Shown one piece after another: positions 1 through 64,000 of a DNA stretch of 64,000 bases (positions are counted from its first letter, which is position 1; the number at the start of each line of letters is the position of its first letter). Origin of the DNA: Pseudomonadota bacterium. Its GTDB lineage: Bacteria > Bdellovibrionota > UBA1018. The notes below the pieces were generated by a model. It saw only the letters and a program-made list of their open reading frames with translations, ran no database searches and was not told the origin of the DNA. A program made the translations under genes and the position numbers. The stretch spans positions 930,932 to 994,931 of the forward strand of contig JAIXQO010000003.1 of the NCBI GenBank assembly GCA_027485695.1, in the 5' to 3' direction.

Positions 1-830
1 TACCAGTACGTTTTGGCTATCGACGGTCCAAGAGAAACTGACTGCAGAGCCCGTGTTACCGAGCGTATCGGTTGCGCGAACCTGGAATTGGTGAGCTCCG
101 TCGGCTAGAGCCGATACAGAATACGGCGAAGTGCAAGTCGTGTAGGCGCCGGAATCGAGTTTACACTCGAGGCCTGCGACGGTCGCTCCACCGAAGTCTT
201 GAGCGGAGAAAGTGAATTGCCCGCTACCGAGATAAGTTAGACTTGGTGGATTTCCAGAGAGGGTCGTGGTGGGGCCGGTCGTGTCGATTGTCCAAGCATA
301 CGACTGGGCGGTTCCGATATTGCCGGCGGAATCGAGTGCTCGCGCGGAAAATACATGGCTACCCGATGCAAGCGCGGAGGCGGCGACGGGACTCGTACAG
401 GTGTTAAACGTCGCGCTATCCAGAGCACACTGATAACTGGTTACGGATCCACCGCCCGCATCCGTTGCAGAAAACGCGAAATTTGCAGCGTTCGCTGAGG
501 TGAGCGCAAGTGGCGTGGAGGAGAAACTGGTCGAAGGTGCGGTCAAGTCGATGGTCCAGCTCGCCGTCGTAGCCGCGCCGATGTTTCCACTGACGTCGGT
601 TGCTCGGATCGATGCGGTATGTGCCCCCGCACTGAGTCCGCTCACTGAATAAGGACTCGAGCAAGCAGTGTACGATCCAGAGTCTATTTTACATTCATAG
701 GTTGAAACCGTCCCGCCACCCGGGTCACTTCCGGTGAATACGATTGAAGCGGTGGTTTGCGAAGTGATCGTCGAAGGCGCGCTTGAGATCGCGACGGTGG
801 GAGGGCTCTGGTCCAGGAAAAAAGTGTATT
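1..830 (-). repeat. Tandem Ig-like domain repeats, 264-nt period
   Basis: Within the lipoprotein gene the Trp-containing strand motif (SWTVD, AWTID, SWTID) recurs with its tcca anchor at about 27, 291 and 555, giving an exact 264-nt (88-residue) period. A fourth, more diverged copy has its anchor near 812. Copies differ in nucleotide sequence but keep the Cys pair and the aromatic and Gly positions, so these are diverged protein repeats and not a recent DNA duplication. Confidence 0.8.
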
Positions 831-2127
831 GCCGTGGAGTAGCAGAAATCGCGCCCGAAGCATCGCGCGCCCAAAGGCGCAAGGTGTGGAATCCATCAGT
901 GGCGTCTGAGATCGTGTAACTCAAGGTCTGCGTGCCACTCGTGGAGCAAGACAAAGTAAATTCGGACCCCGGTGGCATGGTTTCGTCGTCGTCGGTGAGC
1001 GCAAGGTCCGAAAAAGTTGAACATTGAGAGAGGCTGCCACCTGTGGTGAGTACGACGGAAACGGTGGGCGATGAAACGATCGTGGCGCCGCCGGCGAGTG
1101 CAATCACGGGAGCAAGCGGCGGGAATGCATTGGCAACAGAGATCGTTTTGGATTGATAGAAATAGGGAACGGTCGTATCGATTCCACCGCTTCCGTTATC
1201 AGAGCCGACGTAGAGCGCGAGGATGTGAGCGCCTTGAGCGTTTTTCCCTGGGAGGTAGTTGAACGTTGAGCTGTTACTGACCGTCACGCCGTCGAGTTTC
1301 CAAAGGTAGCGTATCGTATAGTTCGGGTTCCAGTGGCTAGCGCCGACGAAGAACGATGAGTTCGAGCCTTCGGTCACCGATGCCGATGGCCAGGTAATGG
1401 ATACGATCTGTGGCTCGACTTGTTGAAGGTCCGCAACCGACACGGAGTGACCGAATGCGCCTTCGAACTCGTTTTTGAGCTGAGCATTGGCGTTCAGCGT
1501 GCTGAAGGCGTCGGACATGTTAGCGCTTTTAGAAATGATGCCCGAGAGTGCTCGTAAAAGGTTGTCAATTTCTTGAGGGGTCCGTTCTTTGAGGGAGACT
1601 TTTTGGTTCTGGGTTCCCTGTGTGATGGCTCCGATCAAGGCGTGAGCAGCGGTGATCTCGATGTCGCCCCAGCTCGTGATTGGAGCGCGAACTTCGCCGT
1701 CAGCGCAGCCGGTCGCGCGGAGCAAGTACTGCATTCCGCCTGCTTCGGTATTGAGATTGAGCGTGCCGATGTTGTCGAAACGGAAACGCGCTTGAGCGTC
1801 CAAGATCTTGGTTTCGATGAGCGGCTCATCCGATAGGTTTCCATTTTCGTCGAGCGTATAAAGTCCGACTGTGACCTGGGTGTAGTCGCAAGTCGCCGCG
1901 AACGCAGATTTAGAAATTCCGGGCAGCGCATCCAAACTGTTGTTCCTGGATGCGAATAGACGGGTCAGCGGGAAAATGGTTCCACTGAGTGAACGAGCAT
2001 CGGCAGAGGAGAAGTTGGAATTGATTTTTGGTGAGCAAGCACTCGTGATCAACGCAAATGCGAGCGCGATCGACACGTGTAAACGTGCGACGGAGTTTCG
2101 CAAATGTTGACCAACACTTCGCCCCAT
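1..2127 (-). CDS. Ig-like repeat surface lipoprotein (partial, C-terminus off the window)
   Basis: The ORF track misses this gene because its frame runs off the left edge without a stop. ATG at 2127 follows a GGAGAG ribosome site. The first 35 residues form a lipoprotein signal ending in a lipobox (LITSAC), so the mature protein should be lipid-anchored to the envelope. After about 400 residues without recognised domains come tandem Ig-like modules of about 88 residues, each with a conserved Cys pair in the pattern YECKIDSGSYTACSSPY, followed by a GNIG and SWTID motif. Such modules are typical of bacterial surface and adhesion proteins. At least 709 residues are visible. The sigma-like membrane protein at 2324-3100 lies upstream on the same strand. 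Function is unknown; adhesion or surface display is an inference. Confidence 0.85.
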   Translation of the reverse strand, partial: MGRSVGQHLRNSVARLHVSIALAFALITSACSPKINSNFSSADARSLSGTIFPLTRLFASRNNSLDALPGISKSAFAATCDYTQVTVGLYTLDENGNLSDEPLIETKILDAQARFRFDNIGTLNLNTEAGGMQYLLRATGCADGEVRAPITSWGDIEITAAHALIGAITQGTQNQKVSLKERTPQEIDNLLRALSGIISKSANMSDAFSTLNANAQLKNEFEGAFGHSVSVADLQQVEPQIVSITWPSASVTEGSNSSFFVGASHWNPNYTIRYLWKLDGVTVSNSSTFNYLPGKNAQGAHILALYVGSDNGSGGIDTTVPYFYQSKTISVANAFPPLAPVIALAGGATIVSSPTVSVVLTTGGSLSQCSTFSDLALTDDDETMPPGSEFTLSCSTSGTQTLSYTISDATDGFHTLRLWARDASGAISATPRQYTFFLDQSPPTVAISSAPSTITSQTTASIVFTGSDPGGGTVSTYECKIDSGSYTACSSPYSVSGLSAGAHTASIRATDVSGNIGAATTASWTIDLTAPSTSFSSTPLALTSANAANFAFSATDAGGGSVTSYQCALDSATFNTCTSPVAASALASGSHVFSARALDSAGNIGTAQSYAWTIDTTGPTTTLSGNPPSLTYLGSGQFTFSAQDFGGATVAGLECKLDSGAYTTCTSPYSVSALADGAHQFQVRATDTLGNTGSAVSFSWTVDSQNVLV

Positions 2128-2323
2128 TTTCTCTCCAGCTGACGTACCGCGGGTGCGTGATTATTCCCGATAAACACTCGGATACCCTCTATTATCGGCT
2201 ATTTGTGATGGAACAAGGAGATGAGGCAGGTATGACCTGGTTGCGTGGCCACGTTAGCGCGTTTGCGTGACTCTGCGGTATCGGTGTCGTTTGCGACCTA
2301 TGCGTTTTTAGGAGGAAGAAGTG

Positions 2324-3100
2324 TTAACGAAACACGATCCAGGCGCAGATCAGCGCGCCCAGGAGTCCGAACATGAGCCGGATTTCCGTGCGACTCAGGA
2401 AAATCTTGAGCCCTTCGGAGACGGTCATATCCCGAGGAATGATGCCGGCCTCGATTTGAGAACGGCGAAGCCTGAGAAAAGTCTCTTCGAATTCTTCTTC
2501 CGCGAATTGGGGAATATGGCTTTCGATCGCGTAGTAGAATTTGCGCGAAGTCGCGAGCGCGCGTGCGCAAGTCGGACATGCGGTGAGGTGATTTTGAATA
2601 TAGGTGAGCTCCAGTTGCTTCATCTCATCATCCAGCAGTTTCTGCGTCCAAGGATGATCGACGAAAAACTCGGGGCAGGCGTGCCCGTCTTTGCGCGTAC
2701 CGGCGGGGTGCGGAATCTGAGCGCGAATCTCAGGCTGCGAGGCCAGCTTCATGCGTGAATGCCAAGCTAGTTTTTCGATTTCTTCGCTAGAAATACCGAG
2801 AATCTCCGCGAGGACTTTATAAGAGACGCGACCAGAATGCAGAGCGGTGATGGTAAATCTTTCGAACGAAGTCAGTCGATAAAAAGGCTGATGCACGCCA
2901 CTCGAGATCGCGGAGACGCCTTCGCGCTCTGCGCGGTCCAGGAGTAGGCGGGCGGCGCGAATGAATGATTTCGGGTCCTCCAAGGAAATGCGGGTCGAAA
3001 GCGCGGCTGCGGTCTCGATCGAGCGAGTGCGCGCTTGCTCGGGGTTCGAGTAAAGCGCCTGACCGAAGTGAGATAGGATCTTGAAATCGTCGCTCGTCAT
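2324..3100 (-). CDS. Sigma-region-4-like protein with zinc anti-sigma motif and C-terminal membrane anchor
   Basis: 258 aa. Residues about 75-120 (LTSFERFTITALHSGRVSYK and onward) resemble the helix-turn-helix of sigma70 region 4. Residues about 170-185 contain HLTACPTCARAL, the HxxxCxxC pattern of zinc-binding anti-sigma domains. The last 20 residues (RLMFGLLGALICAWIVFR) form one membrane helix with almost nothing after it. No sigma region 2 is clear, although the helical N-terminus could be a degenerate one. The gene is followed after about 200 nt by the repeat lipoprotein on the same strand. A membrane-held regulator is an inference; a simple anti-sigma factor is the alternative. Confidence 0.65.
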   Translation of the reverse strand: MTSDDFKILSHFGQALYSNPEQARTRSIETAAALSTRISLEDPKSFIRAARLLLDRAEREGVSAISSGVHQPFYRLTSFERFTITALHSGRVSYKVLAEILGISSEEIEKLAWHSRMKLASQPEIRAQIPHPAGTRKDGHACPEFFVDHPWTQKLLDDEMKQLELTYIQNHLTACPTCARALATSRKFYYAIESHIPQFAEEEFEETFLRLRRSQIEAGIIPRDMTVSEGLKIFLSRTEIRLMFGLLGALICAWIVFR

Positions 3101-3224
3101 CCAGCCCTTAGTTTAACGATAAAATGAGGCTACTGACAAACGTCAAAGTATTTACGGCACAATTGAAGCCAGGGGTGCGTTAGGCACTCGAGCCCATCCA
3201 ATTGAAGGCTCGAGCCCGAGATTC

Positions 3225-3253
3225 TTTTGATGGAATCAAATCTAAGCTACGAT
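3225..3253 (+). promoter_or_regulatory. Putative leaderless promoter of the 3260 gene
   Basis: TTTTGA (3225-3230) and TACGAT (3248-3253) are spaced by 17 nt. The ATG at 3260 lies 6 nt after the -10 element, where transcription would start. No Shine-Dalgarno sequence precedes the ATG. The same geometry recurs at other genes in the window. Confidence 0.5.
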
Positions 3254-3259
3254 TCGTCT

Positions 3260-4273
3260 ATGCGAGCTTTGAAGTGCTTATTGATTGGGATGTTACTCTT
3301 TAATTACGGTTGGGGATCAGATATATCTCTCGGTGATCCGTATTGCGAAGCAGGCGGTCGTGGGCAATTTATTGTTGCAGAAGTTACAGGTAAGAATAAC
3401 CAGGTTAAAGAAGAGCTCGTTGGAATATTTAGTCCGCACCTCGTTGCTAATAAACGTTCTGATTGGAAGTCCGGTGCTGGACTTGAGTTCAAAATACAGA
3501 CTGGTCCGTCTCATAGCCGTACGCTGGTAATTCCTTATCGACAGATTTCCAGTGAAAAAGATTTTGACCTTATTTTAAAAGACTCCGAGTCACTGATATC
3601 GGTTGGTTGGAGGTTCGGAAATGCGTTTAAACAGACGGGCTCGCCATCTTTAGAAGCTCAAGTTTTCTTTAAAAACTTTGAATTGGCTGAAGTGAAAAGC
3701 ATTCGTTTTCGAAACAAGTACGACTCCAAAGAACTTGCCAGGGTATCTCGTGAATATTTTGGTGTAATTCCCGATGTAGATAAAGATAGATATCATCTCT
3801 ATTCATTTCCGCTGATTTGGGGAAGTGGCGAAGGGGATGATCCATCGGTCGTGATCAAGATTCCTCCCAAGTGGACTCGTCGCGGCGCAGAGCTTTTTTC
3901 GAAGACGATCGAACAGAGCCTAGAGGGGTTGCATATTGCCGGTGCATTCACTCAGGAGGTTTTAAAAGAAGCCAAGTATTTGCCTAATATTAAAGAGTCG
4001 CAAGAGCTTGTAGACTTGTTTCGCAAGTTGATGAAGCTAGAAGTAGATTGTCCGCAGGGAAGTTTCTGCAACCTAAGAAAAGTCTCCCAAGAAAGTCAGA
4101 ATAAATTTAAAGAAGAAATGTCTGGCACAATTGTTCGCTTGCGAAGCTTTTATGAGAGTAGCTTTGAACCTCACCGAGTTTTATATTACTGTCGTTCCAC
4201 CTATGCGTTTTCCCCGCAACTCATCGAGCACCTGAAGCGCAATGAAGCGAAAGATCGAGCGCAAAAAAAGTAA
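3260..4273 (+). CDS. Exported protein of unknown function
   Basis: 337 aa from the ATG at 3260, which opens directly on a signal peptide (MRALKCLLIGMLLFNYGWGS). The ORF track start at 3227 would add 11 unlikely residues before it and lies inside the putative promoter. No domain is recognised. The mature part is mixed charged and hydrophobic, contains several Cys (for example CPQGSFC near residue 270) that could form disulfides in the periplasm, and ends in a Lys-rich tail. The gene is visibly AT-richer than its neighbours and stands alone between oppositely oriented genes, which suggests a lineage-specific or acquired gene. Confidence 0.75.
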   Translation: MRALKCLLIGMLLFNYGWGSDISLGDPYCEAGGRGQFIVAEVTGKNNQVKEELVGIFSPHLVANKRSDWKSGAGLEFKIQTGPSHSRTLVIPYRQISSEKDFDLILKDSESLISVGWRFGNAFKQTGSPSLEAQVFFKNFELAEVKSIRFRNKYDSKELARVSREYFGVIPDVDKDRYHLYSFPLIWGSGEGDDPSVVIKIPPKWTRRGAELFSKTIEQSLEGLHIAGAFTQEVLKEAKYLPNIKESQELVDLFRKLMKLEVDCPQGSFCNLRKVSQESQNKFKEEMSGTIVRLRSFYESSFEPHRVLYYCRSTYAFSPQLIEHLKRNEAKDRAQKK

Positions 4274-4340
4274 CTACTCGTCGGATCTACTCGATGTTTG
4301 CTTAGGTTTTGGTGAACGAATTTAAGATCTAATTTTCTGA

Positions 4341-4354
4341 CTGATCGTGATCAG
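4341..4354. terminator. Short palindrome between convergent genes, possible terminator
   Basis: CTGATC-gt-GATCAG is a perfect inverted repeat in the 93-nt gap between the ends of the 3260 gene and the TonB-type gene. There is no long T tract, so a terminator role is weakly supported. Confidence 0.25.
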
Positions 4355-4366
4355 AACTGAACTGCT

Positions 4367-5329
4367 TCAGTAATTCCGTTCCGGCGGCAAGTACCTGAGC
4401 CCCGAACTCGTATCGATCGCGAGACTGAACGTCCATCCCATGTGAATCAGCCCGTCGGGTCCGATGAGATCTCGGGGGGGATTGGGGAACCGTGGAATAC
4501 GTTTCCAAGCCTGATCAATTGCATCGTCCACACCGCGAACCCCCGAGGACTGCATGATACGAGTCTCGACGTAGTTTCCATCCGGATCGAGGATCACTTC
4601 GGCACGCGTTTGATATTCACCCGGGGCCAGGCGGGCGTTCATCGCGGCAGATCGGACCTTGCTCTGCCAGAGGGGCGCGAGTGTTTCGTAGATCCGCGCG
4701 TAAAAAGAGTAGTACTTGCTCTCCTGCGTATTGAGGATGTTCTGATCGCCTTCGGCTAAATCCTTGTCCAAGATGTTTTGCGCGCGCCCGTCTTCGCCAC
4801 CTTGGCCCACGGCCTGATCCGACGGATCATTCTGATTCTCGCGCTCACGGCGGCGTAGCTGCCCAGGTCCCGGAATCCGAAGATTGCTCAAATTTGAGAG
4901 CGGAATTTGTTTTGGAACAGGAGGGGCAGCGGGCTTCGCCCCCGCTGGTCGAGCATCACCTGGTTTTGGGAGAACGTCGGTCACCCGCGCTCGAGTTTCT
5001 TTTTCGACCCGGCGATTACGATCGCTTTCGTAACGAGCGTCTTCGGGGGCGGGGGCGTTCGGGTCTTTGGGTTTTGAATCGGTGTTCAGAAGTAGCGCCC
5101 GTTGTTTCCACTGCTGGCGAATGGCCTCGAGTTGGGCGGGATTGACTTCATTGAGTTCGACCCGAGGGCGAACCGTCTCGGGCAAGGTAAATGGTTTAAA
5201 GATCAGAATAAGTGCATGGATCGCGAGCGCGACGAGTGCGATCCAAAACCAACGACGAAATCCAGGAGATTGGAATGAAGGATCCGTCTCGAGAGATGAA
5301 ATCGTGATGTGGGGTCGGATGGCCGTCAT
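4367..5329 (-). CDS. TonB-family energy transducer-like protein
   Basis: 320 aa. One membrane helix near residues 26-48 (WFWIALVALAIHALILIF), then a long Pro/Ala/charged periplasmic linker, then a C-terminal domain (about 215-320) with the TonB_C pattern YQTRAEVILDPDGNYVETRI and a later SSGVRGVDDAIDQAWKRIP. This order (cytoplasmic N-terminus, helix, linker, C-terminal domain) is that of TonB/TolA-type proteins, which couple inner-membrane proton motive force to outer membrane processes. No ExbB/ExbD gene is adjacent, so the partner is unknown. It could instead serve gliding or polarity systems that use TonB-like adaptors. Confidence 0.75.
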   Translation of the reverse strand: MTAIRPHITISSLETDPSFQSPGFRRWFWIALVALAIHALILIFKPFTLPETVRPRVELNEVNPAQLEAIRQQWKQRALLLNTDSKPKDPNAPAPEDARYESDRNRRVEKETRARVTDVLPKPGDARPAGAKPAAPPVPKQIPLSNLSNLRIPGPGQLRRRERENQNDPSDQAVGQGGEDGRAQNILDKDLAEGDQNILNTQESKYYSFYARIYETLAPLWQSKVRSAAMNARLAPGEYQTRAEVILDPDGNYVETRIMQSSGVRGVDDAIDQAWKRIPRFPNPPRDLIGPDGLIHMGWTFSLAIDTSSGLRYLPPERNY

Positions 5330-5395
5330 CTGTTCTCATCAGTTTTAGCGGGGTGGCGGAGTTGAGCAAATAGAAATCGCAGTGATCACGGGGGA

Positions 5396-6931
5396 TTAAG
5401 CGATTTTTTTGCCGCGCTTGGACGTCGAACGTTTCGTATCCCGTTTTTCCCGAGTAACTGTACCGACGACGGCTAGGGCCTCTTCCTCTTCGCTGAGCGG
5501 AGTGGCGGGTTCAGCATTCGCCTCGTTCGGGTCGGCACTTGAGAAATCAGCATCCCCATTGGCTGATTCGCGGTCCTGCTGTGCATGGAAACTGGAGAGC
5601 AGGGTCTTGAGCTTGTGGATCCAGCCTTTTTGAGTGGCGGAGAGGTCGCGAATCTCGCGAATAATACGGTTTGCTTCGCGGACTTCGTCGGGCGAAGTGC
5701 CACGGACGAGCGCGAGTTGATCGTGCAAGAGTTTGAGTTTTGTCCGGGACTCGTGCAAGCGCTTCATGAATAGGTGGATGATCTGATCACTGTCCAGGCC
5801 GTTCGGATAGACAAACACGGTTTCTTGGGAAACCCCCTTGGAGGAGATGTGTTTGATTTTCTCGTCGCGGTCGTAAATCTGTTTCTTGAGTTCTTCGATC
5901 TTATCGACAGCGTTTCCAATCAGTGCGTGGTGCGTGACGAGAGGGCGATGGTAGAGCTCCATCGTAGCCTCGGACTCGTAGTTGCGCTCCAGGCGAGTGG
6001 CAGAGGTGAGCGGTTCGATCCAAATGGTTTTCAAGATATCCATCGCGCGGTCGGAGGGGGCGGTGGGAGTCAGCATGCAAGTGATTTCCATCTCGGACGT
6101 CTCGGGGTCGACGTGAACACGTAGAATATCCGAGAAATGGAACAGCACCTGACCCGCGTGAGACGGTGCCATCGCTCCGGGCCAAAATTGGTGAAGGACG
6201 TCTTTGACCTTCCAGCCGGGTTCCGAGTAGCAAAGGCGAAAAAACAAAGCCTTGGAGTCGGCCGCAAATTCGAAATAAGCGCGGTTCGTGCGTTCATCGT
6301 TGGATTTTAGGTGATCGCGCTTACCGGGGCCGTGATCGAAAATCATGCTCCAGAGTGCGGAGAGTAAAATACGAATCGAGTTCGAGCGCTTGACCCAGTT
6401 CGTGTTGGCGACTTCGGGTAGGCTCAAAAGCGTATCGACGCGAAATCCGATGCCGACTTGTGCAGTCCAGGTTTCGTAGTGAACGAGCGTCGATGGGAGC
6501 GCAAGCGGCTTGATGCCCCAGCGAGTAGCATCCCTGAGAAAAAGTTTGAGTAGATCGGCCGACTCGTGGCTCGAGAGTCGATTCAGATCGATGAAGATCG
6601 CGCGAAAGTGATAGTCCTCTTCGAGGATTTCATTGGGCGACACGTCTTCTGCGAAGTAGCCGATCAGTGTCGGACCGGAAACGCGCGTAAGACCGAAATG
6701 CGCTTCGATGCGTTGTAAATGGAGGTATTGATGCCAGGGCACGAGGAGCAGGTCTAGGTGCTCGTTCGTGACTCGTTTCAGAAGGTCGTCTTCCGTCAGA
6801 TTGCCTGGGAAAAACCGCACATCCGCGATTTCACGGAGCATGTTCACGGCACGTAACGCGATCTGAGTCCGCTCTCGCGAGAGGCTCGGGTCAGTCACGA
6901 ATCCGATCGTATAGGGTTTCAGGCCCTGCAT
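5396..6931 (-). CDS. Cytoplasmic protein of unknown function with coiled coil
   Basis: 511 aa from the ATG at 6931, preceded by GAAGGAAG; the track start at 7003 adds 24 residues without a better ribosome site. There is no signal peptide or membrane helix. Residues 5-100 have alternating beta/alpha character beginning KPYTIGFVTDPSLSRERTQI, somewhat like a Rossmann or receiver fold but without recognisable catalytic residues. Residues about 340-440 contain coiled-coil segments (EELKKQIYDRDEKIKH), and the C-terminus is a Lys/Arg-rich tail after an acidic stretch. It lies just after the TonB-type gene start on the same strand and is divergent from the 7054 gene. Function is not recognised. Confidence 0.7.
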   Translation of the reverse strand: MQGLKPYTIGFVTDPSLSRERTQIALRAVNMLREIADVRFFPGNLTEDDLLKRVTNEHLDLLLVPWHQYLHLQRIEAHFGLTRVSGPTLIGYFAEDVSPNEILEEDYHFRAIFIDLNRLSSHESADLLKLFLRDATRWGIKPLALPSTLVHYETWTAQVGIGFRVDTLLSLPEVANTNWVKRSNSIRILLSALWSMIFDHGPGKRDHLKSNDERTNRAYFEFAADSKALFFRLCYSEPGWKVKDVLHQFWPGAMAPSHAGQVLFHFSDILRVHVDPETSEMEITCMLTPTAPSDRAMDILKTIWIEPLTSATRLERNYESEATMELYHRPLVTHHALIGNAVDKIEELKKQIYDRDEKIKHISSKGVSQETVFVYPNGLDSDQIIHLFMKRLHESRTKLKLLHDQLALVRGTSPDEVREANRIIREIRDLSATQKGWIHKLKTLLSSFHAQQDRESANGDADFSSADPNEANAEPATPLSEEEEALAVVGTVTREKRDTKRSTSKRGKKIA

Positions 6932-7053
6932 GGGGGTTCTTCCTTCACATTTTCTATTCGGAGTAATTCCAGGTCGGATTGATTTTATTTTTCGAGGCGT
7001 CAAGGGGTTGGCGCTTCGTTCGCCCGAATCGAGTGGGATCCGGCCATCATTCT

Positions 7054-7803
7054 ATGGCATCTTGGATCTTGAACGTGGCTCAGTTACGAATCAGAACCTT
7101 TTATACGCGATTAACAAGTTTTCTCGTCTGCTGGATGCTCATGACGATGATGAGTCTATTTGCAGAGGGGAGTACCAGTTGCGAAAATGTCATTCGAAAC
7201 TATTCAAGCCTCTTGGTTTCGGATCCTCCGATTCGGCGATCGTTGACCGTAGATCAGAACAGTTTTTTGAAATCCAGGGGCATTGACCCTACCGAATATC
7301 ATTTGGTGAATGAAGGATCCGAAGGTTTGATTCTATTGAGCTTGGATGGATCACAGGTCACCAAAGTATTTAAATCGCAGCAGTTATTTCATGATTGGAA
7401 AAAGCTACATGAAACCCTGTCCGGAATTTTCGAAGAAGCGGGTTTTAAATGTATTCAGCCGAGTCTGATTGATTCTCAGAATTTTATTGTCGTTCGGCCA
7501 TGGGTTAGTGGAGTCAGTGTAGAAGAAATGAGTACCGAATTCCTCCATAAAGATCGCGAATTGTGGAACGAGCTTTTCCTCACTCATGAAAAAAAGTTTC
7601 AAGCGCTGAAAGCAAGAATCCAGTCCAGCGGCTTAATTTTTCACGATGATTCGTATGGAGGTAGTCGAGGCTACTTTCACATCTTACATGGTTCATTCGA
7701 AATCGAAGGACATTCGTACTGGATTCACCTACATGGCGAGAATGTCATGCTGTCCGTGGATGCTAAGAATTCCATCAGTTGGACGATCATAGATATCTTC
7801 TAA
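7054..7803 (+). CDS. Exported protein with possible truncated kinase-like fold
   Basis: 249 aa from the ATG at 7054. The first 40 residues have a basic N-region, a hydrophobic core and a possible cleavage at SLFAEG, which is a signal peptide or anchor. The remainder shows kinase-like landmarks: a loop NEGSEGLILLSLDG followed by VTKVFK (possible beta-3 Lys), a hinge-like IVVRPWVSGVSVEEM, and HGENVML followed by a strand ending IID, which resembles the HGDxxxxN and DFG regions of protein or small-molecule kinases. The protein stops two residues after that Asp, so the usual C-lobe is missing. The kinase relation is an inference from motifs only. The gene is AT-rich relative to its neighbours. 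Confidence 0.6.
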   Translation: MASWILNVAQLRIRTFYTRLTSFLVCWMLMTMMSLFAEGSTSCENVIRNYSSLLVSDPPIRRSLTVDQNSFLKSRGIDPTEYHLVNEGSEGLILLSLDGSQVTKVFKSQQLFHDWKKLHETLSGIFEEAGFKCIQPSLIDSQNFIVVRPWVSGVSVEEMSTEFLHKDRELWNELFLTHEKKFQALKARIQSSGLIFHDDSYGGSRGYFHILHGSFEIEGHSYWIHLHGENVMLSVDAKNSISWTIIDIF

Positions 7804-8122
7804 CCCTGAGTGGGTAGTTGAACCCGTCATTCTGGAGCGCTAGAAATTTGAGGTCAGACTTAAAACGTTCTGATTCAACCTAGAAGCGTCTCAGGTAGCT
7901 CGTGGCTGAGCGCTGATAACCGAAGATGGAATTTGGTTGAAAGACTAATTTCATGATGGGGATGTTTCATTTTTTCAAATTCTAAAAAAATGAAACACAA
8001 ATCTACTTAAATACATTTTGTTTGTGTACAAAATAAGCAGTGCCGTTATAACTAGCGCATGAATTATCATAGAGTCTTGCCGGACCATTCGGAGAGACCT
8101 GGACGACTTTTGGAGGTCTTAT
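7804..8122. other. Intergenic region with two inverted repeats
   Basis: This 319-nt gap contains no supported gene. It is AT-rich and holds the 13-bp inverted repeat at 7963-7997 and a smaller palindrome at 8015-8034 (ATTTTGT-N6-ACAAAAT), the latter about 90 nt before the next start codon and possibly an operator. Confidence 0.5.
7963..7997. repeat. 13-bp perfect inverted repeat
   Basis: TGTTTCATTTTTT and AAAAAATGAAACA are separated by 9 nt. The A/T-run arms could form a bidirectional terminator hairpin for the 7054 gene or a protein-binding site. It lies 160 nt after that gene's stop. Confidence 0.45.
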
Positions 8123-8629
8123 ATGAGAATGTCACCTAGTTTTGGAATCGCACTTTGGGCTCTTGCTGTCCTAATGAACACAAGCTTCGCCGAGAATTCG
8201 TCGAACGCCTGTGCCGCACTCAAAACCCAACACACTGTTCTGCAGCTGAGAGTTTCCAATGGTTTTGGCGGATCAAAAAAGTTACCTTTCGAAATTGTAT
8301 TAAATAATAAAAATGGAAACGTACAAGTATTTGATCATGGGTATTTGAATAATCGCGGTGGCATGAGCCATTTTCGCCTAGAAGAGCGTGCAGTCGCTTT
8401 CACATATAATGCTGCTGTTTTTGGGTTATATCCCGCAGGTGGTGGTATTTATAATTGCGACGCATCAAATGAAACTTGCCTGAATTTTGTTCAATTCGTC
8501 ACAAATCAGCTCAATTCAGCTCGCTCGGATCGGGTCTCGAAAAATAAACCTGCCATCGATGAACAAGAGAAACGTGCGATCGATTGCGCCAGTGATCGAT
8601 TGTCTCAGTTCGCTCGGTCTATTCGGTAG
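8123..8629 (+). CDS. Small exported protein of unknown function
   Basis: 168 aa. ATG at 8123 follows GGAGG at good spacing. Residues 1-23 form a clear signal peptide ending TSFAEN. The mature protein of about 145 residues has several Cys (CAAL, YNCDASNETCLNF, IDCAS) likely to form disulfides in the periplasm, and a central Gly/Asn-rich beta-type segment. No family is recognised. It is one of several AT-rich stand-alone exported proteins in this half of the window. Confidence 0.75.
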   Translation: MRMSPSFGIALWALAVLMNTSFAENSSNACAALKTQHTVLQLRVSNGFGGSKKLPFEIVLNNKNGNVQVFDHGYLNNRGGMSHFRLEERAVAFTYNAAVFGLYPAGGGIYNCDASNETCLNFVQFVTNQLNSARSDRVSKNKPAIDEQEKRAIDCASDRLSQFARSIR

Positions 8630-8716
8630 TATATGCGATTAGCATCGTAATCTTGTGTGCGTCCGAAGGCTTGGTATTAGACTTGCTGAGTTTAATATAA
8701 AGTGATGAGGACGAAT

Positions 8717-10054
8717 ATGAAACGGTTTGAGATGTCTATCGTATTGACAGTTGGCTTGGCGGCTTTGGGGCTGGGATGCTCACGTCACGGTTTACCTGAA
8801 ACCAAAAAGAAAGAATTGGAGTCGCTCAAAAACGAAATCGTGAGCGATTTGCCGCCGCCCTCGGGCCAGATCACGGGAGACCTGATCGATCAGAGGATCA
8901 AGCTTGGTAAAAAACGTGAAGCCGCCGCGCTGCTGACCCGAATGGGTGAGTTGCTCTTAGTGCCTAAAACGTTTGGTTATGCGCTCCCCAAGTTCGAGCA
9001 GGCATTGACTTTGGATCCGACCAGCGGTCGCGCACAATTTTATGTAGCGGTTTTAAAGCCTTTGGCGAGCTACCAAGGGATTCTTTCGCGGTCCATGAAA
9101 CTGGGCGATGCGGAACACCAGAAAAAAATGCGCGAACGGATGCGCCGTCTGACCGAAGGTTCGCATAAGAACTATGCGGAGTATTGGCAATATCGACCGA
9201 AGGGAACCGCGCTTTTTGCGAATTTCAAGGAAGCGCAAGACTTCATTGAAATAGACGCCATTCCGGCCCTGAAAAAATCTACCGACGCCCTTGATGCCCT
9301 GAAGAATACGGCGGTCGAACTCAATATTCCACTCGACGCCTGGAAGAATTCAGCGTCGAATTTCTCGCCGTGTGAGAGCGATGGCAAACAGTGGAAATGT
9401 TCCGATGCCATGTTCCGGAATTTACGAATTCAGTTAGATTCCGTGGATCGCACGCTGGCGCATTCTGCGCTGAGTACTCTCTTGAACGCGCACCGGATGT
9501 CCGTTGCTTATTCGCTCGAACAGGTGGAGCAGACCTTTCCGGAACTGAGAGCCAAGAAAAATATCGGTCCATCGATCGCGAAGGTCGAGCCGCTCTTGAA
9601 ACTTCGTCCGCACCACGAGCTTGCGACCATTCGAAGCGAATTATCGACCGTTCTGAAGCAGGCCTACGATACGGTCGCGCTACAAGACGCGATCTGTAAC
9701 AACTCCGATCGCAAGAGGTCGGAGGTATTCCTCGCGAGCCTCTGCGAAAAAGATGGAGCCCTCGACAATGCACTCGCAATCGTCCGTTCTCTCGAAGGGG
9801 TACAGGACCTTCAGTACGGTCTGGACGAAGAGGGTAAACCGCTCTTGGTCGAAGCTGACCTCGGACAACCGTTCTTGAAACCGTTGCCGGATCTCAAAAT
9901 ATTCGCACGAGACGAGCATGCCGATCCTACCTATGGCGGAGTTTTTCCCAACATGGACGCGAGCGAAAAAAATCGACTGATTCGAGAAGGCAAACACCAG
10001 CTTGAACCCGATCTGAAATGGAGCATCCTGCTTCGTCGGACGATGAGCCAGTAA
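8717..10054 (+). CDS. Lipoprotein with TPR-like helical repeats
   Basis: 445 aa from the ATG at 8717, preceded by GAGGA at 7 nt; the GTG at 8702 in the track is less likely. The signal peptide ends in the lipobox LGLGC, so the mature protein should be lipid-anchored. Residues about 75-115 (LPKFEQALTLDPTSGRAQFY) match a tetratricopeptide unit; the rest is largely helical. It probably starts an operon with the two small genes that follow (gaps of 15 and 11 nt). TPR lipoproteins usually serve as assembly scaffolds; the partner here is unknown. Confidence 0.75.
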   Translation: MKRFEMSIVLTVGLAALGLGCSRHGLPETKKKELESLKNEIVSDLPPPSGQITGDLIDQRIKLGKKREAAALLTRMGELLLVPKTFGYALPKFEQALTLDPTSGRAQFYVAVLKPLASYQGILSRSMKLGDAEHQKKMRERMRRLTEGSHKNYAEYWQYRPKGTALFANFKEAQDFIEIDAIPALKKSTDALDALKNTAVELNIPLDAWKNSASNFSPCESDGKQWKCSDAMFRNLRIQLDSVDRTLAHSALSTLLNAHRMSVAYSLEQVEQTFPELRAKKNIGPSIAKVEPLLKLRPHHELATIRSELSTVLKQAYDTVALQDAICNNSDRKRSEVFLASLCEKDGALDNALAIVRSLEGVQDLQYGLDEEGKPLLVEADLGQPFLKPLPDLKIFARDEHADPTYGGVFPNMDASEKNRLIREGKHQLEPDLKWSILLRRTMSQ

Positions 10055-10069
10055 CGGCGGAAAAACCCC

Positions 10070-10474
10070 ATGCGGCGTAAGTTAGCACCTCCAAGTCTTG
10101 TAGCGGTTTTGGGACTCCTTGCGCTCTATGGAGTCCATGGGGTGGCGGAGCTGGGTAAAATCGGCTCGGGAGTGATCTCGGGGTTTCGTTTTACTGAATC
10201 CCTGCAATACGAGCGCTACGCTTACCGGATTCAAGCCACTGAGGCGAACTATGAATCGTTCCTAACGGGCGTGAAACTCAGGGACTGCGCGTTTGAGGTT
10301 TGGAAATCCCCGGATGAAAGATCGATTCAAGTGAGACGTGCGGAGCACGCGGTTTTTTACCCGAAACTCAGACGACTCTTGCTGTTGCCGACGGCTCCGG
10401 GAGCGTACCCAGAAGTCGTGGATCTGGTGAAACGAGAAATCAAAACGCCTGGTAAAAAACGAGAATGGTTTTAG
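10070..10474 (+). CDS. Small membrane-anchored or exported protein
   Basis: 134 aa. Residues 9-28 (SLVAVLGLLALYGVHGVAEL) form a signal anchor or signal peptide. The remainder is a short mixed alpha/beta domain with one Cys and a basic C-terminus. It follows the TPR lipoprotein by 15 nt and precedes the 10486 gene by 11 nt, so the three are probably one transcript. No family is recognised. Confidence 0.65.
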   Translation: MRRKLAPPSLVAVLGLLALYGVHGVAELGKIGSGVISGFRFTESLQYERYAYRIQATEANYESFLTGVKLRDCAFEVWKSPDERSIQVRRAEHAVFYPKLRRLLLLPTAPGAYPEVVDLVKREIKTPGKKREWF

Positions 10475-10485
10475 TGGAGTGAGCG

Positions 10486-10884
10486 ATGATCCCTAATTTG
10501 TTTAAACGCCAATGTGTTTCTTGGCTCTTGAGAATACCGCTGATTCGCCAACCGCTCATTTACAGTTCGGATGAGTTTTGGGTGCGCTACCAATTCGAGG
10601 TAGGACCGACCGACGATGCGTTTGATCACCTTCGCGATCTGGTAGAAAAATGGGAAACGAATCTTCAGGTTGCTGACGAAACCGAGACTGCAATTCTCTT
10701 GGGAGATGCTCTGCATTGGCTTGGGCATTTTGAGGAATCGCGCGGGTGTGCTGCCGAAGCTCAGGAGTTCTTTCGACGGTCGTTGGATTTCTACAATCGA
10801 TTTCCCGAAGCGCGATCACGGCGGATCAATGGACTGAACGGGCGAGAACATGCCGCAAATCACTTGGCGCGCTCGGCATCTTAG
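10486..10884 (+). CDS. Small TPR-like protein
   Basis: 132 aa, ATG after a GGAG ribosome site. There is no signal peptide. Residues 65-105 (LGDALHWLGHFEESRGCAAEAQEFFRRSL) have the A/L/Y spacing of a TPR helix pair. It is the last gene of the probable three-gene operon headed by the TPR lipoprotein. Function is unknown. Confidence 0.65.
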   Translation: MIPNLFKRQCVSWLLRIPLIRQPLIYSSDEFWVRYQFEVGPTDDAFDHLRDLVEKWETNLQVADETETAILLGDALHWLGHFEESRGCAAEAQEFFRRSLDFYNRFPEARSRRINGLNGREHAANHLARSAS

Positions 10885-10900
10885 GTGAAATAGGCAACTG

Positions 10901-11803
10901 TTAGAGCACCGTGAGACTGAGCCACGCGGACGCCCAGGTATTCGAGAGCGTCGGGCGCTCGCCGACGTAGTTATTCACGAGTAGTCCCAGCCAAATCTGC
11001 TCTGTAGCAGTCCATCCGAGTCCGTTTTGGAGGAATGGCTTATAAGGGTAGCCCCACCGCCAAGCTCCATCGATTTCCGAGCCCGCCGCACGCACCTGCC
11101 GGTAAGGCGCTACGAGCCAGTGCTGGGTGGTCAACTTGGAATTGATCTCGTACTGGGCACGAGGCGCGACAAACCCCGACCATGTGCTTCCTCCCGAGCC
11201 AGAGGTACTAAAAAAACTTCTTCGAATCTCGGAGAGAAAACCCACCGACCAACGATTCCGAGGGATGGAGTAGAGCCCCGCCCACTGAGCACCGACCTCA
11301 CCGGTTCGGTTGATGGTTCGGGACGAATCCGAGGTGGGCGCGTGATAGTACAGGTCCAAGGTGGTCGTCCATTGTTTGGATGCGAAAAAATCAGTCATTC
11401 TCAAAGCAAATCGTGGATCCGACCAGGCCGTCCCAGAAGGCGCGTTCGAGTTTTCCGTCAAGTTGGATTGAAGGCGCTGAAAATAGAGTAGTCGAAAATT
11501 TTTCTTAAATTCGTAGTCCGTCCAAAGAATATGAAAAATATTCGTGGGATCCAGAGGCGTAGACCCATCCGCAGATGGAACTGAGTTCTCTGGGCCATCT
11601 ACTGCAGGAGACATCCATTCGGAAAACGTACGAACCCTTGTTTTGCGGCGAATGAGCGACCAGGTAGACTCCGAACGTGCGGATGGTGGTGTTTGAGCAT
11701 GCACCATCTCTGGTAATGCCAGGCTCAACAGTATGAGAACCGATCCGATTCGGATGCATTTTTTGAACGCAGAATTGCATGCAGAAATTGAATGATGAGA
11801 CAT
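10901..11803 (-). CDS. Predicted outer membrane beta-barrel protein
   Basis: 300 aa. A signal peptide ends near residue 36 (LPEMVHAQ). The mature part alternates polar and aromatic residues in short strands separated by turns, and ends in hydrophobic residues (WASAWLSLTVL), as outer membrane barrels do. No His/Asp catalytic pattern is evident. It is convergent with the TPR operon (16 nt between ends). Ligand and role are unknown. Confidence 0.65.
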   Translation of the reverse strand: MSHHSISACNSAFKKCIRIGSVLILLSLALPEMVHAQTPPSARSESTWSLIRRKTRVRTFSEWMSPAVDGPENSVPSADGSTPLDPTNIFHILWTDYEFKKNFRLLYFQRLQSNLTENSNAPSGTAWSDPRFALRMTDFFASKQWTTTLDLYYHAPTSDSSRTINRTGEVGAQWAGLYSIPRNRWSVGFLSEIRRSFFSTSGSGGSTWSGFVAPRAQYEINSKLTTQHWLVAPYRQVRAAGSEIDGAWRWGYPYKPFLQNGLGWTATEQIWLGLLVNNYVGERPTLSNTWASAWLSLTVL

Positions 11804-11825
11804 TCGAGAAGCCCCCCAAGGCCGA

Positions 11826-11840
11826 CCAAGGGTTCCTTGG
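11826..11840. terminator. Hairpin CCAAGG-GTT-CCTTGG upstream of the barrel gene
   Basis: A perfect 6-bp stem with a 3-nt loop between the end of the dikinase-like gene and the start of the barrel gene. It lacks a T tract on the minus side, so it may be only a weak terminator or a regulatory hairpin. Confidence 0.25.
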
Positions 11841-12021
11841 CCTCTTTCGTCATTAATCGCTCGATGATGCGTTTGGGAAATCGATTAAAACGAAGATTTG
11901 ATTCGAAAAAAGCTCATCATCCGGGTTTCTGGAGGGGGCTTTTCTATTAAAATTCCCTCGGGACGGATCAAGCGTATAACTGCGGCGTTCGTTTTTGATT
12001 TGCGCGCCTGAGTTGATTCGC

Positions 12022-15000
12022 TTAATTCTCCTGGTTTGGCGCCATGTTATGTCGGCATTGAAGGAATCTGAGGTTTCCACGCTTATCGAATGCCCACTCA
12101 ATATCCCATCCATAAGGCGCGGAACCAAAAACCAATTGGACAATCTCGCCCAGTTTCACGATTTCCTTGGCTTGTTGAGCGGTCAATACGAATTTCGTTG
12201 TAGTCAGAGCTTGATTTTGTAGACCTCCAGACGCGGAAGCCTGAGGTTTTTGTTGAGCAACACTCATCGAGTAGCGAAGCGGAGCGCCGGTTTCCAAGGT
12301 GATTTCTTCGACCGCCGTTCCGGATTCGACGACTGAGCCGATACCATAGTTTGCGCTGATCAATTCGCTGCTATTTGTCGGAGTCTGTGGGCCTTTGCTG
12401 ACGTAAACACCTGACGATTTTGCGGAAACGGTCGGCATAACGACCACGGACGGATAGGCGATCGGTACCTGCTTTTGGCCAACGGCCATCGCTCGCCAGT
12501 AGACAGATTTTTCGCTGAACGCCGATGCCCAAACGCGGCGGATGGCGGCGTCGACTTGTTTGCGATCGATCTGGATGTTCGCGACGCTTTCGTTGAGTCC
12601 AGCGCCGTTAAACCCAGGAAGGTCTTCGATGTTGGTATCGCTTCGAAAGAAATAGCCGCCCGTGTGGCCGGTTCGTTCGCGCAGACTCTCCATTTCGGCG
12701 ATGATCTCATCCAACATTTCATTTGGAATCGGTATGCTTTTGATCGCGGCAGAAATTTTTCCGGACAGTACAGAAGCGAGGTGCTTGTTTTTCGTTTGAG
12801 TCTGCGAAAGTAGTTTGATCCAAGGTGCGATTTGATTCACCTGGAGGTAGTGCTCGAAAAATCCAAATGGCAAGACGAACCCATCTTCGGAGTAGGGCAT
12901 GAGTCTTGGATCACTAAACGCTTGCGCGAGGAACGTACCTTTTGGGCCAGCAACATTGAGCCCCTTCCAATCGTTTGCATTGGAGAATCGATAAGGTCCT
13001 TTGAGGGCGAGGTTGGGTTGAGGGATCTCTGCAATGGGTTTTGGTTTTGCCAGATCTTGTAGGACAGTGGGAGAGACCGTCAGTTTTCCCGTGCGGGACG
13101 CGTGGATTTTCACCCACTGGCCGTCGAGAGTTTTGAGGACATTCTTAAGGCCAAGTCCTCCCTTAATGTTAGGAACATGGAGCGCTTTTGCCAAGAGTTG
13201 CACGTGACTCAGGCGCGCCCCTGTACCGAGTGTGATCATACCTGCGCATGCGTTCATCTCGGTCGGCATGGATTCAAATACGCCGATTTCATTTTTGTTC
13301 AAAGTCATCGGCGATTTATTGAACTGAAGAATGCCGACGGTTTCGCCGGGGTTAAATACTTCCACGGCACCGCGGAACTCTTGGCCGTTGATCTGATGGG
13401 TGATTTTTCTCCAATCGGTCAGTCCTGCAAAAACCTCGTCCACGTACTTACCTAAGGCAAAAGCGCTCGTACTGCGGAGGAGACCGTCAGTGAATTTGGG
13501 AGTGCTTCTCGTGATGATCGGGTGGTAAACGTCCTCGAATCTCCCGAATTCTTTGCGAACTCGCGCGTAAATCAGGTCGAGCAAGTTTTGAATCACAAAA
13601 CCGTAGAGTTCTGTTTTTCGGACCTCTGAAAGATTTGTTTGTGCCAACACCCCCTGAACCATCGCCTCATATCGCCGTCGGATTTCGTTGTCGATCAGGT
13701 GTTCCAATTCTAAGGAATCGAGTAGACTCGGTAGATAGTCCGTCGCGGTTTTCAGGATATCCGTTGGATTCGAGAAACTTGTTTTTTCCAGTTGAGCAAC
13801 GTGGCGGGCGAGACGGTACTCCAGAATGCGTCGTTGCGCGTTCCAAAATGGAATGTGTCGCGCGGCCGTGTTCCCGTTTGCACGAGTATCTGTCCACCAC
13901 TGTTTAATGGCTAATTTTGATAGCGACATATTCGTCGCGTAAGGGGCCTCATCGATACCTGCAGTCAGCATTGTGAGACGAGTTCGTTCGGCATCATTAG
14001 CTTGCAACGACTGCAAGACATCGTCGAACTTAGGGCCTAATTGATTCTGGCCGACGAATCGATCCATTCTACGAATGAGTGACTCGAGTTCAGTTTTCAC
14101 GGCTTCGGGGAGGTTAGGACGAGCGAGAAATTCACGACATTCTGCAATGATTTTTGCGGTGGGAAAATTGTGAATTTGCACACGTAGGTCCCAGAATCCA
14201 GAGATTCGGCTGGCGACGTTGATGGCTCCCTGACGAATGCTTTCAATGAGGGATCGGTCGGTATTCATTTGCCACGCGCGTGCAAAAAATTGCTGAATCA
14301 TCCATGGCTCGCGCGAAAGCCACATGCTCGAAAGGTTAGTCTCAAGCCGGCGATTAATCGAAGGTGCAGTGTCTTCAACATGGTCGGCACCGCGATCACG
14401 ACGGGTGTTCATCAGCGTATCGCTGGATTTTTCATAGTATCCCTGGACGATGAGCCCTCGCGCTTGGTCTGATGCCGAGATACTTCCATCGACCGGGCGA
14501 GTTGAAGAAAGTTGCGCCTCCAGATTTCCATAATTACGAATCGGTCTGAATCCAAGTATTTGCATGGCTCCGGATGCCGTGTCGTCATCGTTGATCTTTT
14601 CTCTAATCCAGGCGGTGTTCATATTGTTATTTGCATGCGCATTTTTGGCAAATATCAGCTGGGTCCGAACTGCGCCCTGGCGATCAAGGGAGGGGGAGAG
14701 TGGGAAAAACGCCTGCCAACGCTCGGGAGAAAACATCTCGCGTATTTGTCGTGGCTCAAGTTGAGTTCGATTTCCTTGAAGGAGTGGGCTGACCCTGAAA
14801 AACTCGATGACGGCTTCTCGCGAACCAGGAAGTGGTTCAATTTGGCGAATCAGTGTTACGGCAGAAGAGGAACTCGTGGCGTGGGTATTCAGGAGCGCGA
14901 GTGTTGCTTCGTACCTGGTATCTGAGGGGAGTTGCATCAGGAATGCGCCCCATGGTGCCGGATATTTAGAAAATCCCGGTGGTGGAGCGCCTGACTGAAT

Positions 15001-16392
15001 CACGTCCATCAAAGTGTCTTTGAGACCAGCGTTGATTTGGTCTTGGGTCTGAATCACTTGATTGAGTAAACCCTCGGGAGCTTGCGAGGCCGGAAGCTCG
15101 AGCTGAGAGATCAGCGTATGGGCGAAGTCTCCTTGCAGTTCAGGAATCTCAGTCAATAGTACCTGATTGCTTTTGGGAGAGAGGTTGGTAAAGAGAGGCT
15201 TGAAATGTCGTTTGGCGTTTGTTTGGATCGCTTGCTTGTAATTCGCGCCGAGTGATTGATGGAGAATCGAGACTTTTTGCGCGGCTTGATTGGGATCGAG
15301 AGCGCTGAGATAGTGTGAGACCACGAGATCACGAAGTGGCTCGGCAAATGCGGGATACTTCAAGGCGATTGATTCAATCGCATTTCCCGCAGGAAAGTGG
15401 GAAAGAGGAACCCAGGCTTGCAGCGGGTATTGACCCAGATGATCAGCGCAGATTTTTTGAAACTCAGGCCATCGAGAGTCCTCGAATCGAACTTGGAGGG
15501 CGAGTGTGTCAAAATAAGCGCTCGCGATTTCTGCCGTTACCCGTTGTGTTCGCATCAATGCGGATATCTGGTTGAGAACGGTGAACTGATTTTGAATCGG
15601 GAGTTCCCGAAAAAGTTGCAAGAGTTTTGCGCTGATTCGTGAATGCGATCGAGTCGCTTCTCTTGTCAGAATGGTGACGAGAGAAGCAGTGACTGAGTTT
15701 CTGAATGCTCCGTGTGCGTAGAAAAGTTTTGATCGATCAATCGAAGCAACCGTGGAAGAGAATCGAGTTTCCAGCGAAAATAGAAACTTCCCCGCCTGCT
15801 CAGTTTGTTCGTCGAATGAGAGCTTGGACCAGAGTTGAGGGTCTTTGGCCGGATATGATACGCCGAGGAGTTCGAAGTATCGAACGAGCGAATCGAGCGA
15901 CTGGAGCGAATTTGGTTTCTTGTATTCAAGAAACGCGACTCGAAGAAAGTCAGAGACTGAGTCTTTTTTAATTTCTTCGTCGATCAGATTCAATAGGTCG
16001 CTCAGATCGCTCGTGTAGGGTTTGTATTGGCCGAGGTATTTTCTAGGAAACTGATAGCCTTGTAGCTGATCGGGGGAGAGTCCGAGGAGTGTCCAGAATT
16101 CTCGCAATTCTTCGAGGGTCGGCGCTCGAACGGAGCGATCAAAAAATGCCTCCGTTTTGGTAGTGAGCGCATGAAGCAAGTCGTTCGGAGAAAAGGTCGG
16201 CGGAAGGAGCGAATTCGCTTTCTTCTGAATGGCCTCGGAGATGAGGTCCGGTTTTATGGTGATTCGGCAATAAATAGGATCCAGAGCGAGTGCTGGGCGG
16301 GTGAAAGTGCCCGATGGGAGGGCCAACAAGAAAATGAGGGTAAGGAGTGTGTTGGAGCGAGTTTTCCGCAGCAAACCGCTTGTTCGGAGCAT
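12022..16392 (-). CDS. Giant exported PEP/pyruvate-dikinase-like (glucan water dikinase-like) protein
   Basis: 1456 aa with an N-terminal signal peptide (LLTLIFLLALPSGTF, cleavage near ALALDP). The first 900 residues are helical with no recognised domain. Residues about 1060-1085 (LGTGARLSHVQLLAKALHVP) match the phosphohistidine swivelling domain; the His in SHV is the expected phospho-acceptor. The C-terminal 300 residues match the PPDK/PEP-synthase ATP-binding domain: RSDTNIEDLPGFNGAGLNES, VWASAFSEKSVYWRA and DIEWAFDKRGNLRFLQCR. The order (swivel, then ATP domain) is that of alpha-glucan water dikinases, while PEP synthase has the reverse. An ATP-dependent enzyme behind a signal peptide is unexpected. 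Substrate unknown. Confidence 0.8.
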   Translation of the reverse strand: MLRTSGLLRKTRSNTLLTLIFLLALPSGTFTRPALALDPIYCRITIKPDLISEAIQKKANSLLPPTFSPNDLLHALTTKTEAFFDRSVRAPTLEELREFWTLLGLSPDQLQGYQFPRKYLGQYKPYTSDLSDLLNLIDEEIKKDSVSDFLRVAFLEYKKPNSLQSLDSLVRYFELLGVSYPAKDPQLWSKLSFDEQTEQAGKFLFSLETRFSSTVASIDRSKLFYAHGAFRNSVTASLVTILTREATRSHSRISAKLLQLFRELPIQNQFTVLNQISALMRTQRVTAEIASAYFDTLALQVRFEDSRWPEFQKICADHLGQYPLQAWVPLSHFPAGNAIESIALKYPAFAEPLRDLVVSHYLSALDPNQAAQKVSILHQSLGANYKQAIQTNAKRHFKPLFTNLSPKSNQVLLTEIPELQGDFAHTLISQLELPASQAPEGLLNQVIQTQDQINAGLKDTLMDVIQSGAPPPGFSKYPAPWGAFLMQLPSDTRYEATLALLNTHATSSSSAVTLIRQIEPLPGSREAVIEFFRVSPLLQGNRTQLEPRQIREMFSPERWQAFFPLSPSLDRQGAVRTQLIFAKNAHANNNMNTAWIREKINDDDTASGAMQILGFRPIRNYGNLEAQLSSTRPVDGSISASDQARGLIVQGYYEKSSDTLMNTRRDRGADHVEDTAPSINRRLETNLSSMWLSREPWMIQQFFARAWQMNTDRSLIESIRQGAINVASRISGFWDLRVQIHNFPTAKIIAECREFLARPNLPEAVKTELESLIRRMDRFVGQNQLGPKFDDVLQSLQANDAERTRLTMLTAGIDEAPYATNMSLSKLAIKQWWTDTRANGNTAARHIPFWNAQRRILEYRLARHVAQLEKTSFSNPTDILKTATDYLPSLLDSLELEHLIDNEIRRRYEAMVQGVLAQTNLSEVRKTELYGFVIQNLLDLIYARVRKEFGRFEDVYHPIITRSTPKFTDGLLRSTSAFALGKYVDEVFAGLTDWRKITHQINGQEFRGAVEVFNPGETVGILQFNKSPMTLNKNEIGVFESMPTEMNACAGMITLGTGARLSHVQLLAKALHVPNIKGGLGLKNVLKTLDGQWVKIHASRTGKLTVSPTVLQDLAKPKPIAEIPQPNLALKGPYRFSNANDWKGLNVAGPKGTFLAQAFSDPRLMPYSEDGFVLPFGFFEHYLQVNQIAPWIKLLSQTQTKNKHLASVLSGKISAAIKSIPIPNEMLDEIIAEMESLRERTGHTGGYFFRSDTNIEDLPGFNGAGLNESVANIQIDRKQVDAAIRRVWASAFSEKSVYWRAMAVGQKQVPIAYPSVVVMPTVSAKSSGVYVSKGPQTPTNSSELISANYGIGSVVESGTAVEEITLETGAPLRYSMSVAQQKPQASASGGLQNQALTTTKFVLTAQQAKEIVKLGEIVQLVFGSAPYGWDIEWAFDKRGNLRFLQCRHNMAPNQEN

Positions 16393-16573
16393 TCTGATTT
16401 ATCGAAATCTATCGACAAATCCTTGAGATCTTGTCGACTTAGATGCAGCGTTCATTTGCTAGAGGTGGCGTCCAAACGTTGACGGCTGCCAGTGTCCCCG
16501 TCGTGATCTTGAAAAGGCCCAGACCTGATTTCACAGATGAAAAACTCCCAAGATTCCGGTATCTTCCGGCTCT

Positions 16574-18133
16574 ATGAGTCCATTTTCCCGTCCAGCTGAG
16601 TACATCACGACCGCCATCGTTTATCCGAACGCGAGCATCCACCTGGGGTTTGCTTGGGAAACGATCGCTACCGACTTCTTAGCCCGCGCCAAACGGGGCC
16701 TGGGTGCGCCGACGCGGTTCGTGACCGGGATGGACGAGCACTCGGTCAATGTCGCCAAGGCAGCCGAAGCCAAGGGCCTCACGCCAAAAGCATTTTGCGA
16801 CGAGATGTCCGTTTCGATTCAGAAAATTTTGGGTGATCTGGACGTTCGTTTCGATCGATTTATTCGCACCTCAGATGCCGATCATCACCGAGTTGTACAA
16901 GCGCTCGTCGAAAAAGCCTTCGCCAAAGGCGACATCTATCAAGCCAAGTACGAAGGTCATTACTGCGAAGGCTGCGAGGCGTTCTACCTCGACAAAGACC
17001 TGATTGACGGCAAGTGCCCGCACCATAAATCCACGCCGAAATGGATCAGTGAGGAGAACTACTTCTTTAAGCTCTCCAAATACGAAAATCAGATCAAAGA
17101 ACTTTTCAAAACGCAGCCTGATTTCCTTCAGCCCGAGAACCGTCGTAACGAGGTCCTGCATTTCATCGAGTCCGGTCTCAAAGATTTCTCAATCTCTCGC
17201 TCGACATCGACCTGGGGCATTCCGCTCCCGTTTGATCAGAAGCACATCGTTTACGTTTGGTTCGATGCGCTCGTGAACTACGTCACCGCCGCCAAATACC
17301 TAGAGGGCGAAGCGGAATTTAAAAAATACTGGCCGGCGAATCTACACGTCATTGGCAAGGACATCACGCGGTTTCACTGCATTTATTGGCCGGCGATGCT
17401 GATGTCCGTCGAGCTCCCGCTCCCAAAACGTGTGTTCGCCCATGGATTCTTGAATCTCAAAGGTGACCGCATGTCGAAAACAACGGGCAATATCGTGCGC
17501 CCCGAAGACGTGCTAAAGCTCGCGTCCTCCGATGCGCTTCGTTACTACCTGCTTGCAGAAAACCAATTCGGCCAGGATGGGAATTTCACCTGGGAAGCGC
17601 TCATGCTGAAATCGAACGCCGACCTCTCCAATGACATGGGGAACTTGGTGAATCGTTCGATCAACATGACAAAAAAATATTTCCCAGGCGAGGAGCTTCA
17701 GGCGCCGGTCTCCGTCACGCATTCCCGCGACGTCATCGACTCGTTCGCCGCCCTGCCTAAAGAACTGCAAGCGGCCGTGGATGCGGTGGATACCGTGGCT
17801 TACGCAACGGCCTGCCAGGCACGTTCGCGACTCCTGAACCTTTACATTGACCGCACGAAACCCTGGGGGCTGGCCAAAACGAATACGCCCGAGTCGATTG
17901 CGGAGCTCCGAGAAGTGCTTTTCGCGCTCTTGGAAGGGATCCGTCAATTGGCAGCCGCTCTCTCGCCGATCCTGACCAAAGGTGCGGCGGAGATTTTCCA
18001 TCAGCTCGGGCAGCCTTATCCGGAAGAAATCGGACGGATTTCAAACCTGAAATGGGGCTCCGTAGCATTTAACGTGGGTGAGCCGAAACCGGTTTTCCCC
18101 CGCATCGAATTGCCTGAGGAACTCAAGGGCTAA
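16574..18133 (+). CDS. metG: Methionyl-tRNA synthetase
   Basis: 519 aa. Charges tRNA(Met). The class I signature appears as PNASIHLG near residue 18 (HIGH region) and the KMSKS loop as DRMSKTTGN near residue 298. A CEGCEAFY and CPHH pair near residues 130-155 fits the single zinc knuckle of the short, Thermus-type MetRS. The C-terminal anticodon-binding helices (NLYIDRTKPWGLAK) are intact, and the appended tRNA-binding EMAP domain of the long form is absent. It is divergent from the giant dikinase-like gene and is followed by the sensor kinase gene. Confidence 0.95.
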   Translation: MSPFSRPAEYITTAIVYPNASIHLGFAWETIATDFLARAKRGLGAPTRFVTGMDEHSVNVAKAAEAKGLTPKAFCDEMSVSIQKILGDLDVRFDRFIRTSDADHHRVVQALVEKAFAKGDIYQAKYEGHYCEGCEAFYLDKDLIDGKCPHHKSTPKWISEENYFFKLSKYENQIKELFKTQPDFLQPENRRNEVLHFIESGLKDFSISRSTSTWGIPLPFDQKHIVYVWFDALVNYVTAAKYLEGEAEFKKYWPANLHVIGKDITRFHCIYWPAMLMSVELPLPKRVFAHGFLNLKGDRMSKTTGNIVRPEDVLKLASSDALRYYLLAENQFGQDGNFTWEALMLKSNADLSNDMGNLVNRSINMTKKYFPGEELQAPVSVTHSRDVIDSFAALPKELQAAVDAVDTVAYATACQARSRLLNLYIDRTKPWGLAKTNTPESIAELREVLFALLEGIRQLAAALSPILTKGAAEIFHQLGQPYPEEIGRISNLKWGSVAFNVGEPKPVFPRIELPEELKG

Positions 18134-18184
18134 CGCCCGCACATTAACTGTTTTTCAGGCCAAGATCATGTACGCTTGAAGAGA

Positions 18185-20110
18185 ATGAGAACCCGGCTTC
18201 TCCTCATCGTATCGACTCTGATTTTCATCTCGCTGATCGGCTCGGTCGTCAGCGTTTTCGAAATTTCGCACGTCAATCGGAGCCTAACCGAGATCAACGA
18301 AGTTTCGATCCCGCTCAATCGCCTTTTTACGCAGATCCTGACGGACTCCGAACTCTACCGCAAAGAATCCCAGAAGGGTCTCTCCAGCCACTATTGGAAC
18401 GATCCGAACTGGAAACCACAGTTCTCGGTCGAGTGGATGAGCGAAGTGATCATTTCCGAATTCGCGCGCGCCGAGAAACTCGTGCAGCGGGGTGACTCCA
18501 TCAAACTGACGAGGCTCGATTGGCTCCAGGCACAGCGAGATCAGTTTCTCGAGATCGACCGCGAGGCCAAGGCGATTTACGAACTGCTCGTGAATAAAAA
18601 AATCACGACTGCCGTGGACCGCTACCCCGCGTGGTTGAACCGCTTAGAAGCTTGGCACCAGCGTTTGGCGTTTGGGGTCAAGGATTTTGACCGTAGTCTG
18701 ACTGTCCAGTTCGAGAAATCCCAATCGCGCGTGAATCGACTGCGCACCGGGCTTGAGCTCATTCTGCTCGTGGTGTTCGGGCTCTCGCTTCTGATTCTCT
18801 GGCTCAGTGAGCGCGCGCTGAGGCCGCTACACGAGCTGACGCGATGGGTGCGGGCCGTGACAGATCGTGGACTCAAACGCGAGGACAAAGAAGCGCTCCA
18901 AGAATTCCCGCTGATGCGCGCAGGCGAAGTCAATGAGCTCGCCCGCGAGTTCCATCACCTAGCGACGCAGTTGCTTGAGCGCGAAAAAGTGGTTGAGGCT
19001 CAGCGCTTGAGCCTGGAGGAACAAAACCGCCAAGCCCGAGAGCTCGGGAAATTGAATGAAACGGTGCTCGCGAGCATTCGCTCACCACTCTTAGTGACGG
19101 ATCTCAAAGGTCGCATCACGCGCGCCAATCCCTCGGCGATTCGGCTTTTTTCGGATGCCAAGGAGAGCGTGCTCGGACGCGCGATTGAATCCGTACTCCC
19201 GAACATCAATCTCGGCGGTAAGATCGAACCGCATGAGTCGAGTGGTCGCGTGCTCGGTGGGCATTCCTATCCGCTAAAAAACGGCGACACTCTAGAGGGG
19301 CACGTCATTATTCTAGAAGATCTCACTGATGAACTGAGTCGCGAGAAACGGCTTCGAGAGGCCGAACACTTGGCGGCGATTGGTCGATTGTCGGCTCAAG
19401 TGGCGCACGAGGTTCGGAACCCGCTGCATTCAATTGGATTGGAAGCGGAGCTGGCACTCGACCTCATCGAAAAAGGCGAATCTCGCTCGGTGAAATCCTC
19501 GATTCAAGCCGTCCTCTCGGGCGTCGATCGCTTGGAGCGCATCACGGAGAACTACCTGAAACTTTCTCGCCGGGCGCCAGAGGAGCGAAAACTCCTCGAC
19601 CTCCGCGATATTGTCGAGACGAGCCTCGCTAACGAAGAGATGAGCTTGAAATCGGCCGGGGTCACGGTGAACTGGAAAACTGAAAACAGCGCAAGGCTGC
19701 CCATCAAAGGTGATGCTTCGCTTCTGGAGCAGATTTTCGGAAACCTGATCCGCAACTCCATTCAAGCTTGCGAGGGGTTGCCCCATCCGCGAATCGAAAT
19801 CCGTATGGGAATGGCCGAGAGCGGAAAGATTTTTCTGCGCTTCGAGGATTCCGGTCCGGGAATCGCGGCTCAAGTCGCGAAGAATCTTTTTACTCCGTTC
19901 GTGACGACCAAGGCTTCGGGCACAGGCCTGGGGCTCTCGTTCGTGAAACGTATCGTTGATGATCACGGCGGCGAGATTTCAGCCAGCCAACCGCAGATTT
20001 TACGAGGAGCTTCGTTCCTCCTGACCTTTCCTCAGGCCGTAGTGGGAGAAGGTTTGAAAGAAACACGTATCAAAGGAATCCATGAAGAAAGCGAAACTGC
20101 TTCTCGTTGA
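18185..20110 (+). CDS. Membrane sensor histidine kinase (NtrB-like, HAMP-PAS-HisKA-HATPase)
   Basis: About 641 aa. Two membrane helices (residues 3-25 and about 185-205) bracket a periplasmic sensor region of about 160 residues. Then come HAMP, a coiled coil, a PAS domain (LVTDLKGRITRANPSAIRLF), HisKA with the phospho-accepting His in AAIGRLSAQVAHEVRNPLHS, and HATPase with N (NLIRNSIQ), G1 (EDSGPGI) and G2 (GTGLGLSFVKRI) boxes. ATG 18185 is chosen; an in-frame TTG at 18176 is possible. The 3' end overlaps the response regulator by 29 nt, so the two form one signalling unit. The signal sensed is unknown. Confidence 0.9.
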   Translation: MRTRLLLIVSTLIFISLIGSVVSVFEISHVNRSLTEINEVSIPLNRLFTQILTDSELYRKESQKGLSSHYWNDPNWKPQFSVEWMSEVIISEFARAEKLVQRGDSIKLTRLDWLQAQRDQFLEIDREAKAIYELLVNKKITTAVDRYPAWLNRLEAWHQRLAFGVKDFDRSLTVQFEKSQSRVNRLRTGLELILLVVFGLSLLILWLSERALRPLHELTRWVRAVTDRGLKREDKEALQEFPLMRAGEVNELAREFHHLATQLLEREKVVEAQRLSLEEQNRQARELGKLNETVLASIRSPLLVTDLKGRITRANPSAIRLFSDAKESVLGRAIESVLPNINLGGKIEPHESSGRVLGGHSYPLKNGDTLEGHVIILEDLTDELSREKRLREAEHLAAIGRLSAQVAHEVRNPLHSIGLEAELALDLIEKGESRSVKSSIQAVLSGVDRLERITENYLKLSRRAPEERKLLDLRDIVETSLANEEMSLKSAGVTVNWKTENSARLPIKGDASLLEQIFGNLIRNSIQACEGLPHPRIEIRMGMAESGKIFLRFEDSGPGIAAQVAKNLFTPFVTTKASGTGLGLSFVKRIVDDHGGEISASQPQILRGASFLLTFPQAVVGEGLKETRIKGIHEESETASR

Positions 20111-21479
20111 AGACGATTTGCAATCCCGCAAGTCGACCGAAAAAATCCTCGTCATCGAGGGCTATGAAGTTGAGGTGGCCGAAAACGGCCTCCAGGCGAT
20201 CGAGCGACTAAAGAACGGCAAAGACGGAATTTCTCTTGTTCTCTCGGATCTTCGGATGCCGGAGATGGATGGGATCGAATTCTTAAAAGCACTCTCCGTT
20301 CTGGGATCTGATCTACCGGTCATCCTGATGACTGCGTACGGCAAGGTAGACGACGCGGTTTGGGCGATGAAGTGGGGCGTGGTCGATTTTTTGTCTAAAC
20401 CGTTCAAACGCCAAGCGCTCTTAGAGGCGGTCGAGACGGGCCTTAAGCGGGTGAATGCCAAATCTTTGAATGCGTCTGTGGCGGGTGCCGCGACCAAACC
20501 CGGCGTCGTTCGTGAGTCGACTTGGCTGGGCATTTCACCGGTATTTCGCGCGCTATCGGATGAGGTCGACCGTGTCGCTGCAACCCAAGCTACCGTGCTG
20601 ATCACCGGCGAGAGCGGTTCCGGTAAGGAACAGGTCGCACGCGAATTGCATCGCCGCTCGGCTCGCAAATCTCAACCGTTCATCGTGATCAACTGCGCGG
20701 CCCTACCCGAGAACTTGTTAGAGAGCGAACTGTTCGGGGTTGAGAAGGGCGCCTATACTGGAGCGGACTCGAGCCGAATCGGTTTGTTCGAGGCCGCACA
20801 CGGCGGAACTCTGTTCTTGGACGAAATCGGCGAAATGAGTTTGAGCCTTCAGGCCAAAATGCTTCGCGTGCTCCAAGACGGAGAGATCCGTCGCGTGGGC
20901 TCGGTCTCCTCTAAGCGCGTGAACGTGCGCTTGATCACAGCGACGAATCGCGATCTCCGTGAACGCGTGGCGAGCGGATATTTCCGCGAAGATCTCCTAT
21001 ATAGACTCGAGGTCGTGTATCTCCGCGTACCATCGCTCCGTGAGCGCGGTGAGGACCTGCCGGAGCTTGCGCTCCATTTCCTCAGGCAGTTCGCGCTCAA
21101 GCACGAGAAACCCGTTTACGGGATGGAGGATCGTTTCTTGGAAGCGATCCTGAGTTATTCTTGGCCCGGTAACGTGCGCGAGCTTCAGAACGCGATTGAA
21201 CGCGCGGTGGTTTTCTCCGAAGGCGACGAACTCACGCGTGATTCATTGCCGGAATCCATTCGAGCCGCGCTCGCCGCCGGAAGTGGAATCCCTGCAACAT
21301 CCGATCGAAACCTCTCTATCGCTATTGGTACGCCGCTCAAGGAGGTCGAGGACCTCATGATCCGTAAGACGCTGGAGCATTCGCAAGGTGACAAGGAGCT
21401 TACCGCGAAACTCCTCGGGATCAACTCACGGACCATTTACCGTAGACTCCAGGAAAAAAATTCTGACGAACCCGTGTGA
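20082..21479 (+). CDS. Sigma54-dependent response regulator (NtrC family)
   Basis: 465 aa. Receiver domain residues 4-120 with the phospho-acceptor Asp56 in VLSDLRMPEMDG and an acidic DD pair at 11-12. AAA+ domain (about 150-385) with Walker A GESGSGKE, a GAYTGA form of the GAFTGA loop that contacts sigma54, and Walker B FLDEIGEM. A C-terminal Fis-type helix-turn-helix (TAKLLGINSRTIYRRLQE) binds enhancer DNA. It should activate sigma54 promoters when phosphorylated by the overlapping kinase gene. Targets are not identifiable from this window. Confidence 0.95.
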   Translation: MKKAKLLLVEDDLQSRKSTEKILVIEGYEVEVAENGLQAIERLKNGKDGISLVLSDLRMPEMDGIEFLKALSVLGSDLPVILMTAYGKVDDAVWAMKWGVVDFLSKPFKRQALLEAVETGLKRVNAKSLNASVAGAATKPGVVRESTWLGISPVFRALSDEVDRVAATQATVLITGESGSGKEQVARELHRRSARKSQPFIVINCAALPENLLESELFGVEKGAYTGADSSRIGLFEAAHGGTLFLDEIGEMSLSLQAKMLRVLQDGEIRRVGSVSSKRVNVRLITATNRDLRERVASGYFREDLLYRLEVVYLRVPSLRERGEDLPELALHFLRQFALKHEKPVYGMEDRFLEAILSYSWPGNVRELQNAIERAVVFSEGDELTRDSLPESIRAALAAGSGIPATSDRNLSIAIGTPLKEVEDLMIRKTLEHSQGDKELTAKLLGINSRTIYRRLQEKNSDEPV

Positions 21480-21612
21480 TACCGTGACTAAACGGATGCA
21501 GCAGGCTAGCCAAAGGAGTAGTTGCCTGTTCAGGGTTTAGACACTCTTGTCGCACCAGATACGGGTTAAACGTGGCTGCTGACGGCATACTCTTCGCATT
21601 CGTCGTACCCGG

Positions 21613-21993
21613 ATGAATCGAACCTGGGTTTTTATTTTCGTCAGTGTTTTTAGTCTGGGAGGTTCGGCTGCGGCCAGAGCCGCCGCCGACTATCACTGCA
21701 TCGAAGAGCGCGAGGATTCTGCTCCAGCCAGCGCACGACGGCTATTCATTTGGATGGATCATCAATCGAACGAGTGCACCGTTGGAGAGCAAGGCGAGGG
21801 GTTTCTACCGTCTCGAATCATTGGTCAAACGGACTGCAATTCGGACGAGGCACAAATCCAAATTGATCCGTCTTCTCCACGCCGATCAAAAAATGGTACC
21901 GCCGAATACCGCTCAAAAGTCCGATTGCGCTGGGACGAAGAGGGATCAAAGCCGGTCCTTAAGTCCTATATTTTTTACTGCGCTCCCGGCTGA
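21613..21993 (+). CDS. Small exported protein of unknown function
   Basis: 126 aa. A signal peptide spans residues 1-25 (VFIFVSVFSLGGSAAARAA). The mature protein of about 100 residues has four Cys (YHCIEE, NECTVG, TDCNSD, FYCAPG), compatible with two disulfides in the periplasm. No family is recognised. A longer overlapping frame (21644-22018) lacks a signal peptide and was rejected. Convergent with the 22015 gene. Confidence 0.65.
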   Translation: MNRTWVFIFVSVFSLGGSAAARAAADYHCIEEREDSAPASARRLFIWMDHQSNECTVGEQGEGFLPSRIIGQTDCNSDEAQIQIDPSSPRRSKNGTAEYRSKVRLRWDEEGSKPVLKSYIFYCAPG

Positions 21994-22014
21994 GCGGTCA
22001 CTACTTATTTCGCT

Positions 22015-22467
22015 TTAGCGTGCGAATACATCGCATTTTAGTTCAGTCGGAACTTTGCCAGAAGCCATATAGTAGGCTTTTAGATTCTTCAGTTCTCGGA
22101 AATTGGATTCAAGGGTTTTGTACCCGATGATGAGTTCGGCGATCGATCGGCGAAGACCAATGCTTTTAAATGTGATCTTGGCAAGACTTTTGAACTTTCC
22201 GGAATCGTCTGCATCGAATGAGTAATACATAACGTCCAAATCGTTGAGGCCAACGGAATTTGCGTTAAAAAAGGTTTTGAAACTCGATCGTTTGCCCGTG
22301 TTAAGTCCGAGAACGCGTGTTTGAGGCTCGATCGTAAAATCAAGCTGCACTTGGCTCTGTTGATCCCGGCAGGAGATGGTCGCATATGAAATTTCTTCGG
22401 CGAAAACAGAGACTGAACCGAGCAATGTAAGGACAGCGATGACTTGAAGCTTCGAATGTTTCATGGT
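22015..22467 (-). CDS. Small exported protein of unknown function
   Basis: 150 aa from the ATG at 22467, which opens a typical signal peptide (KLQVIAVLTLLGSVSVFAEE). The 59 extra residues in the track ORF upstream of it have no signal character. The mature part contains ISCRDQQSQVQLDFTIEP and a terminal LKCDVFAR, possibly one disulfide. AT-rich. It follows the TIGR02147 module on the same strand after a 234-nt gap. Function is unknown. Confidence 0.65.
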   Translation of the reverse strand, partial: TMKHSKLQVIAVLTLLGSVSVFAEEISYATISCRDQQSQVQLDFTIEPQTRVLGLNTGKRSSFKTFFNANSVGLNDLDVMYYSFDADDSGKFKSLAKITFKSIGLRRSIAELIIGYKTLESNFRELKNLKAYYMASGKVPTELKCDVFAR

Positions 22468-22701
22468 GATAAGCTTAATGGAATTCGAGTCGTTCGATGA
22501 TTTGGAACCAGTTTTGCCACTTCGAAATCGAAACGTTCTCCGTAGGGGACTCGTATTTTTGAAACATTCAAGATAGAAATAGTTAGAGACCAACGAAGAA
22601 GGCCCGGTCGATCTTGATGAGAGGTTATAAAGTACTCCATACATGCAGCACCTGTACGACAGTGTCTCTGGTGCACAGATGCTGCTCGGGTACGATTGAT
22701 C

Positions 22702-23970
22702 TTACTTGCCTAGAATCGTTTTACAGTCCGGGATCTGATGGACGAAGTTTTGAATCGCGTCTCGATCTTCTCCGATGTAGGTGCGTTTACGGAGGAGTTC
22801 CTGGAGAAGTAATTCCGCTTCTCCTCGTTCTGATAGGTTCTGTGCCTGAAGCAGAGTCGCTTTCGCTCTTGCGATTCGCTTTTCTAACCTCCGATTTGAT
22901 GTGTCAATAGTTCGGAGTGTTGCTTGCAATCCGAACGAGCGAAGTTGTGTATAGTAATTGGCTAGATTGCCGTAAACGAGATCTCCGGTGACCGTGCCTT
23001 TTTTGAATCCAAGGACAATGGACAATGGCGTGGCCGCTATCCCACTGCTGCGATGTTTTTCCCAAGCACGTTGGTAGGCGACGTCAGCACTGGATCTATT
23101 GAAAATAGAGATCCAACGATTGAGCTCCTGGTAACTGAACGAAAAGGGTTCTGAATCAATAGAATTTGATGTTGTTTCGTCGCGATCTTTAAATACAAAA
23201 ACAAAGTGGAGGCTCTTGGTGTTTGCTAGCGATCCATCTGATCGGATGTCGTATCCTTTTCGACGTAGCTGGTTCAAAACGTTCGCCCATTCCAGAGAAT
23301 TCGCATCGATCGGAATGTTTTTGTAGATGGATTCTCCGCCGATCTTGACTCCACTTAGGCTGACCGTAAAATCGGCTTGGCAACTGTACTGGGTTTGAAC
23401 TCGAGGTTTTTTGATCACCAACCGCTTGATCGTGATGTTTTCCAGAGAATCTGAGATTTGGACTGAAATGAAGTAATCTGAGGCAGCTCCAATATTTCGT
23501 TCAAATCCGGCCAATGCCGCGAATTCGTGATGAATGAGCTGATACTGCCGCTCGATCGATTTTCCAAGAATACTTCGGTTGCAGATGATTTGCGGTAACT
23601 CCGTCTTTTCTTCAATGAAGCTTCGGCAGTCTTTGGGTTTTCCTGCGACAGAGATGGCTTCGTCGGTCAACGTGATTGAGACGACGCCTGGTTCCAACCA
23701 GGCAATCATGTCCGATACGTATTGCGCCAGGCTCACGCCTTGTGGAAGTTCAAGCGCGCTTGCTCCGCCCACCATGATCCAGCGACGCAGATCTTGTCTG
23801 ATCTCGAACAATGGTATTTCTTCGGTTTGACCGCCTCCACCTTGGACACCACCTTGTCGTGCAGCCTGTACTGCGCGTGAAGGTGGTGGATCTAGAAGAG
23901 CCGAAGCTGTGGAGTATTGGATGGAAAACAAGCCGATCAAAATGGCCAGCGAGTGGGAGCGTGAATTCAT
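22702..23970 (-). CDS. Exported protein partner of TIGR02147 regulator
   Basis: 422 aa with a signal peptide (SLAILIGLFSIQYSTASA) followed by a Gly/Gln-rich stretch (GGVQGGGGQ). A CRSFIEE...IICNRS Cys pair is followed by YQLIHHEFAALAGFE, a His-His-Glu motif that recalls a metallopeptidase but lacks a full HExxH. The C-terminal 80 residues are helical and charged. Its start overlaps the stop of the upstream regulator by 4 nt (ATGA), so translation is probably coupled. The same regulator-then-exported-protein order occurs at the right end of the window. Function is unknown. Confidence 0.7.
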   Translation of the reverse strand: MNSRSHSLAILIGLFSIQYSTASALLDPPPSRAVQAARQGGVQGGGGQTEEIPLFEIRQDLRRWIMVGGASALELPQGVSLAQYVSDMIAWLEPGVVSITLTDEAISVAGKPKDCRSFIEEKTELPQIICNRSILGKSIERQYQLIHHEFAALAGFERNIGAASDYFISVQISDSLENITIKRLVIKKPRVQTQYSCQADFTVSLSGVKIGGESIYKNIPIDANSLEWANVLNQLRRKGYDIRSDGSLANTKSLHFVFVFKDRDETTSNSIDSEPFSFSYQELNRWISIFNRSSADVAYQRAWEKHRSSGIAATPLSIVLGFKKGTVTGDLVYGNLANYYTQLRSFGLQATLRTIDTSNRRLEKRIARAKATLLQAQNLSERGEAELLLQELLRKRTYIGEDRDAIQNFVHQIPDCKTILGK

Positions 23971-24941
23971 AAATGGGTTTCCTGTAAGTTCAAATCACTG
24001 GAGGCAGGAGCGTCCAGCAACGACTGGTTTGTTTTTGAATCGAGTGCTCGCTCGGTAGGCGGTTGCATACCAAGCCCTGACTCGGGCTTTGAAATGGTGG
24101 AGTTCGAATTCGAACCCATTTTCATAAACTGTACGTTGAGTTGAACGACGGTGTCGGCGGGGCCAGCCACGCCTTCTAAATTCATCAGATTTTCGATAAA
24201 ACTATTCAATTTTTGAACTATTCGAGGAAAAACTTTTTCGTGAATGACGAAACTCGATCCAACTAAATAGCGTTGGTCGGGGGTCTCGTGCTCGAGGGAT
24301 TTTTTAGCGAGATCAAGACACTCTACGTGGAACTGACGGAGGAAATAGTTCGCGTTGAAGTCGTACTTCTTCCAATGTTTTCCTGCCGACACGAGTTTAC
24401 CATCGGCAGAGCTCATTTTCAGATAACCCAGGCTGACCAGGTCCGTGAGCGCGTCTTGTATCGCGGAGGGTGCATATCGATTTTTAAGTAAACGAGCGAT
24501 CGACTCCGAGTCATTGGGAGAATCTGGTAAATCACAGACGCTCAGGAGAGTCATGTGCAACACTGAAGTCGCGACTTCCGCTTCGCGAAATGGGCGTACG
24601 TCTGGAGCAAAACGTTTTTGACACTGAATGAGTTTCTCAAAAAGCGTTCGCGCGACTTCGTTTCCTCCGCTGTTCTGGAAGGCAGAGAGAAGAACCAGAT
24701 AGTTTTTTTCGTCTGGGGATAGTTCGAATGCCTTCGCTAATGCGCGCAGGTCGGAGTCCGTGGCAGGGTGGATCCCTTTGAGGATATTTCTGGTGTAACT
24801 TCGCGAGCGAAATCCGCAGATTTCGGAGATCCGTTCGTAAGAGTACGTGGCATCTTGCGAATGCAGATAGGTATAGGTGTCGACCAAATACTCGGTCGAA
24901 GAAGCATATTGATAGATGGAGAACGGCGTTTTTGCGCCCAT
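23967..24941 (-). CDS. TIGR02147/DUF4423-family regulator
   Basis: 324 aa. The N-terminal 75 residues (SYERISEICGFRSRSYTRNI) form a helix-turn-helix of the kind that opens TIGR02147 proteins, followed by a second helical domain (SVLHMTLLSVCDLPDSPNDS and a winged-helix-like IQDALTDLVSLGYLK). The family is abundant in Bdellovibrio relatives and Fibrobacter; its role there is poorly known but regulatory. The last 70 residues are a low-complexity Ser/Asn tail. Upstream, TCTAAGGATTTAGA contains both an AAGGA ribosome site and a small palindrome. It is co-transcribed with the exported protein at 22702. Confidence 0.85.
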   Translation of the reverse strand: MGAKTPFSIYQYASSTEYLVDTYTYLHSQDATYSYERISEICGFRSRSYTRNILKGIHPATDSDLRALAKAFELSPDEKNYLVLLSAFQNSGGNEVARTLFEKLIQCQKRFAPDVRPFREAEVATSVLHMTLLSVCDLPDSPNDSESIARLLKNRYAPSAIQDALTDLVSLGYLKMSSADGKLVSAGKHWKKYDFNANYFLRQFHVECLDLAKKSLEHETPDQRYLVGSSFVIHEKVFPRIVQKLNSFIENLMNLEGVAGPADTVVQLNVQFMKMGSNSNSTISKPESGLGMQPPTERALDSKTNQSLLDAPASSDLNLQETHL

Positions 24942-25147
24942 TGTTCTAAATCCTTAGAGTCATCGCACAAGAGGGGGCAAGCTCCTCCGGTATTTAGCGA
25001 CATGACTTTGAGCCGCAAGAACCGTTCGAGCGACTGGCACGCTGTGTATGTGAATCAAAAGAAATGTTCAACGAGTGACACGAGGTCTGGCTGGCAGGCT
25101 GTCAACGAAGTGTTCACGAAATTTCTTCGTTTCTGAAGATCGATCGA

Positions 25148-26788
25148 CTACAGCTGCTCTCGTCGCGATTGATGTCGCACGCGTCTGAGATCCCGATACC
25201 CGAGCATCGCCGTGAATGGCGAAATGGCGTCTGGACGTTTTTCGTTGATCTCGAAAATGCTCCTGAGTTCTTGGAGCGTGAGCTCTCCCGCATGCATCGC
25301 TTCACCTAAATGAAACGCGAGGTCGGAGCCGATGTACTTCGCGAGCAACTGATAAATCTCAAAAAGTTCGATCTCGGTAAAAGGATCGAGGATCTTGGCC
25401 ACCTCGCCGACGGCGAATAGATCGCGTGGGCGACGGCTCCAGAATAAATAGAGGCGACGAGCGGCGAGTTCTTTTTTCTCGCTTCGTGTTCGCGCGCGTT
25501 TCATCAGGCTCGCCAAGCGATCGGCGTGATCCTTGGGGAAATCGAGTTTCTTCTTGGGGTTCAGGATCAGGACCGCCAGTAGTGAGAAGGTGCGGTAAAA
25601 AATCAGGCTCGACAGTTTTCTTGCGACAAATCGAATGCGGGGGCGGGTTTCCTTGAGCAGCAGGAACGCGGCGATCTCAGCTGCCGTGTTCTCGTTGAAT
25701 TCATCGACGTCAAACGCGTCTCCCCGAAGTCTCCAGCCCAGTCTCAGGCGCTCTTCGGCGTGCGAGGGCTCGATAGCCATCGAATCCCAAGAGACTTCGC
25801 CAGGGATGCCGAGCAAGCTCTGAAGCAAGAGTCCTTGGTTTCGCACCAGTTCAAAGAACTCGTGGAGTTCTCCATCCTCGGAATCCTGTTCGAGGAGTTT
25901 TTCCGACCAAATCCAGCGGAGGAGTGAACGTTTGCGGTTCCAAGGAGTTCCGGCGATCACGAAGTAGTCGGTCTTACCGATTGAAAAAATGCTCCGCTGG
26001 ACCGGTGAGTGGAGACTGGAGAGACCAAAATAGAGGTCGTCCTGATTCTGGAAAATCCGGAGCACCTGTGGCGTCTTGAGTCCGCGTTTCTTAGAGTGTC
26101 GGTCGATCGCCTTGGGGAGGTGCCCCTGAGAGAGGTGTAACTCTCCGAACAGTACGATGAGCAATCGGTCCGGCGCTAATGCTCGTGCCTGGGTAATGCG
26201 TTCGCCCGCCCATTCATCGCGCTCGAGCAGCGGCTCATCGCTCGTGGGTTTTCGTTGCTTGGACGTTTTGCGAGAAGGCGGCCAGAGGCCAATGATCGGG
26301 ATCTGCTCGGAACGCGCAAATTCAAACAATGGACGCAGATTGCTCCAGGAGTAGCCCCACCGCTCCTCATAATCGATCGCTTTGAGGAAGCGTCGCTCGG
26401 AGATCTTGCCGCCTAAATAGGAATTGAGTGCGCCTTGATGTTCGTCTTGCAGCATCTCAAAACCCAAGGTCACGCGCTTACGGTCTTTTTTGGAGAGCGC
26501 GCGAAGCACACGTAGGACGGTTTTTTGTGACTGCGGGTCGGAATGAAAATCGCCCACGAGAACGACGTCTGAGTCCGAAACCTTGCGCATGAGGGCGTCT
26601 TTTTTGGCGGGCTTGATGGTGGTAGAGAGTTTTTTCCATTCCTTGCGGAACGACGCCTCGTAGCGGCGAATCGGGCCGCTGGTATCGCCCAATAGGTCAT
26701 TGATTTCGTTCGAGAGTGCGTCCGTCCACTGGCGCTGCTGATCGAGGAGCGTGCCAGCTGGGAGAGGTGATTTTTTCTGTCGCTTCAT
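25148..26788 (-). CDS. ChaN-domain (Tiki superfamily) protein, long cytoplasmic form
   Basis: 546 aa. Residues about 70-290 match the ChaN/EreA-like fold: VVLVGDFHSDPQSQ, LGFEMLQDEHQGAL, LKAIDYEERWGYSWSNLRPL and IVLFGELHLSQGHLP give the expected Glu and His positions. ChaN proteins are normally lipoproteins of about 300 residues linked to haem handling. This one has no signal peptide and carries about 250 extra helical C-terminal residues, so the usual role may not apply. Its start overlaps the stop of the 26785 gene by 4 nt, indicating an operon. Function beyond the fold is unknown. Confidence 0.7.
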   Translation of the reverse strand: MKRQKKSPLPAGTLLDQQRQWTDALSNEINDLLGDTSGPIRRYEASFRKEWKKLSTTIKPAKKDALMRKVSDSDVVLVGDFHSDPQSQKTVLRVLRALSKKDRKRVTLGFEMLQDEHQGALNSYLGGKISERRFLKAIDYEERWGYSWSNLRPLFEFARSEQIPIIGLWPPSRKTSKQRKPTSDEPLLERDEWAGERITQARALAPDRLLIVLFGELHLSQGHLPKAIDRHSKKRGLKTPQVLRIFQNQDDLYFGLSSLHSPVQRSIFSIGKTDYFVIAGTPWNRKRSLLRWIWSEKLLEQDSEDGELHEFFELVRNQGLLLQSLLGIPGEVSWDSMAIEPSHAEERLRLGWRLRGDAFDVDEFNENTAAEIAAFLLLKETRPRIRFVARKLSSLIFYRTFSLLAVLILNPKKKLDFPKDHADRLASLMKRARTRSEKKELAARRLYLFWSRRPRDLFAVGEVAKILDPFTEIELFEIYQLLAKYIGSDLAFHLGEAMHAGELTLQELRSIFEINEKRPDAISPFTAMLGYRDLRRVRHQSRREQL

Positions 26789-27375
26789 GCCTGGATTTCC
26801 AGCCTCAGAAAATGCTCTGAGCTTGCGCGCGCGAGTTTAAACTCATGTTGAAAAGGTGCGAGAAATCCCTCGAGTGCAGCTTCAAAGAACTCTGGAAATG
26901 CAGTCGGTATCGCGAGCGTCGCCGTGCGATCGGTCACGCGAAGCGGATGATAGACAAAAAGCGGAATCGGGCCCAGCGCGCTTCCGCGAAATGACGGTAG
27001 GAGGTGGAAAAAAGTTTTAAAAGGAGCCTTGAATTGCGCCGCTTCCGGGAGTTCTGAAAATCGTGTTCGAATTTTCTCGATCGTTTTTTTCTGAGCCGGG
27101 GTGGACGCCCATTTGGCGCGCGCCGCCTCGATCGCCTCGATTTGCTCGGTCATGCATTTTTCGTAGATTTCAAACAAGACCCGAGGATGCTCAAAACGCA
27201 ATACGTTCTCTAGATTGAATGATTCGGCTTTTTCACGTTCCTCGAAAAACGAAGGTTTCGCGACCGTTTTGACCTGAAGGTTTTCCGCGGCTTCAAAAAC
27301 TGTTCGCACCAAGAAGTGCCAGTGCTCGAATCGTGTTTTTTCTTCTTGGGAGGCCGGGCGTAGGAACCATTCCAT
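26785..27375 (-). CDS. Cytoplasmic protein of unknown function
   Basis: 196 aa, no signal peptide or membrane helix. It is mostly helical in the first 115 residues (IEAIEAARAKWASTPAQKKT), then beta-rich (SALGPIPLFVYHPLRVTDRT). It is translationally coupled to the ChaN-domain gene by a 4-nt overlap. No family is recognised. Its promoter appears to lie at 27385-27413, giving a very short or no leader. Confidence 0.65.
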   Translation of the reverse strand: MEWFLRPASQEEKTRFEHWHFLVRTVFEAAENLQVKTVAKPSFFEEREKAESFNLENVLRFEHPRVLFEIYEKCMTEQIEAIEAARAKWASTPAQKKTIEKIRTRFSELPEAAQFKAPFKTFFHLLPSFRGSALGPIPLFVYHPLRVTDRTATLAIPTAFPEFFEAALEGFLAPFQHEFKLARASSEHFLRLEIQA

Positions 27376-27384
27376 GGTGGTTTT

Positions 27385-27413
27385 AGTCTATGGCCAATAT
27401 GGACGCGAGGCAA
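27385..27413 (-). promoter_or_regulatory. Putative promoter of the 26785/25148 operon
   Basis: On the minus strand TTGCCT and TAGACT are spaced by exactly 17 nt. The -10 element ends 9 nt before the ATG at 27375, so the transcript would have at most a few leader bases. No Shine-Dalgarno sequence is present. Confidence 0.45.
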
Positions 27414-27432
27414 CCTTTTGCCCCAAGTTGCA

Positions 27433-27551
27433 GCCGCTATCGGACAAAAGGGTGTTGTGCGTCTGAAAAAGCGTGAAGCGTTCGCGCTCTCAAAGCGCGA
27501 TTTTCAGGAAGGCAGGAGCCTGGCAAACAACCCCTTTTGTCCGATAGCGGC
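27433..27551. repeat. 119-nt structured inverted-repeat element
   Basis: Perfect 20-bp arms (GCCGCTATCGGACAAAAGGG and its complement) enclose about 79 nt. Inside, further complementary pairs nest in order: GTTGT/ACAAC, CTGAAAA/TTTTCAG and TCGCGCT/AGCGCGA, so the whole element folds into one long interrupted hairpin. The right arm begins directly after the TAG stop of the 27552 gene. No target-site duplication is seen. It could be a large terminator, a non-coding RNA or a MITE-like element. Confidence 0.75.
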
Positions 27552-30191
27552 CTAGAATCCGTCCGCTCGACGTATTTCAGTCAGCGTGGCTTGAATTTTA
27601 GATTTCAAGATGGCCGACTTATGCAGCAAATCGGCGCGGTTTTGCGCGAGGTCTTGCTTGAGTGATTCTGCGTAGGCGAGGTTACGTGGAACGCGCACCC
27701 ATTCCAGGATCTCGCCCCAGGTCGGATGCGTGAAATGCGCGATCTGCGAGTGGAGGATCTCGATCAGGGTTTTTTCGGGTGAGTGCATTTTCAGGAGCGA
27801 ACCACTTTCGGTCATGAGTGAGATACCAGGAAGGTGGCCTTTGGTACGCTCGGCTCGAATGATCGCCGAATGCACCGGGAGCGAACCTTGAATAGTGAGC
27901 GAAGGCGAATGAGTGAGTGGTGCGAGCTCATTGACGGGAATGAGTTTCAGTAGGTTTTTCCAGTGAATTACGCCTGGGTCACCGAGGTAGGTCTGGAGTC
28001 TAGCGACCGAGTTTTCGACCTCGAAACGCGCGCACGCAAGCAGGTGAAAACGATCCCAGCCGTGGATATCGAATGCGAAATTTTCGGGATTCTTGATCAG
28101 TCCTTGGACCTGCCATTGAACCTCGAGGCGATCTCGGTTTTGCAGGTGTTCAATCAAACGTCTCGGAACCGGGAGCAAGCGAAGGAGAGCCTCCGTGAGG
28201 TTCCATTTCTCGGCCTTGCGTTCGGCGTTGTGCTCGAGCCATTCGGCGACGGCGCCGCACTCCAGATAACTCTGGATCGCGGCCGTCCACTGATCGTCCG
28301 GCAAGAAGAGCAAGTGTCCACTCAAGTTCTGCGTATCTTTGGGGAACGACTGGAGATTGCGTGCGACGAGTTCGCGGGGGGCGTCTCGTGCTTCAAGCGC
28401 AAGTCCACGCCATTCCGGGCGCAGTTGCTGGTGGCTTAAGTGGCGAATCGTACCGATGGAGGCAAGTGGGACGCCGAATTCTTTGAGTTGGTCGAGGCGC
28501 TCCCAGTCTTTGGTCTGCGCGGCGGTCGGCCAGTGGGTGAGCCAATCTTTTTGAGGAGTCGGTGTGACTTGCTGATGGATTTTCCACTGCGATCGACCCG
28601 ACGAAATGGGCGTCGTGCCTTCGGCGTGCAGCGAGCGGAGGCATTCGTCGAGCATCACGGGAATTTCGACGTGTGACTTGAGGCTCCCGGTGACCTGAAT
28701 GCGTTTCGGGCGGTGGGTGCTGCGGCTCTCGGTATCGATCTCGCGTTCGAACACGTACCAATATTTGGGAAAAAGCGGGCAACGCGACGGCAATTGATGG
28801 TCGAGGTGAGAGAGGTCCCACTCGGCCAGTAACGTTCCGCGAGCAAAAAGGAAATTGATGGCCTCGGAGCCCTCTTCGGGAGTGAGCGGAGTTTCGCGCG
28901 CCCAAAAGAGTTTTCCGTAAGGACGCAGTTTCGTGAGCGCCACGCACGCCTGCAGGAGTCCAATCGGCGTTTGAGTTTGTGCGAGTTTCTTGAAGAACGG
29001 TAGACCTTCGAGTTGTGCCTTAAATTTGCTCGATTTCTGTGTGCGCTCTTCGATGAGCCACGAGAAATCGCAGGCTTCGACTTCGGACAAAAATTGGAGC
29101 ACGCCTCCGCGTGGTGCGGTTGCGGCGGCAAGTGAGAGCTGCTCACGCGGATGTGCTTCTAGACTCGTGCCGTTGGCCCAATCGGGCGGACCTTTGGGTC
29201 CCCACCAGAGTTGGATCATTTCGGCAACGAGCAGTTGGAACAGGCTCTGTTCGAAGCCGACCCATTGCGCGGCCGCCGGAACGTGAAAATTCACGGAACC
29301 AAATCGTAGCGTCGGAGTGTAGAGAAACCGTTTCCGATTAAAAGGCAGCGGCGTGAGGTCAACGCCGATGGTCGGCAGTCCACCCAAGATCGATTGATAG
29401 AAACGAGAATCGTAACCGACGGATTCCGGTTGCTCCGCATGAAATCGACGACCTTCGGTACCGAGTTCAAGAAGGACGCCCGGACCTTCGTCCGTCATCG
29501 GCAGTCCTTGTAGGATCTGCTCGAGTTCATCGAGCATCGAGGGGCTCGGCGTATACCAAGAATAAATATTAGGTCTTGTGAGGTGCCAGCTCTCGCGGTG
29601 GAGCGGGACGAACGGCTTGAGTTGGGTCGAGAACTCGTAGTTCATGCGGCCGAGCTGGTCTTTGCGGAACGCGCGGCTCTCTAGGTCCGACCAACGTTTG
29701 AGCAAAATCGCCTGACAAAGGGTGAGGGTCGCGACTTCTTCGAAATATGCCGAGAACGCACGCGACTCGGTCGTGCCCCGTTGATTTTCGATCCAATCCT
29801 TGAGGGTCGCACGCGGCATCGTCGGGCTCTGAGCGAGTGCTTGTAAATGGGTGAGGATGCTTTCGCGACGTGAGGGATTCAGGGTCAGGAGTTGAGGAGA
29901 TCGCTCCCAGAGTTCTTGCACCATGGAGTGAATGAGGCTGAGGAGGCTTGGATTCAGACCGCGTCCAGTGGAACTCGCAAAATGCCCACGAGACGGAGTA
30001 GACGGAGGTTCCGGCGCGACGGGAGATTCTTGCGGCGGTTCCTGAGCGGTGAGCAGCGATTTCATTCGCGTCTCTTCGCTCGGCTCGTTTCGCTCCCATG
30101 CATGCAGGCTTGGCGACAAAAGACCTCTCAGGGTCTCTCGCCTTTCGCGTGCATTTTCCTTGGGATCGCGTTTGGTTTCGTCGTGAGACAT
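27552..30191 (-). CDS. Large cytoplasmic protein of unknown function
   Basis: 879 aa; GGGGGGAA precedes the ATG at 30191. There is no signal peptide or clear membrane segment. The first 85 residues are charged and Pro-rich, probably disordered. The remainder is Trp-, Leu- and Pro-rich (PNIYSWYTPSPSMLDELEQI, HVPAAAQWVGFEQSLFQLL), with no Walker, helicase or nuclease motif that I can recognise. A central KRIQVTGSLKSHVEIP and the helical C-terminus could mark separate domains. It stands alone on its strand between rsmD (divergent) and the 119-nt inverted repeat. Function is not assignable. Confidence 0.7.
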   Translation of the reverse strand: MSHDETKRDPKENARERRETLRGLLSPSLHAWERNEPSEETRMKSLLTAQEPPQESPVAPEPPSTPSRGHFASSTGRGLNPSLLSLIHSMVQELWERSPQLLTLNPSRRESILTHLQALAQSPTMPRATLKDWIENQRGTTESRAFSAYFEEVATLTLCQAILLKRWSDLESRAFRKDQLGRMNYEFSTQLKPFVPLHRESWHLTRPNIYSWYTPSPSMLDELEQILQGLPMTDEGPGVLLELGTEGRRFHAEQPESVGYDSRFYQSILGGLPTIGVDLTPLPFNRKRFLYTPTLRFGSVNFHVPAAAQWVGFEQSLFQLLVAEMIQLWWGPKGPPDWANGTSLEAHPREQLSLAAATAPRGGVLQFLSEVEACDFSWLIEERTQKSSKFKAQLEGLPFFKKLAQTQTPIGLLQACVALTKLRPYGKLFWARETPLTPEEGSEAINFLFARGTLLAEWDLSHLDHQLPSRCPLFPKYWYVFEREIDTESRSTHRPKRIQVTGSLKSHVEIPVMLDECLRSLHAEGTTPISSGRSQWKIHQQVTPTPQKDWLTHWPTAAQTKDWERLDQLKEFGVPLASIGTIRHLSHQQLRPEWRGLALEARDAPRELVARNLQSFPKDTQNLSGHLLFLPDDQWTAAIQSYLECGAVAEWLEHNAERKAEKWNLTEALLRLLPVPRRLIEHLQNRDRLEVQWQVQGLIKNPENFAFDIHGWDRFHLLACARFEVENSVARLQTYLGDPGVIHWKNLLKLIPVNELAPLTHSPSLTIQGSLPVHSAIIRAERTKGHLPGISLMTESGSLLKMHSPEKTLIEILHSQIAHFTHPTWGEILEWVRVPRNLAYAESLKQDLAQNRADLLHKSAILKSKIQATLTEIRRADGF

Positions 30192-30319
30192 CGGCTGTCG
30201 TTCCCCCCGAAACGACTGGCTGGTGGATGAGAATGGTAAGAGATAACATTAATGCGCTGCGAAGTACAAGTTGGGAGTGGATAGGAGGGGGGGCGTTATG
30301 AGACGCTAGAGTTCACATC

Positions 30320-30934
30320 ATGATGCGATTGACCGGCGGCTCCTTTAAGGGACGCGAAATTCGAACTCTACCCGGGGAAAAAACGCGTCCAACTGGCGCG
30401 AAGCTTCGACAGGCACTTTTCAACTCTATTCAATTCGAAATCGATGGCGCGCGGTGCTTAGATCTTTTTGCAGGCTCAGGCGCGTTAGGATTCGAAGCGT
30501 TATCGCGTGGTGCGGAGTCGTGTGTATTCGTTGATCAGTCGATTCCCGCGATGAAAATCATTCGCGACAACGCCGCGAAGTTAGAGTGCCGCGATCAATG
30601 TCGTTTCATCGAGGAGTCTTTTGACCGTTGCAAAGCGGCCGTGAAACCCAGCGCTCCATTCGACTTCATTTTCTGTGACCCACCTTATGCTGCTGACTTC
30701 GAGACCCGGATTCTAAACGAGCTCCCTTGGGAGGAGTGGCTGCGGCCCGGTGGTCGTTTGGTCCTCGAGTGGGGAAAAACCAAGAGCAAAGTCGATGAGC
30801 TCCCAGATCGCGTTGGCGTTTTGACCAAGGTTCGTGAAAAAATATACGGTGATACCATCCTGACTCACTACCGTTTCGAAATCGAGGAGCCCGCGCATGA
30901 GCAAGGCGACGAGCAAAATGGCGAACAAAACTAA
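30320..30934 (+). CDS. rsmD: 16S rRNA guanine-N2 methyltransferase RsmD
   Basis: 204 aa. Methylates G966 of 16S rRNA. Signature elements: GGSFKGREIRTLPGEKTRPT at the N-terminus, SAM-binding CLDLFAGSGALGFEALSRGA near residues 47-66, and the catalytic DPPY in FIFCDPPYAADF near residue 118. Length and motif order are normal for the family. Its 3' end overlaps coaD by 38 nt; rsmD-coaD is a common pairing in proteobacteria. Confidence 0.95.
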   Translation: MMRLTGGSFKGREIRTLPGEKTRPTGAKLRQALFNSIQFEIDGARCLDLFAGSGALGFEALSRGAESCVFVDQSIPAMKIIRDNAAKLECRDQCRFIEESFDRCKAAVKPSAPFDFIFCDPPYAADFETRILNELPWEEWLRPGGRLVLEWGKTKSKVDELPDRVGVLTKVREKIYGDTILTHYRFEIEEPAHEQGDEQNGEQN

Positions 30935-31469
30935 ACGCGCGATTTATCCGGGCTCTTTTGATCCGATCACCAATGGACATTTGGATATCTTGGACCGCGC
31001 GCTCGAGGTCTTCGATGAAGTCACGATCGTCGTCGCCGGCACCGGTAAAAAAAATCCGTTGTTCACCCCTGAGGAACGCATCGCGATCATCCGCGAATCT
31101 CTCGAAGGACGCAAAGGCGTAAAAGTCGACCGCTGGTCTGGCCTCATCATGGACTACGCAAAAAAAGAAAATATCTCCGTCGTCATTCGGGGGCTTCGCG
31201 CCGCGAGTGATTTCGAGTATGAATTCATGATGGCCGCGATGAACAAACAGATCTACCCCAAGGTAGAGACGATGTTCATGATGACCGGTCAAAATCTTTA
31301 TTTCGTCAGCTCCTCAATGATCAAAGAACTCGCACGCTACGGCGGCGATATCTCGGGTTATGTGCCCGCCAAAGTCATTGAGTCGTTGCGAAAGAAGCAA
31401 AAAACGCTTCCCGAAGCATCCACGTTTATCATCAAAGGTATTAAGAAGAGAAAGGGTCGATCGTCATGA
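30897..31469 (+). CDS. coaD: Phosphopantetheine adenylyltransferase
   Basis: 190 aa. Catalyses the penultimate step of coenzyme A synthesis. The nucleotidyltransferase motif YPGSFDPITNGHLDIL (TxGH type) is near the N-terminus, followed by KVDRWSGLIMDYAKK, VIRGLRAASDFEYEF and the SSSMIKELA motif. ATG 30897 has GAGGAG at ideal spacing; an internal ATG at 30918 would also leave the fold intact. It overlaps rsmD upstream by 38 nt and the aminotransferase downstream by 4 nt (ATGA), indicating one operon. The C-terminal about 25 residues (GIKKRKGRSS) are a basic extension beyond the usual length. Confidence 0.95.
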   Translation: MSKATSKMANKTKRAIYPGSFDPITNGHLDILDRALEVFDEVTIVVAGTGKKNPLFTPEERIAIIRESLEGRKGVKVDRWSGLIMDYAKKENISVVIRGLRAASDFEYEFMMAAMNKQIYPKVETMFMMTGQNLYFVSSSMIKELARYGGDISGYVPAKVIESLRKKQKTLPEASTFIIKGIKKRKGRSS

Positions 31470-32674
31470 GTTCTTTTAGCCTGTCCAGACGGATGACGGG
31501 AGTCAGCGAAAGCGCTACTTTGAAGTTGAACGCGCTCGTTCAGTCCATGAAAGCAAGCGGCGAGGACGTCGTGAATCTCAGCGCCGGCGAACCCGATTTC
31601 GCCGTACCCGATGCGGCTAAAGCCGCGGTCGTCAAGGCTCTGCAAGAGAACCGCTCCAAGTATACGCCGGTTGCGGGCATCCTCGAGCTTCGCAAGGCGA
31701 TTGCCCACAAAACGAATCTTCAACACCGCGAGCTTGCGGCAAAAAATCCTTGGGATCCGTCTCAGATCGTCGTCGCAAACGGCGGCAAACAAGCCATTTT
31801 TCAAACGTTGCTTGCGATCGTGAATCCGGGCGACGAAGTCCTCATTCCTTCGCCGTTTTGGCTGAGCTACCCAGAAATGGTGAAACTCTGCGAAGGTTCG
31901 CCGATCATTTTGACCTGCCCTTTTGACAAAGGTTTCAAACTCACCCCCGAGCAACTCGAACGCGCGATCTCGGACCGCACCAAGGTTCTGATCTTGAACT
32001 CGCCTTCGAACCCATCCGGCGTGACCTATACGGCAGCGGAGTTTCGAGCGCTCGGCGACGTCCTTCGCAAGCACCCGAAGGGCAAAGACATCGTCGTGAT
32101 CTCGGATGAGATCTATGACCGCATCTTGTTCACGGGTGGTGATTTCGTTTCGTTCTTGTCCGCGAACCCGGATCTCTATCAACAAACAGTGACCGTAAAC
32201 GGTCTCTCCAAGAGTGCGGCGATGACTGGATGGCGCATCGGCTGGACGGTCGCGCCGAAGTGGGTGACTGATGGGATCTTGACGATCCAAGGTCAGAGCA
32301 CTTCGGGCATCAATGCGTTGGCACAATACGCAGCCCTGGCTGGTTTGCAGCTTCCGGAGGACTATTTTGCCCAGAATAACGACCGCTATTTGAAGCGCCG
32401 CGATCTAGCCTTGGAAGTTCTCGCGCGAGCCCCTAAACTAAAAGTGATTCGCCCGGAAGGCGCCTTCTACATTTTTGTAGGGGTTGATGATTTCTTGCAT
32501 TCAGGCGAAGACAGCGCGGGTTTTGCGGAACGACTTTTACGCGACGGCAAGGTTGCACTCGTTCCCGGAACGCCGTTCGGCGCCCCGACATTCTTACGCA
32601 TGAGCTTTGCTACTGACGATGAGTCGTTACGCAAAGGCTGCGAGCGAATCGTCGAGTACGTCGGACGGACTTAG
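31466..32674 (+). CDS. PLP-dependent aspartate/aromatic aminotransferase (class I/II)
   Basis: 402 aa. Resembles the Ib aspartate aminotransferase subgroup. Visible landmarks are LSAGEPDFAVPDAAKAAVVK at the N-terminus, NGGKQAIFQTL, LNSPSNPSGVTYT, VISDEIYDRILF and the PLP-lysine motif NGLSKSAAMTGWRIGW near residue 250, with the conserved C-terminal Arg region LRMSFATDDE. Translation is coupled to coaD by a 4-nt overlap. Substrate range (aspartate or aromatic) cannot be told from sequence alone. Confidence 0.92.
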   Translation: MSSFSLSRRMTGVSESATLKLNALVQSMKASGEDVVNLSAGEPDFAVPDAAKAAVVKALQENRSKYTPVAGILELRKAIAHKTNLQHRELAAKNPWDPSQIVVANGGKQAIFQTLLAIVNPGDEVLIPSPFWLSYPEMVKLCEGSPIILTCPFDKGFKLTPEQLERAISDRTKVLILNSPSNPSGVTYTAAEFRALGDVLRKHPKGKDIVVISDEIYDRILFTGGDFVSFLSANPDLYQQTVTVNGLSKSAAMTGWRIGWTVAPKWVTDGILTIQGQSTSGINALAQYAALAGLQLPEDYFAQNNDRYLKRRDLALEVLARAPKLKVIRPEGAFYIFVGVDDFLHSGEDSAGFAERLLRDGKVALVPGTPFGAPTFLRMSFATDDESLRKGCERIVEYVGRT

Positions 32675-32742
32675 CGATCGAGGGCACGGAACGCCCCTGA
32701 CTGCACGCGCGAACCTGAATGGACCAGGGAGGGCGCGGAGCA

Positions 32743-33708
32743 GTGGTAATTCGATCATTTTTCAGTCGATCCGTCTTATGGGTGGCGATCGCGTGCGCTG
32801 CTGCCGGTTGCGGTAAATCCGAGAAGTCCTGCGAAAGTGATGAGGGCCGTAAGGCCATCGCGGAGGCCGTGAACGAGCACTTAAATACGGGGCAGTGCTC
32901 GCTTGCCGTCGCCGAAATCGATCCTTACTGGAACAAAGAGGGCTGTGGCACCGATGAAATCCGTTTGGCGCGTGCTTCGGCCTATGCCTGCGCGCTGGGC
33001 ATTAATTTCTTTGATCTGATTGCGCGTCTCACAGACGCTGATCTCTCGGCTTCGGGATTTTGGGCGACGTTCAACGCGCTCTTTCCTGCGACGGTAGGAG
33101 ACTCTCGACCGACTGCTGGAAATCGAGCGCTCGATGCGCTGTTTTCGATTCAATACCCGGGAGCCATCAATCGTCCGCAGTACACGATCAACGCTTCGAC
33201 TCCGAATCCGGGCGCGCTCGTCGCCGCTCATCGAACCACGGATTCAAACATCTACGCGCTTCTGACATCGATGGGTATGATGGGCGTTTTGCAGAATCTG
33301 TACGGCGCTCCAAATGCGACCACTTATAAAATCACCAAAAAACTGGGCGCCTCCGGGAACGGCTGGCAGGAAGTTGCGACCATGACCGAAGACGGTTGTG
33401 CTTACGCGGGGTCCATTCTGACGTTTGTCGATTCGGTAAACCAAGTGGCCGCGGTTCTCTCTTCGAGTTTTGGTAGCAAAGTCGCAGAGAAGCTACTCAC
33501 CATCACGGGTGGGCTTAATTTAGACGTCGCTTGCAAAGCAGGTTGTGATGGTACGTCAGGTTCGGGATGCACGGCTTCGTGCACGACCTGTCCAATCGAG
33601 CTTCGTGCCCGAACGGGATGCAAGGTGGGTGCGGCGGCTACGACGGATGACCTCAGTTGCGCGGCGGCTGGAATTGTCAAGGCGGTGAATCTGACGAATG
33701 GTCAATAG
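32743..33708 (+). CDS. Cys-rich lipoprotein of unknown function
   Basis: 321 aa from a GTG at 32743, preceded by GGAG; an ATG at 32719 in frame has no ribosome site. The signal peptide ends in the lipobox CAAAGC, so the mature protein is lipid-anchored. It carries many Cys (CESDEG, GQCSLA, EGCGTDE, and a CKAGCDGTSGSGCTASCTTC run near residue 275), suggesting a disulfide-rich periplasmic protein. Its 3' end overlaps the downstream barrel gene by 11 nt, so the two probably work together at the outer membrane. No family recognised. Confidence 0.75.
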   Translation: MVIRSFFSRSVLWVAIACAAAGCGKSEKSCESDEGRKAIAEAVNEHLNTGQCSLAVAEIDPYWNKEGCGTDEIRLARASAYACALGINFFDLIARLTDADLSASGFWATFNALFPATVGDSRPTAGNRALDALFSIQYPGAINRPQYTINASTPNPGALVAAHRTTDSNIYALLTSMGMMGVLQNLYGAPNATTYKITKKLGASGNGWQEVATMTEDGCAYAGSILTFVDSVNQVAAVLSSSFGSKVAEKLLTITGGLNLDVACKAGCDGTSGSGCTASCTTCPIELRARTGCKVGAAATTDDLSCAAAGIVKAVNLTNGQ

Positions 33709-34798
33709 ATCTCGTCTTTTGATGATTGCCGTTTTGGTTGCAGTCTTGAGCCCGGATGCTCGAGCCACGATTCCGCGTTCGCTCTACCAAGCTCCCGAGG
33801 CGATGGCGATGGGGCAGGCGGTAACGAGCTGGATCGATGATCATCAGGCGCTCTGGTACAACCCAGCCGGTGCTGCCGCGTTCGACTCGCTCGAGTGGAG
33901 AATGATGACCCTGGATCTTGGCGCCACTCACGATGTTTACGCATCAAAAGATGCGATTAAAAAACTGAAGAAACCCACCGTTCGTGACGTGAACCAATTC
34001 ATGGGCAAGGACCTTTACATACAAGGGAACGCGGCAACGAGTTTGATACTACCGCAGATCGGTATTGCGGCCATGTATGATGTCCGCGCCGGTGTGACGC
34101 CGACGAACCAAGTGTTTCCGCGCATCGAGTTTGGCTATGTGCGCACGGGAGGTGCGCAGTTGTCTTTCGGGTTTTCATCCAAGGATGGCGGACTCCGTCG
34201 CCGAGGCCGACGGAAAAAAGAAGCGACCGAGAATGAATGGCGATTCGGCGTGGGTGCGAAGTATTTCGTCCGTCGAGGGGAGTCGAAAATCCTGACCGCC
34301 GGCGAGCTTTTCAATTTGAATAAGGAAAACGCGCTCGAGGCGATTCAAGGCAAGGGATCCAGTTACGGCGGCGACCTCGGCGTGCAACGGATTCAGCGCA
34401 TCGACTCGATCACCACTCTCAGTTGGGGCCTGTCTTACTTGAATATCGGTGATCTGGCGTTTGATAACAAGGTCGAGGCCGTGAAATCGAGTCTCAACAC
34501 GGGCGTCGGTGGGCAGTGGGATTTGGGTCTTCCTAAAATCACTGTCGGGTTCGACGTTCATCACTTGCTTCGTTCCGACGATTTCCGTAAGAAAACCCAT
34601 TTCGGCGCGAAACTTAGGCTGCCCATCCTCTCTTTTTATCTCGGACTCAACCAAATGCGACCGACGTTTGGTGCATCGGTCGACGTCTGGCTCGTTCGCG
34701 TCTCTGCCGTGAGTTACAACGAAGAACTCGGCGAGCTCTATGGCGCCAATACGTCGAGGCGTTATCTCACGCGCGTCGAATTCAAACTGGAGTTCTGA
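33698..34798 (+). CDS. Predicted outer membrane beta-barrel (FadL/TraF-like)
   Basis: 366 aa. A signal peptide ends near ARATIP. The N-terminal QAPEAMAMGQAVTSWIDDHQALWYNPAGAA resembles the start of FadL-type and TraF-like barrel proteins (surface Asn-Pro-Ala motif). Repeated amphipathic strands follow, and the protein ends in Phe (VEFKLEF), a barrel-assembly signature. It overlaps the upstream lipoprotein by 11 nt, giving a barrel plus lipoprotein unit. The 3' end overlaps the convergent FAD oxidoreductase by 37 nt. Substrate is unknown. Confidence 0.75.
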   Translation: MVNRSRLLMIAVLVAVLSPDARATIPRSLYQAPEAMAMGQAVTSWIDDHQALWYNPAGAAAFDSLEWRMMTLDLGATHDVYASKDAIKKLKKPTVRDVNQFMGKDLYIQGNAATSLILPQIGIAAMYDVRAGVTPTNQVFPRIEFGYVRTGGAQLSFGFSSKDGGLRRRGRRKKEATENEWRFGVGAKYFVRRGESKILTAGELFNLNKENALEAIQGKGSSYGGDLGVQRIQRIDSITTLSWGLSYLNIGDLAFDNKVEAVKSSLNTGVGGQWDLGLPKITVGFDVHHLLRSDDFRKKTHFGAKLRLPILSFYLGLNQMRPTFGASVDVWLVRVSAVSYNEELGELYGANTSRRYLTRVEFKLEF

Positions 34799-35790
34799 TC
34801 TTGGAGTAGGGCATTTGCGGCTTGATGGCCGGAGCGAAACGCGCTTTCGATTCCTCCATCTTGAAACGTGTCTCCAGCGATGAGCACCGAGAGATCATTT
34901 TTAACGATCATTCGGTGTGTTCCCGGGAGCCGTTGGTGCGGTTCTGAGTACCGCCAGCGATGAAGCGCAGGGGCGACGCCGGGTTCTGATGCGATGGAGT
35001 TTCCGAAAATTTTTTTTGCTTCCGCGATAGTGAAGTCCACGACTTCTTGCTCTGGACGATCGAGCCAAGCTTGAGACGCTGATTCGCTCAGATGAAAAGT
35101 CACCCAGTTTTGCCTGCCCGGAAGCCCTTTGGTGCGTTGATCGTAGATGCCGTCGAAATTTTCATTGGGGGTAAACGCGAATCCCGAGTGCGACTCGATC
35201 AATCGGCGCTCGAATGCGATCAATACCGCGAGGCAAATGCGATAGGTGACTGAGCGGAGTTCTTGGGTGACCGGAGAGGAGCTGAGTTCAGAGGCGTCGA
35301 GCAGTGCGACCGTTTGAGGCATCGGAGGTGTCAGGATCAATGCGGAGGCATAGACCTCGCGGCCCGACTCACATTCCAATTTCCAACGCCTCGGCTCTGG
35401 AGTGGATTCGAATCGAATAACGCGATTTTCGAATTCGATCGGGGCATGCTCGATGGCACACGAGTCCGCTAGGCACTGAGCCAAGTCGCGCATCCCTGTT
35501 TTAAGTGTGTAACGAGATTCACTCGAGTTGTTCGGACTCGGGACAGACTGAATGACCGGAGCGAGGGCCGAAAGGGCATCCCTCCAGCGCGGTTGGTTTT
35601 GGGTGAAGCATTGCGCGCCAAAATCGAGGATTTCGCCGCGGGCACGTCTCGAAGCGATACGTCCACCCACGCCTCGACTTTTTTCAAGTGTGAGAACGCG
35701 GAGTCCCTGCTGGACGAGCAGACGCCGGGCCGACAGTCCGGCGATTCCTGCACCGACAATTGCTACGTCACAAACCTCGATGGGATTCAT
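34762..35790 (-). CDS. FAD-dependent oxidoreductase (renalase/amine-oxidase type)
   Basis: 342 aa. The N-terminal FAD-binding Rossmann motif VAIVGAGIAGLSARRLL is followed by TLEKSRGVGGRIASRR, the typical amine-oxidase/renalase GG-GR signature. A C-terminal LIAGDTFQDGGIESAFRSG gives the second FAD contact. The middle resembles renalase-like NAD(P)/FAD oxidoreductases. It is the third gene of an operon with the azoreductase (23-nt overlap) and the haem-oxygenase-fold gene, downstream of a promoter carrying the 24-bp palindrome. Substrate unknown; the context suggests a prenyl-lipid or quinone reaction. Confidence 0.85.
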   Translation of the reverse strand: MNPIEVCDVAIVGAGIAGLSARRLLVQQGLRVLTLEKSRGVGGRIASRRARGEILDFGAQCFTQNQPRWRDALSALAPVIQSVPSPNNSSESRYTLKTGMRDLAQCLADSCAIEHAPIEFENRVIRFESTPEPRRWKLECESGREVYASALILTPPMPQTVALLDASELSSSPVTQELRSVTYRICLAVLIAFERRLIESHSGFAFTPNENFDGIYDQRTKGLPGRQNWVTFHLSESASQAWLDRPEQEVVDFTIAEAKKIFGNSIASEPGVAPALHRWRYSEPHQRLPGTHRMIVKNDLSVLIAGDTFQDGGIESAFRSGHQAANALLQDQNSSLNSTRVR

Positions 35791-36409
35791 GTGTGGTAGC
35801 CGAGTGGTGTGCGATTAAACGCGTCAGCCGTTCGAGTGCGTTGTCGAGCGATTGAGCGGCGTCGAGCGCAGTCGATTCGGCCGGAATCAGGTGAATCCGC
35901 TTGGAACCCAAGAAGTGGAAGAGCTGTTTCAAATAGGGGCCAGTGTGGTCGAGCATGTGGGTCTCTGGATTACTGTAGGCTCCGCCCGAAGCCGTGACAA
36001 TAAATACCTCCAGGTCAGGATTCAGGAGACCTTCGGGACCATTCGCGCCGTAACGAAACGTCACTCCGACTCGAACGATGTGATCAATCCATGCCTTGAG
36101 TACCGATGGTACGGAGAAATTCCACATCGGGGTGGAAATGACCAAGGTGTCGGCCGCTTGGAGCTCCCCGCAGAGCTGATCTGAGAGCGCGAGCAAGGCA
36201 GTTTGCTCCGGAGACCGAGAATCGGGAGGAGTGAAGAATGCCTGTACCAGCTCTCCCGAGACGTGAGGGAGCGGGGATCGATTGAGATCTCGGATTTGAC
36301 TCGAGAACCCGGATTTTGCGCCGGTCAGCGCTGTTTTCAGGCGTTCGGCAACTGTACGACTTACGGAGTGCTCTCCGCGTGGGCTTGCGTGAATTTCTAG
36401 AAGTTTCAT
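35768..36409 (-). CDS. azoR: FMN-dependent NADH azoreductase/quinone reductase
   Basis: 213 aa from the ATG at 36409; the track start adds 23 residues translated from the upstream gene region. Flavodoxin-like fold: LEIHASPRGEHSVSRTVAERL, the FMN-phosphate loop, PMWNFSVPSVLKAWIDHIVR (highly typical of AzoR) and VTASGGAYSN. AzoR proteins reduce azo dyes in assays but are mainly two-electron quinone reductases. The start overlaps the stop of the 36406 gene by 4 nt. Its presence beside prenyltransferase genes fits quinone redox cycling, which is an inference. Confidence 0.88.
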   Translation of the reverse strand: MKLLEIHASPRGEHSVSRTVAERLKTALTGAKSGFSSQIRDLNRSPLPHVSGELVQAFFTPPDSRSPEQTALLALSDQLCGELQAADTLVISTPMWNFSVPSVLKAWIDHIVRVGVTFRYGANGPEGLLNPDLEVFIVTASGGAYSNPETHMLDHTGPYLKQLFHFLGSKRIHLIPAESTALDAAQSLDNALERLTRLIAHHSATTHESHRGL

Positions 36410-37101
36410 TTTCCGGCTCCCGTCGCGAGTAAGCGTTCCGCCATCGATTCCGATAGCGCATCGACATAAAAACGACACTGTTGTTGAAGTGAAAGATCGC
36501 TCTCCGATACGAAGTGCTTGAGGATGATAAATCCATTCTCTCCATGTTGGATCTCAGCTTCGCCCGAGCGAGATTCGAGCCACTCGGCTTGGTTCGAGTC
36601 CAGACCGTAACGTTCCCGACAGGCGGCGAATAACGGCCCGATCATCCAAGGGACGAGTGATTCGATTCCCACGTTGAGGGCGGCCGTACCGACTTGCCAA
36701 GGCAAGTCCGTACTGTAAATGGCCGAGCGCAGGAGGGCATCGTGCTGAATCCAGTTCGCATGCGGTCGATAGACCCAAGGCGATTTCCCGATGAGTTCCC
36801 TAGGCCCGCCGAAACGATCGACAATACGACCGAGGATATCCGTATCTCCGTCTTTGTCTTCGGCGCGCCCTTGAAGAAGGTCGCCCACCTCGGGAGGACG
36901 TTTTTTCATCAAATGTTCAACATGTTTACCGAAATCAAGGAGGTGCCAGAACAAGCCTGAAAAATATCGTTCGGCCTGGGAGTCGGTCGCGGTTCCGGAT
37001 TTCATCGCGTTCATGAACGGGTGATTCTGAATTTGGTTCCGGCGCGGGAGGATGGTTTCTCGGTAGATTTCTTCGAGCCAACTAGGAAGCGTCGTGGTCA
37101 T
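36406..37101 (-). CDS. Haem-oxygenase-fold iron-containing redox protein (PqqC/TenA/CADD-like)
   Basis: 231 aa, all helical, no signal peptide. FSGLFWHLLDFGKHVEHLM and the late GEAEIQHGENGFIILKHF contain His/Glu residues placed like the metal ligands of haem-oxygenase-like di-iron or PqqC-type oxidases; HPFMNAMKSG near residue 30 is also typical of the family. These enzymes catalyse varied oxidations, such as CADD in aminobenzoate synthesis and PqqC in ring oxidation. First gene of a three-gene operon whose promoter carries the 24-bp palindrome. The exact reaction cannot be assigned. Confidence 0.7.
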   Translation of the reverse strand: MTTTLPSWLEEIYRETILPRRNQIQNHPFMNAMKSGTATDSQAERYFSGLFWHLLDFGKHVEHLMKKRPPEVGDLLQGRAEDKDGDTDILGRIVDRFGGPRELIGKSPWVYRPHANWIQHDALLRSAIYSTDLPWQVGTAALNVGIESLVPWMIGPLFAACRERYGLDSNQAEWLESRSGEAEIQHGENGFIILKHFVSESDLSLQQQCRFYVDALSESMAERLLATGAGK

Positions 37102-37107
37102 GGTTTA

Positions 37108-37136
37108 GATGTAGCGAGTTTCTTTTTGAAGTTCAA
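37108..37136 (-). promoter_or_regulatory. Putative leaderless promoter of the redox operon
   Basis: On the minus strand TTGAAC (37131-37136) and TACATC (37108-37113) are separated by 17 nt, and the ATG at 37101 begins 6 nt after the -10. The -35 element lies inside the palindrome at 37128-37151, so a bound regulator would block polymerase. Confidence 0.6.
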
Positions 37137-37151
37137 TATGTATTAAACTTC
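37128..37151. promoter_or_regulatory. 24-bp operator, copy 1
   Basis: GAAGTTCAA-N6-TTAAACTTC, an inverted repeat with one mismatch between 9-bp arms. It shares its outer arms and 6-nt spacer with copy 2 at 37739-37762 on the other side of the regulator gene. It overlaps the -35 region of the redox operon promoter. Confidence 0.7.
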
Positions 37152-37196
37152 GAAAGAAAGGGGCTCGATCTTTGTTCAAGAATTGTCGAACAAGTG

Positions 37197-37213
37197 TCGA
37201 GGGAGTTCCTCGA
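37197..37213 (-). terminator. Hairpin after the regulator gene
   Basis: TCGAGG-GAGTT-CCTCGA is a perfect 6-bp stem directly after the stop of the regulator gene. No T tract follows on the minus strand, so termination would be weak. Confidence 0.35.
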
Positions 37214-37214
37214 T

Positions 37215-37703
37215 CTAAACTTCGAACAAGGGAGAATCGATGAGGCCCGTCAAAATGGATTCGGTTTCGCCAATGAAGCGTCCCAGCTCCTCGATACGTT
37301 TTGAATCGAGAGTGTTCTTGCCGCTTTTCTCCAGTTTTTTCAGAGAAATATGCGTTTTTTTGATGAGCTGGAGTTCGCGTTTTTTGAGCACGGTCCGAAT
37401 GGCCGAGGCCAGGTTCGGGTTCGGAGCATAGTAGACCGTCCTGCCGGTACCGCGCGCACACTCTTGAATGACATCGAACTGGAGGAGCTCCGGAAGCGCC
37501 AGGCTCACCAGGGCTTTGGAAACCTTAAGTTTCTGAGCGAGTTCGATCGAGGAGAGGGGTTCCTTGTGAATATAGAGGAGCGCCCAGATTCTACCTTGGA
37601 CGTTTTTGAACCCCCAATACTCGATGAATTCTCCGACGTTTTGAACAAAATCCTGGGTTTCCGACGATAAAGATGGAGAATTTGTGCCGCTCTTTTTTGC
37701 CAT
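37215..37703 (-). CDS. GbsR/MarR-like winged-helix repressor
   Basis: 162 aa. FIEYWGFKNVQGRIWALLYIHKEPLSSIELAQKLKVSKALVSLALPELL matches the GbsR-type winged helix (WG-x-GRIxALLY is characteristic), followed by a wing (GTGRTVYYAPNP) and a helical C-terminal dimerisation part. It lies exactly between two operons whose promoters share one 24-bp palindrome, and is divergent from the prenyl-lipid operon, so it is the obvious candidate to bind those sites and autoregulate. The ligand is unknown. GbsR proteins are best known in choline/glycine-betaine control, but many relatives regulate other pathways. Confidence 0.85.
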   Translation of the reverse strand: MAKKSGTNSPSLSSETQDFVQNVGEFIEYWGFKNVQGRIWALLYIHKEPLSSIELAQKLKVSKALVSLALPELLQFDVIQECARGTGRTVYYAPNPNLASAIRTVLKKRELQLIKKTHISLKKLEKSGKNTLDSKRIEELGRFIGETESILTGLIDSPLFEV

Positions 37704-37728
37704 GAAAAGAGCTTAACACAAAACACGT

Positions 37729-37757
37729 TTGAGTTTTCGAAGTTTAACTGTTATTAA
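37729..37757 (+). promoter_or_regulatory. Putative leaderless promoter of the prenyl-lipid operon
   Basis: TTGAGT (37729-37734), 17-nt spacer, TATTAA (37752-37757). The ATG at 37765 begins 7 nt after the -10. The operator at 37739-37762 covers the spacer, the -10 and the start region. Confidence 0.65.
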
Positions 37758-37762
37758 ACTTC
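37739..37762. promoter_or_regulatory. 24-bp operator, copy 2
   Basis: GAAGTTTAA-N6-TTAAACTTC, perfect 9-bp arms. It is placed over the promoter of the polyprenyl synthase gene and within the divergent region shared with the regulator gene. Same consensus as copy 1. Confidence 0.75.
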
Positions 37763-37764
37763 AT

Positions 37765-38679
37765 ATGGAACTTTGGTCTTGGACTCCCACGCCCGACCTG
37801 CCGATCGTCGACGAAGCAGTGAACGATGTGCTGCTCAAGGGCGGCAAAAAGATCCGTCCACTGCTCGTGGAAATGATCGCAACCGGCTTAGGCGTTCCCG
37901 ATGATCAGTGGAAGATTTGCGCGAGATGCGTCGAATGGGCGCATGCGGCGACGCTCTCTCACGATGACGTCATCGACGAATCAAAACTTCGTCGAGATCA
38001 GCCGACGCTGAATGCGGTCGTGGGAAACACGCGTGCCGTGCTTACCGGCGATATTTTGCTTTCGCGCGTAATCGGTGAGCTAGCGGCGCTGGGTAACCTC
38101 GGTGTGCTTCGCGAAATGGCGCTTGCAGTCGAGCACCTGGTGACCGGTGAATGGTTGCAACTCGACGCCCGCTGGAATTTTGAGATTGACCCAGTGGTGC
38201 TCAAGAAAATCGCCGAACTGAAAACGGGTTCGCTCTTGGCTTGGGCGTCGGTGGCTCCGGGCATGCTTCGGGGACTGGAGACGCCGGATCTTGAGGCGCT
38301 GCGAAGTTTTGGAGTTCAGTCAGGGCGCGCGTTTCAGCTGATCGACGATTTGATTGATTTTTTGCCGACGGGTGGAAAGCCTTTTGCCCAAGACCTTCGC
38401 GAAGGATTAGTGAATCAAGCCGCACTACGGGTGTTTTCGCATGATCGAGAATCCGAACGTGTGCTGCGCGCGGCGTTCGGAGAAAAATTCGTACCGGAAC
38501 GGTTTCTTAAGTTCTCGGATCTCGCTTTGAAACGGATGGAGATAGAGCTGAGGTCCGAGGCGGGGTTTCATCTGCAAGAGGCGAGTCGATCGCTTCAGCA
38601 GTTGAAACCCCATTTTGAAAAAAATTCATTCAGACAGCTCAATGAATGGTTACAGCAATGGGAGAAGCGAATCGTATGA
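37765..38679 (+). CDS. Polyprenyl diphosphate synthase (trans-isoprenyl, IspB/HepT type)
   Basis: 304 aa from the ATG at 37765. Condenses isopentenyl diphosphate onto allylic primers. Visible motifs: GGKKIRPLLVEM near residue 27, first Asp-rich motif SHDDVIDESKLRRDQPT (DDxxD) near 75, KTGSL near 160 and second Asp-rich motif FQLIDDLIDFLP (DDxxD) near 200. Chain length cannot be fixed from sequence. First gene of an operon continuing with a UbiA-type prenyltransferase (4-nt overlap), an NTF2-like protein and a UbiB kinase, so its product is probably the prenyl donor for them. Promoter covered by operator copy 2. Confidence 0.9.
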   Translation: MELWSWTPTPDLPIVDEAVNDVLLKGGKKIRPLLVEMIATGLGVPDDQWKICARCVEWAHAATLSHDDVIDESKLRRDQPTLNAVVGNTRAVLTGDILLSRVIGELAALGNLGVLREMALAVEHLVTGEWLQLDARWNFEIDPVVLKKIAELKTGSLLAWASVAPGMLRGLETPDLEALRSFGVQSGRAFQLIDDLIDFLPTGGKPFAQDLREGLVNQAALRVFSHDRESERVLRAAFGEKFVPERFLKFSDLALKRMEIELRSEAGFHLQEASRSLQQLKPHFEKNSFRQLNEWLQQWEKRIV

Positions 38680-39740
38680 ATGTAGGCAAAGAACGTTGGG
38701 AACCGATTCAGTCCCCCGAGGCTCAGGCACTCCTTTGGAACGGTCGATGCCGGGAGAGTGGAGATGACTACCAGGTCATCGCCGAGCAGGTGGTTCGAGA
38801 CCGGGTTCGGTTTCGTTTGGTGCCCAGCCAAGAAATGGAAAAACCGCCCGCGATCGTTCGCTACTGGGCATCGATTCGCGCGATCAGTCTGACGGCGACG
38901 TTTTCTCCGGGGTTGCTCGTTGCGCTCGCGGGTTGGGTGGCAAAACGTGAGTTTCATTTTGGCCTTTGGGCGCTCGCCACGCTAGGCGCCGTTTTGTTCC
39001 AAATCGCGGTGAATACGTGGAACGATGTCGAAGACCATTTGAAGCTCATTGATCTACCGGGCGGACTGGGAGGCAGCGGCGTGATTCAAAAAGGCTGGAT
39101 GACCGCACTTGAAGTGAGGCGTCTGGGTATCGCTGCCCTTGTTTTAGGGATCGCATGTGGCTTACCGGTCGTCTGGATCAATCCGAAACTCATGATCATG
39201 ATCGCTGCAATCGCGCTCGTCGGAACTTGGGGCTACTCGGGCTGGCCATTTCGATTCAAATATCGCGCGGCAGGTGACATCACCGTTGGGGTGCTCTGTG
39301 GGCCAGCCCTGACCGCGGGTTACGCGGTCGCGGCGTTCGGTACGGTCGAGTCGATGGATCTCGTTCTGGGCTGTGTCACTGGTCTATTGGCAATCGGGAT
39401 TCTACACGCGAATAATTTGCACGATATTGAAACGGATCAATCTCGAGGTGGGAAAACTTGGGCATCCGTGATCGGGTTCGGTCGCTCGATCCGATTCTTA
39501 GGCGCGCTCTATGCGATCTCCGCATTTGCAGAGTTCTGGATCTCCGCTCAACTGGGTTGGGCAGTTTTCGGTGCGGCCGTTCTCTCCTCAGTGCTCCTCG
39601 CGCGGTTTTGGTTCAAAGTTCGTCATGCATCCGGACCATGGGACCCAAAAATTCGGTTGATTCGGTTCGAAGCCGCGCAGATGCACCTCGCATGCTGCAT
39701 ACTCTTGGCAGTAGGACTTGCTCTCCAAACAGTTTTTTAG
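38676..39740 (+). CDS. UbiA/MenA-like membrane prenyltransferase
   Basis: 354 aa from the ATG at 38676 that overlaps the previous stop by 4 nt. About 70 soluble N-terminal residues are followed by multiple membrane helices. The prenyl-diphosphate-binding motifs are present: NTWNDVEDHLKLID (NDxxD) and LHANNLHDIETDQSRGGKT (DxxxD). LGGSGVIQKGWMTALEVRR resembles the MenA branch (COG1575), which prenylates dihydroxynaphthoate in menaquinone synthesis. The N-terminal extension is unusual for MenA. It probably attaches the polyprenyl chain made by the upstream synthase to an aromatic ring; the ring substrate is unknown. Confidence 0.85.
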   Translation: MNVGKERWEPIQSPEAQALLWNGRCRESGDDYQVIAEQVVRDRVRFRLVPSQEMEKPPAIVRYWASIRAISLTATFSPGLLVALAGWVAKREFHFGLWALATLGAVLFQIAVNTWNDVEDHLKLIDLPGGLGGSGVIQKGWMTALEVRRLGIAALVLGIACGLPVVWINPKLMIMIAAIALVGTWGYSGWPFRFKYRAAGDITVGVLCGPALTAGYAVAAFGTVESMDLVLGCVTGLLAIGILHANNLHDIETDQSRGGKTWASVIGFGRSIRFLGALYAISAFAEFWISAQLGWAVFGAAVLSSVLLARFWFKVRHASGPWDPKIRLIRFEAAQMHLACCILLAVGLALQTVF

Positions 39741-39756
39741 GCGAAAGGCGTATCAG

Positions 39757-40173
39757 ATGTCGAATTCAGGTTCGAATTTAGCAAAATTGTTTTTGGAAAA
39801 ATTCTACCAGGCGATCGATTCCCGTGAACCCGCGCGATTCTCTGAGTTTTTTGCGGAGGACGGCGAGTTCATATTCGGAAACTATCCGGCCTCTCGGGGC
39901 CGCGCCGAGATCGAGGCGGCAGCTCAAGGCGTGTTTACCGCGGTCGACGATATTCGCCACGAGCTCAAGACTTACTCCGCCGACCCAAGCGGGCGACTCC
40001 TGATGGAAGGACAAGTCTACTACCGCAAGAAAAACGGAGTAGTCATCCAAGTCCCGTTCGCCTGCGGTATGACGCTGGACTCGCAGCTAAAAGAAGTGAA
40101 TGGCAGCCTCGCGCCCGCGAGAGTGCGCCATTATCAAGCTTATGTGGATCTCGCGCCGCTTTGGAGCGGGTGA
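39757..40173 (+). CDS. NTF2/SnoaL-like protein
   Basis: 138 aa from the ATG at 39757 (GAAAGG upstream). The cone-shaped NTF2 fold is suggested by FLEKFYQAIDSREPARFSEFFAEDGEFIFG, an Ala/Glu-rich helix (GRAEIEAAAQGVFTAVDDI) and the closing strands VRHYQAYVDLAP. Proteins of this fold act as cyclases, isomerases or ligand binders. It is placed between the prenyltransferase and the UbiB kinase (gaps of 16 and 9 nt), so a role on the prenylated product is likely but unproven. Confidence 0.75.
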   Translation: MSNSGSNLAKLFLEKFYQAIDSREPARFSEFFAEDGEFIFGNYPASRGRAEIEAAAQGVFTAVDDIRHELKTYSADPSGRLLMEGQVYYRKKNGVVIQVPFACGMTLDSQLKEVNGSLAPARVRHYQAYVDLAPLWSG

Positions 40174-40182
40174 GCCACCGCT

Positions 40183-41454
40183 ATGAAACGCGCCTGGAAA
40201 CTTGCATCGCTGGCCGGGGGGCTTCTGGTTGAAGAAGCGAAACGTAAATTCGCATTTCAACAAACGTCACTCACACGATTGAATCAAGTTCGAGCATTGG
40301 TCGTGGAGCTGAGTCGACTCAAAGGCAGCGCCATGAAGCTGGGGCAACTTTTGGCTCTAGAGGCGGTGGATTTCCTTCCTCCCGAGGCGATGGCAATCTT
40401 GGATCGTTTGCAGAATCAGGCCGATTTTTTGCCATTCGATCAGGTGAATGCTGTTTTGCGGGCGGAGCTCTGGAGCCATGTTCATCGGTTCGAGTCGATT
40501 GATGAAATTCCGATCGCGGCCGCAAGTCTCGGACAGGTCCATCGTGCCCGTTTCGAAGGCAATGAAGTGGTACTCAAGGTGCAATACCCGGAGGCGTCGA
40601 AAAATCTCGATTCGGATCTGAAATTAGTCGGAGGGATCGCAGAGCGCTTGCTTCCGCTACTAGTAAAAACCGATTTTGACGCCCGCGAATGGATGGCGAC
40701 CGTTCGGGAGGGATTCCTCGATGAGCTGAACTACTCGCGGGAGGCTCATTGGAACGAGGTTTTCCACCGCTACTATCTCGGGCATCCGCACATCAGTGCG
40801 CCTCGCGTGTACCGCGAACTCTGCACGTCACGCGTACTCGTCTCGGAGTACGCGTCGGGTAGATCGATTTCGAGTTTTACTGGCGCAAGCGAACTCCCTG
40901 CTTCCTCGCGGGAACTGATTTCAAATCTAATGATGGAAGTATTCACGCGCGAATTCTGTGAAATCGGCGCCGTTCAGAGTGATCCGAATCTCGGAAATTT
41001 CCTTTGGAATGAAAATAAATCACAGCTCGTGCTGCTCGACTTCGGAGCGACCCGCGAGTTCTCTCCGGCGTTCCGTCGCAACTACTCGAGATTCATTGTA
41101 GCCGCGCTCGACCAAGATACGCCGCGAATGCTCCGACTGGCGCAGGAGATCGGGGTGTTTTCCGAGCTAGAGAGTGACGAGGCTCGATCGATTTTCGTGG
41201 CGATGATCGAACGAAGCGTGGAGCCGTTTAGGACCGCTCATTTTGATTTTAGCTCGGCCACCTATGCCGATGATTTGCGCAAACTCGGATTTCTACTCAT
41301 CGGTAAACTCAAGCACACTCCGCCGCCCAAGGATCTATTTTTCGTGCAACGGAAACTCGGCGGCGTCTTTCAGATATTGCGTCGACTGGGAGCGCGAATC
41401 GATTTGCAGCCTCATTTGGAGCCGTTCCGAAAGTGTGCCGAGCTTGTGACCTAA
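40183..41454 (+). CDS. UbiB/ABC1-family atypical kinase
   Basis: 423 aa. Hallmarks of the family: KxGQ motif in SRLKGSAMKLGQLLALE near residue 50, Ala-rich loop AAASLGQVHRARF near 110, VVLKVQYPEA (Lys), QSDPNLGNFLW and LLDFGATREF (catalytic Asp residues). UbiB/Coq8 proteins support quinone synthesis by extracting lipid intermediates. The C-terminal membrane helices of UbiB are not obvious here, as in shorter ABC1 proteins. Same operon as the polyprenyl synthase; the combination strengthens the quinone-lipid interpretation. Confidence 0.88.
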   Translation: MKRAWKLASLAGGLLVEEAKRKFAFQQTSLTRLNQVRALVVELSRLKGSAMKLGQLLALEAVDFLPPEAMAILDRLQNQADFLPFDQVNAVLRAELWSHVHRFESIDEIPIAAASLGQVHRARFEGNEVVLKVQYPEASKNLDSDLKLVGGIAERLLPLLVKTDFDAREWMATVREGFLDELNYSREAHWNEVFHRYYLGHPHISAPRVYRELCTSRVLVSEYASGRSISSFTGASELPASSRELISNLMMEVFTREFCEIGAVQSDPNLGNFLWNENKSQLVLLDFGATREFSPAFRRNYSRFIVAALDQDTPRMLRLAQEIGVFSELESDEARSIFVAMIERSVEPFRTAHFDFSSATYADDLRKLGFLLIGKLKHTPPPKDLFFVQRKLGGVFQILRRLGARIDLQPHLEPFRKCAELVT

Positions 41455-41498
41455 TTTAAGATCTCCATCCCCATCCATTATTCATCTCAGAGGTTCTG

Positions 41499-42749
41499 AT
41501 GAAAACGTTTTGTCTGTTTTTGATTTTGCAGTTTTTCTATATTCCGATTTCTCAAGCGACCGTTGGCATTCAACTCGAGTCACCTTCGGCAGTCGGACTT
41601 GGTCGGGCTGGTAGCTCGGGGGCGAGTCGGGATTCCGTCGTCGAGGCATTGGGTACGAATCCGAGTTTAGTTTTTTCGCCGGAGCGGAATCGGCAAATGG
41701 AAATCGGTTTCGGCACGCTCTTCCTGAACGTCGAGGCAAAAAATGGGCAGTCCGCGCCGTTCGGTGGGACGAACCAGTTTCTCTCGAGTTCGAAATCCAA
41801 CGCTTGGGTCGGATCTTTTGGGTATTCGCAAAACCTTTCTGATCGTTGGTCGATCGGAGCAGGGATGCTGCCAGAGGCGGGATTGACCTCGGATTTCGGC
41901 AAAAAGACCGAACTCCTGGAGCTAGCGCCTGAGCTTGCGTTTCTCAAGATTCCCGTCGCCGTCGCCTACCGCACCGAAGAGGGATTTCAGGTGGGATTGG
42001 CACCCGCACTCGGCCTCGCTCAATACGCTACGAACTATTCCAAGACGATCGGTACGCAATCGCAATCGGATCGATCGGCCAAATGGACGACTGGGCTTGG
42101 TCTATCGGCAGGCGCCTCTTGGTTTGGCTCAGAGTGGGGTGTGGGTCTGTCTTGGCGCTCGAAAACGAGTTACTCGCTTCGTGAATTCGCGGATCTTGAT
42201 CAGTTCGGCCCCAATGCGAATGTTGGACTCGATACACTCCCGCTCGATAGTCCGGAACAATGGGGCTTGGGCGTCTCGTGGCAACTCAATGAACAATGGA
42301 GACTCCTCTCGGATCTTAAGCACACTCGGTGGGGTGCGGCGGACGGTTTTCGCGAGTTTGGATGGGATTCTCAGTGGGTGGGTTCTCTTGCGGCTGAGCA
42401 CCGCCGCGACGATTGGACATTTCGTGCAGGCTGGAGTCAGTCGACTCCGGTTTTCCGTTCCGAGTCGGGACGCGCGGGGGCCCAGACAAGAAGAGTGGGC
42501 GATCATACGCTCTATGAATCGAGCATCGATTTGTTCAATGTCATCGGTTACCCGGCGGTACTGACGTCGACGGCCACGGTTGGCGCAACTTGGGATACCG
42601 GCGAGACGGGAAAATGGGATCTGGGAATCGCGCATAGTTTTCAGAAAACGGTCGAGCGTTCGGGAACCGATGCTTATTCTTTGCCCTATCGATATGAGGC
42701 ACGTCTCTCCGTGACTACAGTTCTGGTGGGCTATCGTTACGCTTTTTAG
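41499..42749 (+). CDS. FadL/OmpP1-like outer membrane transporter
   Basis: 416 aa. A signal peptide is followed by QLESPSAVGLGRAGSSGASRDSVVEALGTNPSLV, which matches the N-terminal hatch segment of FadL proteins (GRAGxxxA...NPA type). Long alternating strands follow and the protein ends YRYAF, a barrel end signature. FadL channels admit hydrophobic molecules. GAGG-type ribosome site at 41490 and a 45-nt gap after the UbiB gene suggest it may belong to the same transcript. The 3' end overlaps the convergent Cry-DASH gene by 35 nt. Confidence 0.82.
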   Translation: MKTFCLFLILQFFYIPISQATVGIQLESPSAVGLGRAGSSGASRDSVVEALGTNPSLVFSPERNRQMEIGFGTLFLNVEAKNGQSAPFGGTNQFLSSSKSNAWVGSFGYSQNLSDRWSIGAGMLPEAGLTSDFGKKTELLELAPELAFLKIPVAVAYRTEEGFQVGLAPALGLAQYATNYSKTIGTQSQSDRSAKWTTGLGLSAGASWFGSEWGVGLSWRSKTSYSLREFADLDQFGPNANVGLDTLPLDSPEQWGLGVSWQLNEQWRLLSDLKHTRWGAADGFREFGWDSQWVGSLAAEHRRDDWTFRAGWSQSTPVFRSESGRAGAQTRRVGDHTLYESSIDLFNVIGYPAVLTSTATVGATWDTGETGKWDLGIAHSFQKTVERSGTDAYSLPYRYEARLSVTTVLVGYRYAF

Positions 42750-43971
42750 TCCATCGGTTTCGGTAGGCACGGTCCGGATCATAAAGTTCGGCTTGGCGTT
42801 GGGTTGAGAACACGCGATCGCGTGGATCATTCCCAACGCCGGCCAGATAGGTCCAATTCCCGTAGTTTGATGCGCAATCGTAGTCGATCAGATGTTGCTC
42901 AAAAAATTCAGCGCCGAGTCTCCAATCCACTCGGAGTGATTTCGCAAGATAACTTGCGACATTCTGTCGTCCCCGGTTCGACATCCATCCGGTACTCAAA
43001 AATTCATTCATGTGGGCATTGACGAAGTCGCAGCTCGTCTCGGCTCTGCACCATTTTTCGAAGTCCTCTTGCGAGCCATCTCGGTAGCGCGCGGATCGAA
43101 AAATCGAGGCGCCTTTTTGTACGAGCACTAACCGAAAATATTCCCGCCACAGAATTTCATAGTAAAACGCGCGCGAAGATTTCGTAATGCCTTGTTGTTT
43201 TTCGTCCTCAAGTATTGCTCGAGCGATCTTTGCGGCTGAAACCGAGCCTACAGAGAGCGCCGGAGAAAGTTTGGACGAATCATCCCACTCCAAAAGCCCG
43301 TTGCGTGTCTCGGCATATTGATCCATCAAACGCCGATCCGAGATGTAAGTTTGAAGCCATTCTCTCGCGTGAGCTTCGTGGAGCTGAACCCGGGGATGGA
43401 GATCGCTCGGCACGATTTCGGTTTGTGGATCAAAAATCCAGCTATCCTGGCCCAAATTCGGAACGAGGGGTTTTGGTACTTGATTCGGTACAGGGACCGA
43501 AGCCCAAGGCAATTGGCTTGCTTCCACCAGTTTTCTAAATGCGCTAAAGGTCGAAGGGGTATTTGAAATTTCAAACGGCAGGCCATTCCAATCAAATAGA
43601 TTCGAATCCGAAAAAGTTCGCCAAGCCGTTCCGCTCAGTTGCTCCTGGATTTTCTTCGTCTCCTTTTGTTCTTCAAAACCCGGATCATCGGTCGAGTAGA
43701 TCGTATCCACCGAATGCTCGCGTACGAGTCGGGGTATCATTCGTTTCGCCGGCTCGAGCGTGGCAACGACCTGAAATCCGAGTCCTCGCAATGTTTTGAA
43801 ATAGTGATCGAGTGCGGAGAGTACCGTGCTTCGGCGGAAACGTTTCGCTCGCAAGAATGAGGGGCTTGCACACCAGAGAATCAGACCGGATGACGATTCT
43901 GCCGCAAACGCCGAGAGTGCCCGGTGATCTTCTAACCTAAAATCATTTCTGAGCCAGTAGATTGAATTCAT
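42715..43971 (-). CDS. Cry-DASH type cryptochrome/photolyase
   Basis: 418 aa. Photolyase N-terminal domain (IYWLRNDFRLEDHRAL), FAD-binding C-terminal domain with the strongly diagnostic Cry-DASH block STGWMSNRGRQNVASYLAKS, DWRLGAEFFEQHLIDYD and NYGNWTYLAGVGNDPRDRVF. Cry-DASH proteins repair cyclobutane dimers mainly in single-stranded DNA and may act as light sensors. The short C-terminal tail is normal for bacterial members. The start overlaps the stop of the upstream photolyase by 4 nt, so both are made together. Confidence 0.93.
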   Translation of the reverse strand: MNSIYWLRNDFRLEDHRALSAFAAESSSGLILWCASPSFLRAKRFRRSTVLSALDHYFKTLRGLGFQVVATLEPAKRMIPRLVREHSVDTIYSTDDPGFEEQKETKKIQEQLSGTAWRTFSDSNLFDWNGLPFEISNTPSTFSAFRKLVEASQLPWASVPVPNQVPKPLVPNLGQDSWIFDPQTEIVPSDLHPRVQLHEAHAREWLQTYISDRRLMDQYAETRNGLLEWDDSSKLSPALSVGSVSAAKIARAILEDEKQQGITKSSRAFYYEILWREYFRLVLVQKGASIFRSARYRDGSQEDFEKWCRAETSCDFVNAHMNEFLSTGWMSNRGRQNVASYLAKSLRVDWRLGAEFFEQHLIDYDCASNYGNWTYLAGVGNDPRDRVFSTQRQAELYDPDRAYRNRWTKKRNDSPPEL

Positions 43972-45482
43972 CGAGAGATCGCCTGGGTTTTCTTGAGTGA
44001 ATGCCGTTCGAGCACTCGCTCGGTTTCTTTTTGTACTGATTCTGACTGGAGTCTTTCGAAAATGCGAACTTTCGCCCGGTCGTACGCCGCGCGTGGATCC
44101 ACAATCGGAGCCGGGTAGCTGGTCCCTAGGCGAAATCCACGGGACCCGGCTAAGAGAGGCGGGGTGAGATCGGGCCGGGCGAGGTCGGCTGGGTCAAGAA
44201 CGCGGAGTTCCGGGCAGTATTTCAAAACGAATTTTCCATCCCGGTCCCAGTCGCACTGCTGTTTTTCGGGTGAATAGATTCGAATCGTCTGACCTCCGGT
44301 GACCCCCGATTGCATTTGGAATTGATACCAATGGATTCCTGGTTCGAAATCGAGAAAATAGCGCGCCAGAAAACGTGCGGGACGTTCCCAGTGCAACCAG
44401 AGTTGGTAGGCGGCAAAACTGGCAAGCATCGCCCGCATACGAAAATTGATCCAACCGTTTTGTCGAAGCGCTCGCATGCAAGCATCGATCATCGGAAACC
44501 CTGTTTCTCCTCGGCACCAGGCCTCGAAGTACTCTTCGTTGAATTCAGTTTCGCGAAGCCCATCGAAACCTCGATGGACGTTCCTCCATTCGATTTCGGG
44601 CTCGGTCTCGAGTTTCTGAATGAAATGACATCTCCAGGCCAAGCGACTGGAGAATGCCTGGAGTTGTTTCATTTGATTTTGATCGAGCGGCGACCGGGGA
44701 TCGAGCGTTGCAAGTCGTGATTGAATTCGGTGGTGAATCTCGCGGGCAGAGATGAGTCCCCAGCTGAGATAGGGGCTCAGGCGACTGCTGCTTTGGGTTG
44801 CTAAAAGGGGAGAGGAAATGTGTTTTAAGTATTGGGAACTTCGGGTCTGAAGAAAAGAGTCCAGTGCGAGTTCTGCGCTGTTTCTCGTGGCAAGCGGTAT
44901 GTGTTTGAGCTCCGAGTGAGGTAGCCCGAGTTCTTGAGAGGTGGGGATGGCGAGTTGTCCTTCGCGCGAGAATGGGGAGGACAACGGATGAATGGATCGG
45001 AGTGGACGAGAGATCCATTCGTCTCGGCGCGTTTGCCAGTGATTTCGATTCTGGAGACCGCGAATGACGCCGGTTTGTTGGAACTCTCGCCAAGGAATTC
45101 CTTGTTCTCGGCACCAAGTTTTAACCCGCTTGTCTCGTTGGAATGTCCAGTTCAGACCCGTTTCTTCGTGGCTCAGGAGAGCCTGAGGTGGAAACGTTTT
45201 CTTCAGTTCCTCGAAGACACCTGGAATTTCCCCCTGGAGAACGATCAGCCGCACACCTTTGCGATAGAGCTCTCGGTCAAGATCGATCAGCGCTGATCTC
45301 ACAAACTCATAGTGGCTGGTTTCGAATTCGGGGCTTTTTAGCCATTCGTTTTCGATGACGTAAATAGCCACGCAGGCGCCGCGCGAGCTCCCAAAATACA
45401 ACGCTTCATGATCCTGAATGCGGAGGTCTCGTTTCAGCCAAATCCAGTTGAATCGGCAGGAAGGATCAGTATCGGGAACCAT
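43968..45482 (-). CDS. Cryptochrome/deoxyribodipyrimidine photolyase family protein
   Basis: 504 aa. The photolyase Rossmann-like domain begins FNWIWLKRDLRIQDHEALYF and the FAD domain includes RLSPYLSWGLISAREIHHRI, FPMIDACMRALRQNGWINFRMRAMLASFAAYQLW and GIHWYQFQMQSGVTGGQTIRIYSPEKQ. The last block is typical of a photolyase branch distinct from Cry-DASH and from classical PhrB. Light-driven dimer repair or light sensing is expected. First of two coupled photolyase genes; a 273-nt gap separates its start from phoH. Confidence 0.9.
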   Translation of the reverse strand: MVPDTDPSCRFNWIWLKRDLRIQDHEALYFGSSRGACVAIYVIENEWLKSPEFETSHYEFVRSALIDLDRELYRKGVRLIVLQGEIPGVFEELKKTFPPQALLSHEETGLNWTFQRDKRVKTWCREQGIPWREFQQTGVIRGLQNRNHWQTRRDEWISRPLRSIHPLSSPFSREGQLAIPTSQELGLPHSELKHIPLATRNSAELALDSFLQTRSSQYLKHISSPLLATQSSSRLSPYLSWGLISAREIHHRIQSRLATLDPRSPLDQNQMKQLQAFSSRLAWRCHFIQKLETEPEIEWRNVHRGFDGLRETEFNEEYFEAWCRGETGFPMIDACMRALRQNGWINFRMRAMLASFAAYQLWLHWERPARFLARYFLDFEPGIHWYQFQMQSGVTGGQTIRIYSPEKQQCDWDRDGKFVLKYCPELRVLDPADLARPDLTPPLLAGSRGFRLGTSYPAPIVDPRAAYDRAKVRIFERLQSESVQKETERVLERHSLKKTQAISR

Positions 45483-45755
45483 TCTGGGAGACTAACTCGA
45501 TGGATGTTCGAAGCAGAGTCCCGTTCGATCCTGTCTTGCATTGTCGATGTTTTGTAGAGGACTTTATCGGCCTGGACTCTGCCGTTCGGCCGTGCAGAGT
45601 CTTTGGGCTCAAAAGGGCTTTAAAGGGATGGCCCCATGCACGTTCAGGAATTTCTCTTTGCATTCGGTAGTTTGAATTTTGACTCCATGACTTTATCAGA
45701 TACTCTTTTTGCAGGTTCCGGGCATGATGCTCGGTCCATCTAAGGAGAGCGCACC

Positions 45756-47090
45756 TTGAGAAAAGCCTTTATCCTGGACACGAACGTCTTGCTTTTCGAC
45801 CCAAACGCCATCTTTAAATTCGGAAATAACGACATCATCATCCCGATTGTCGTGGTCGAGGAAATCGATCGATTCAAGCGCGAGATGAGCGAAAACGGGC
45901 GCCATGCGCGACTGTTCTCCCGCTTAATCGACGGCATGCGAGAGGGTGGCGAGCTTTCCAAAGGCGTTAAGCTCCCGAATGGCGGCATGCTGACCGTCGA
46001 GCTGGGGGGCGATACGCCGCTTCCGATCGAGCTGCAGATGGACAAAGCGGACAACCGCATCCTCGCACTCGCTATCACGCTGAAAAAAGAACAACCGAAA
46101 CGCCCGATTTCTTTCGTTACGAAGGACGTGAACCTTCGGATCAAGGCCGACGCGCTCGGTATTGCCGCCGAGGACTACGAGCCTTCGAGTGTTGAGCCGG
46201 AGCAGCTTTTCTCTGGAACGGGCACGCTCTCGGTCGACGCTCACCTGGTCGACGAATTCTACATGAACAAGCGTTTGGCCTATCCAGAAGCCTCCCGCCT
46301 GTTCAAACCAAACCAGTATTTGATCCTCAAGGACTCGGCGAACCCGAACCATACGGCGATGGGACGCTACTCCAAGGAACTCGACTGCATCGTTCCGATC
46401 TACAAGCCTGCCGAAGGTCTCTGGGGTATTTTCCCGAAGAACGCCGAACAGGCATTCGCGATCGATGCGCTGATGAACGATGAGATCAAGCTCGTCTCCC
46501 TCGTCGGCAAAGCCGGTACCGGTAAAACCCTGATGGCGATTGCCGCAGGTCTTGCGAAAACCGTCGATGAAGGCGTGTTTCACCGACTCCTCGTCTCGCG
46601 TCCAGTGTTCCCACTGGGCAAAGACATCGGATTCCTGCCGGGCGACATCGAAGAGAAACTCAATCCGTGGATGCAGCCCATCTACGACAACATTGATTTC
46701 CTCTTCGGGACCTCCGCATCGGGCAGCGCCAAAGGGCAACGCCGTGGCGCCGGTCGGGGCACTCAGGAACTCATGAACCAGGGACTCCTTCAGATCGAAC
46801 CGCTGACCTATATCCGTGGTCGTTCGATTCCGAATCAATACCTGATCGTCGACGAGTCCCAGAACTTGACCCCACACGAGATCAAAACGATCATCACCCG
46901 CGCAGGCAACGACACGAAAATCGTGCTGACCGGTGACTCGTTCCAGATCGACAACCCGTACGTGGATTCCGCGAATAACGGTCTCGTTTACCTAGTGGAT
47001 CGCTTCAAAGACGAATCGATCTCGGCTCACGTGACCCTGACGAGGGGCGAGCGCTCTAAGCTCTCCGAACTCGCCAGTAACCTCCTGTAA
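45756..47090 (+). CDS. PhoH-family protein with N-terminal PIN domain (PhoH2-like)
   Basis: 444 aa from a TTG start, supported by AAGGAG 9 nt upstream and by the immediate onset of the PIN domain (KAFILDTNVLLFDPNAIFKF). The PIN nuclease spans residues 1-140 (acidic residues DTN and late VTKDVNLRIKAD). The PhoH ATPase follows (about 225-440) with Walker A LVGKAGTGKTLMA and Walker B-like YLIVDESQNLTPHE. The PIN plus PhoH order is that of PhoH2, a helicase-nuclease acting on RNA. It is followed by capA after 8 nt. Confidence 0.93.
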   Translation: MRKAFILDTNVLLFDPNAIFKFGNNDIIIPIVVVEEIDRFKREMSENGRHARLFSRLIDGMREGGELSKGVKLPNGGMLTVELGGDTPLPIELQMDKADNRILALAITLKKEQPKRPISFVTKDVNLRIKADALGIAAEDYEPSSVEPEQLFSGTGTLSVDAHLVDEFYMNKRLAYPEASRLFKPNQYLILKDSANPNHTAMGRYSKELDCIVPIYKPAEGLWGIFPKNAEQAFAIDALMNDEIKLVSLVGKAGTGKTLMAIAAGLAKTVDEGVFHRLLVSRPVFPLGKDIGFLPGDIEEKLNPWMQPIYDNIDFLFGTSASGSAKGQRRGAGRGTQELMNQGLLQIEPLTYIRGRSIPNQYLIVDESQNLTPHEIKTIITRAGNDTKIVLTGDSFQIDNPYVDSANNGLVYLVDRFKDESISAHVTLTRGERSKLSELASNLL

Positions 47091-47098
47091 TTCGAAAT

Positions 47099-48214
47099 AT
47101 GTTGAAGGGGCTGATGGACCGGTGGCATGCGTACCGAGCCGAGGATCAGCCCCTTTGGCGTTCTGTGGTTCATCTTCCACGCTACGCCTCGAAATGGGTG
47201 TTCAAGCGCGAAGGCGGCGACCCCGACACCCGAGAGTTTTTCAAAACCCATCGGCCGTCGCGCGCCTCGTTCACTCATGAACCGAGGCCCACGCTTTCGA
47301 TCGCTCTCTGTGGCGATCTGATGTGGATCCGGAATGGTTGGGCGGAATTTCTCGGGCCCGCACTCAAGCAGCGCCTCCTGAAAAATGATTTCGGCATCGT
47401 GAATCTAGAAACACCGGTTTCGCATCTGCATCCCGTGCGGGGACGAATGCCAGACTATCTTTCTTACAATGCGCCGCCTGAGCTGCTCGATTCGTTCGCG
47501 AGAAAAGACGGTCGTAATTTTTTCGAGCTGGTTTCGCTTGCGAACAATCATGCGCTGGACTGCGGTACGGCAGGCGCCGAAGCCACCGTGGATTTTCTCG
47601 CGACCCGAGGAATCCGCTATTCCGGAGTGGCGTTCGAAGGCAAGACCGTACCCGGCCCGCTCATTCATGAGCGAAACGGAGTGAGGGTGGGATTCCTGGC
47701 CTACGCCTGGGGTGCGAACGGATTTTTCGATGCGGGATCGGGTTTATCGATCAACACTTGTAAGACCTTAATCGGGCAACCCGATGAACCGAGCGAAGCG
47801 GCGCTTTTTCACAAGGTCGCTGAAATGAAAAATGCAGGCGCCGACGTCATCATTCTCAGTTTGCACTGGGGCCATGAATTTGAGCGTTATCCGGCTCATT
47901 ACCAACGGGAGCTTGCCCGGAGGCTTGCGCAAGCAGGCGTGGACGTCATTTTCGGTCACCATTCCCATGTCATCCAACCGATCGAGGAGATGGAAGTGAC
48001 TCGCGACGGCCATAAACGGTCGGCGTTCGTGCTTTATTCGCTCGGGAATTTCGCGACTGCCATGGGTACGCGCGAATGTCGGACGGGACTCGTACAAGAG
48101 ATTCGCGTGGATCCGGCGAGTGATGGCGGGTGGCGGGTGAGTCTCGCTGAATCGTACCGAGTGTACAATCAGCCGTACACTCGTCGGCAGGCGAGAAAAC
48201 TCATCTTGGAGTAA
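47099..48214 (+). CDS. CapA-family protein (poly-gamma-glutamate capsule type metallophosphatase fold)
   Basis: 371 aa. The CapA domain begins at LSIALCGDLMWIRNG (about residue 67) and shows the ordered motifs GDLM, NLETPVSH, LANNHALDCG, LHWGHEFE, IFGHHSHVIQP and LYSLGNFA, which place the metal-binding Asp, Glu, Asn and His residues of the calcineurin-like fold. No signal peptide is evident, unlike membrane-bound CapA of Bacillus. It follows phoH by 8 nt and probably shares its transcript. No PGA synthase genes are nearby, so the substrate is uncertain. Confidence 0.85.
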   Translation: MLKGLMDRWHAYRAEDQPLWRSVVHLPRYASKWVFKREGGDPDTREFFKTHRPSRASFTHEPRPTLSIALCGDLMWIRNGWAEFLGPALKQRLLKNDFGIVNLETPVSHLHPVRGRMPDYLSYNAPPELLDSFARKDGRNFFELVSLANNHALDCGTAGAEATVDFLATRGIRYSGVAFEGKTVPGPLIHERNGVRVGFLAYAWGANGFFDAGSGLSINTCKTLIGQPDEPSEAALFHKVAEMKNAGADVIILSLHWGHEFERYPAHYQRELARRLAQAGVDVIFGHHSHVIQPIEEMEVTRDGHKRSAFVLYSLGNFATAMGTRECRTGLVQEIRVDPASDGGWRVSLAESYRVYNQPYTRRQARKLILE

Positions 48215-48229
48215 GTGAGGGCATCTGAG

Positions 48230-49003
48230 CTACCTGGGCATCCCGCCGACTTGTAGTACGGGGTATGTGGTCGCGGGGAATTCTCGGTAGAGCTGAGCTG
48301 CGCGAGCGCAGAGGTCGCGTGGCGTTTCTCGCGGCTCGGGATAGATCGCGGGAAAACGCCGGAGTTTGAGATTTAGGCGGGGTATCCGGAGTAAGTTCCA
48401 GAGGTGGTCCTCGAGCGAAATGTCTCCGGCAAATAGCGGGGAAATCGAGTTATCTCCCACCGTTCGCCACTCGAGCTTAAGAGGAATGACGGATCTGTTC
48501 GCCATGCGCGCGGCTTCGAAATAGAACCCTTTGAACGGGAGCACTTGTTTGCCATCTGTCGTTGTTCCTTCCGGAAATAGGCCGACGTTTGCACCATTTT
48601 GGATCAGTTCCGCGACCTCACTGAGTTCGCGGGCGCTGGTTTCTAGCGTGCGCATGGATTTTCTGCGCTCGGTAAACAAGCAAAGCGAGGCGCGGGCGAG
48701 GAGGCCCACCCCGGGAGCCTCGCGCATCTCGTGTGACGTGATGAATTGACAGCGATGCAAGGCAATCAGCACGAATGTATCGAGCAGACTCGTATGGTTC
48801 GATATCACGAGTGCTCCTGGGGCGGTTCGATGGAAATGAGCACGGGGCAACTGAACGCCGTAAGTGCGCAAGAATGCACGGGCAAGCCCGGACTGCGTAG
48901 AAATCACGAGGCCGCGCCTCCATCGTCTCGGCAAGAATGAGGACGACACAAGCGCGGCTAAATAAATCAAGAACAAGAAAACTCTTAGCGAGACATGGAC
49001 CAT
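48230..49003 (-). CDS. 1-acylglycerol-3-phosphate acyltransferase-type enzyme (PlsC/OlsA-like)
   Basis: 257 aa from the ATG at 49003 (the track start at 49072 would overlap olsB by 88 nt). An N-terminal membrane helix (VFLFLIYLAALVSSSFLP) is followed by the acyltransferase motifs NHTSLLDTF (NHxxxxD type) and GLFPEGTTTDGKQVLPFK. It overlaps the 3' end of the OlsB-like gene by 19 nt. In that context it most probably acts as OlsA, O-acylating lyso-ornithine lipid; a PlsC role in phospholipid synthesis is the alternative. Confidence 0.82.
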   Translation of the reverse strand: MVHVSLRVFLFLIYLAALVSSSFLPRRWRRGLVISTQSGLARAFLRTYGVQLPRAHFHRTAPGALVISNHTSLLDTFVLIALHRCQFITSHEMREAPGVGLLARASLCLFTERRKSMRTLETSARELSEVAELIQNGANVGLFPEGTTTDGKQVLPFKGFYFEAARMANRSVIPLKLEWRTVGDNSISPLFAGDISLEDHLWNLLRIPRLNLKLRRFPAIYPEPRETPRDLCARAAQLYREFPATTYPVLQVGGMPR

Positions 49004-49833
49004 GAGAAGTATCTGCGTCGAAACGCGGGGCTGAGGTGTTTGAGCTGAAGGAGCGTGAAAAAATCCGTGCATTGAAAATCGTAATCGTAGAATGGCTCGC
49101 GCGCGATCTTGGCTCCAGCGAGAAGGTAAGATCGAATGAGAGGCGGTACGGATGGGCTTTCGCTCGAGGGTAGTAGTGGGCGAAGAAGCGGGGAGTTGCG
49201 GCTGATTTCGCCGCGGGAGTAGATCTCCACGTTTTCTTCGAATGCGTTCAATCGCTCGAATTCGAACTGCAGGCTCTCAATCACCATGGGATCTAGGCTT
49301 GGGACACTCGAACATCCAAAAAGAATCTCAGCTCCGGTTTCCTGCATCATTCGGCTGATGCCGCGCCAAAGAAGCGATAAGACGGTCCCATTTCGGTGGC
49401 CTTCTTCGATGCAAGCACGACCGAGTTCGAGTTTTTCGCCCGGCATACGGTGCAAGCCGGAGAGGTCGAATTCGGATTCAGAATAAAAACGTTTCGTAGA
49501 GGACCCGGGGAGCAAGCGGTAGGTTCCAACGCAGCGGTTACTCGAGATCTCGCGAATCACCAGATGCGTGCAGCGGAAATCAAATTCGTCGATCTCGATC
49601 GAAAGCGGTTTGGAACGTCCTTGGAGTTCTTGGAAAAAAACGCGGTTTCGGAGTTTGAAAACTTCTTTCAGGTCCGCGCGCGATCGCGCCGTCTCGAGAC
49701 GGTAGTGCGAGAGTTCTTCGCGAATCAGAGGAGTGCGGCTTTGCGAGAGCGGGTTGGGTTTCGTGTAGAGCTGGGAGACCAGAAACAGATGCGAGAGCGG
49801 AAATTCCCATTTTTTTTCAATATTCGGGATCAT
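48985..49833 (-). CDS. olsB: OlsB-like ornithine N-acyltransferase (GNAT fold)
   Basis: 282 aa; AAAGGAAAGG precedes the ATG. The core FKLRNRVFFQELQGRSKPLSIEIDEFDFRCTHLVI, VGTYRLLP and LELGRACIEEGHRNGTVLSLLWRGI is the signature of OlsB and related hemolysin-like acyltransferases that N-acylate an amino acid from acyl-ACP. It is coupled to a PlsC/OlsA-like gene, which supports ornithine-lipid synthesis, a phosphorus-free membrane lipid often made in phosphate limitation. The alternative is another N-acyl amino acid synthase. Confidence 0.75.
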   Translation of the reverse strand: MIPNIEKKWEFPLSHLFLVSQLYTKPNPLSQSRTPLIREELSHYRLETARSRADLKEVFKLRNRVFFQELQGRSKPLSIEIDEFDFRCTHLVIREISSNRCVGTYRLLPGSSTKRFYSESEFDLSGLHRMPGEKLELGRACIEEGHRNGTVLSLLWRGISRMMQETGAEILFGCSSVPSLDPMVIESLQFEFERLNAFEENVEIYSRGEISRNSPLLRPLLPSSESPSVPPLIRSYLLAGAKIAREPFYDYDFQCTDFFTLLQLKHLSPAFRRRYFSWSMSR

Positions 49834-50021
49834 CGGCCGTAACCTTTCCTTTCTAGATCGATTCTCAGTTTCTTCCTATCTCTGATAGTGAAGGACTCGT
49901 GATTCGCTCGTGTCATGAATGGGTTGGGGAACAGTCGTGAAGGAATCAGGATATTGACCAGGAATGGTTACGGAGTAGAGTGGCCGTAGACTCTCACATA
50001 CGAAATCAGGAGGTGTGAATC

Positions 50022-50333
50022 ATGAAAATTCTATCAATGCTCGCTCTGTTTGCTCTATCGATCGTTTCCGCTCACGCAGGTCCTCAGCAGGAAAAAATGA
50101 AATCCTGTAATGCGGACGCCAAGACGCAAGGCATCTCCGGTGAAGCGCGTAAGGCGTTTATGAAAAAATGCCTATCAACGGCGGGACTTCCGAACGTCAG
50201 CGAAGAGGAATTCGAAAAAACCGTGAAGCCCGCGGACGCCAAAGAGCGGATGAAGTACTGCAATGAGAACGCAAAAGGCAAAAAAGGCGATGAGCGCAAG
50301 GCGTTCATGAGTCAGTGCTTGAAAAAGGACTAA
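50022..50333 (+). CDS. psiF: PsiF-repeat periplasmic protein
   Basis: 103 aa. Strong AGGAGGTG ribosome site; signal peptide residues 1-19 (MLALFALSIVSAHAG). Two PsiF repeats follow: KMKSCNADAKTQGISGEARK with AFMKKCL, and RMKYCNENAKGKKGDERKAF with MSQCLKK. PsiF was named as phosphate-starvation inducible in E. coli. The gene is divergent from the olsB pair, so two functions associated with phosphate limitation are side by side. No convincing Pho box was found by eye. A strong terminator follows. Confidence 0.88.
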   Translation: MKILSMLALFALSIVSAHAGPQQEKMKSCNADAKTQGISGEARKAFMKKCLSTAGLPNVSEEEFEKTVKPADAKERMKYCNENAKGKKGDERKAFMSQCLKKD

Positions 50334-50360
50334 TTCGAGAGTGAAACTCCGAAAATGAAA

Positions 50361-50396
50361 CGGGCGAATGGTGAAGCACCATTCGCCCGTTTTTTT
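50361..50396 (+). terminator. Rho-independent terminator of psiF
   Basis: A 13-bp perfect stem (CGGGCGAATGGTG and complement) with loop AAG is followed by seven T. It sits 28 nt after the psiF stop. Confidence 0.92.
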
Positions 50397-50590
50397 ATTA
50401 TTTTGTCCAGCGGCCGTCGGAACGGTTTCTAAAAGAGAGATCCCATTTCCGAGGCCGTGGGTAAGTCACAAGGTTGTTGCATCGTCACCCACCACCCCCT
50501 TTCTCGCCCATATAGAGCTCATATATTTAGTCTATATATGGAGTGGAAAAAGGCTAGGGGTTTTTTGATCTGAATCGACCCTCCAGAATA
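50397..50590. other. Non-coding stretch between terminators
   Basis: No gene is supported here. It contains an AT-rich imperfect palindrome, CATATAT-N7-ATATATG at 50520-50540, in promoter-like DNA, but no coding frame with a ribosome site follows it. With the flanking terminators the gene-free stretch is 50334-50761. A small RNA ending at one of the two hairpins is possible. Confidence 0.4.
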
Positions 50591-50643
50591 ACAAAAGCGA
50601 TGAGACGCGCATTCCATCTTGGACGGCATCTCATCGCTTTTGT
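50591..50643. terminator. Long hairpin, probable terminator of the 50762 gene
   Basis: Perfect 15-bp arms (ACAAAAGCGATGAGA and TCTCATCGCTTTTGT) with a 23-nt loop, beginning about 120 nt after the stop of the minus-strand gene. The arms carry A and T runs on both outer sides, so termination from either side is possible. Confidence 0.65.
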
Positions 50644-50761
50644 TTGCCCAAAAAAACTGGCAGGAGCCGTTTTTACTCCAGGAATCCTGCCCTAACTTTC
50701 GATTACGTGGCCTTACCAACCGACCACCACGGAACCGATCACGATCACTTGCAAAAAACTT

Positions 50762-51091
50762 TTAGGAGCCTTGGATTTCTCCGCCTGCGGCTTCCAGGTC
50801 TCTTTGGCGCTCGGCCTGGAGTTCATACTCCAAGTGACGGCGATAAGAGCGAGCGAGAATCTTCAACTCTTGAGTGTCAGCGACTTCTTCAAGAGCCCGG
50901 AAGAGGTATTTGCCTCTCGTCATCATGACGGACGTGAGGCGTCCTCTCTTGGAGCGTTCTTCTTGGAAATTCACCATTTCCTCAAGAAGCTCGAGTTTGT
51001 TCAGCGAGAGGATGCGGGCGCGATACGCCAGCTCTTCTTCTTCGCTTTCTTTCAGAACCTTATATGCACGGAGCGAAATAACATTACTCAT
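50762..51091 (-). CDS. Small charged cytoplasmic protein of unknown function
   Basis: 109 aa from the ATG at 51091; the track start at 51124 adds 11 residues before a second Met with a better upstream purine run. Highly charged helical protein (SEEEELAYRARILSLNKLEL and EEMVNFQEERSKRGRLTSVM), no signal peptide. It may be a small adaptor or DNA-associated protein, but no family is recognised. It is followed by the long hairpin at 50591-50643. Confidence 0.6.
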   Translation of the reverse strand: MSNVISLRAYKVLKESEEEELAYRARILSLNKLELLEEMVNFQEERSKRGRLTSVMMTRGKYLFRALEEVADTQELKILARSYRRHLEYELQAERQRDLEAAGGEIQGS

Positions 51092-51462
51092 ACCTACTTC
51101 CCAATAGAGCAAGGGTGATGCCATGCGTTAACAACTGTCTACAAAAGTAGAGTCCCGCTCAAGGTCTATGAAAGCGCGGAGGAAAAGTCGTGGACTGCTC
51201 CGTTTATTAAATAATGCGATCTAAAATCTCCTTTTAGGAGATGTTGCTATTTTTGTCGACTGACGAAGTTTGTCATATAAAAAGGAAAGGGTCCACAGTG
51301 ATAACCTAACGGAATCACTCATTTTTTATGAACCATTGAATATATCCGCTCCACGAAAACGAACGTGCGACCGGTCACAAAACCCAGTCCAAACCGACAC
51401 TGCGGGGTTTTTGACGACTTATTTAGAAAAGATCTAGAAATGGGTTCCGGGGCTGGATCCCA
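51092..51462. other. Gene-free stretch
   Basis: No coding region or clear structure is supported in these 371 nt. The region is locally AT-rich and probably holds the promoter of the 50762 gene. A track ORF at 51365-51652 on the plus strand lies opposite the small membrane protein gene and was rejected. Confidence 0.4.
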
Positions 51463-51627
51463 TCAGGGTGTAGATGCCGTCTCAGTTGATACAGAGTCGA
51501 TTTGCCCGGAGCGATCGGACCTTCGGATTTCCATTCGCGCTGCCTTGTTTTCGAAGTACTTCGGCAACTGCGTAGCCAAGATCAGAATGACGACTCCAGA
51601 GATCATCGCCCATTTCGTTAAGGTCAT
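51463..51627 (-). CDS. Small single-pass membrane protein (not in ORF track)
   Basis: 54 aa, too short for the ORF track. From the ATG at 51627: MTLTKWAMISGVVILILATQ, then a charged cytoplasmic or periplasmic tail (KYFENKAARMEIRRSDRSGQ) ending at TGA 51463-51465. One membrane helix spans residues 6-21. An AGGG lies 11 nt upstream of the ATG, a weak ribosome site. It is divergent from the cupredoxin-like gene. Coding status is an inference from the hydrophobic pattern and start context. Confidence 0.5.
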   Translation of the reverse strand: MTLTKWAMISGVVILILATQLPKYFENKAARMEIRRSDRSGQIDSVSTETASTP

Positions 51628-51825
51628 CGTGCGCTCGCCCTTTTGTTCATGAAATTTTGATTATAGAGATTGAGGGAAAATCAGGTTGTGATTTTTCGCG
51701 AATGGGTCGCAATACGAACTTGTTTCGTTTCACTTGTTTCGTCAAATACTGGACGGCCCACTTCCGAAGGGAAAACCCTTGAGTCAGCGCCGACACCAGC
51801 CGAAGAGGGTTTGTGGAGGTCTATC

Positions 51826-52653
51826 ATGAAGAGACCCATCGGATTAGGACTGATCATTATAAGCACTTTTGCATTCGGGGTATTTGCCCAGGCCGGCACG
51901 CGCGAACTTCCGCCGCCACCGCCTCGCACGAGTGATCAAGAGGAGCGTTTTCAAGAATCGTATTTCGGTCGTGAAGACCTCACGCGAAATCGCGGACGTT
52001 TTCGCGCACTCGAGGATGACGAAGGTCGAGAAGTCGACGTTCACTCGGCCGGCCGGGCTCCTGCGTCGGTCAGGCCAAGACCGGATATGCCAACCGAGCA
52101 GCGTCGGGTAGACCGAGAGCTCGAGCACGAAGAGCGTGAGATGGCTGCGGACGCCGATGGTGCGAGTCGCGTGAATGTCGAGCGCCGAGTCTGGAAAACG
52201 CCGACGCGCCCTTCGATGCCGATCCACAAAACGGAAGTGTCGCGGGCACCTGCTTCGATGACCGATACGTTTGGGGCTGGAGTTTCCAGTCCGAACTGGA
52301 TGCGTGAGCAATCAAAATCGGTCGACCAGAGCGTGACCCGGCAAGACACCCTGACCGCGCGCAAGGGCGTGCAAGAGATTTCCGTGATTGCAAACGATCT
52401 GGGATTTTTCCCGAAGACCGTGTTCGTCAGTCGCGATATTCCCGTCCGTTTGTTCGTGACCGGCGCCTCTAAGCAGCCGCTTTGTATTATGATGGATTCG
52501 TTTAACGTCAAGAAGCAGGTCCGCTCGCAGAAGGTCGAAGAAATCACGTTCACCCCAAGCTCTCCGGGCACCTATCGTTTCTACTGCCCGGTGAACGGCA
52601 GCGAAGGCGTACTCGTCGTGCGTGAGCTGGGTGGCGTGGACGACGCGTCCTAA
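51826..52653 (+). CDS. Exported cupredoxin-like protein with altered metal site
   Basis: 275 aa from the ATG at 51826, preceded by GGAGGT; the track start at 51670 adds 52 residues before the true signal peptide (PIGLGLIIISTFAFGVFAQA). Residues 25-190 are charged and Pro-rich, probably disordered. The C-terminal 95 residues (ISVIANDLGFFPKTVFVSRD, VRLFVTGASKQPLCIMM, PGTYRFYCPVNGSEGVLVVR) match EfeO/cupredoxin_1 domains. The usual CPxHxxM copper loop reads CPVNGSEG, so the His and Met ligands are missing. It precedes cpaF by 12 nt, so it may be a structural protein of that secretion system. Confidence 0.75.
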   Translation: MKRPIGLGLIIISTFAFGVFAQAGTRELPPPPPRTSDQEERFQESYFGREDLTRNRGRFRALEDDEGREVDVHSAGRAPASVRPRPDMPTEQRRVDRELEHEEREMAADADGASRVNVERRVWKTPTRPSMPIHKTEVSRAPASMTDTFGAGVSSPNWMREQSKSVDQSVTRQDTLTARKGVQEISVIANDLGFFPKTVFVSRDIPVRLFVTGASKQPLCIMMDSFNVKKQVRSQKVEEITFTPSSPGTYRFYCPVNGSEGVLVVRELGGVDDAS

Positions 52654-52665
52654 AAAGGGATTGAA

Positions 52666-53793
52666 ATGAGTTCTGTTTTTCAAGACAGCGTTGATACATT
52701 CCTCGCTCCGATCAAGAAGCATCTCGAAGACGACAGCGTCACCGAGGTCCTCGTGAACGGGGCCAACGAAGTATTCGTCGAGCGCAAGGGCAAGCTCGAA
52801 CGCGTTCAGGACCATTTCAAAGACGAGCAGGCGTTACTCGCCGCCGTTCGAAACATCGCACAGTTCGTGGGCCGCCGAATCGATGAAGAGAACCCGACGC
52901 TGGATGCGCGCCTTCCGGACGGAAGTCGTGTCGCCGCTGTGGTACCGCCGTGTTCGCGCAAGGGAACGACGCTCTCCATCCGCAAATTCTCCAAAAGTAA
53001 TCCGACGTTCGTCGATTTGATCGAGCGCGGCTCGATCACCAAAGAAGCGGCGCGGTTCCTAGATGTCGCGATATTCTTAGGCAAAAACATGATTATTTCG
53101 GGTGGTACCGGTTCCGGTAAAACGACCCTGCTCAACGTCCTGGGGTCCCGGATTCCGGGACATCAGCGGCTCCTTGTGATCGAGGACTCGAGCGAACTCA
53201 AGATCAAGTCCGATCACGTGGTATTTTTTGAAACCAAGCACAAAGACGAGATGGGCAAAGGCGAGGTCACTATTCGAGATCTCATCCGCTCGGCGCTCCG
53301 TCTGCGTCCGGACCGAATCATCGTGGGTGAGGTGCGGGGGGGCGAAGCACTCGACCTGATCACCGCGATGAACACCGGTCACGGCGGTTCGATGGGCACG
53401 ACCCACGCGAATACTCCTTACGATGCACTCGTGCGTCTCGAGACGCTCTCGATGATGGGGGACACTCAAGTTCCGATTGCGGCGATTCGACGTCAGATCG
53501 CGTCCGCTATCTCGCTCGTTGTGCAGATCAAGCGTTTGAATGACGGTTCCCGTAAGATCACCCAGATCGCCGAGGTGATCCCGGATGTAGATGCGAACGG
53601 ACGCTACATGGTCCAGGAGATCTTCGCATTCATTCAGCGGGGCATTGCGCCGGATGGTAAAATTCTCGGTGAATTGATCCCGACCGGAACGCTCCCGAGT
53701 TTCATGGAAGAAATCGAAGTCAATCGATTGCCTTATGGTCGCGACAAGTTTGCGCCACCGGCCTGGTATCTGGCTGAGAAAAAGAGCGCTTAG
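52666..53793 (+). CDS. cpaF: CpaF/TadA-family secretion ATPase
   Basis: 375 aa. The family core is clear: [41 protein letters not shown], Walker [16 protein letters not shown], Asp box [13 protein letters not shown], His box [15 protein letters not shown] and [20 protein letters not shown]. Such ATPases power Tad pili and type IV secretion. No other tad genes lie beside it; its upstream neighbour (12 nt) is the cupredoxin-like protein. Short prepilin-like genes occur about 5 kb downstream, but a functional link is only a possibility. Confidence 0.92.
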
Positions 53794-53914
53794 TCCCCGA
53801 AGGTAAGGCGACTTTTGTGGTCCGAGATCAGGAGTCGCGCCGTCAGAGGCATTCTTTCGCGTTTTTTCTCGCGCCGCTCCGGGAACTTGTGCAAAATAGG
53901 TCTTACCCTTACCT

Positions 53915-55381
53915 ATGAAAACCGTTGATTTTGACCTCATCGTGATTGGATCGGGCCCCGGCGGACAACGTGCTGCATTGCAGAGCGCGAAAGCCGGCAA
54001 GAAGGTCGCGATCGTTGATGATGTGAGGGAAATCGGCGGTGGATGCGTGCACTACGGAACGCTTCCTTCGAAATCTTTTCGCGAATCGGTTTACCGATTT
54101 TCCCTGAGTTCGCAAGGTGCGCTCAATCAGCACCGTAAAAAAGGCAAGAGCGAGGTCGTCGCTAGTCGCCCGGAGATGAAGCGTCTTCTCGAGCGCCGCG
54201 ATCAAGTCGTGCGCGAAGAAGTGCACGTCATTGCCGACCAGCTCAAACGCAATAACGTGACCGTCCTCTCGGGCCGCGCGCGTTTCGTGAATTCACACGA
54301 GATCGATGTCGACGATGGAACGAATGATCTGCGACGTTACAGCGCCACTTATTTTGTGATCGCCGTCGGAGCGACACCTGTTACCTCCGAGAAGCTCGGA
54401 CTGGACGGAAAAACCGTTTATGACAGCAATACGATCTTGGGGCTCGAGTGCGTTCCGGAACGCATGATCGTGCTGGGCGCCGGCATCATCGGTTGCGAAT
54501 ACGCGAGCATGTTTTCGATGGCAGGCACCAAGGTGATTCTCGTCGACAAGCGTAAGGAAATTCTCGCGTCGGTCGACCGCGAGATCGTCGCTCACCTGGT
54601 TCAGCGGTTTGAGCACCAAGGCGTTGAGATCCGTTTGTCCGTCGAAGCGACGGCGCTCGAAAAAGGCGCGCGCGGAGAAAATCAGCGTCCCTGGGTTTCG
54701 GTCACGCTTTCGGATGGATCGATCGTGGATGCGGATTGCGTGCTTGTGGCGCAGGGCCGTTTTGGAAACACCAACGGTCTTGGCCTCGAGAACACCAAGA
54801 TACAGCCGGATGATCGCGGACTCCTCAAGGTGGACGCCAATTTTAGAACTTCTGAGCCGCACATTTACGCGGTCGGAGACGTGATTGGACCGCCGGCTCT
54901 TGCTTCGACCAGCATGGAGCAGGGGCGGATTGCTGCCTGTCACGCGTTCGACATCGAGGTGCTTTCACCCAAGGGCGAGCGCATCGATCCAGAGATGCCA
55001 TTGCTCTATCCGTACGGCATTTACACCATCCCCGAGATCTCGATGATCGGTCGCACCGAAGAAGAACTCAAGGCCGACGGAATTCAATTCGTCGCCGGAA
55101 AAGCTCGCTACAAAGAGCTCGCGCGCGGGCAGATTGTTGGAGACCAATGGGGGCTTCTCAAAATTTTGGTGGACAAAACCTCGCTCAAAATCCTCGGTGT
55201 GCACATTGTGGGCGATAACGCCGCCGACTTGATTCATATTGGACAGGCAGTCATGTTGCTCGAAGGCGATGTGACTTACTTTATACATTCAGTATTTAAT
55301 TATCCGACGCTCGCGGAGGCTTACAAAACGGCCTCATTTCACGCCGTCAATCTCATCCGCGGGACGACCCAAACGAGGTAG
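53915..55381 (+). CDS. sthA: Soluble pyridine nucleotide transhydrogenase
   Basis: 488 aa. FAD-binding LIVIGSGPGGQRAALQSAKA at the N-terminus, then GGGCVHYGTLPSKSFRE, where the second redox Cys of dihydrolipoamide dehydrogenase-type enzymes is absent (CVHYGT), as in SthA. The NAD(P)-binding motif VLGAGIIGCEYASMFSMAG is near residue 190 and the dimerisation domain (PEISMIGRTEEELKA) is intact. SthA exchanges reducing equivalents between NADPH and NADH. It is followed by an SRPBCC gene after 6 nt. Confidence 0.92.
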   Translation: MKTVDFDLIVIGSGPGGQRAALQSAKAGKKVAIVDDVREIGGGCVHYGTLPSKSFRESVYRFSLSSQGALNQHRKKGKSEVVASRPEMKRLLERRDQVVREEVHVIADQLKRNNVTVLSGRARFVNSHEIDVDDGTNDLRRYSATYFVIAVGATPVTSEKLGLDGKTVYDSNTILGLECVPERMIVLGAGIIGCEYASMFSMAGTKVILVDKRKEILASVDREIVAHLVQRFEHQGVEIRLSVEATALEKGARGENQRPWVSVTLSDGSIVDADCVLVAQGRFGNTNGLGLENTKIQPDDRGLLKVDANFRTSEPHIYAVGDVIGPPALASTSMEQGRIAACHAFDIEVLSPKGERIDPEMPLLYPYGIYTIPEISMIGRTEEELKADGIQFVAGKARYKELARGQIVGDQWGLLKILVDKTSLKILGVHIVGDNAADLIHIGQAVMLLEGDVTYFIHSVFNYPTLAEAYKTASFHAVNLIRGTTQTR

Positions 55382-55387
55382 TCGTGC

Positions 55388-55873
55388 ATGCAGTTCTCGA
55401 AAACCGAATTCCGCGGCAAACCGACCGAATGTTTCACCACCGAAACTTGGCTGGCCCAGCCCATCGACAAAGTCTTTGAGTTCTTTAGCTCCGAGAAAAA
55501 CCTGGAAATCCTGACCCCCGATTTTCTGCAATTTCGTGTGCTCGGCATGGACACGCCGCAAATCCAGGAAGGGACGCTGATCGACTACCGTCTCAAGATT
55601 CACGGAATACCGGTGCGCTGGCGGACTCGGATCGAAGAGTGGAAACCCGGCCATCATTTCGTCGACACCCAGCTCAAGGGGCCTTACTCACTCTGGCACC
55701 ACCGGCACGAGTTCACCGCTGAAAACGGCGGGACGCGAATGCGAGACCGAGTGATGTTTCGTTTGCCGCTGGGTGGGCTTGGGATGCTCGTGGCGGGCGC
55801 ATTTGTACGCAAAGACGTGCGGCAGATTTTCGAGTACCGCGAACGGAAACTTGCCGAGCTTTTTCCTCGTTAG
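55388..55873 (+). CDS. SRPBCC-family lipid/ligand-binding protein
   Basis: 161 aa. The START-like fold is indicated by TTETWLAQPIDKVFEFFSSEKNLEILTPDF, WRTRIEEWKPGHHFVDTQLKGPYSLWHHRHEF and the closing GGTRMRDRVMFRLPLGGLGML. Relatives are often annotated as ligand-binding SRPBCC or cell-division inhibitor-like proteins. It follows sthA by 6 nt in the same direction, so it is probably co-transcribed. The ligand is unknown. Overlaps the convergent 55870 gene end by 4 nt. Confidence 0.8.
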   Translation: MQFSKTEFRGKPTECFTTETWLAQPIDKVFEFFSSEKNLEILTPDFLQFRVLGMDTPQIQEGTLIDYRLKIHGIPVRWRTRIEEWKPGHHFVDTQLKGPYSLWHHRHEFTAENGGTRMRDRVMFRLPLGGLGMLVAGAFVRKDVRQIFEYRERKLAELFPR

Positions 55874-56304
55874 TCGAGCGAACCTTTTTGACAACCCGGT
55901 AAGTACATCGCGGCTTCGGCAACGAGGTTGCTCGTGCGTGCTCGAATGGCTCCTGGCACTTGCTCCCAGTGTGAGATTTCTGGAGCAACCTCGGCGTAGT
56001 AGAGTGGCACTCCAAACTGCAGAGTCTTGCCGGTTTCGCGGTTGCCGAGGGTCGGTTGGTAAACCATCGTGTAATGGTATTCACCGCCGTTGAAGTTCAA
56101 AACGTGAGCACCTTTGGTCGGTATTAATGCGAGTTCATAGCGAGCCTTGGATTTGTCGCGGGTGACGATGATGTCGCGGTCACGGAGCGTTTCTTCGAGG
56201 ACAGGGGAGACGAGAGAATTGTCCGAGGTGAGGAAAACTCGGCATTTGGCCTGGGCGACAGAAATGCTTGCGACGACGATGAGTGCGGTCCAAAAGGCTT
56301 TCAT
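55870..56304 (-). CDS. Small exported protein of unknown function
   Basis: 144 aa; GGGAG at 6 nt before the ATG. Signal peptide residues 1-19 (FWTALIVVASISVAQAK). The mature protein begins with a Cys (KCRVF) and ends with another (YLPGCQKG), allowing one disulfide; the middle is beta-rich (GGEYHYTMVYQPTLGN). No family recognised. Divergent from eno, with a 17-bp palindrome between them. Confidence 0.7.
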   Translation of the reverse strand: MKAFWTALIVVASISVAQAKCRVFLTSDNSLVSPVLEETLRDRDIIVTRDKSKARYELALIPTKGAHVLNFNGGEYHYTMVYQPTLGNRETGKTLQFGVPLYYAEVAPEISHWEQVPGAIRARTSNLVAEAAMYLPGCQKGSLD

Positions 56305-56314
56305 GAATGACTCC

Positions 56315-57791
<1,477 letters not shown>

Positions 57792-57795
57792 GCGA

Positions 57796-58137
57796 ATGAA
57801 CCGCCGGTATTTTTCTCGCGAGACGATAAATCGTCGACACTTTTGGTTAGGAGCCTTCCTGGTTTGGCTGTTGTGCCTATCGGGAGGGCTTCTTCGTTTT
57901 CAGGTGGGGATGCCCGGCATTCTTCAATGGTTCGAGCTCAAAGGGGAGTTAAACGATCGCCGTGCTGACTTGGCTTCGATCGATGCCGAGATTTCGATGA
58001 TCGACCAAGATAGCCGCCGCCTAGAAAGAAGCCGGCCTGCTCAGGAAAAAGAAATTCGCCGGGTCTTGGGGTACGTGGCCGAAGACGAGCTGATTTTTGA
58101 TTTCTCTTCCGCGAGTCGCGAAGCGGTCATCGAGTAA
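57796..58137 (+). CDS. ftsB: FtsB/DivIC-like septum formation initiator
   Basis: 113 aa. One membrane helix (residues 16-36, WLGAFLVWLLCLSGGLLRF) followed by a coiled coil (ELKGELNDRRADLASIDAEI, DQDSRRLERSRPAQEKEIRR) and the family C-terminal motif RVLGYVAEDELIF. FtsB-type proteins bind FtsL and FtsQ at the division site. The eno-ftsB order, 4 nt apart, is widely conserved in proteobacteria and supports the assignment. Confidence 0.85.
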   Translation: MNRRYFSRETINRRHFWLGAFLVWLLCLSGGLLRFQVGMPGILQWFELKGELNDRRADLASIDAEISMIDQDSRRLERSRPAQEKEIRRVLGYVAEDELIFDFSSASREAVIE

Positions 58138-58149
58138 GCGGCGCTCGAG

Positions 58150-59082
58150 TTACTGAGCGTCCTTCAGTCCGGGTTGATTCCCAAAAAAATAGCGATAGCT
58201 CTGTTTTTGATTCGGTCGCTTGGGGTCTTCGTAATAGAAGATCGATCCCAGTCCACTGCAGGATCTGCCGTGAGCATCGATCGTTGTCTGACTGCCGCGA
58301 CACAAACATGCGCTCGGTGCCGTTTGTGAGGCGGGGAATCGATAGTTCTGGCAGTATTTCTTGGTCTCAGACTCAGGACAAAGCTGCGCGACCCGACCGC
58401 CAAATTGAGTTTCGCAATCGATGTTTTGAAAAACACATTGCCCGTTCATCCAGCGCAGCCCCAGCACCTCTTGGCAGAGCAGGGGTTTTGGTCGCTCACA
58501 CTGATTCGTTTGGGCATTCCAGACATATCCGCTGGGGCGCATGGAGGCGCAACTCACGCGTGCCGGGTCGCCGTTTTGATTGGATGAAATCAGAATCGGT
58601 TGGCTGGCGAGGTCCCTGAAAATTTCATTCGAATCATGCCCCAACGGCAAATCGGAGTCCGCGTCGTTGTAAATGCGAATCCTGACTGCGATTTCCCCCG
58701 TCGAAATGCACTCGAACGAGTCTTGGGGGCAGTGGATGTCATAGGTGAGTTCGACACGAAAAGGCGCGTTTTCGTTTTCGCATTTTTTGGTGCTCTTCGT
58801 GATATCCGCGATGCGTTTGAAATTCGAGTTGTAGCAACCTTCGACCAGTTTTTTGGTGGTCCCGTTGCACTTGCCACGTGAATTGCAGTCATCGAATTTT
58901 TGCAGGTAGCGCCCCGAGGCTTTTTGGCATTTGAGTCCCCGTGAACGATGGAAACAGTCCCGAAGGTTGGCGTCCGCAACCGGCCCTCTCTCTTTGGCGG
59001 CCTGGTATTGTTCGTTAAATGGGTCATTCGACGCCCAGGCCGGGTGGACGAGCAAGGCGATGATGAGCCAGTTGAACCACAT
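58150..59082 (-). CDS. Cys-rich exported protein, paralogue A
   Basis: 310 aa from the ATG at 59082 (the track start at 59133 adds 17 residues before the signal peptide MWFNWLIIALLVHPAWASND). The mature protein is Cys-rich and shares an ordered pattern with the 59468 and 61842 proteins: EGCYNSNFKRI, CENENAPFRVEL, the YVWNAQTNQCERPKPLLCQE block, LRWMNGQC and ACLCRGSQ. The many paired Cys suggest disulfides in the periplasm or outside the cell. It lacks the C-terminal extension of paralogue B. Divergent from a short prepilin-like gene. Function is unknown. Confidence 0.75.
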   Translation of the reverse strand: MWFNWLIIALLVHPAWASNDPFNEQYQAAKERGPVADANLRDCFHRSRGLKCQKASGRYLQKFDDCNSRGKCNGTTKKLVEGCYNSNFKRIADITKSTKKCENENAPFRVELTYDIHCPQDSFECISTGEIAVRIRIYNDADSDLPLGHDSNEIFRDLASQPILISSNQNGDPARVSCASMRPSGYVWNAQTNQCERPKPLLCQEVLGLRWMNGQCVFQNIDCETQFGGRVAQLCPESETKKYCQNYRFPASQTAPSACLCRGSQTTIDAHGRSCSGLGSIFYYEDPKRPNQKQSYRYFFGNQPGLKDAQ

Positions 59083-59088
59083 TCCTCG

Positions 59089-59094
59089 AGTATA
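59089..59094 (-). promoter_or_regulatory. -10 element for paralogue A (leaderless geometry)
   Basis: TATACT on the minus strand ends 6 nt before the ATG at 59082. The -35 region is not close to consensus, so an activator may be needed. The inverted repeat at 59114-59139 lies just upstream. Confidence 0.45.
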
Positions 59095-59113
59095 ACGCGG
59101 TTTTTCGATAAAA

Positions 59114-59139
59114 TGGGGTGTCAATAAAAACACACCCCA
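59114..59139. promoter_or_regulatory. Inverted repeat between divergent Cys-rich and prepilin genes
   Basis: TGGGGTGT-N10-ACACCCCA, perfect 8-bp arms with centres 18 nt apart, in the 105-nt divergent gap. Placement near both -35 regions fits an operator controlling paralogue A and the prepilin-like gene together. Confidence 0.5.
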
Positions 59140-59187
59140 AGAGAGGCCTTCGCAATAATGAAGGATTTTGTGTTACACTAGTGATGT

Positions 59188-59403
59188 ATGAAAAATGAAA
59201 AAGGCATGACCCTCGTCGAAATCATGATCGCCTCCAGCGTTGCGTTGGTAATCGGTCTTGCGTTCGCCGAGATGAACTCGCAGCAATCCAAAACCCAAAA
59301 GCGCTTGCAGGTCAAAGCGTCGGCGCAGGATTTTCATAACTACGTCCGATTCCTCGTGATCAATACCGCGGTCGATACAGTCAATCAGTCGGCGACCAAT
59401 TGA
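59188..59403 (+). CDS. Very short type IV prepilin-like protein 1
   Basis: 71 aa. The prepilin peptidase site is EKG/MTLVE with Glu at +5, followed by a hydrophobic N-helix (IMIASSVALVIGLAFAEM) and an amphipathic stretch containing SAQDFHNYVRFLV. The protein ends about where a normal pilin's globular domain would begin, so it is only the N-terminal helix plus a short tail. TACACT (59174-59179) is a -10-like element 8 nt upstream. It shares SQDFH-x2-V with the 61452 protein, so the two are paralogues. The Cys-rich gene at 59468 follows in the same direction. Confidence 0.75.
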   Translation: MKNEKGMTLVEIMIASSVALVIGLAFAEMNSQQSKTQKRLQVKASAQDFHNYVRFLVINTAVDTVNQSATN

Positions 59404-59467
59404 TCGTCTGAATCGAGGTAAATCTCGTTCCCGTGATTTTTTCGTTTCAGATGGGGGAGCGTTTTTT

Positions 59468-61447
59468 TTGCTGAAATATTTTTCAATTTCCGGCGTCGTC
59501 CGATCCGCGTTGATTTTCGCGGGGACGGCGTTTTTCGTTGGCGCGCATGCGGATGATGCTTTGAGGCGTTGTTACGCGCCATCGGAGGCCAAGCCTTGTG
59601 TAGAGGTGGGGCGAGGTAAGAAAACGCCTGAACTTCCAGTCTATCCGCAAAACTTCATCGTGAAACGCGGAGGTGCGGTGATTGAGAGTCAGCCGCTAGC
59701 CGGTTGTTACGATCTCAATTTTCGTCGAATTTCGAGCATCCCGGGTGGCGCTGAGAACGGCAAATGCCTGACCGATCGAGCGCCCGTGCGATTTCTGCTC
59801 CGTTATCGTACGACCTGCCCCGAGGGCAAACCTCGTTGTACGTACGGAAGTCGCGTCCAAGTGATTCCCGAGACCAGTCTCGATGGACCTCAGCCATTTG
59901 GAGATGGTTTCAATTTGAATCTCACGCTCGGTCTGCCGATTGTGCTCGGGCAGAGCGTTTCCAGTTTCTCCGCCAAGGACGCTTGCGTTTTTCTGGCGGG
60001 ACAGGCGGGCGGGGGATATGCATTTGACGAAGCTACGCAGACTTGCCAGAAGAAACCCGAAAAGGTCTGCGAGGAATTAGGTTGGACCTACCATCCCACC
60101 CTGCAAACGTGTTTGAGTTATGCTTCGGTTGAGTGCGAATCCGGTTGTGGAGATCCGCTTCAGGCTTGCGAGGGTTATACCTATGCGCCACCCGGTAAGA
60201 GTTGTGTTTGTCGTGGCAAGGCCAAATACCGCGATCTGTTCGGTGCGGCCTGTAGTTGGGTTCACGTCGATTTTTTGATTAACCCGCTTTGTGCCATGGA
60301 TAACGTACGTAACTTCGAGTGGGTTGCTGGCGACTACAGCAAAAACGAGCAAGATGCGTGTTGCCAGAAAGGGAGCTGCGCATCGTCCATCAATAATCGA
60401 GACTACGCAAAAAATCTGGATCTGGGCATTATTGCGCGTCCGTCGATCTCCTCTTATCTGGCTCATGCTCCCGTCGGGGTCGGCAGTCCTGCGCAGAAGT
60501 TCTGTGCGACTCAACCGACATCGCCCGCTTGTCGAAGCGTCGCGAGCGATGGAGGAGTGGATCCGACGGGAAGCGGAACTCCAGGAACGACGCCGACTCC
60601 ATCTTTCACTCCCACACCAACGGCGACTCCCACTTCGGGCGGCTCCGGAAACGGTGATACAGTTGTCCTGGATCCGAAACCTGTCTCCGGTGAACTCAAA
60701 GGTTGCGTTTGTGCACAAGCAGGGCGAGTGGCAGGGGACGGCGGAACGCTTCAGTGTGCAAGCTCACTCGTGAATGATGGAGTGGGTAATGTGCGGGACT
60801 ATGGGGCGATTACCTGCGCGGTGGGCAATCGAGTCTCCGTCGGTGGTGCATCGATCCTTTGTTATGAGTACGCTGATACGGTTGCAAAATGCGCTTACAA
60901 TGGGCCGATGGCGGCGACAGACCCTTCGACCTATCTGGTTTCGCCCAAATCGTGTTACTGCCAAGGCCCTGCGATCGATGATTTACGGTGCGTGTATACG
61001 ATCGAAGAGCGAGTCGGCGGAGTGCTGAAACGATCCTTTAATGAAACTCAGTACTGTCGACGTGGCTCGAATCTCACGCTTTATGGTGCGACGGTGAGTT
61101 GTTCGGCACCAAATACGCAAGATTGGACGAGCTGTAGTGCCGGTACCTCCGGTGGTGTAGTCGTGGGCGATAATCCCCCGAAAACACGCGATTGCAGCTG
61201 TTATCGTGAAGGCTCGATGGGCGGAGTTTGCGGCTACGCGAACGATACTGGCGACGGTTGCGACGTGGGAGTCTATGTTTGTGATCAGAGCGCGATGGCT
61301 TGCGCTACAGGGCCTGTGCGTCCCTACTGTGAGAACGGCTATGCGCCGATCAATATTCCGGCACCGGCTTGTTCAGGCGCGGTATCGGGAGGTGGCGGCG
61401 GAGGTTCAGGTGGCGGTGGGGCCCAAGAAGTCGAGCAATCGCTCTGA
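59468..61447 (+). CDS. Cys-rich exported protein, paralogue B (long form)
   Basis: 659 aa from a TTG at 59468, with GGGGGAG 9 nt upstream and a signal peptide from residue 2 (SALIFAGTAFFVGAHADD). The first 270 residues follow the shared pattern (AGCYDLNFRRI, CLTDRAPVRFLL, YAFDEATQTCQKKPEKVCEE, CVCRGK). A Pro/Thr/Gly linker (TPGTTPTPSFTPTPTATPT) leads to a C-terminal region of repeated Cys motifs (GCVCAQAG, KSCYCQGPA, RDCSCYREG) and a Gly tail. The linker and Cys repeats recall secreted or surface proteins. It lies 64 nt after prepilin-like protein 1. Function is unknown. Confidence 0.75.
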   Translation: MLKYFSISGVVRSALIFAGTAFFVGAHADDALRRCYAPSEAKPCVEVGRGKKTPELPVYPQNFIVKRGGAVIESQPLAGCYDLNFRRISSIPGGAENGKCLTDRAPVRFLLRYRTTCPEGKPRCTYGSRVQVIPETSLDGPQPFGDGFNLNLTLGLPIVLGQSVSSFSAKDACVFLAGQAGGGYAFDEATQTCQKKPEKVCEELGWTYHPTLQTCLSYASVECESGCGDPLQACEGYTYAPPGKSCVCRGKAKYRDLFGAACSWVHVDFLINPLCAMDNVRNFEWVAGDYSKNEQDACCQKGSCASSINNRDYAKNLDLGIIARPSISSYLAHAPVGVGSPAQKFCATQPTSPACRSVASDGGVDPTGSGTPGTTPTPSFTPTPTATPTSGGSGNGDTVVLDPKPVSGELKGCVCAQAGRVAGDGGTLQCASSLVNDGVGNVRDYGAITCAVGNRVSVGGASILCYEYADTVAKCAYNGPMAATDPSTYLVSPKSCYCQGPAIDDLRCVYTIEERVGGVLKRSFNETQYCRRGSNLTLYGATVSCSAPNTQDWTSCSAGTSGGVVVGDNPPKTRDCSCYREGSMGGVCGYANDTGDGCDVGVYVCDQSAMACATGPVRPYCENGYAPINIPAPACSGAVSGGGGGGSGGGGAQEVEQSL

Positions 61448-61451
61448 ATCC

Positions 61452-61697
61452 TTAGTTTCCGCCTCCGGGATTTGTCGGCGCCTGCAAGATCTCCGTGGCT
61501 CGTTGATTCAAGATGGCTTCGACCTTTTTATGAAAATCCTGCGAGTTCGAGCGGACCTGGGTCGCGCGCTGCTGATTGGCGAAATAGGTGTTGAGCGAGA
61601 GGAACCCCAGAATCACGACTGCCGCGATGGCGCCGGTAACGAGGCCTTCTAAGAGCGTGAATCCTGCGACGTTTCTCAAACGAGAGCGATTTCCCAT
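61452..61697 (-). CDS. Very short type IV prepilin-like protein 2
   Basis: 81 aa. The cleavage motif is VAG/FTLLE with Glu at +5, then a hydrophobic helix (GAIAAVVILGFLSLNTYF), then SNSQDFHKKVEAIL, matching the SAQDFHNYV segment of prepilin-like protein 1. It ends in a short Gly-rich tail (TNPGGGN) with no globular domain. Convergent with paralogue B (4 nt apart) and divergent from paralogue C. Confidence 0.78.
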   Translation of the reverse strand: MGNRSRLRNVAGFTLLEGLVTGAIAAVVILGFLSLNTYFANQQRATQVRSNSQDFHKKVEAILNQRATEILQAPTNPGGGN

Positions 61698-61703
61698 ACT
61701 CTT

Positions 61704-61731
61704 AGTGTAAACCGTTTTTTTTCCGACGCAA
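61704..61731 (-). promoter_or_regulatory. Putative leaderless promoter of prepilin-like protein 2
   Basis: On the minus strand TTGCGT (61726-61731), 16-nt spacer, TACACT (61704-61709), with the ATG at 61697 6 nt after the -10. No Shine-Dalgarno sequence. Confidence 0.5.
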
Positions 61732-61825
61732 ATGGGAGGAGGTCACGGCGGACACAGTTCTTCGAGTTCTGTCGACGGAGTGAGCGCTCATGCTACACTG
61801 AAATGAACCAAGGCCATAAGAGTAC

Positions 61826-61835
61826 GGGGGGGGGG
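61826..61835 (+). repeat. Ten-G homopolymer tract
   Basis: A run of ten G lies 6 nt before the GTG at 61842, or inside the coding sequence if translation starts at the ATG at 61803. In either case slippage could switch or tune expression of paralogue C. Confidence 0.8.
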
Positions 61836-61841
61836 CACTGG

Positions 61842-62873
61842 GTGCAGCGTCAATATCAGCACACTATTGCGGTCGGCCTCTGGGTGATGTTCTCTAGTCT
61901 CTCGCTCGAAGCGCGTTCCGATGAACTATCCGAACGCCTGCTCGCATGCCTACGTCCGAGCCAGGGCGTTTTTTGCTTGGTAAACACGAATCCAGTCTCA
62001 TTCCCCGGACTGCAAGATCCCGATACTCAGCTCCCCATCCGGGGTTGTTATGATGGAATGTTCAACCGATTGGAGAATGCGCGAGACGGCCAAGACGGCT
62101 CCGAGTGTCCGTCGGGCAAGGCGCCGATTTTCGTCGATGTTGTGGTCACTACTCATTGCGGTGCCGCGGATCAGTCTCGCTGTTCAACGGGAGGGTATCT
62201 CCGCGTATCACACATCATGGAAGTTCAAGGAGACCCGCAAAATCCGGGTGTCCTGGGAAAACTCGCCATCGAATTGCCGCAGACCCCTTGGATTATCTCG
62301 GCTTCCGGAGTGATGGATCGTTTACGCGTCACCTGTGAGGGACTGCCGGGCCATGTGTTTGACCCGAACCTCCGAACTTGCGTTCAAAAGCCGGAGTCAC
62401 TTTGTGCAGAACTGAGTCTCGTCTGGAAAAATGGGCGTTGTCAGCCTCCGTCCCTGCGCTGCGCGAGCTGCTTGGCGGACGAGATGAATTACTGTCGCGG
62501 CTATGTCTATATTCCGAACGGAGGAAATTGTTTTTGCGAAGGTAAAAATACGACTTTGAGCTCGTGCAAATTTCAGTTGCCGACCGTTCAAGCGCAACCT
62601 GCAAGAGGACTGACTTACAACCGATTGATTTGTCCGCCTCGACCGGCAGACGCCATGGGCGGCGGTGGCGCGCCAACCAAAGACAATCAGTACAACTGCC
62701 AGCCTTACGTTTTTCCGAGCGGGCGAGAGAGTGATTGTCATTCGCCGAATTGGTTCAATCCATGGACGGGAAAATGTGACTCTCCGGATGACCTCAAGCT
62801 CAGAGAGATCATCGATTCCACCACTGAAAACGAAGAAAACAGTGCTTCGAAAACGGGAGCAGCCGGCGGATAG
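61842..62873 (+). CDS. Cys-rich exported protein, paralogue C
   Basis: 343 aa from a GTG at 61842. The G tract supplies the ribosome site, and the first residues (QRQYQHTIAVGLWVMFSSLS) form the signal peptide. An ATG at 61803 would sit only 3 nt after a TACACT -10-like element and would put the G tract in the coding sequence. The shared pattern is intact: RGCYDGMFNRL, CPSGKAPIFVDV, HVFDPNLRTCVQKPESLCAE, LVWKNGRCQ and CFCEGKN. The C-terminus is a charged tail. Divergent from prepilin-like protein 2. Function is unknown. Confidence 0.72.
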   Translation: MQRQYQHTIAVGLWVMFSSLSLEARSDELSERLLACLRPSQGVFCLVNTNPVSFPGLQDPDTQLPIRGCYDGMFNRLENARDGQDGSECPSGKAPIFVDVVVTTHCGAADQSRCSTGGYLRVSHIMEVQGDPQNPGVLGKLAIELPQTPWIISASGVMDRLRVTCEGLPGHVFDPNLRTCVQKPESLCAELSLVWKNGRCQPPSLRCASCLADEMNYCRGYVYIPNGGNCFCEGKNTTLSSCKFQLPTVQAQPARGLTYNRLICPPRPADAMGGGGAPTKDNQYNCQPYVFPSGRESDCHSPNWFNPWTGKCDSPDDLKLREIIDSTTENEENSASKTGAAGG

Positions 62874-63050
62874 CTGCGCAATTCGAGAGGCGACCCTTCG
62901 AGGTGTTTCAATTTTTGGGCTGTGCGAAAAGATTGGAAACGAAACCCTTTTGTCTAACTTGTTTACACTTAGCTGGTAATTGGCCGCAATGATTGGGTTG
63001 TTTCGACTTTTCCGCGTTTTTAACGTGTTTCCAACAGTTTCTTTTCTTCA

Positions 63051-63079
63051 TTGAGATTATTACACGACATAAGTATAAA
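63051..63079 (+). promoter_or_regulatory. Near-consensus leaderless promoter of the second TIGR02147 gene
   Basis: TTGAGA (63051-63056), 17-nt spacer, TATAAA (63074-63079); the ATG at 63086 begins 6 nt after the -10. This is the clearest example of the geometry found at several genes in the window. Confidence 0.75.
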
Positions 63080-63085
63080 TTGCGC

Positions 63086-63901
63086 ATGATGAGCGAATAC
63101 GCCTCGCATGCCGCGATCGATGAAAACGCGAACTCCACTTCGAACGTACTCTCGAGTATTTTCGAGCGGAAACGCAAAAAAAACCGCAGCTACAGCCTTC
63201 GCGCCTTTGCGCGAGATCTGAAGCTCTCTCCCGGTGCCATCAGTCAGATTCTTTCGGGGCGCCGACGCCTCACTTTTCGCACGGCTTCGCAAATTCTTCG
63301 CCGAAGCAATCTGGACACTGAGTCCCGTTCTGAAATTCAATCGTACTTCTTGGGTAATGCCGGCTCTGTCATCGCACCGGGCATCATTGATATTGAGCAG
63401 GACGATGGCCTCAATTATGACATTTCTCCCGATGTGTTTTCGGTGATCGCCGATTGGTACCACTACGCGATTCTGGAAATGGCGGCGATGGAAGGTTGCG
63501 AAGATGATCCGAAACAACTCGGTCAACGCATCGGAGTGTCTTCGGACCGAATCAAGCGGGCGATTGATCGTTTAGTGTCCTTGGGGCTACTTAAGAAGAA
63601 AGACGGCTATCTCCTCAAGACGCGCAAAAAAGTCTCTACATTTGTTTCTTATGGAGCGACCACTTCGAACCCATTAAAAGAGCGTCAGAAGCAAATTCTC
63701 GCGCTATCGAAGCGCTCCCTGATGAGGGACCCGATCGAAAAACGCGTTCACGCTGCATATACGCTTTCAATCAGTGAGGCACAAATCCCTGCACTACGCG
63801 CGAGAATTTCAGAAATTTTTGATGAATTCGTTCAGATCGGTTGCGGTGAGAACGAAAAAATTTACGAAGCGATGATTAACCTGATTCCGTTGGAGAAATA
63901 A
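63086..63901 (+). CDS. TIGR02147/DUF4423-family regulator, second copy
   Basis: 271 aa from the ATG at 63086 (a second ATG follows at 63089); the track start at 62993 adds 31 residues translated from the promoter region. N-terminal HTH NRSYSLRAFARDLKLSPGAISQILSGRRRLT is the family's opening domain, followed by DVFSVIADWYHYAILEMAAM and a winged helix (QRIGVSSDRIKRAIDRLVSLGLL) of the DUF4423 domain. It is followed after 1 nt by the start of an exported-protein gene with its own GGAG site, repeating the arrangement at 22702-24941. Confidence 0.88.
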   Translation: MMSEYASHAAIDENANSTSNVLSSIFERKRKKNRSYSLRAFARDLKLSPGAISQILSGRRRLTFRTASQILRRSNLDTESRSEIQSYFLGNAGSVIAPGIIDIEQDDGLNYDISPDVFSVIADWYHYAILEMAAMEGCEDDPKQLGQRIGVSSDRIKRAIDRLVSLGLLKKKDGYLLKTRKKVSTFVSYGATTSNPLKERQKQILALSKRSLMRDPIEKRVHAAYTLSISEAQIPALRARISEIFDEFVQIGCGENEKIYEAMINLIPLEK

Positions 63902-63902
63902 T

Positions 63903-64000
63903 ATGATGTCAAACAAACTCATGAGTGCAGTGATTGGATCGGTCTTTTTGCTTGCGACGGTTTCATTCGCCGGAAGTGGCGGAAGTGGCTCTCACGGCGG
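63903..64000 (+). CDS. Exported protein, partial (cut by the right edge)
   Basis: Begins ATG at 63903 after GGAGAAATAAT and continues in frame to the window end (about 32 residues). MMSNKLMSAVIGSVFLLATV followed by SFAGSGGSGSHG is a signal peptide and a Gly-rich start, similar in layout to the exported protein at 22702, which also has a Gly-rich stretch after its signal peptide. It is almost certainly co-expressed with the TIGR02147 regulator. Confidence 0.7.
   Translation, partial: MMSNKLMSAVIGSVFLLATVSFAGSGGSGSHG

Follow-up and report, generated by a model that had tools for sequence, protein, structure and literature searches.

Sequence comparison indicates that the genes for a haem-oxygenase-fold (HO-fold) protein, an AzoR-type reductase, a polyprenyl diphosphate synthase (PPS), a UbiA-superfamily prenyltransferase (UbiA2) and their partners, together with a GbsR/MarR-like repressor gene, form a conserved regulon and not a chance neighbourhood. 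We regard it as about evenly balanced whether this regulon encodes a repressor-controlled pathway for the conditional synthesis of a long-tailed aromatic or quinoid lipid.

Gene content of the locus

The window, i.e., the whole 64-kb stretch of DNA analysed, belongs to a genome (G000) of 4.05 Mb in nine contigs that is 93% complete. Among its named relatives, the search placed uncultured 'Oligoflexia' MAGs closest, and the organism is an uncultured relative of predatory bacteria. The original prediction had listed eight genes of prenyl-lipid or quinone type around a GbsR/MarR-like regulator. Each of these ORFs was found in its place, and matches in Pfam, NCBIfam and PDB bore out the families named and supported the prenyl-lipid or quinone-type gene content, the HO-fold assignment being real, albeit distant.

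On the minus strand, the HO operon begins with the gene of the HO-fold protein (36406..37101), followed by that of an AzoR/flavodoxin-2 type quinone reductase-like protein (35768..36409; Flavodoxin_2, 2e-44), which comes after HO in the carrier genomes G015 and G021 too. The third gene (34762..35790), whose start overlaps the end of AzoR, encodes an FAD oxidoreductase of the amine-oxidase type (Pfam Amino_oxidase, 4e-26), and its nearest solved relative over nearly the full length is bacterial renalase (PDB 4zcc, E=4e-23). Since the renalase-like gene is not under operator control in G015 and G021, it is probably an accessory member in G000 only. The plus strand carries PPS (37765..38679; polyprenyl_synt, 1e-47), with both DDxxD motifs intact, and UbiA2 (38676..39740; UbiA, 1e-22), with both Asp-rich motifs intact and an N-terminal extension of ~60 aa. 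These are followed by genes for a SnoaL/NTF2-like protein (39757..40173; SnoaL_2, 3e-9), a UbiB/ABC1 atypical kinase (40183..41454; ABC1, 1e-54) and a FadL/TodX outer-membrane transporter (41499..42749; Toluene_X, 9e-20). The start codons of PPS (ATG 37765), UbiA2 (ATG 38676), the NTF2-like gene (ATG 39757) and AzoR (ATG 36409) sit inside the mechanically called ORFs. The ATGA stop/start overlaps present at HO/AzoR and PPS/UbiA2 fit two tight operons. Photolyase genes adjoin the cluster in the window.

The operator and its regulator

A 20-bp palindrome, AGTTTAA-N6-TTRAACT, was found at the promoters of both operons. Operator 1 (37130..37149; AGTTTAATACATATTGAACT) precedes the HO operon by ~30 bp, matches the pattern exactly and scores 28.9 bits. 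Operator 2 (37741..37760; AGTTTAACTGTTATTAAACT), exact on both strands, is located between the repressor gene and PPS and ends 5 bp before the PPS ATG. With up to 2 mismatches allowed, the 64-kb window contains four matches over both strands, corresponding to these two sites, against 0.41 expected; none of 100 shuffles reached four matches, and no third site was found in the window at this threshold. The two sites score 27-29 bits, compared with 7 bits for the next best place in the 64 kb, under a PSSM that was built partly from both of them, and the operator sites were partly gathered by searching for the pattern itself. A possible further site in G000 (C3:130401, one mismatch) precedes the gene of an RrF2-type regulator by ~200 bp.

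The predicted repressor gene (37215..37703, minus strand) encodes a helix-turn-helix protein that combines a winged-helix family domain with the palindrome at its own promoter, as we required of a GbsR/MarR-type regulator; its homologues are annotated as 'GbsR/MarR family' and its PDB match is 1ku9. We did not classify it as CudC, as the weak match to the NCBIfam CudC model scores far under the cut-off. Homologues of the regulator adjoin PPS-UbiA in G021 and G015, and in the fourth carrier, G032, a palindrome variant (a 17-bit site under the PSSM) stands ahead of the regulator gene. The nearest GbsR homologue examined adjoins a cytochrome bd operon and not a prenyl cluster. In plasmid searches, the UbiA and HO proteins gave distant matches only.

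The regulon in related genomes

The HO-fold gene is present in 4 of the 117 genomes of relatives (G000 itself, G015, G021 and G032), and a search of 368 genomes from the phylum revealed no further carrier. G015, G021 and G032 are MAGs, 87-96% complete. In all four, the palindrome or a variant differing by one to two bases stands upstream of both the HO and the PPS gene. This holds also for G021, in which the HO-AzoR pair and the regulator-PPS-UbiA set lie on different contigs, with a site at each.

The pattern was then searched in the four whole carrier genomes with no more than one mismatch and the flanking genes were inspected. In G015 there are seven such places: the HO and PPS promoters, three at homologues of members of the window cluster, and two that were tied to no member. 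The three homologues, lying beside the palindrome on three separate contigs, are SnoaL (36% identity), UbiB (46%) and FadL (47%). In G021, one pattern place leads to a FadL homologue (45%). With a PSSM derived from the HO and PPS promoter sites alone, these four places score 21.6-26.8 bits; since the sites had first been found by the pattern, this score is partly dependent on it, while what the downstream genes encode is independent. Under the same PSSM the SnoaL homologue of G021 has a weaker site (15.6 bits). A close UbiB homologue was not found in G021, nor were NTF2, UbiB or FadL homologues in G032, which is 87% complete. Because the palindrome is kept before the same genes on separate contigs, the joint action of these genes is indicated without leaning on their neighbourhood. 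The predicted sharing of one operator by both operons was therefore right, and the case for it is stronger than originally stated, given that the palindrome has been kept even at unlinked homologues. As the genes are clustered in one species and scattered in another with the site kept, the operator delimits the pathway unusually cleanly.

Additional genes were observed at some of these loci. One site in G021 lies at genes for a B12-binding regulator of the CarH/LitR-like kind and an SRPBCC protein, and one in G032 at an epimerase gene of the DUF1731/TIGR01777 type; a HiPIP gene comes after HO in G032, and in G015 a gene for HMG-CoA reductase, then MsrAB, lie downstream of PPS-UbiA2. The reductase adds to the evidence for prenyl-lipid gene content.

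UbiA2 and the quinone pathways of the group

UbiA2 has the attributes of the UbiA superfamily (PF01040 domain, NDxxDxxxD and DxxxD motifs), and its best NCBIfam models are MenA-like, with scores under their cut-offs. The only other UbiA-family protein encoded in G000 is haem O synthase. The original prediction had itself considered that UbiA2 might be the sole MenA of ordinary menaquinone synthesis with the men genes elsewhere in the genome, a reading to which the MenA-like profile matches and the lack of another candidate in G000 lend some credit. This is not what we found. Neither MenD, for which the same query is successful in ~36 relatives, nor MenF was found in G000, and the MenB search returned only enoyl-CoA-hydratase-like matches (29-35% identity); the MqnA/MqnD family (PF02621) was found in 0 of 117 genomes, with 4 of 14 control genomes positive. 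In the tree, a branch with 100/99 support separates UbiA2 from MenA of E. coli and of the men clusters of the phylum, which places UbiA2 as a MenA-related protein of a separate clade that is, on this phylogeny, not MenA. Moreover, G001 and G017 hold both a UbiA2 gene and a men pathway. We rejected ordinary menaquinone synthesis on account of the absent men and mqn genes and the clade of UbiA2, and consider it highly improbable. Ubiquinone synthesis was rejected as well, since E. coli queries detected no UbiC, UbiD, UbiX or UbiH in G000 and, for UbiE, only a weak methyltransferase match of 109 residues that was not convincing. Thus no separate complete menaquinone or ubiquinone pathway was found in G000, and, in keeping with the original view that the combination is not a recognised pathway, the gene set matches no known quinone pathway.

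G000 nevertheless encodes complex I and a haem-copper oxidase. The cluster might provide the respiratory quinone of this organism, with an as yet undescribed route standing in for the Men, futalosine and ubiquinone pathways; the presence of UbiB and the position of UbiA2 as the only UbiA-family protein besides haem O synthase agree with this. The PPS-UbiA2 pair is widespread in the phylum, and the second aspartate motif of UbiA2, intact in the carriers, is degenerate in most genomes with the men pathway: MenD is present in 1 of 8 genomes with the intact motif vs 9 of 10 with the degenerate one (Fisher p=0.003, uncorrected for relatedness), so that the intact motif occurs mostly where MenD is lacking. 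On the other hand, the cluster-free genomes G003, G010, G018, G020, G024, G028 and G030, of which G028 and G030 are same-genus relatives, likewise encode complex I and an oxidase with no known quinone pathway. The missing pathways can therefore not be credited to the cluster, and these relatives speak against its product being the sole respiratory quinone. The group either takes up quinone or has a pathway that our searches did not recognise. A dedicated repressor would also be unusual for a housekeeping quinone, the patchy distribution (4 of 117) is a further point against it, and we judge a respiratory role of this kind unlikely.

Alternatively, the system might serve salvage or tail remodelling, in which a quinone or ring precursor from prey or a neighbour enters via FadL, is reduced by AzoR and receives the tail type of the organism itself from PPS and UbiA2. 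Among solved structures, UbiA2 is most closely related to UBIAD1 (E=2e-8), and vertebrate UBIAD1 and the MenA of Streptococcus agalactiae tail rings in a similar manner; FadL and AzoR belong to the regulon, and genes forming the ring are missing in G000. Against this stands the position of UbiA2 outside the MenA clade, and salvage would leave the HO-fold and SnoaL proteins unexplained. We hold this alternative to be improbable as well.

The HO-fold protein

The HO-fold protein is the best conserved member of the regulon, with 61-68% identity between carriers vs 35-50% for UbiA2, and probably carries the signature step. It has no Pfam match above threshold (TENA_THI-4, E=0.063), and PDB searches with the protein or its profile gave no direct match. 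By hhalign it is related to a Haem_oxygenas_2 'iron-containing redox enzyme' (E=8e-9, probability 96%), the solved relatives of which are CADD/pABA synthase and PqqC. We take the metal ligands of CADD to be at positions 81, 88, 142, 174, 178 and 181. In a two-step alignment (~26% identity), E142 and H181 have kept equivalents (E147 and H186), H88, H174 and D178 are unmatched, and the position of Tyr27 is occupied by Met, Ile, Thr or Met in the four carriers. The HDO dimetal oxygenases are characterized by a 3H/3C ligand set, and Tyr27 is the sacrificial tyrosine of CADD (PMC13108848). The protein thus resembles the HDO enzymes CADD and UndA and the cofactor-free PqqC (PMC13108848) in its fold, the relation running distantly through the Haem_oxygenas_2 protein, and differs from CADD by the replaced tyrosine and several unmatched ligands. 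A CADD-type source of the ring was rejected, as the sacrificial tyrosine is missing.

Proposed function

The following account of how the repressor binds, what each enzyme catalyses, what induces the system and what physiological purpose a quinone-like product serves is inferred from sequence. The autoregulated GbsR/MarR-type repressor would bind the palindrome near the start codons of its targets and silence them until an inducer arrives. Upon derepression PPS would make a long isoprenoid tail, which UbiA2 might join to a ring of aromatic or quinol type. As it does in the metabolism of ubiquinone and of plastoquinone/tocopherol, UbiB may aid reactions of the lipid in the membrane, and AzoR could hold the ring reduced. 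The HO-fold protein, the SnoaL-like protein and the renalase-like flavoprotein might modify the ring or its redox state, and FadL would let a hydrophobic compound, either precursor or product, cross the outer membrane. Counting against this model, the regulon yielded no enzyme that forms a known ring, and member homologues were not found in G021 and G032 as described above. A more far-reaching reading, which we consider less likely than not, is that the product is a quinone or quinone-like lipid with a long isoprenoid tail, new to science, made without the head-group chemistry of the Men, futalosine or Ubi pathways and with the HO-fold protein in the signature step.

The likeliest role is perhaps that of a conditional redox lipid for oxidative or light stress, and not of a housekeeping respiratory quinone. 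The link to stress is circumstantial: it draws on MsrAB in G015, the CarH/LitR-like and SRPBCC genes in G021, the epimerase in G032, the photolyases of the window and the analogy to the light response of CrtR. The absence of an operator near the photolyase genes of the window, which led us to reject them as members of the regulon, weakens this support.

Many lineages were noted to be without a known quinone pathway in a survey covering 26,264 bacterial genomes, which suggested that more quinones may remain to be discovered (PMC13386864). The present system, whose genes, DNA switch and few carriers are all defined, offers a testable case of such a lineage.

Comparison with known systems

With the ubiquinone pathway (UbiA, UbiB, IspB) the cluster shares the joint occurrence of a polyprenyl synthase, a UbiA-superfamily enzyme and a UbiB-family kinase, but G000 lacks UbiC, UbiD, UbiX, UbiH and a convincing UbiE. 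For an operon that is conserved in bacteria and centred on an orphan prenyltransferase of the UbiA superfamily, the closest analogue is ebo/edb (EboC/Ubi-297; PMC5133447, PMC9235831), but its TatD-like hydrolase, sugar phosphate cyclase, TIM-barrel protein and phosphodiesterase are all absent here. The menA-only salvage of S. agalactiae (PMC6030563) also relies on a MenA-like prenyltransferase with the other men genes absent, whereas UbiA2 falls in a separate clade and is accompanied by a dedicated repressor and extra tailoring genes. By analogy, S. agalactiae MenA and UBIAD1 appear to be the closest counterparts for the tailing of foreign rings.

In Corynebacterium glutamicum, the MarR-type regulator CrtR controls the crtE...crtEb cluster in a light-dependent manner (PMC6739363). 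As in our window, for which autoregulation is predicted, an autoregulated MarR-type repressor gene is divergent from a gene for a prenyl diphosphate synthase, a UbiA-superfamily enzyme is encoded in the cluster and a TTAA-containing operator lies at the promoter (PMC5401885, PMC6739363); CrtR genes repeatedly have genes for a photolyase and an epimerase nearby. This likeness, along with the CarH-like gene at a site in G021, could suggest a carotenoid-type pathway, with UbiA2 as a carotenoid elongase under a CrtR-like regulator. We consider this very unlikely, as no phytoene synthase or desaturase gene occurs within the regulon, UbiA2 is closest to MenA models, the best NCBIfam matches of PPS include long-chain (solanesyl/octaprenyl/heptaprenyl) quinone-type models and not CrtE, and UbiB and AzoR suit quinone chemistry better. 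The CrtR regulon is defined by the control of carotenoid genes and by release through prenyl diphosphates or light. The window regulator is GbsR-like and its regulon, without carotenoid enzymes, has genes dispersed under one operator and adds UbiB, AzoR, HO-fold, SnoaL and FadL proteins. With regard to control, CrtR may nonetheless be taken as the closest working analogue of the regulon described here.

Genomic context of the cluster and its relatives

Complex I and a haem-copper oxidase are encoded in G003, G010, G018, G020, G024, G028 and G030, relatives belonging to the same family as the genome studied here (G000). Searches of these seven genomes found neither UbiA2, the UbiA-family prenyltransferase of the cluster, nor MenD, MqnA, UbiD or UbiX; the genes found in them do not account for a quinone source in the family.

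In other families of the phylum, the polyprenyl diphosphate synthase-UbiA2 pair is retained at loci L046, L047, L049 and L050, where its neighbours are SAM-methyltransferase, SpoIIE-type and citrate synthase genes. At all four loci UbiA2 has a degenerate second Asp motif, and judged from this sequence feature the protein is perhaps non-catalytic there or has an altered role.

Two adjacent photolyase/cryptochrome genes (42715-45482, minus strand) lie directly beside the cluster, and an outer-membrane-type gene (33698-34798, plus strand), whose product gave a weak PorV-family match, is convergent with the renalase-like gene. The SRPBCC-type protein encoded at 55388-55873 (plus strand) is similar to one from the relative G021 (L157:8181-8744), the gene of which is located at an operator site. 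Scanning of the window for the predicted operator revealed none at the photolyase/cryptochrome genes or at the SRPBCC gene. Elsewhere in G000, an operator-like site with one mismatch (L161:8402-8421; C3:130401) is followed about 200 bp downstream by an RrF2-type regulator gene and then a cysteine desulfurase-like gene; this sequence match may be due to chance or may mark an additional member of the regulon.

What the first reader, a model, noticed from the sequence alone, without database searches (positions are those of the whole stretch)
63051..63088. Recurrent leaderless promoter geometry at accessory genes
At 3260, 37101(-), 37765, 61697(-) and 63086 a -35-like hexamer, a 16-17 nt spacer and a -10 hexamer are followed by the start codon after 6-7 nt, with no Shine-Dalgarno sequence. 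59082(-) has a TATACT -10 at the same distance, and eno a similar layout with an 18-nt spacer. Repetition of one exact spacing at unrelated genes argues for real leaderless transcription. Other genes in the window (for example 8123, 50022, 51826) have strong SD sites, so two translation modes coexist.
Basis: seen in the sequence. Interest (0 to 1): 0.7.

Follow-up and report, generated by a model that had tools for sequence, protein, structure and literature searches.

The report
Widespread leaderless genes in uncultured Bdellovibrionota
In this uncultured relative of Bdellovibrio many genes seem to be read from messages that begin at, or a few letters before, the start codon, so they are translated without the usual ribosome-docking site; this way of starting is known from other bacteria such as Deinococcus, but I found no report of it for this group.

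Summary
The geometry is real and is a genome-wide property, not a coincidence at five genes. In an 864 kb sample (21%) of the genome, with gene starts chosen from coding potential alone, TANNNT starts at -12 or -13 in 53 of 497 genes that lead a transcription unit; background is 6.4 per position, and -11 has one. Only 2 of these 53 have a Shine-Dalgarno (SD) motif, against 149 of the other 444. A held-out -35/-10 model scores 117 of 497 leading genes above threshold, against 8.2% of intergenic positions and 3.4% of internal ATGs. E. coli K-12 shows no peak. Four genomes of the order, the window's own included, share it; three other families of the phylum show it weakly or not at all.

Best reading: sigma70-type promoters whose -10 box sits 6-9 nt before the start codon, giving leaderless or nearly leaderless mRNAs beside an SD mode. 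This is the TA-led architecture known from Deinococcus and Actinobacteria: a new member of a known kind.

Corrections: it is not confined to accessory genes (eno, metG and xseA belong). Sites 37101 and 37765 share a 22-bp operator. 59082 has no clear -35. Leaderless status is not conserved between orthologues. No transcription start was measured.

The parts
63051..63079 (+). leaderless-type promoter of the TIGR02147 regulator gene: -35 TTGAGA 63051-63056, 17-nt spacer, -10 TATAAA 63074-63079, then 6 nt to ATG 63086
   Evidence: score 3.8; held-out 4.1
63086..63901 (+). TIGR02147 family (HTH + DUF4423) regulator, no SD
   Evidence: TIGR02147 93 bits, cut-off 50; DUF4423 2e-24
3226..3253 (+). 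promoter-like site TTTGAT-16-TACGAT, 6 nt before ATG 3260 (start not secure; coding-based start 3290)
37108..37136 (-). promoter of 37101(-): -35 TTGAAC 37131-37136, -10 TACATC 37108-37113, 6 nt to ATG
   Evidence: 3.4; 3.8
37129..37150 (.). palindromic operator-like AAGTTCAATATGTATTAAACTT overlapping the -35 of 37101(-)
   Evidence: the core occurs twice in the whole genome, both here
37710..37715 (-). -10 TAAGCT, 6 nt before ATG 37703(-) of the winged-helix regulator gene (no clear -35)
   Evidence: 2.8; held-out 1.9
37729..37757 (+). promoter of 37765: -35 TTGAGT 37729-37734, -10 TATTAA 37752-37757, 7 nt to ATG
   Evidence: kept in G053, L240
37740..37761 (.). second palindromic operator-like AAGTTTAACTGTTATTAAACTT, overlapping the -10 of 37765
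61704..61731 (-). promoter of 61697(-): TTGCGT-16-TACACT, 6 nt to ATG of a small prepilin-like gene
   Evidence: (4.8)
59089..59094 (-). TATACT, 6 nt before ATG 59082(-); no clear -35, GTG 59133 is an alternative start
   Evidence: 5.4; N-methylation motif at residues 1-25 supports the start
56423..56452 (+). eno promoter-like TAGACA-18-TAATCT, 7 nt to ATG 56460
   Evidence: 4.9; 4.3
   Evidence: 6.8
   Evidence: 6.1

Best explanation
Many transcription-unit-leading genes of this bacterium have a sigma70-type promoter (TTG... -35, 16-18 nt, G-n-TANNNT -10) placed so that transcription starts at the start codon or a few nucleotides before it. Their mRNAs are leaderless or nearly so, and are presumably initiated by ribosomes that bind the 5'-terminal AUG (70S/IF2 route, established in other bacteria). 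SD-led initiation serves many of the rest, above all genes inside operons. The promoter geometry and its mutual exclusion with SD are shown. The TSS position follows from standard sigma70 spacing. The translation route is inferred from other organisms.
For:: in 864 kb of the own genome TANNNT starts at -12 in 28 and at -13 in 25 of 497 leading genes against 6.37 per position (p 2e-10 for -12), at -11 in 1; only 2 of these 53 have an SD motif against 149 of 444 (p 8e-7). Starts came from a coding-only caller, so no upstream signal was used. TTG lies at spacers 16-18 in 10 of 28 and 5 of 25 of these sites and is rare at other spacers; G two bases before the T in 49%; an unsupervised two-box fit, started from a generic sigma70 matrix and a flat position prior over -60..-6, keeps a TTGA-17-TANAAT-like motif with its mass at -15..-12; with each contig block held out, 117 of 497 starts score >2 against 8.2% of 744 intergenic positions and 3.4% of 2712 internal ATGs; SD in 8 of 117 against 119 of 272 with score 0 or less; no peak at the next in-frame ATG (457 genes) or the nearest upstream ATG (355); peaks also in G002, G014 and G030 of the order; none in E. 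coli K-12 (0 of 106 at -12); prepilin-type N-termini independently support the starts of 59188 and 61697.
Against: No TSS, ribosome profiling or proteomic data. Deinococcus deserti, meant as positive control, gave only 4 at -12 against 0.86 (p 0.011) in 111 genes, so the test underestimates or the plasmid is atypical. Leaderless status is not conserved: of 19 reciprocal-best-hit pairs in which the own gene is classed leaderless by the fit, 4 have a leaderless-type partner, against 15 of 110 over all pairs; only a few of 30 eno loci of the order have TANNNT at -12..-15 of a plausible start. ATG is not clearly preferred over the SD class (0.91 against 0.88). A raw scan of hexamer-to-ATG gaps without gene models showed no clear peak. 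The shoulder at -14/-15 means that part of the set has leaders of a few nucleotides rather than none.
Confidence: 0.88

Rival explanations
1. The -10-like boxes mark promoters, but the real start codon lies downstream of the assumed one, so the genes have ordinary leaders.
For: The coding-only caller can place starts too far upstream; 3260 (3290 preferred) and 59082 (59133 preferred) disagree between reader and caller.
Against: Misplaced starts would blur the peak, yet it sits at -12/-13 with one gene at -11. Next in-frame ATGs show no peak. Prepilin-type motifs support two starts.
Confidence: 0.06
2. The TA-rich signal is not a promoter but an A/T-rich unstructured or S1-binding stretch that helps SD-free initiation on leadered mRNAs.
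For: Nakagawa 2017 (PMC5397173, passages) warns that AT bias at -20 to -10 can reflect S1 binding. Leading genes with neither signal are the largest class here (189 of 497).
Against: The signal is a positioned TANNNT hexamer with a -35 TTG at 16-18 nt and a G at the extended -10 position, not a diffuse A/T rise; TTG at spacers 16-18 occurs in 15 of 53 of these sites against 20 hits for 264 TANNNT at -65..-25 of the same genes.
Confidence: 0.05
3. Chance plus selective reading: the first reader picked favourable sites.
For: Single sites are weak; only 3 of 6 match strict TANNNT at -12.
Against: Genome-wide tests with held-out models and matched nulls.
Confidence: 0.01

Closest known systems
TA-led (leaderless) genes of bacteria, Zheng et al. 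2011 (PMC3160421, passages read)
   Same: TANNNT about 12 bp before the start codon in part of the genes of a genome, set apart from SD-led genes; delta-Proteobacteria listed as 8 of 33 genomes with 5.7-20.6% leaderless genes
   Different: Bdellovibrio does not occur in its main text (term search); the lineage here is an uncultured Bdellovibrionota order; its supplementary genome list was not seen
-10-adjacent-to-ORF expression of Deinococcus-Thermus (PMC12340547, outline and first part of Results read)
   Same: TANNNT 6-7 bp before the ORF, TACACT most frequent there and common here, an SD class beside it
   Different: there promoter function was tested with reporters and about a third of genes have it; here sequence evidence only, a clear -35 TTG, and perhaps 15-25% of leading genes
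Leaderless transcriptome of mycobacteria (PMC3898074, PMC4633059; search listings only)
   Same: mixed leaderless and SD genome
   Different: TSS and ribosome-profiling evidence exists there (titles and abstract beginnings seen)
Bdellovibrio bacteriovorus attack-phase promoter map (PMC3627812, passages read)
   Same: same phylum, TSS-mapped
   Different: two thirds of its attack-phase promoters are FliA-type; it is not among the papers that hold both leaderless and Bdellovibrio. The genomes sampled from other families of the phylum show a weak peak or none

Membership tests
bacterial leaderless (TA-led) genes | TANNNT-type -10 about 12 nt before the start codon, in excess of background | tested here: met
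bacterial leaderless (TA-led) genes | no SD motif in the same genes | tested here: met
   2 of 53 against 149 of 444; 8 of 117 against 119 of 272
bacterial leaderless (TA-led) genes | sigma70 context (-35 at 16-18 nt) | tested here: met
bacterial leaderless (TA-led) genes | located at genes that lead transcription units | tested here: met
   53 of 497 leading against 12 of 246 inner genes at -12/-13; the inner genes still show a small excess (8 at -12 against 1.5)
bacterial leaderless (TA-led) genes | preference for ATG starts | tested here: inconclusive
   ATG in 126 of 138 leaderless-class, 129 of 146 SD-class, 149 of 189 other leading genes
bacterial leaderless (TA-led) genes | transcription start at the start codon | not testable with these tools
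   no RNA data
bacterial leaderless (TA-led) genes | translation by 5'-AUG-binding ribosomes (70S/IF2 route, kasugamycin-insensitive) | not testable with these tools
   needs experiment
TIGR02147 regulators (gene 63086) | score over the curated cut-off | tested here: met
   93 bits, cut-off 50
MarR family (gene 37215-37703) | Pfam MarR score over cut-off | tested here: not met
   MarR 15.9 bits, cut-off 24.6; nearest solved sequence 1ku9 (MJ223), E 1e-9; called a winged-helix regulator here

The most novel reading that the evidence does not exclude
One order of Bdellovibrionota has made leaderless initiation a major mode while three sampled other families of the phylum have little or none. Genes cross between leaderless and SD-led states under kept transcriptional control: the 37765 gene keeps its operator but is leaderless in two genomes and SD-led in two others. 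Closely spaced divergent gene pairs carry back-to-back leaderless promoters. The two modes may let the cell shift its proteome by changing ribosome or initiation-factor state.
Probability: 0.2. Interest if true: 0.6.

Novelty: new member of a known kind. Interest (0 to 1): 0.38.

Why it matters
It adds an uncultured Bdellovibrionota order to the bacteria with a large leaderless gene class and suggests that the trait varies between families of one phylum. It has a practical side: gene finders that expect SD sites may misplace many starts here. The operator-sharing 37765 genes give a natural case in which promoter control is kept while the translation mode changes, useful for asking what drives gain and loss of leaders.

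Tried and rejected
Raw hexamer-to-ATG gap counts without gene models and a whole-genome TACACT...ATG pattern count (157 matches against 182 for the reversed control) were too diluted to be informative. A one-box motif search found a -35-like motif rather than the -10 in the own genome and no clear promoter motif elsewhere.

eno as a conserved case: rejected. Few of 30 loci of the order have TANNNT at -12..-15 of a plausible start, and several have SD.

TIGR02147 as a family that is leaderless throughout: not supported. A first set of 36 scored loci (37 located of 40, with repeats of the same gene in it) looked strong (p 1e-5). With duplicates removed and phylum-level loci added, 32 of 81 against 17 of 80 neighbour genes score >2 (p 0.016), and most members from other families of the phylum score low.

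Leaderless genes as accessory genes: rejected. The fraction with a relative in the G002/G014 samples is 26 of 138 leaderless-class against 35 of 146 SD-class. A 110-gene leaderless set includes eno, metG and xseA (only the top 25 of 153 families shown; gene names given from the Pfam families).

SD preference of proteins with hydrophobic N-termini: 77 of 131 SD against 44 of 118 leaderless in the own genome (p 0.0009), not repeated in G002 (p 0.25) or G014 (p 0.82).

Anti-SD of the 16S rRNA: no 16S match in the assembly, not testable. The 36409-37101 protein found no relative in solved structures.

Full report
What was checked. The window lies at G000:C6:930932-994931 of a 4.05 Mb, 9-contig genome. 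59082 has TATACT at the same distance but no clear -35. eno has an 18-nt spacer. The contrast genes 8123, 50022 and 51826 have SD and no promoter at that place.

What organism. The nearest eno genes in named records, 64-66% identical, come from MAGs titled Proteobacteria, Deltaproteobacteria, Oligoflexia and Bdellovibrionota bacterium. Four of these loci are identical to loci of genomes of the window's own family or order (: L043 with L223 of G002, L042 with L233 of G046, L041 with L230 of G018, L044 with L226 of G016). The window thus probably belongs to an uncultured order within Bdellovibrionota, with Oligoflexia in one title. The placement rests on record titles, not on a tree.

Genome-wide test. 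A simple gene caller based on codon periodicity, which never looks upstream, gave 752 genes, 497 of them leading (divergent neighbour, or more than 40 nt from a co-directed one) and 246 inner; 9 at stretch ends were left out. TANNNT starts at -12 in 28, -13 in 25, -14 in 17, -15 in 19 and -11 in 1 of the leading genes; the mean over -94..-25 is 6.37. SD is found in 2 of the 53 genes with TANNNT at -12/-13 and in 149 of the 444 others (p 8e-7). TTG is found at spacers 16-18 for 10 of 28 and 5 of 25 sites. Pseudo-starts in the same genes (457 next in-frame ATGs, 355 nearest upstream ATGs) show no peak.

Size of the class. The strict hexamer gives an excess of about 40 of 497 genes (8%) at -12/-13 and about 32 more at -17..-14 (from the counts). 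A held-out -35/-10 model, each contig block left out in turn, finds 117 of 497 leading starts above score 2, against 8.2% of 744 intergenic positions and 3.4% of 2712 internal ATGs: an excess of 15% over the stricter null. A free two-box fit puts 144 of 497 at -12/-13, but such fits inflate. I take 15-25% of leading genes as the likely range. Offsets -12 and -13 place the transcription start on the A of ATG by ordinary sigma70 spacing; -14 and -15 imply leaders of one to a few nucleotides.

Controls and relatives. Same caller and test: E. coli K-12, 200 kb, 0 at -12 against 2.26 (106 leading genes); D. deserti plasmid 3, 200 kb, 4 against 0.86 (111 genes), weaker than hoped; G002 (same family) 10 against 1.54; G014 (same order) 12 against 4.27. 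G030 (same order, another family) has 16 at -12/-13 against 2.8 expected (p 4e-8). Three other families of the phylum: G096 8 against 3.9 (p 0.046), G061 13 against 11.1, G057 7 against 5.6. So the trait is clear in the order and weak or absent in the other families sampled, one genome each.

Which genes. The leaderless class is not poorer in genes with relatives and includes housekeeping genes: eno, metG, exonuclease VII; also Fur-type, LysR-type and response regulators, GreA/B-like factors and TIGR02147/DUF4423 regulators, two members each. The SD set shows ribosomal protein L1 and an EF-Tu-type GTPase among its top families. Two small genes in the window, 59188 (MKNEKGMTLVE...) and 61697(-) (MGNRSRLRNVAGFTLLE...), begin with prepilin-type N-termini, which supports their start codons independently.

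The 37-kb locus. Sites 37101 and 37765 share the palindrome AAGTTYAAN6TTRAACTT, which overlaps the -35 of one and the -10 of the other; its core occurs nowhere else in the genome. Between them lies a winged-helix regulator gene (37215-37703), itself with TAAGCT at -12. The operator is also present by the polyprenyl synthetase gene in G053 (L240), G044 (L251) and G004 (L245). In G053 the promoter TTGATC-17-TATTAA stands 6 nt before ATG; in G044, and with a similar palindrome in G042 (L254), the orthologue has an SD-bearing leader instead. This is one case of kept transcriptional control with a changed translation mode.

Divergent pairs. Of 127 divergent pairs in the own genome, 25 are 60-99 bp apart. 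TANNNT at -15..-12 is found on 0.34 of sides at 40-74 bp, 0.31 at 75-129, 0.21 at 130-249 and 0.12 beyond. Some pairs have leaderless-type promoters on both sides in under 100 bp, including one syntenic with G002. Absence of leaders allows such compact spacing; I did not test whether this is selected.

What speaks against. There is no RNA evidence. Leaderless status is not conserved: 4 of 19 orthologue pairs against 15 of 110 over all pairs, and eno varies. The positive control was weak. Start codon usage does not differ clearly from SD genes.

Literature. TA-led genes with TANNNT about 12 bp before the start are described for 207 of 953 bacterial genomes (PMC3160421, passages) and in detail for Deinococcus (PMC12340547, first part of Results). 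Searches for leaderless with Bdellovibrio, Bdellovibrionota and Oligoflexia returned no paper that, by title, abstract beginning or the passages read, reports this for the phylum; only open-licence papers are in that library, and the supplementary tables of Zheng 2011 were not seen. The finding is therefore a new member of a known kind.

Noticed in passing
34762-40173: Conserved cluster: polyprenyl synthetase (37765), UbiA/MenA-like prenyltransferase (38646), winged-helix regulator (37215-37703), and a protein (36406-37101) of no clear family (weak TENA/THI-4/PqqC hit, E 0.06); relatives 61-65% identical sit next to the synthetase in G044 and G042.
   Followed up: partly
59188-59403 and 61452-61697: Two small genes encoding prepilin-like N-termini, on either side of the large 59468-61447 ORF; possibly a pseudopilin set.
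   Followed up: partly
23967-24941: A second TIGR02147/DUF4423 regulator in the window (Pfam DUF4423 2e-16); the genome has 22 family matches, G002 has 33, and 14 control genomes have none.
   Followed up: partly
L210, L213, L227, L229, L231 (eno upstream): Several eno genes of the order share a TTGcc...cTGTGgAAA-type element about 20-40 nt before ATG, unlike the TANNNT layout of the window; not explained.
   Followed up: no
42715-45482: Two photolyase/cryptochrome-like genes in tandem (the naming of 42715-43971 is recalled from its N-terminus, not from a call; a photolyase FAD-binding domain is seen); 45482(-) has TAGTCT at -12.
   Followed up: no
whole assembly G000: No 16S rRNA match in the 4.05 Mb, 9-contig assembly, so the anti-SD could not be read.
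   Followed up: no
own-genome sample: Proteins with hydrophobic N-termini are more often found in the SD class (77 of 131) than in the leaderless class (44 of 118) in the own genome, but not clearly in two relatives.
   Followed up: partly
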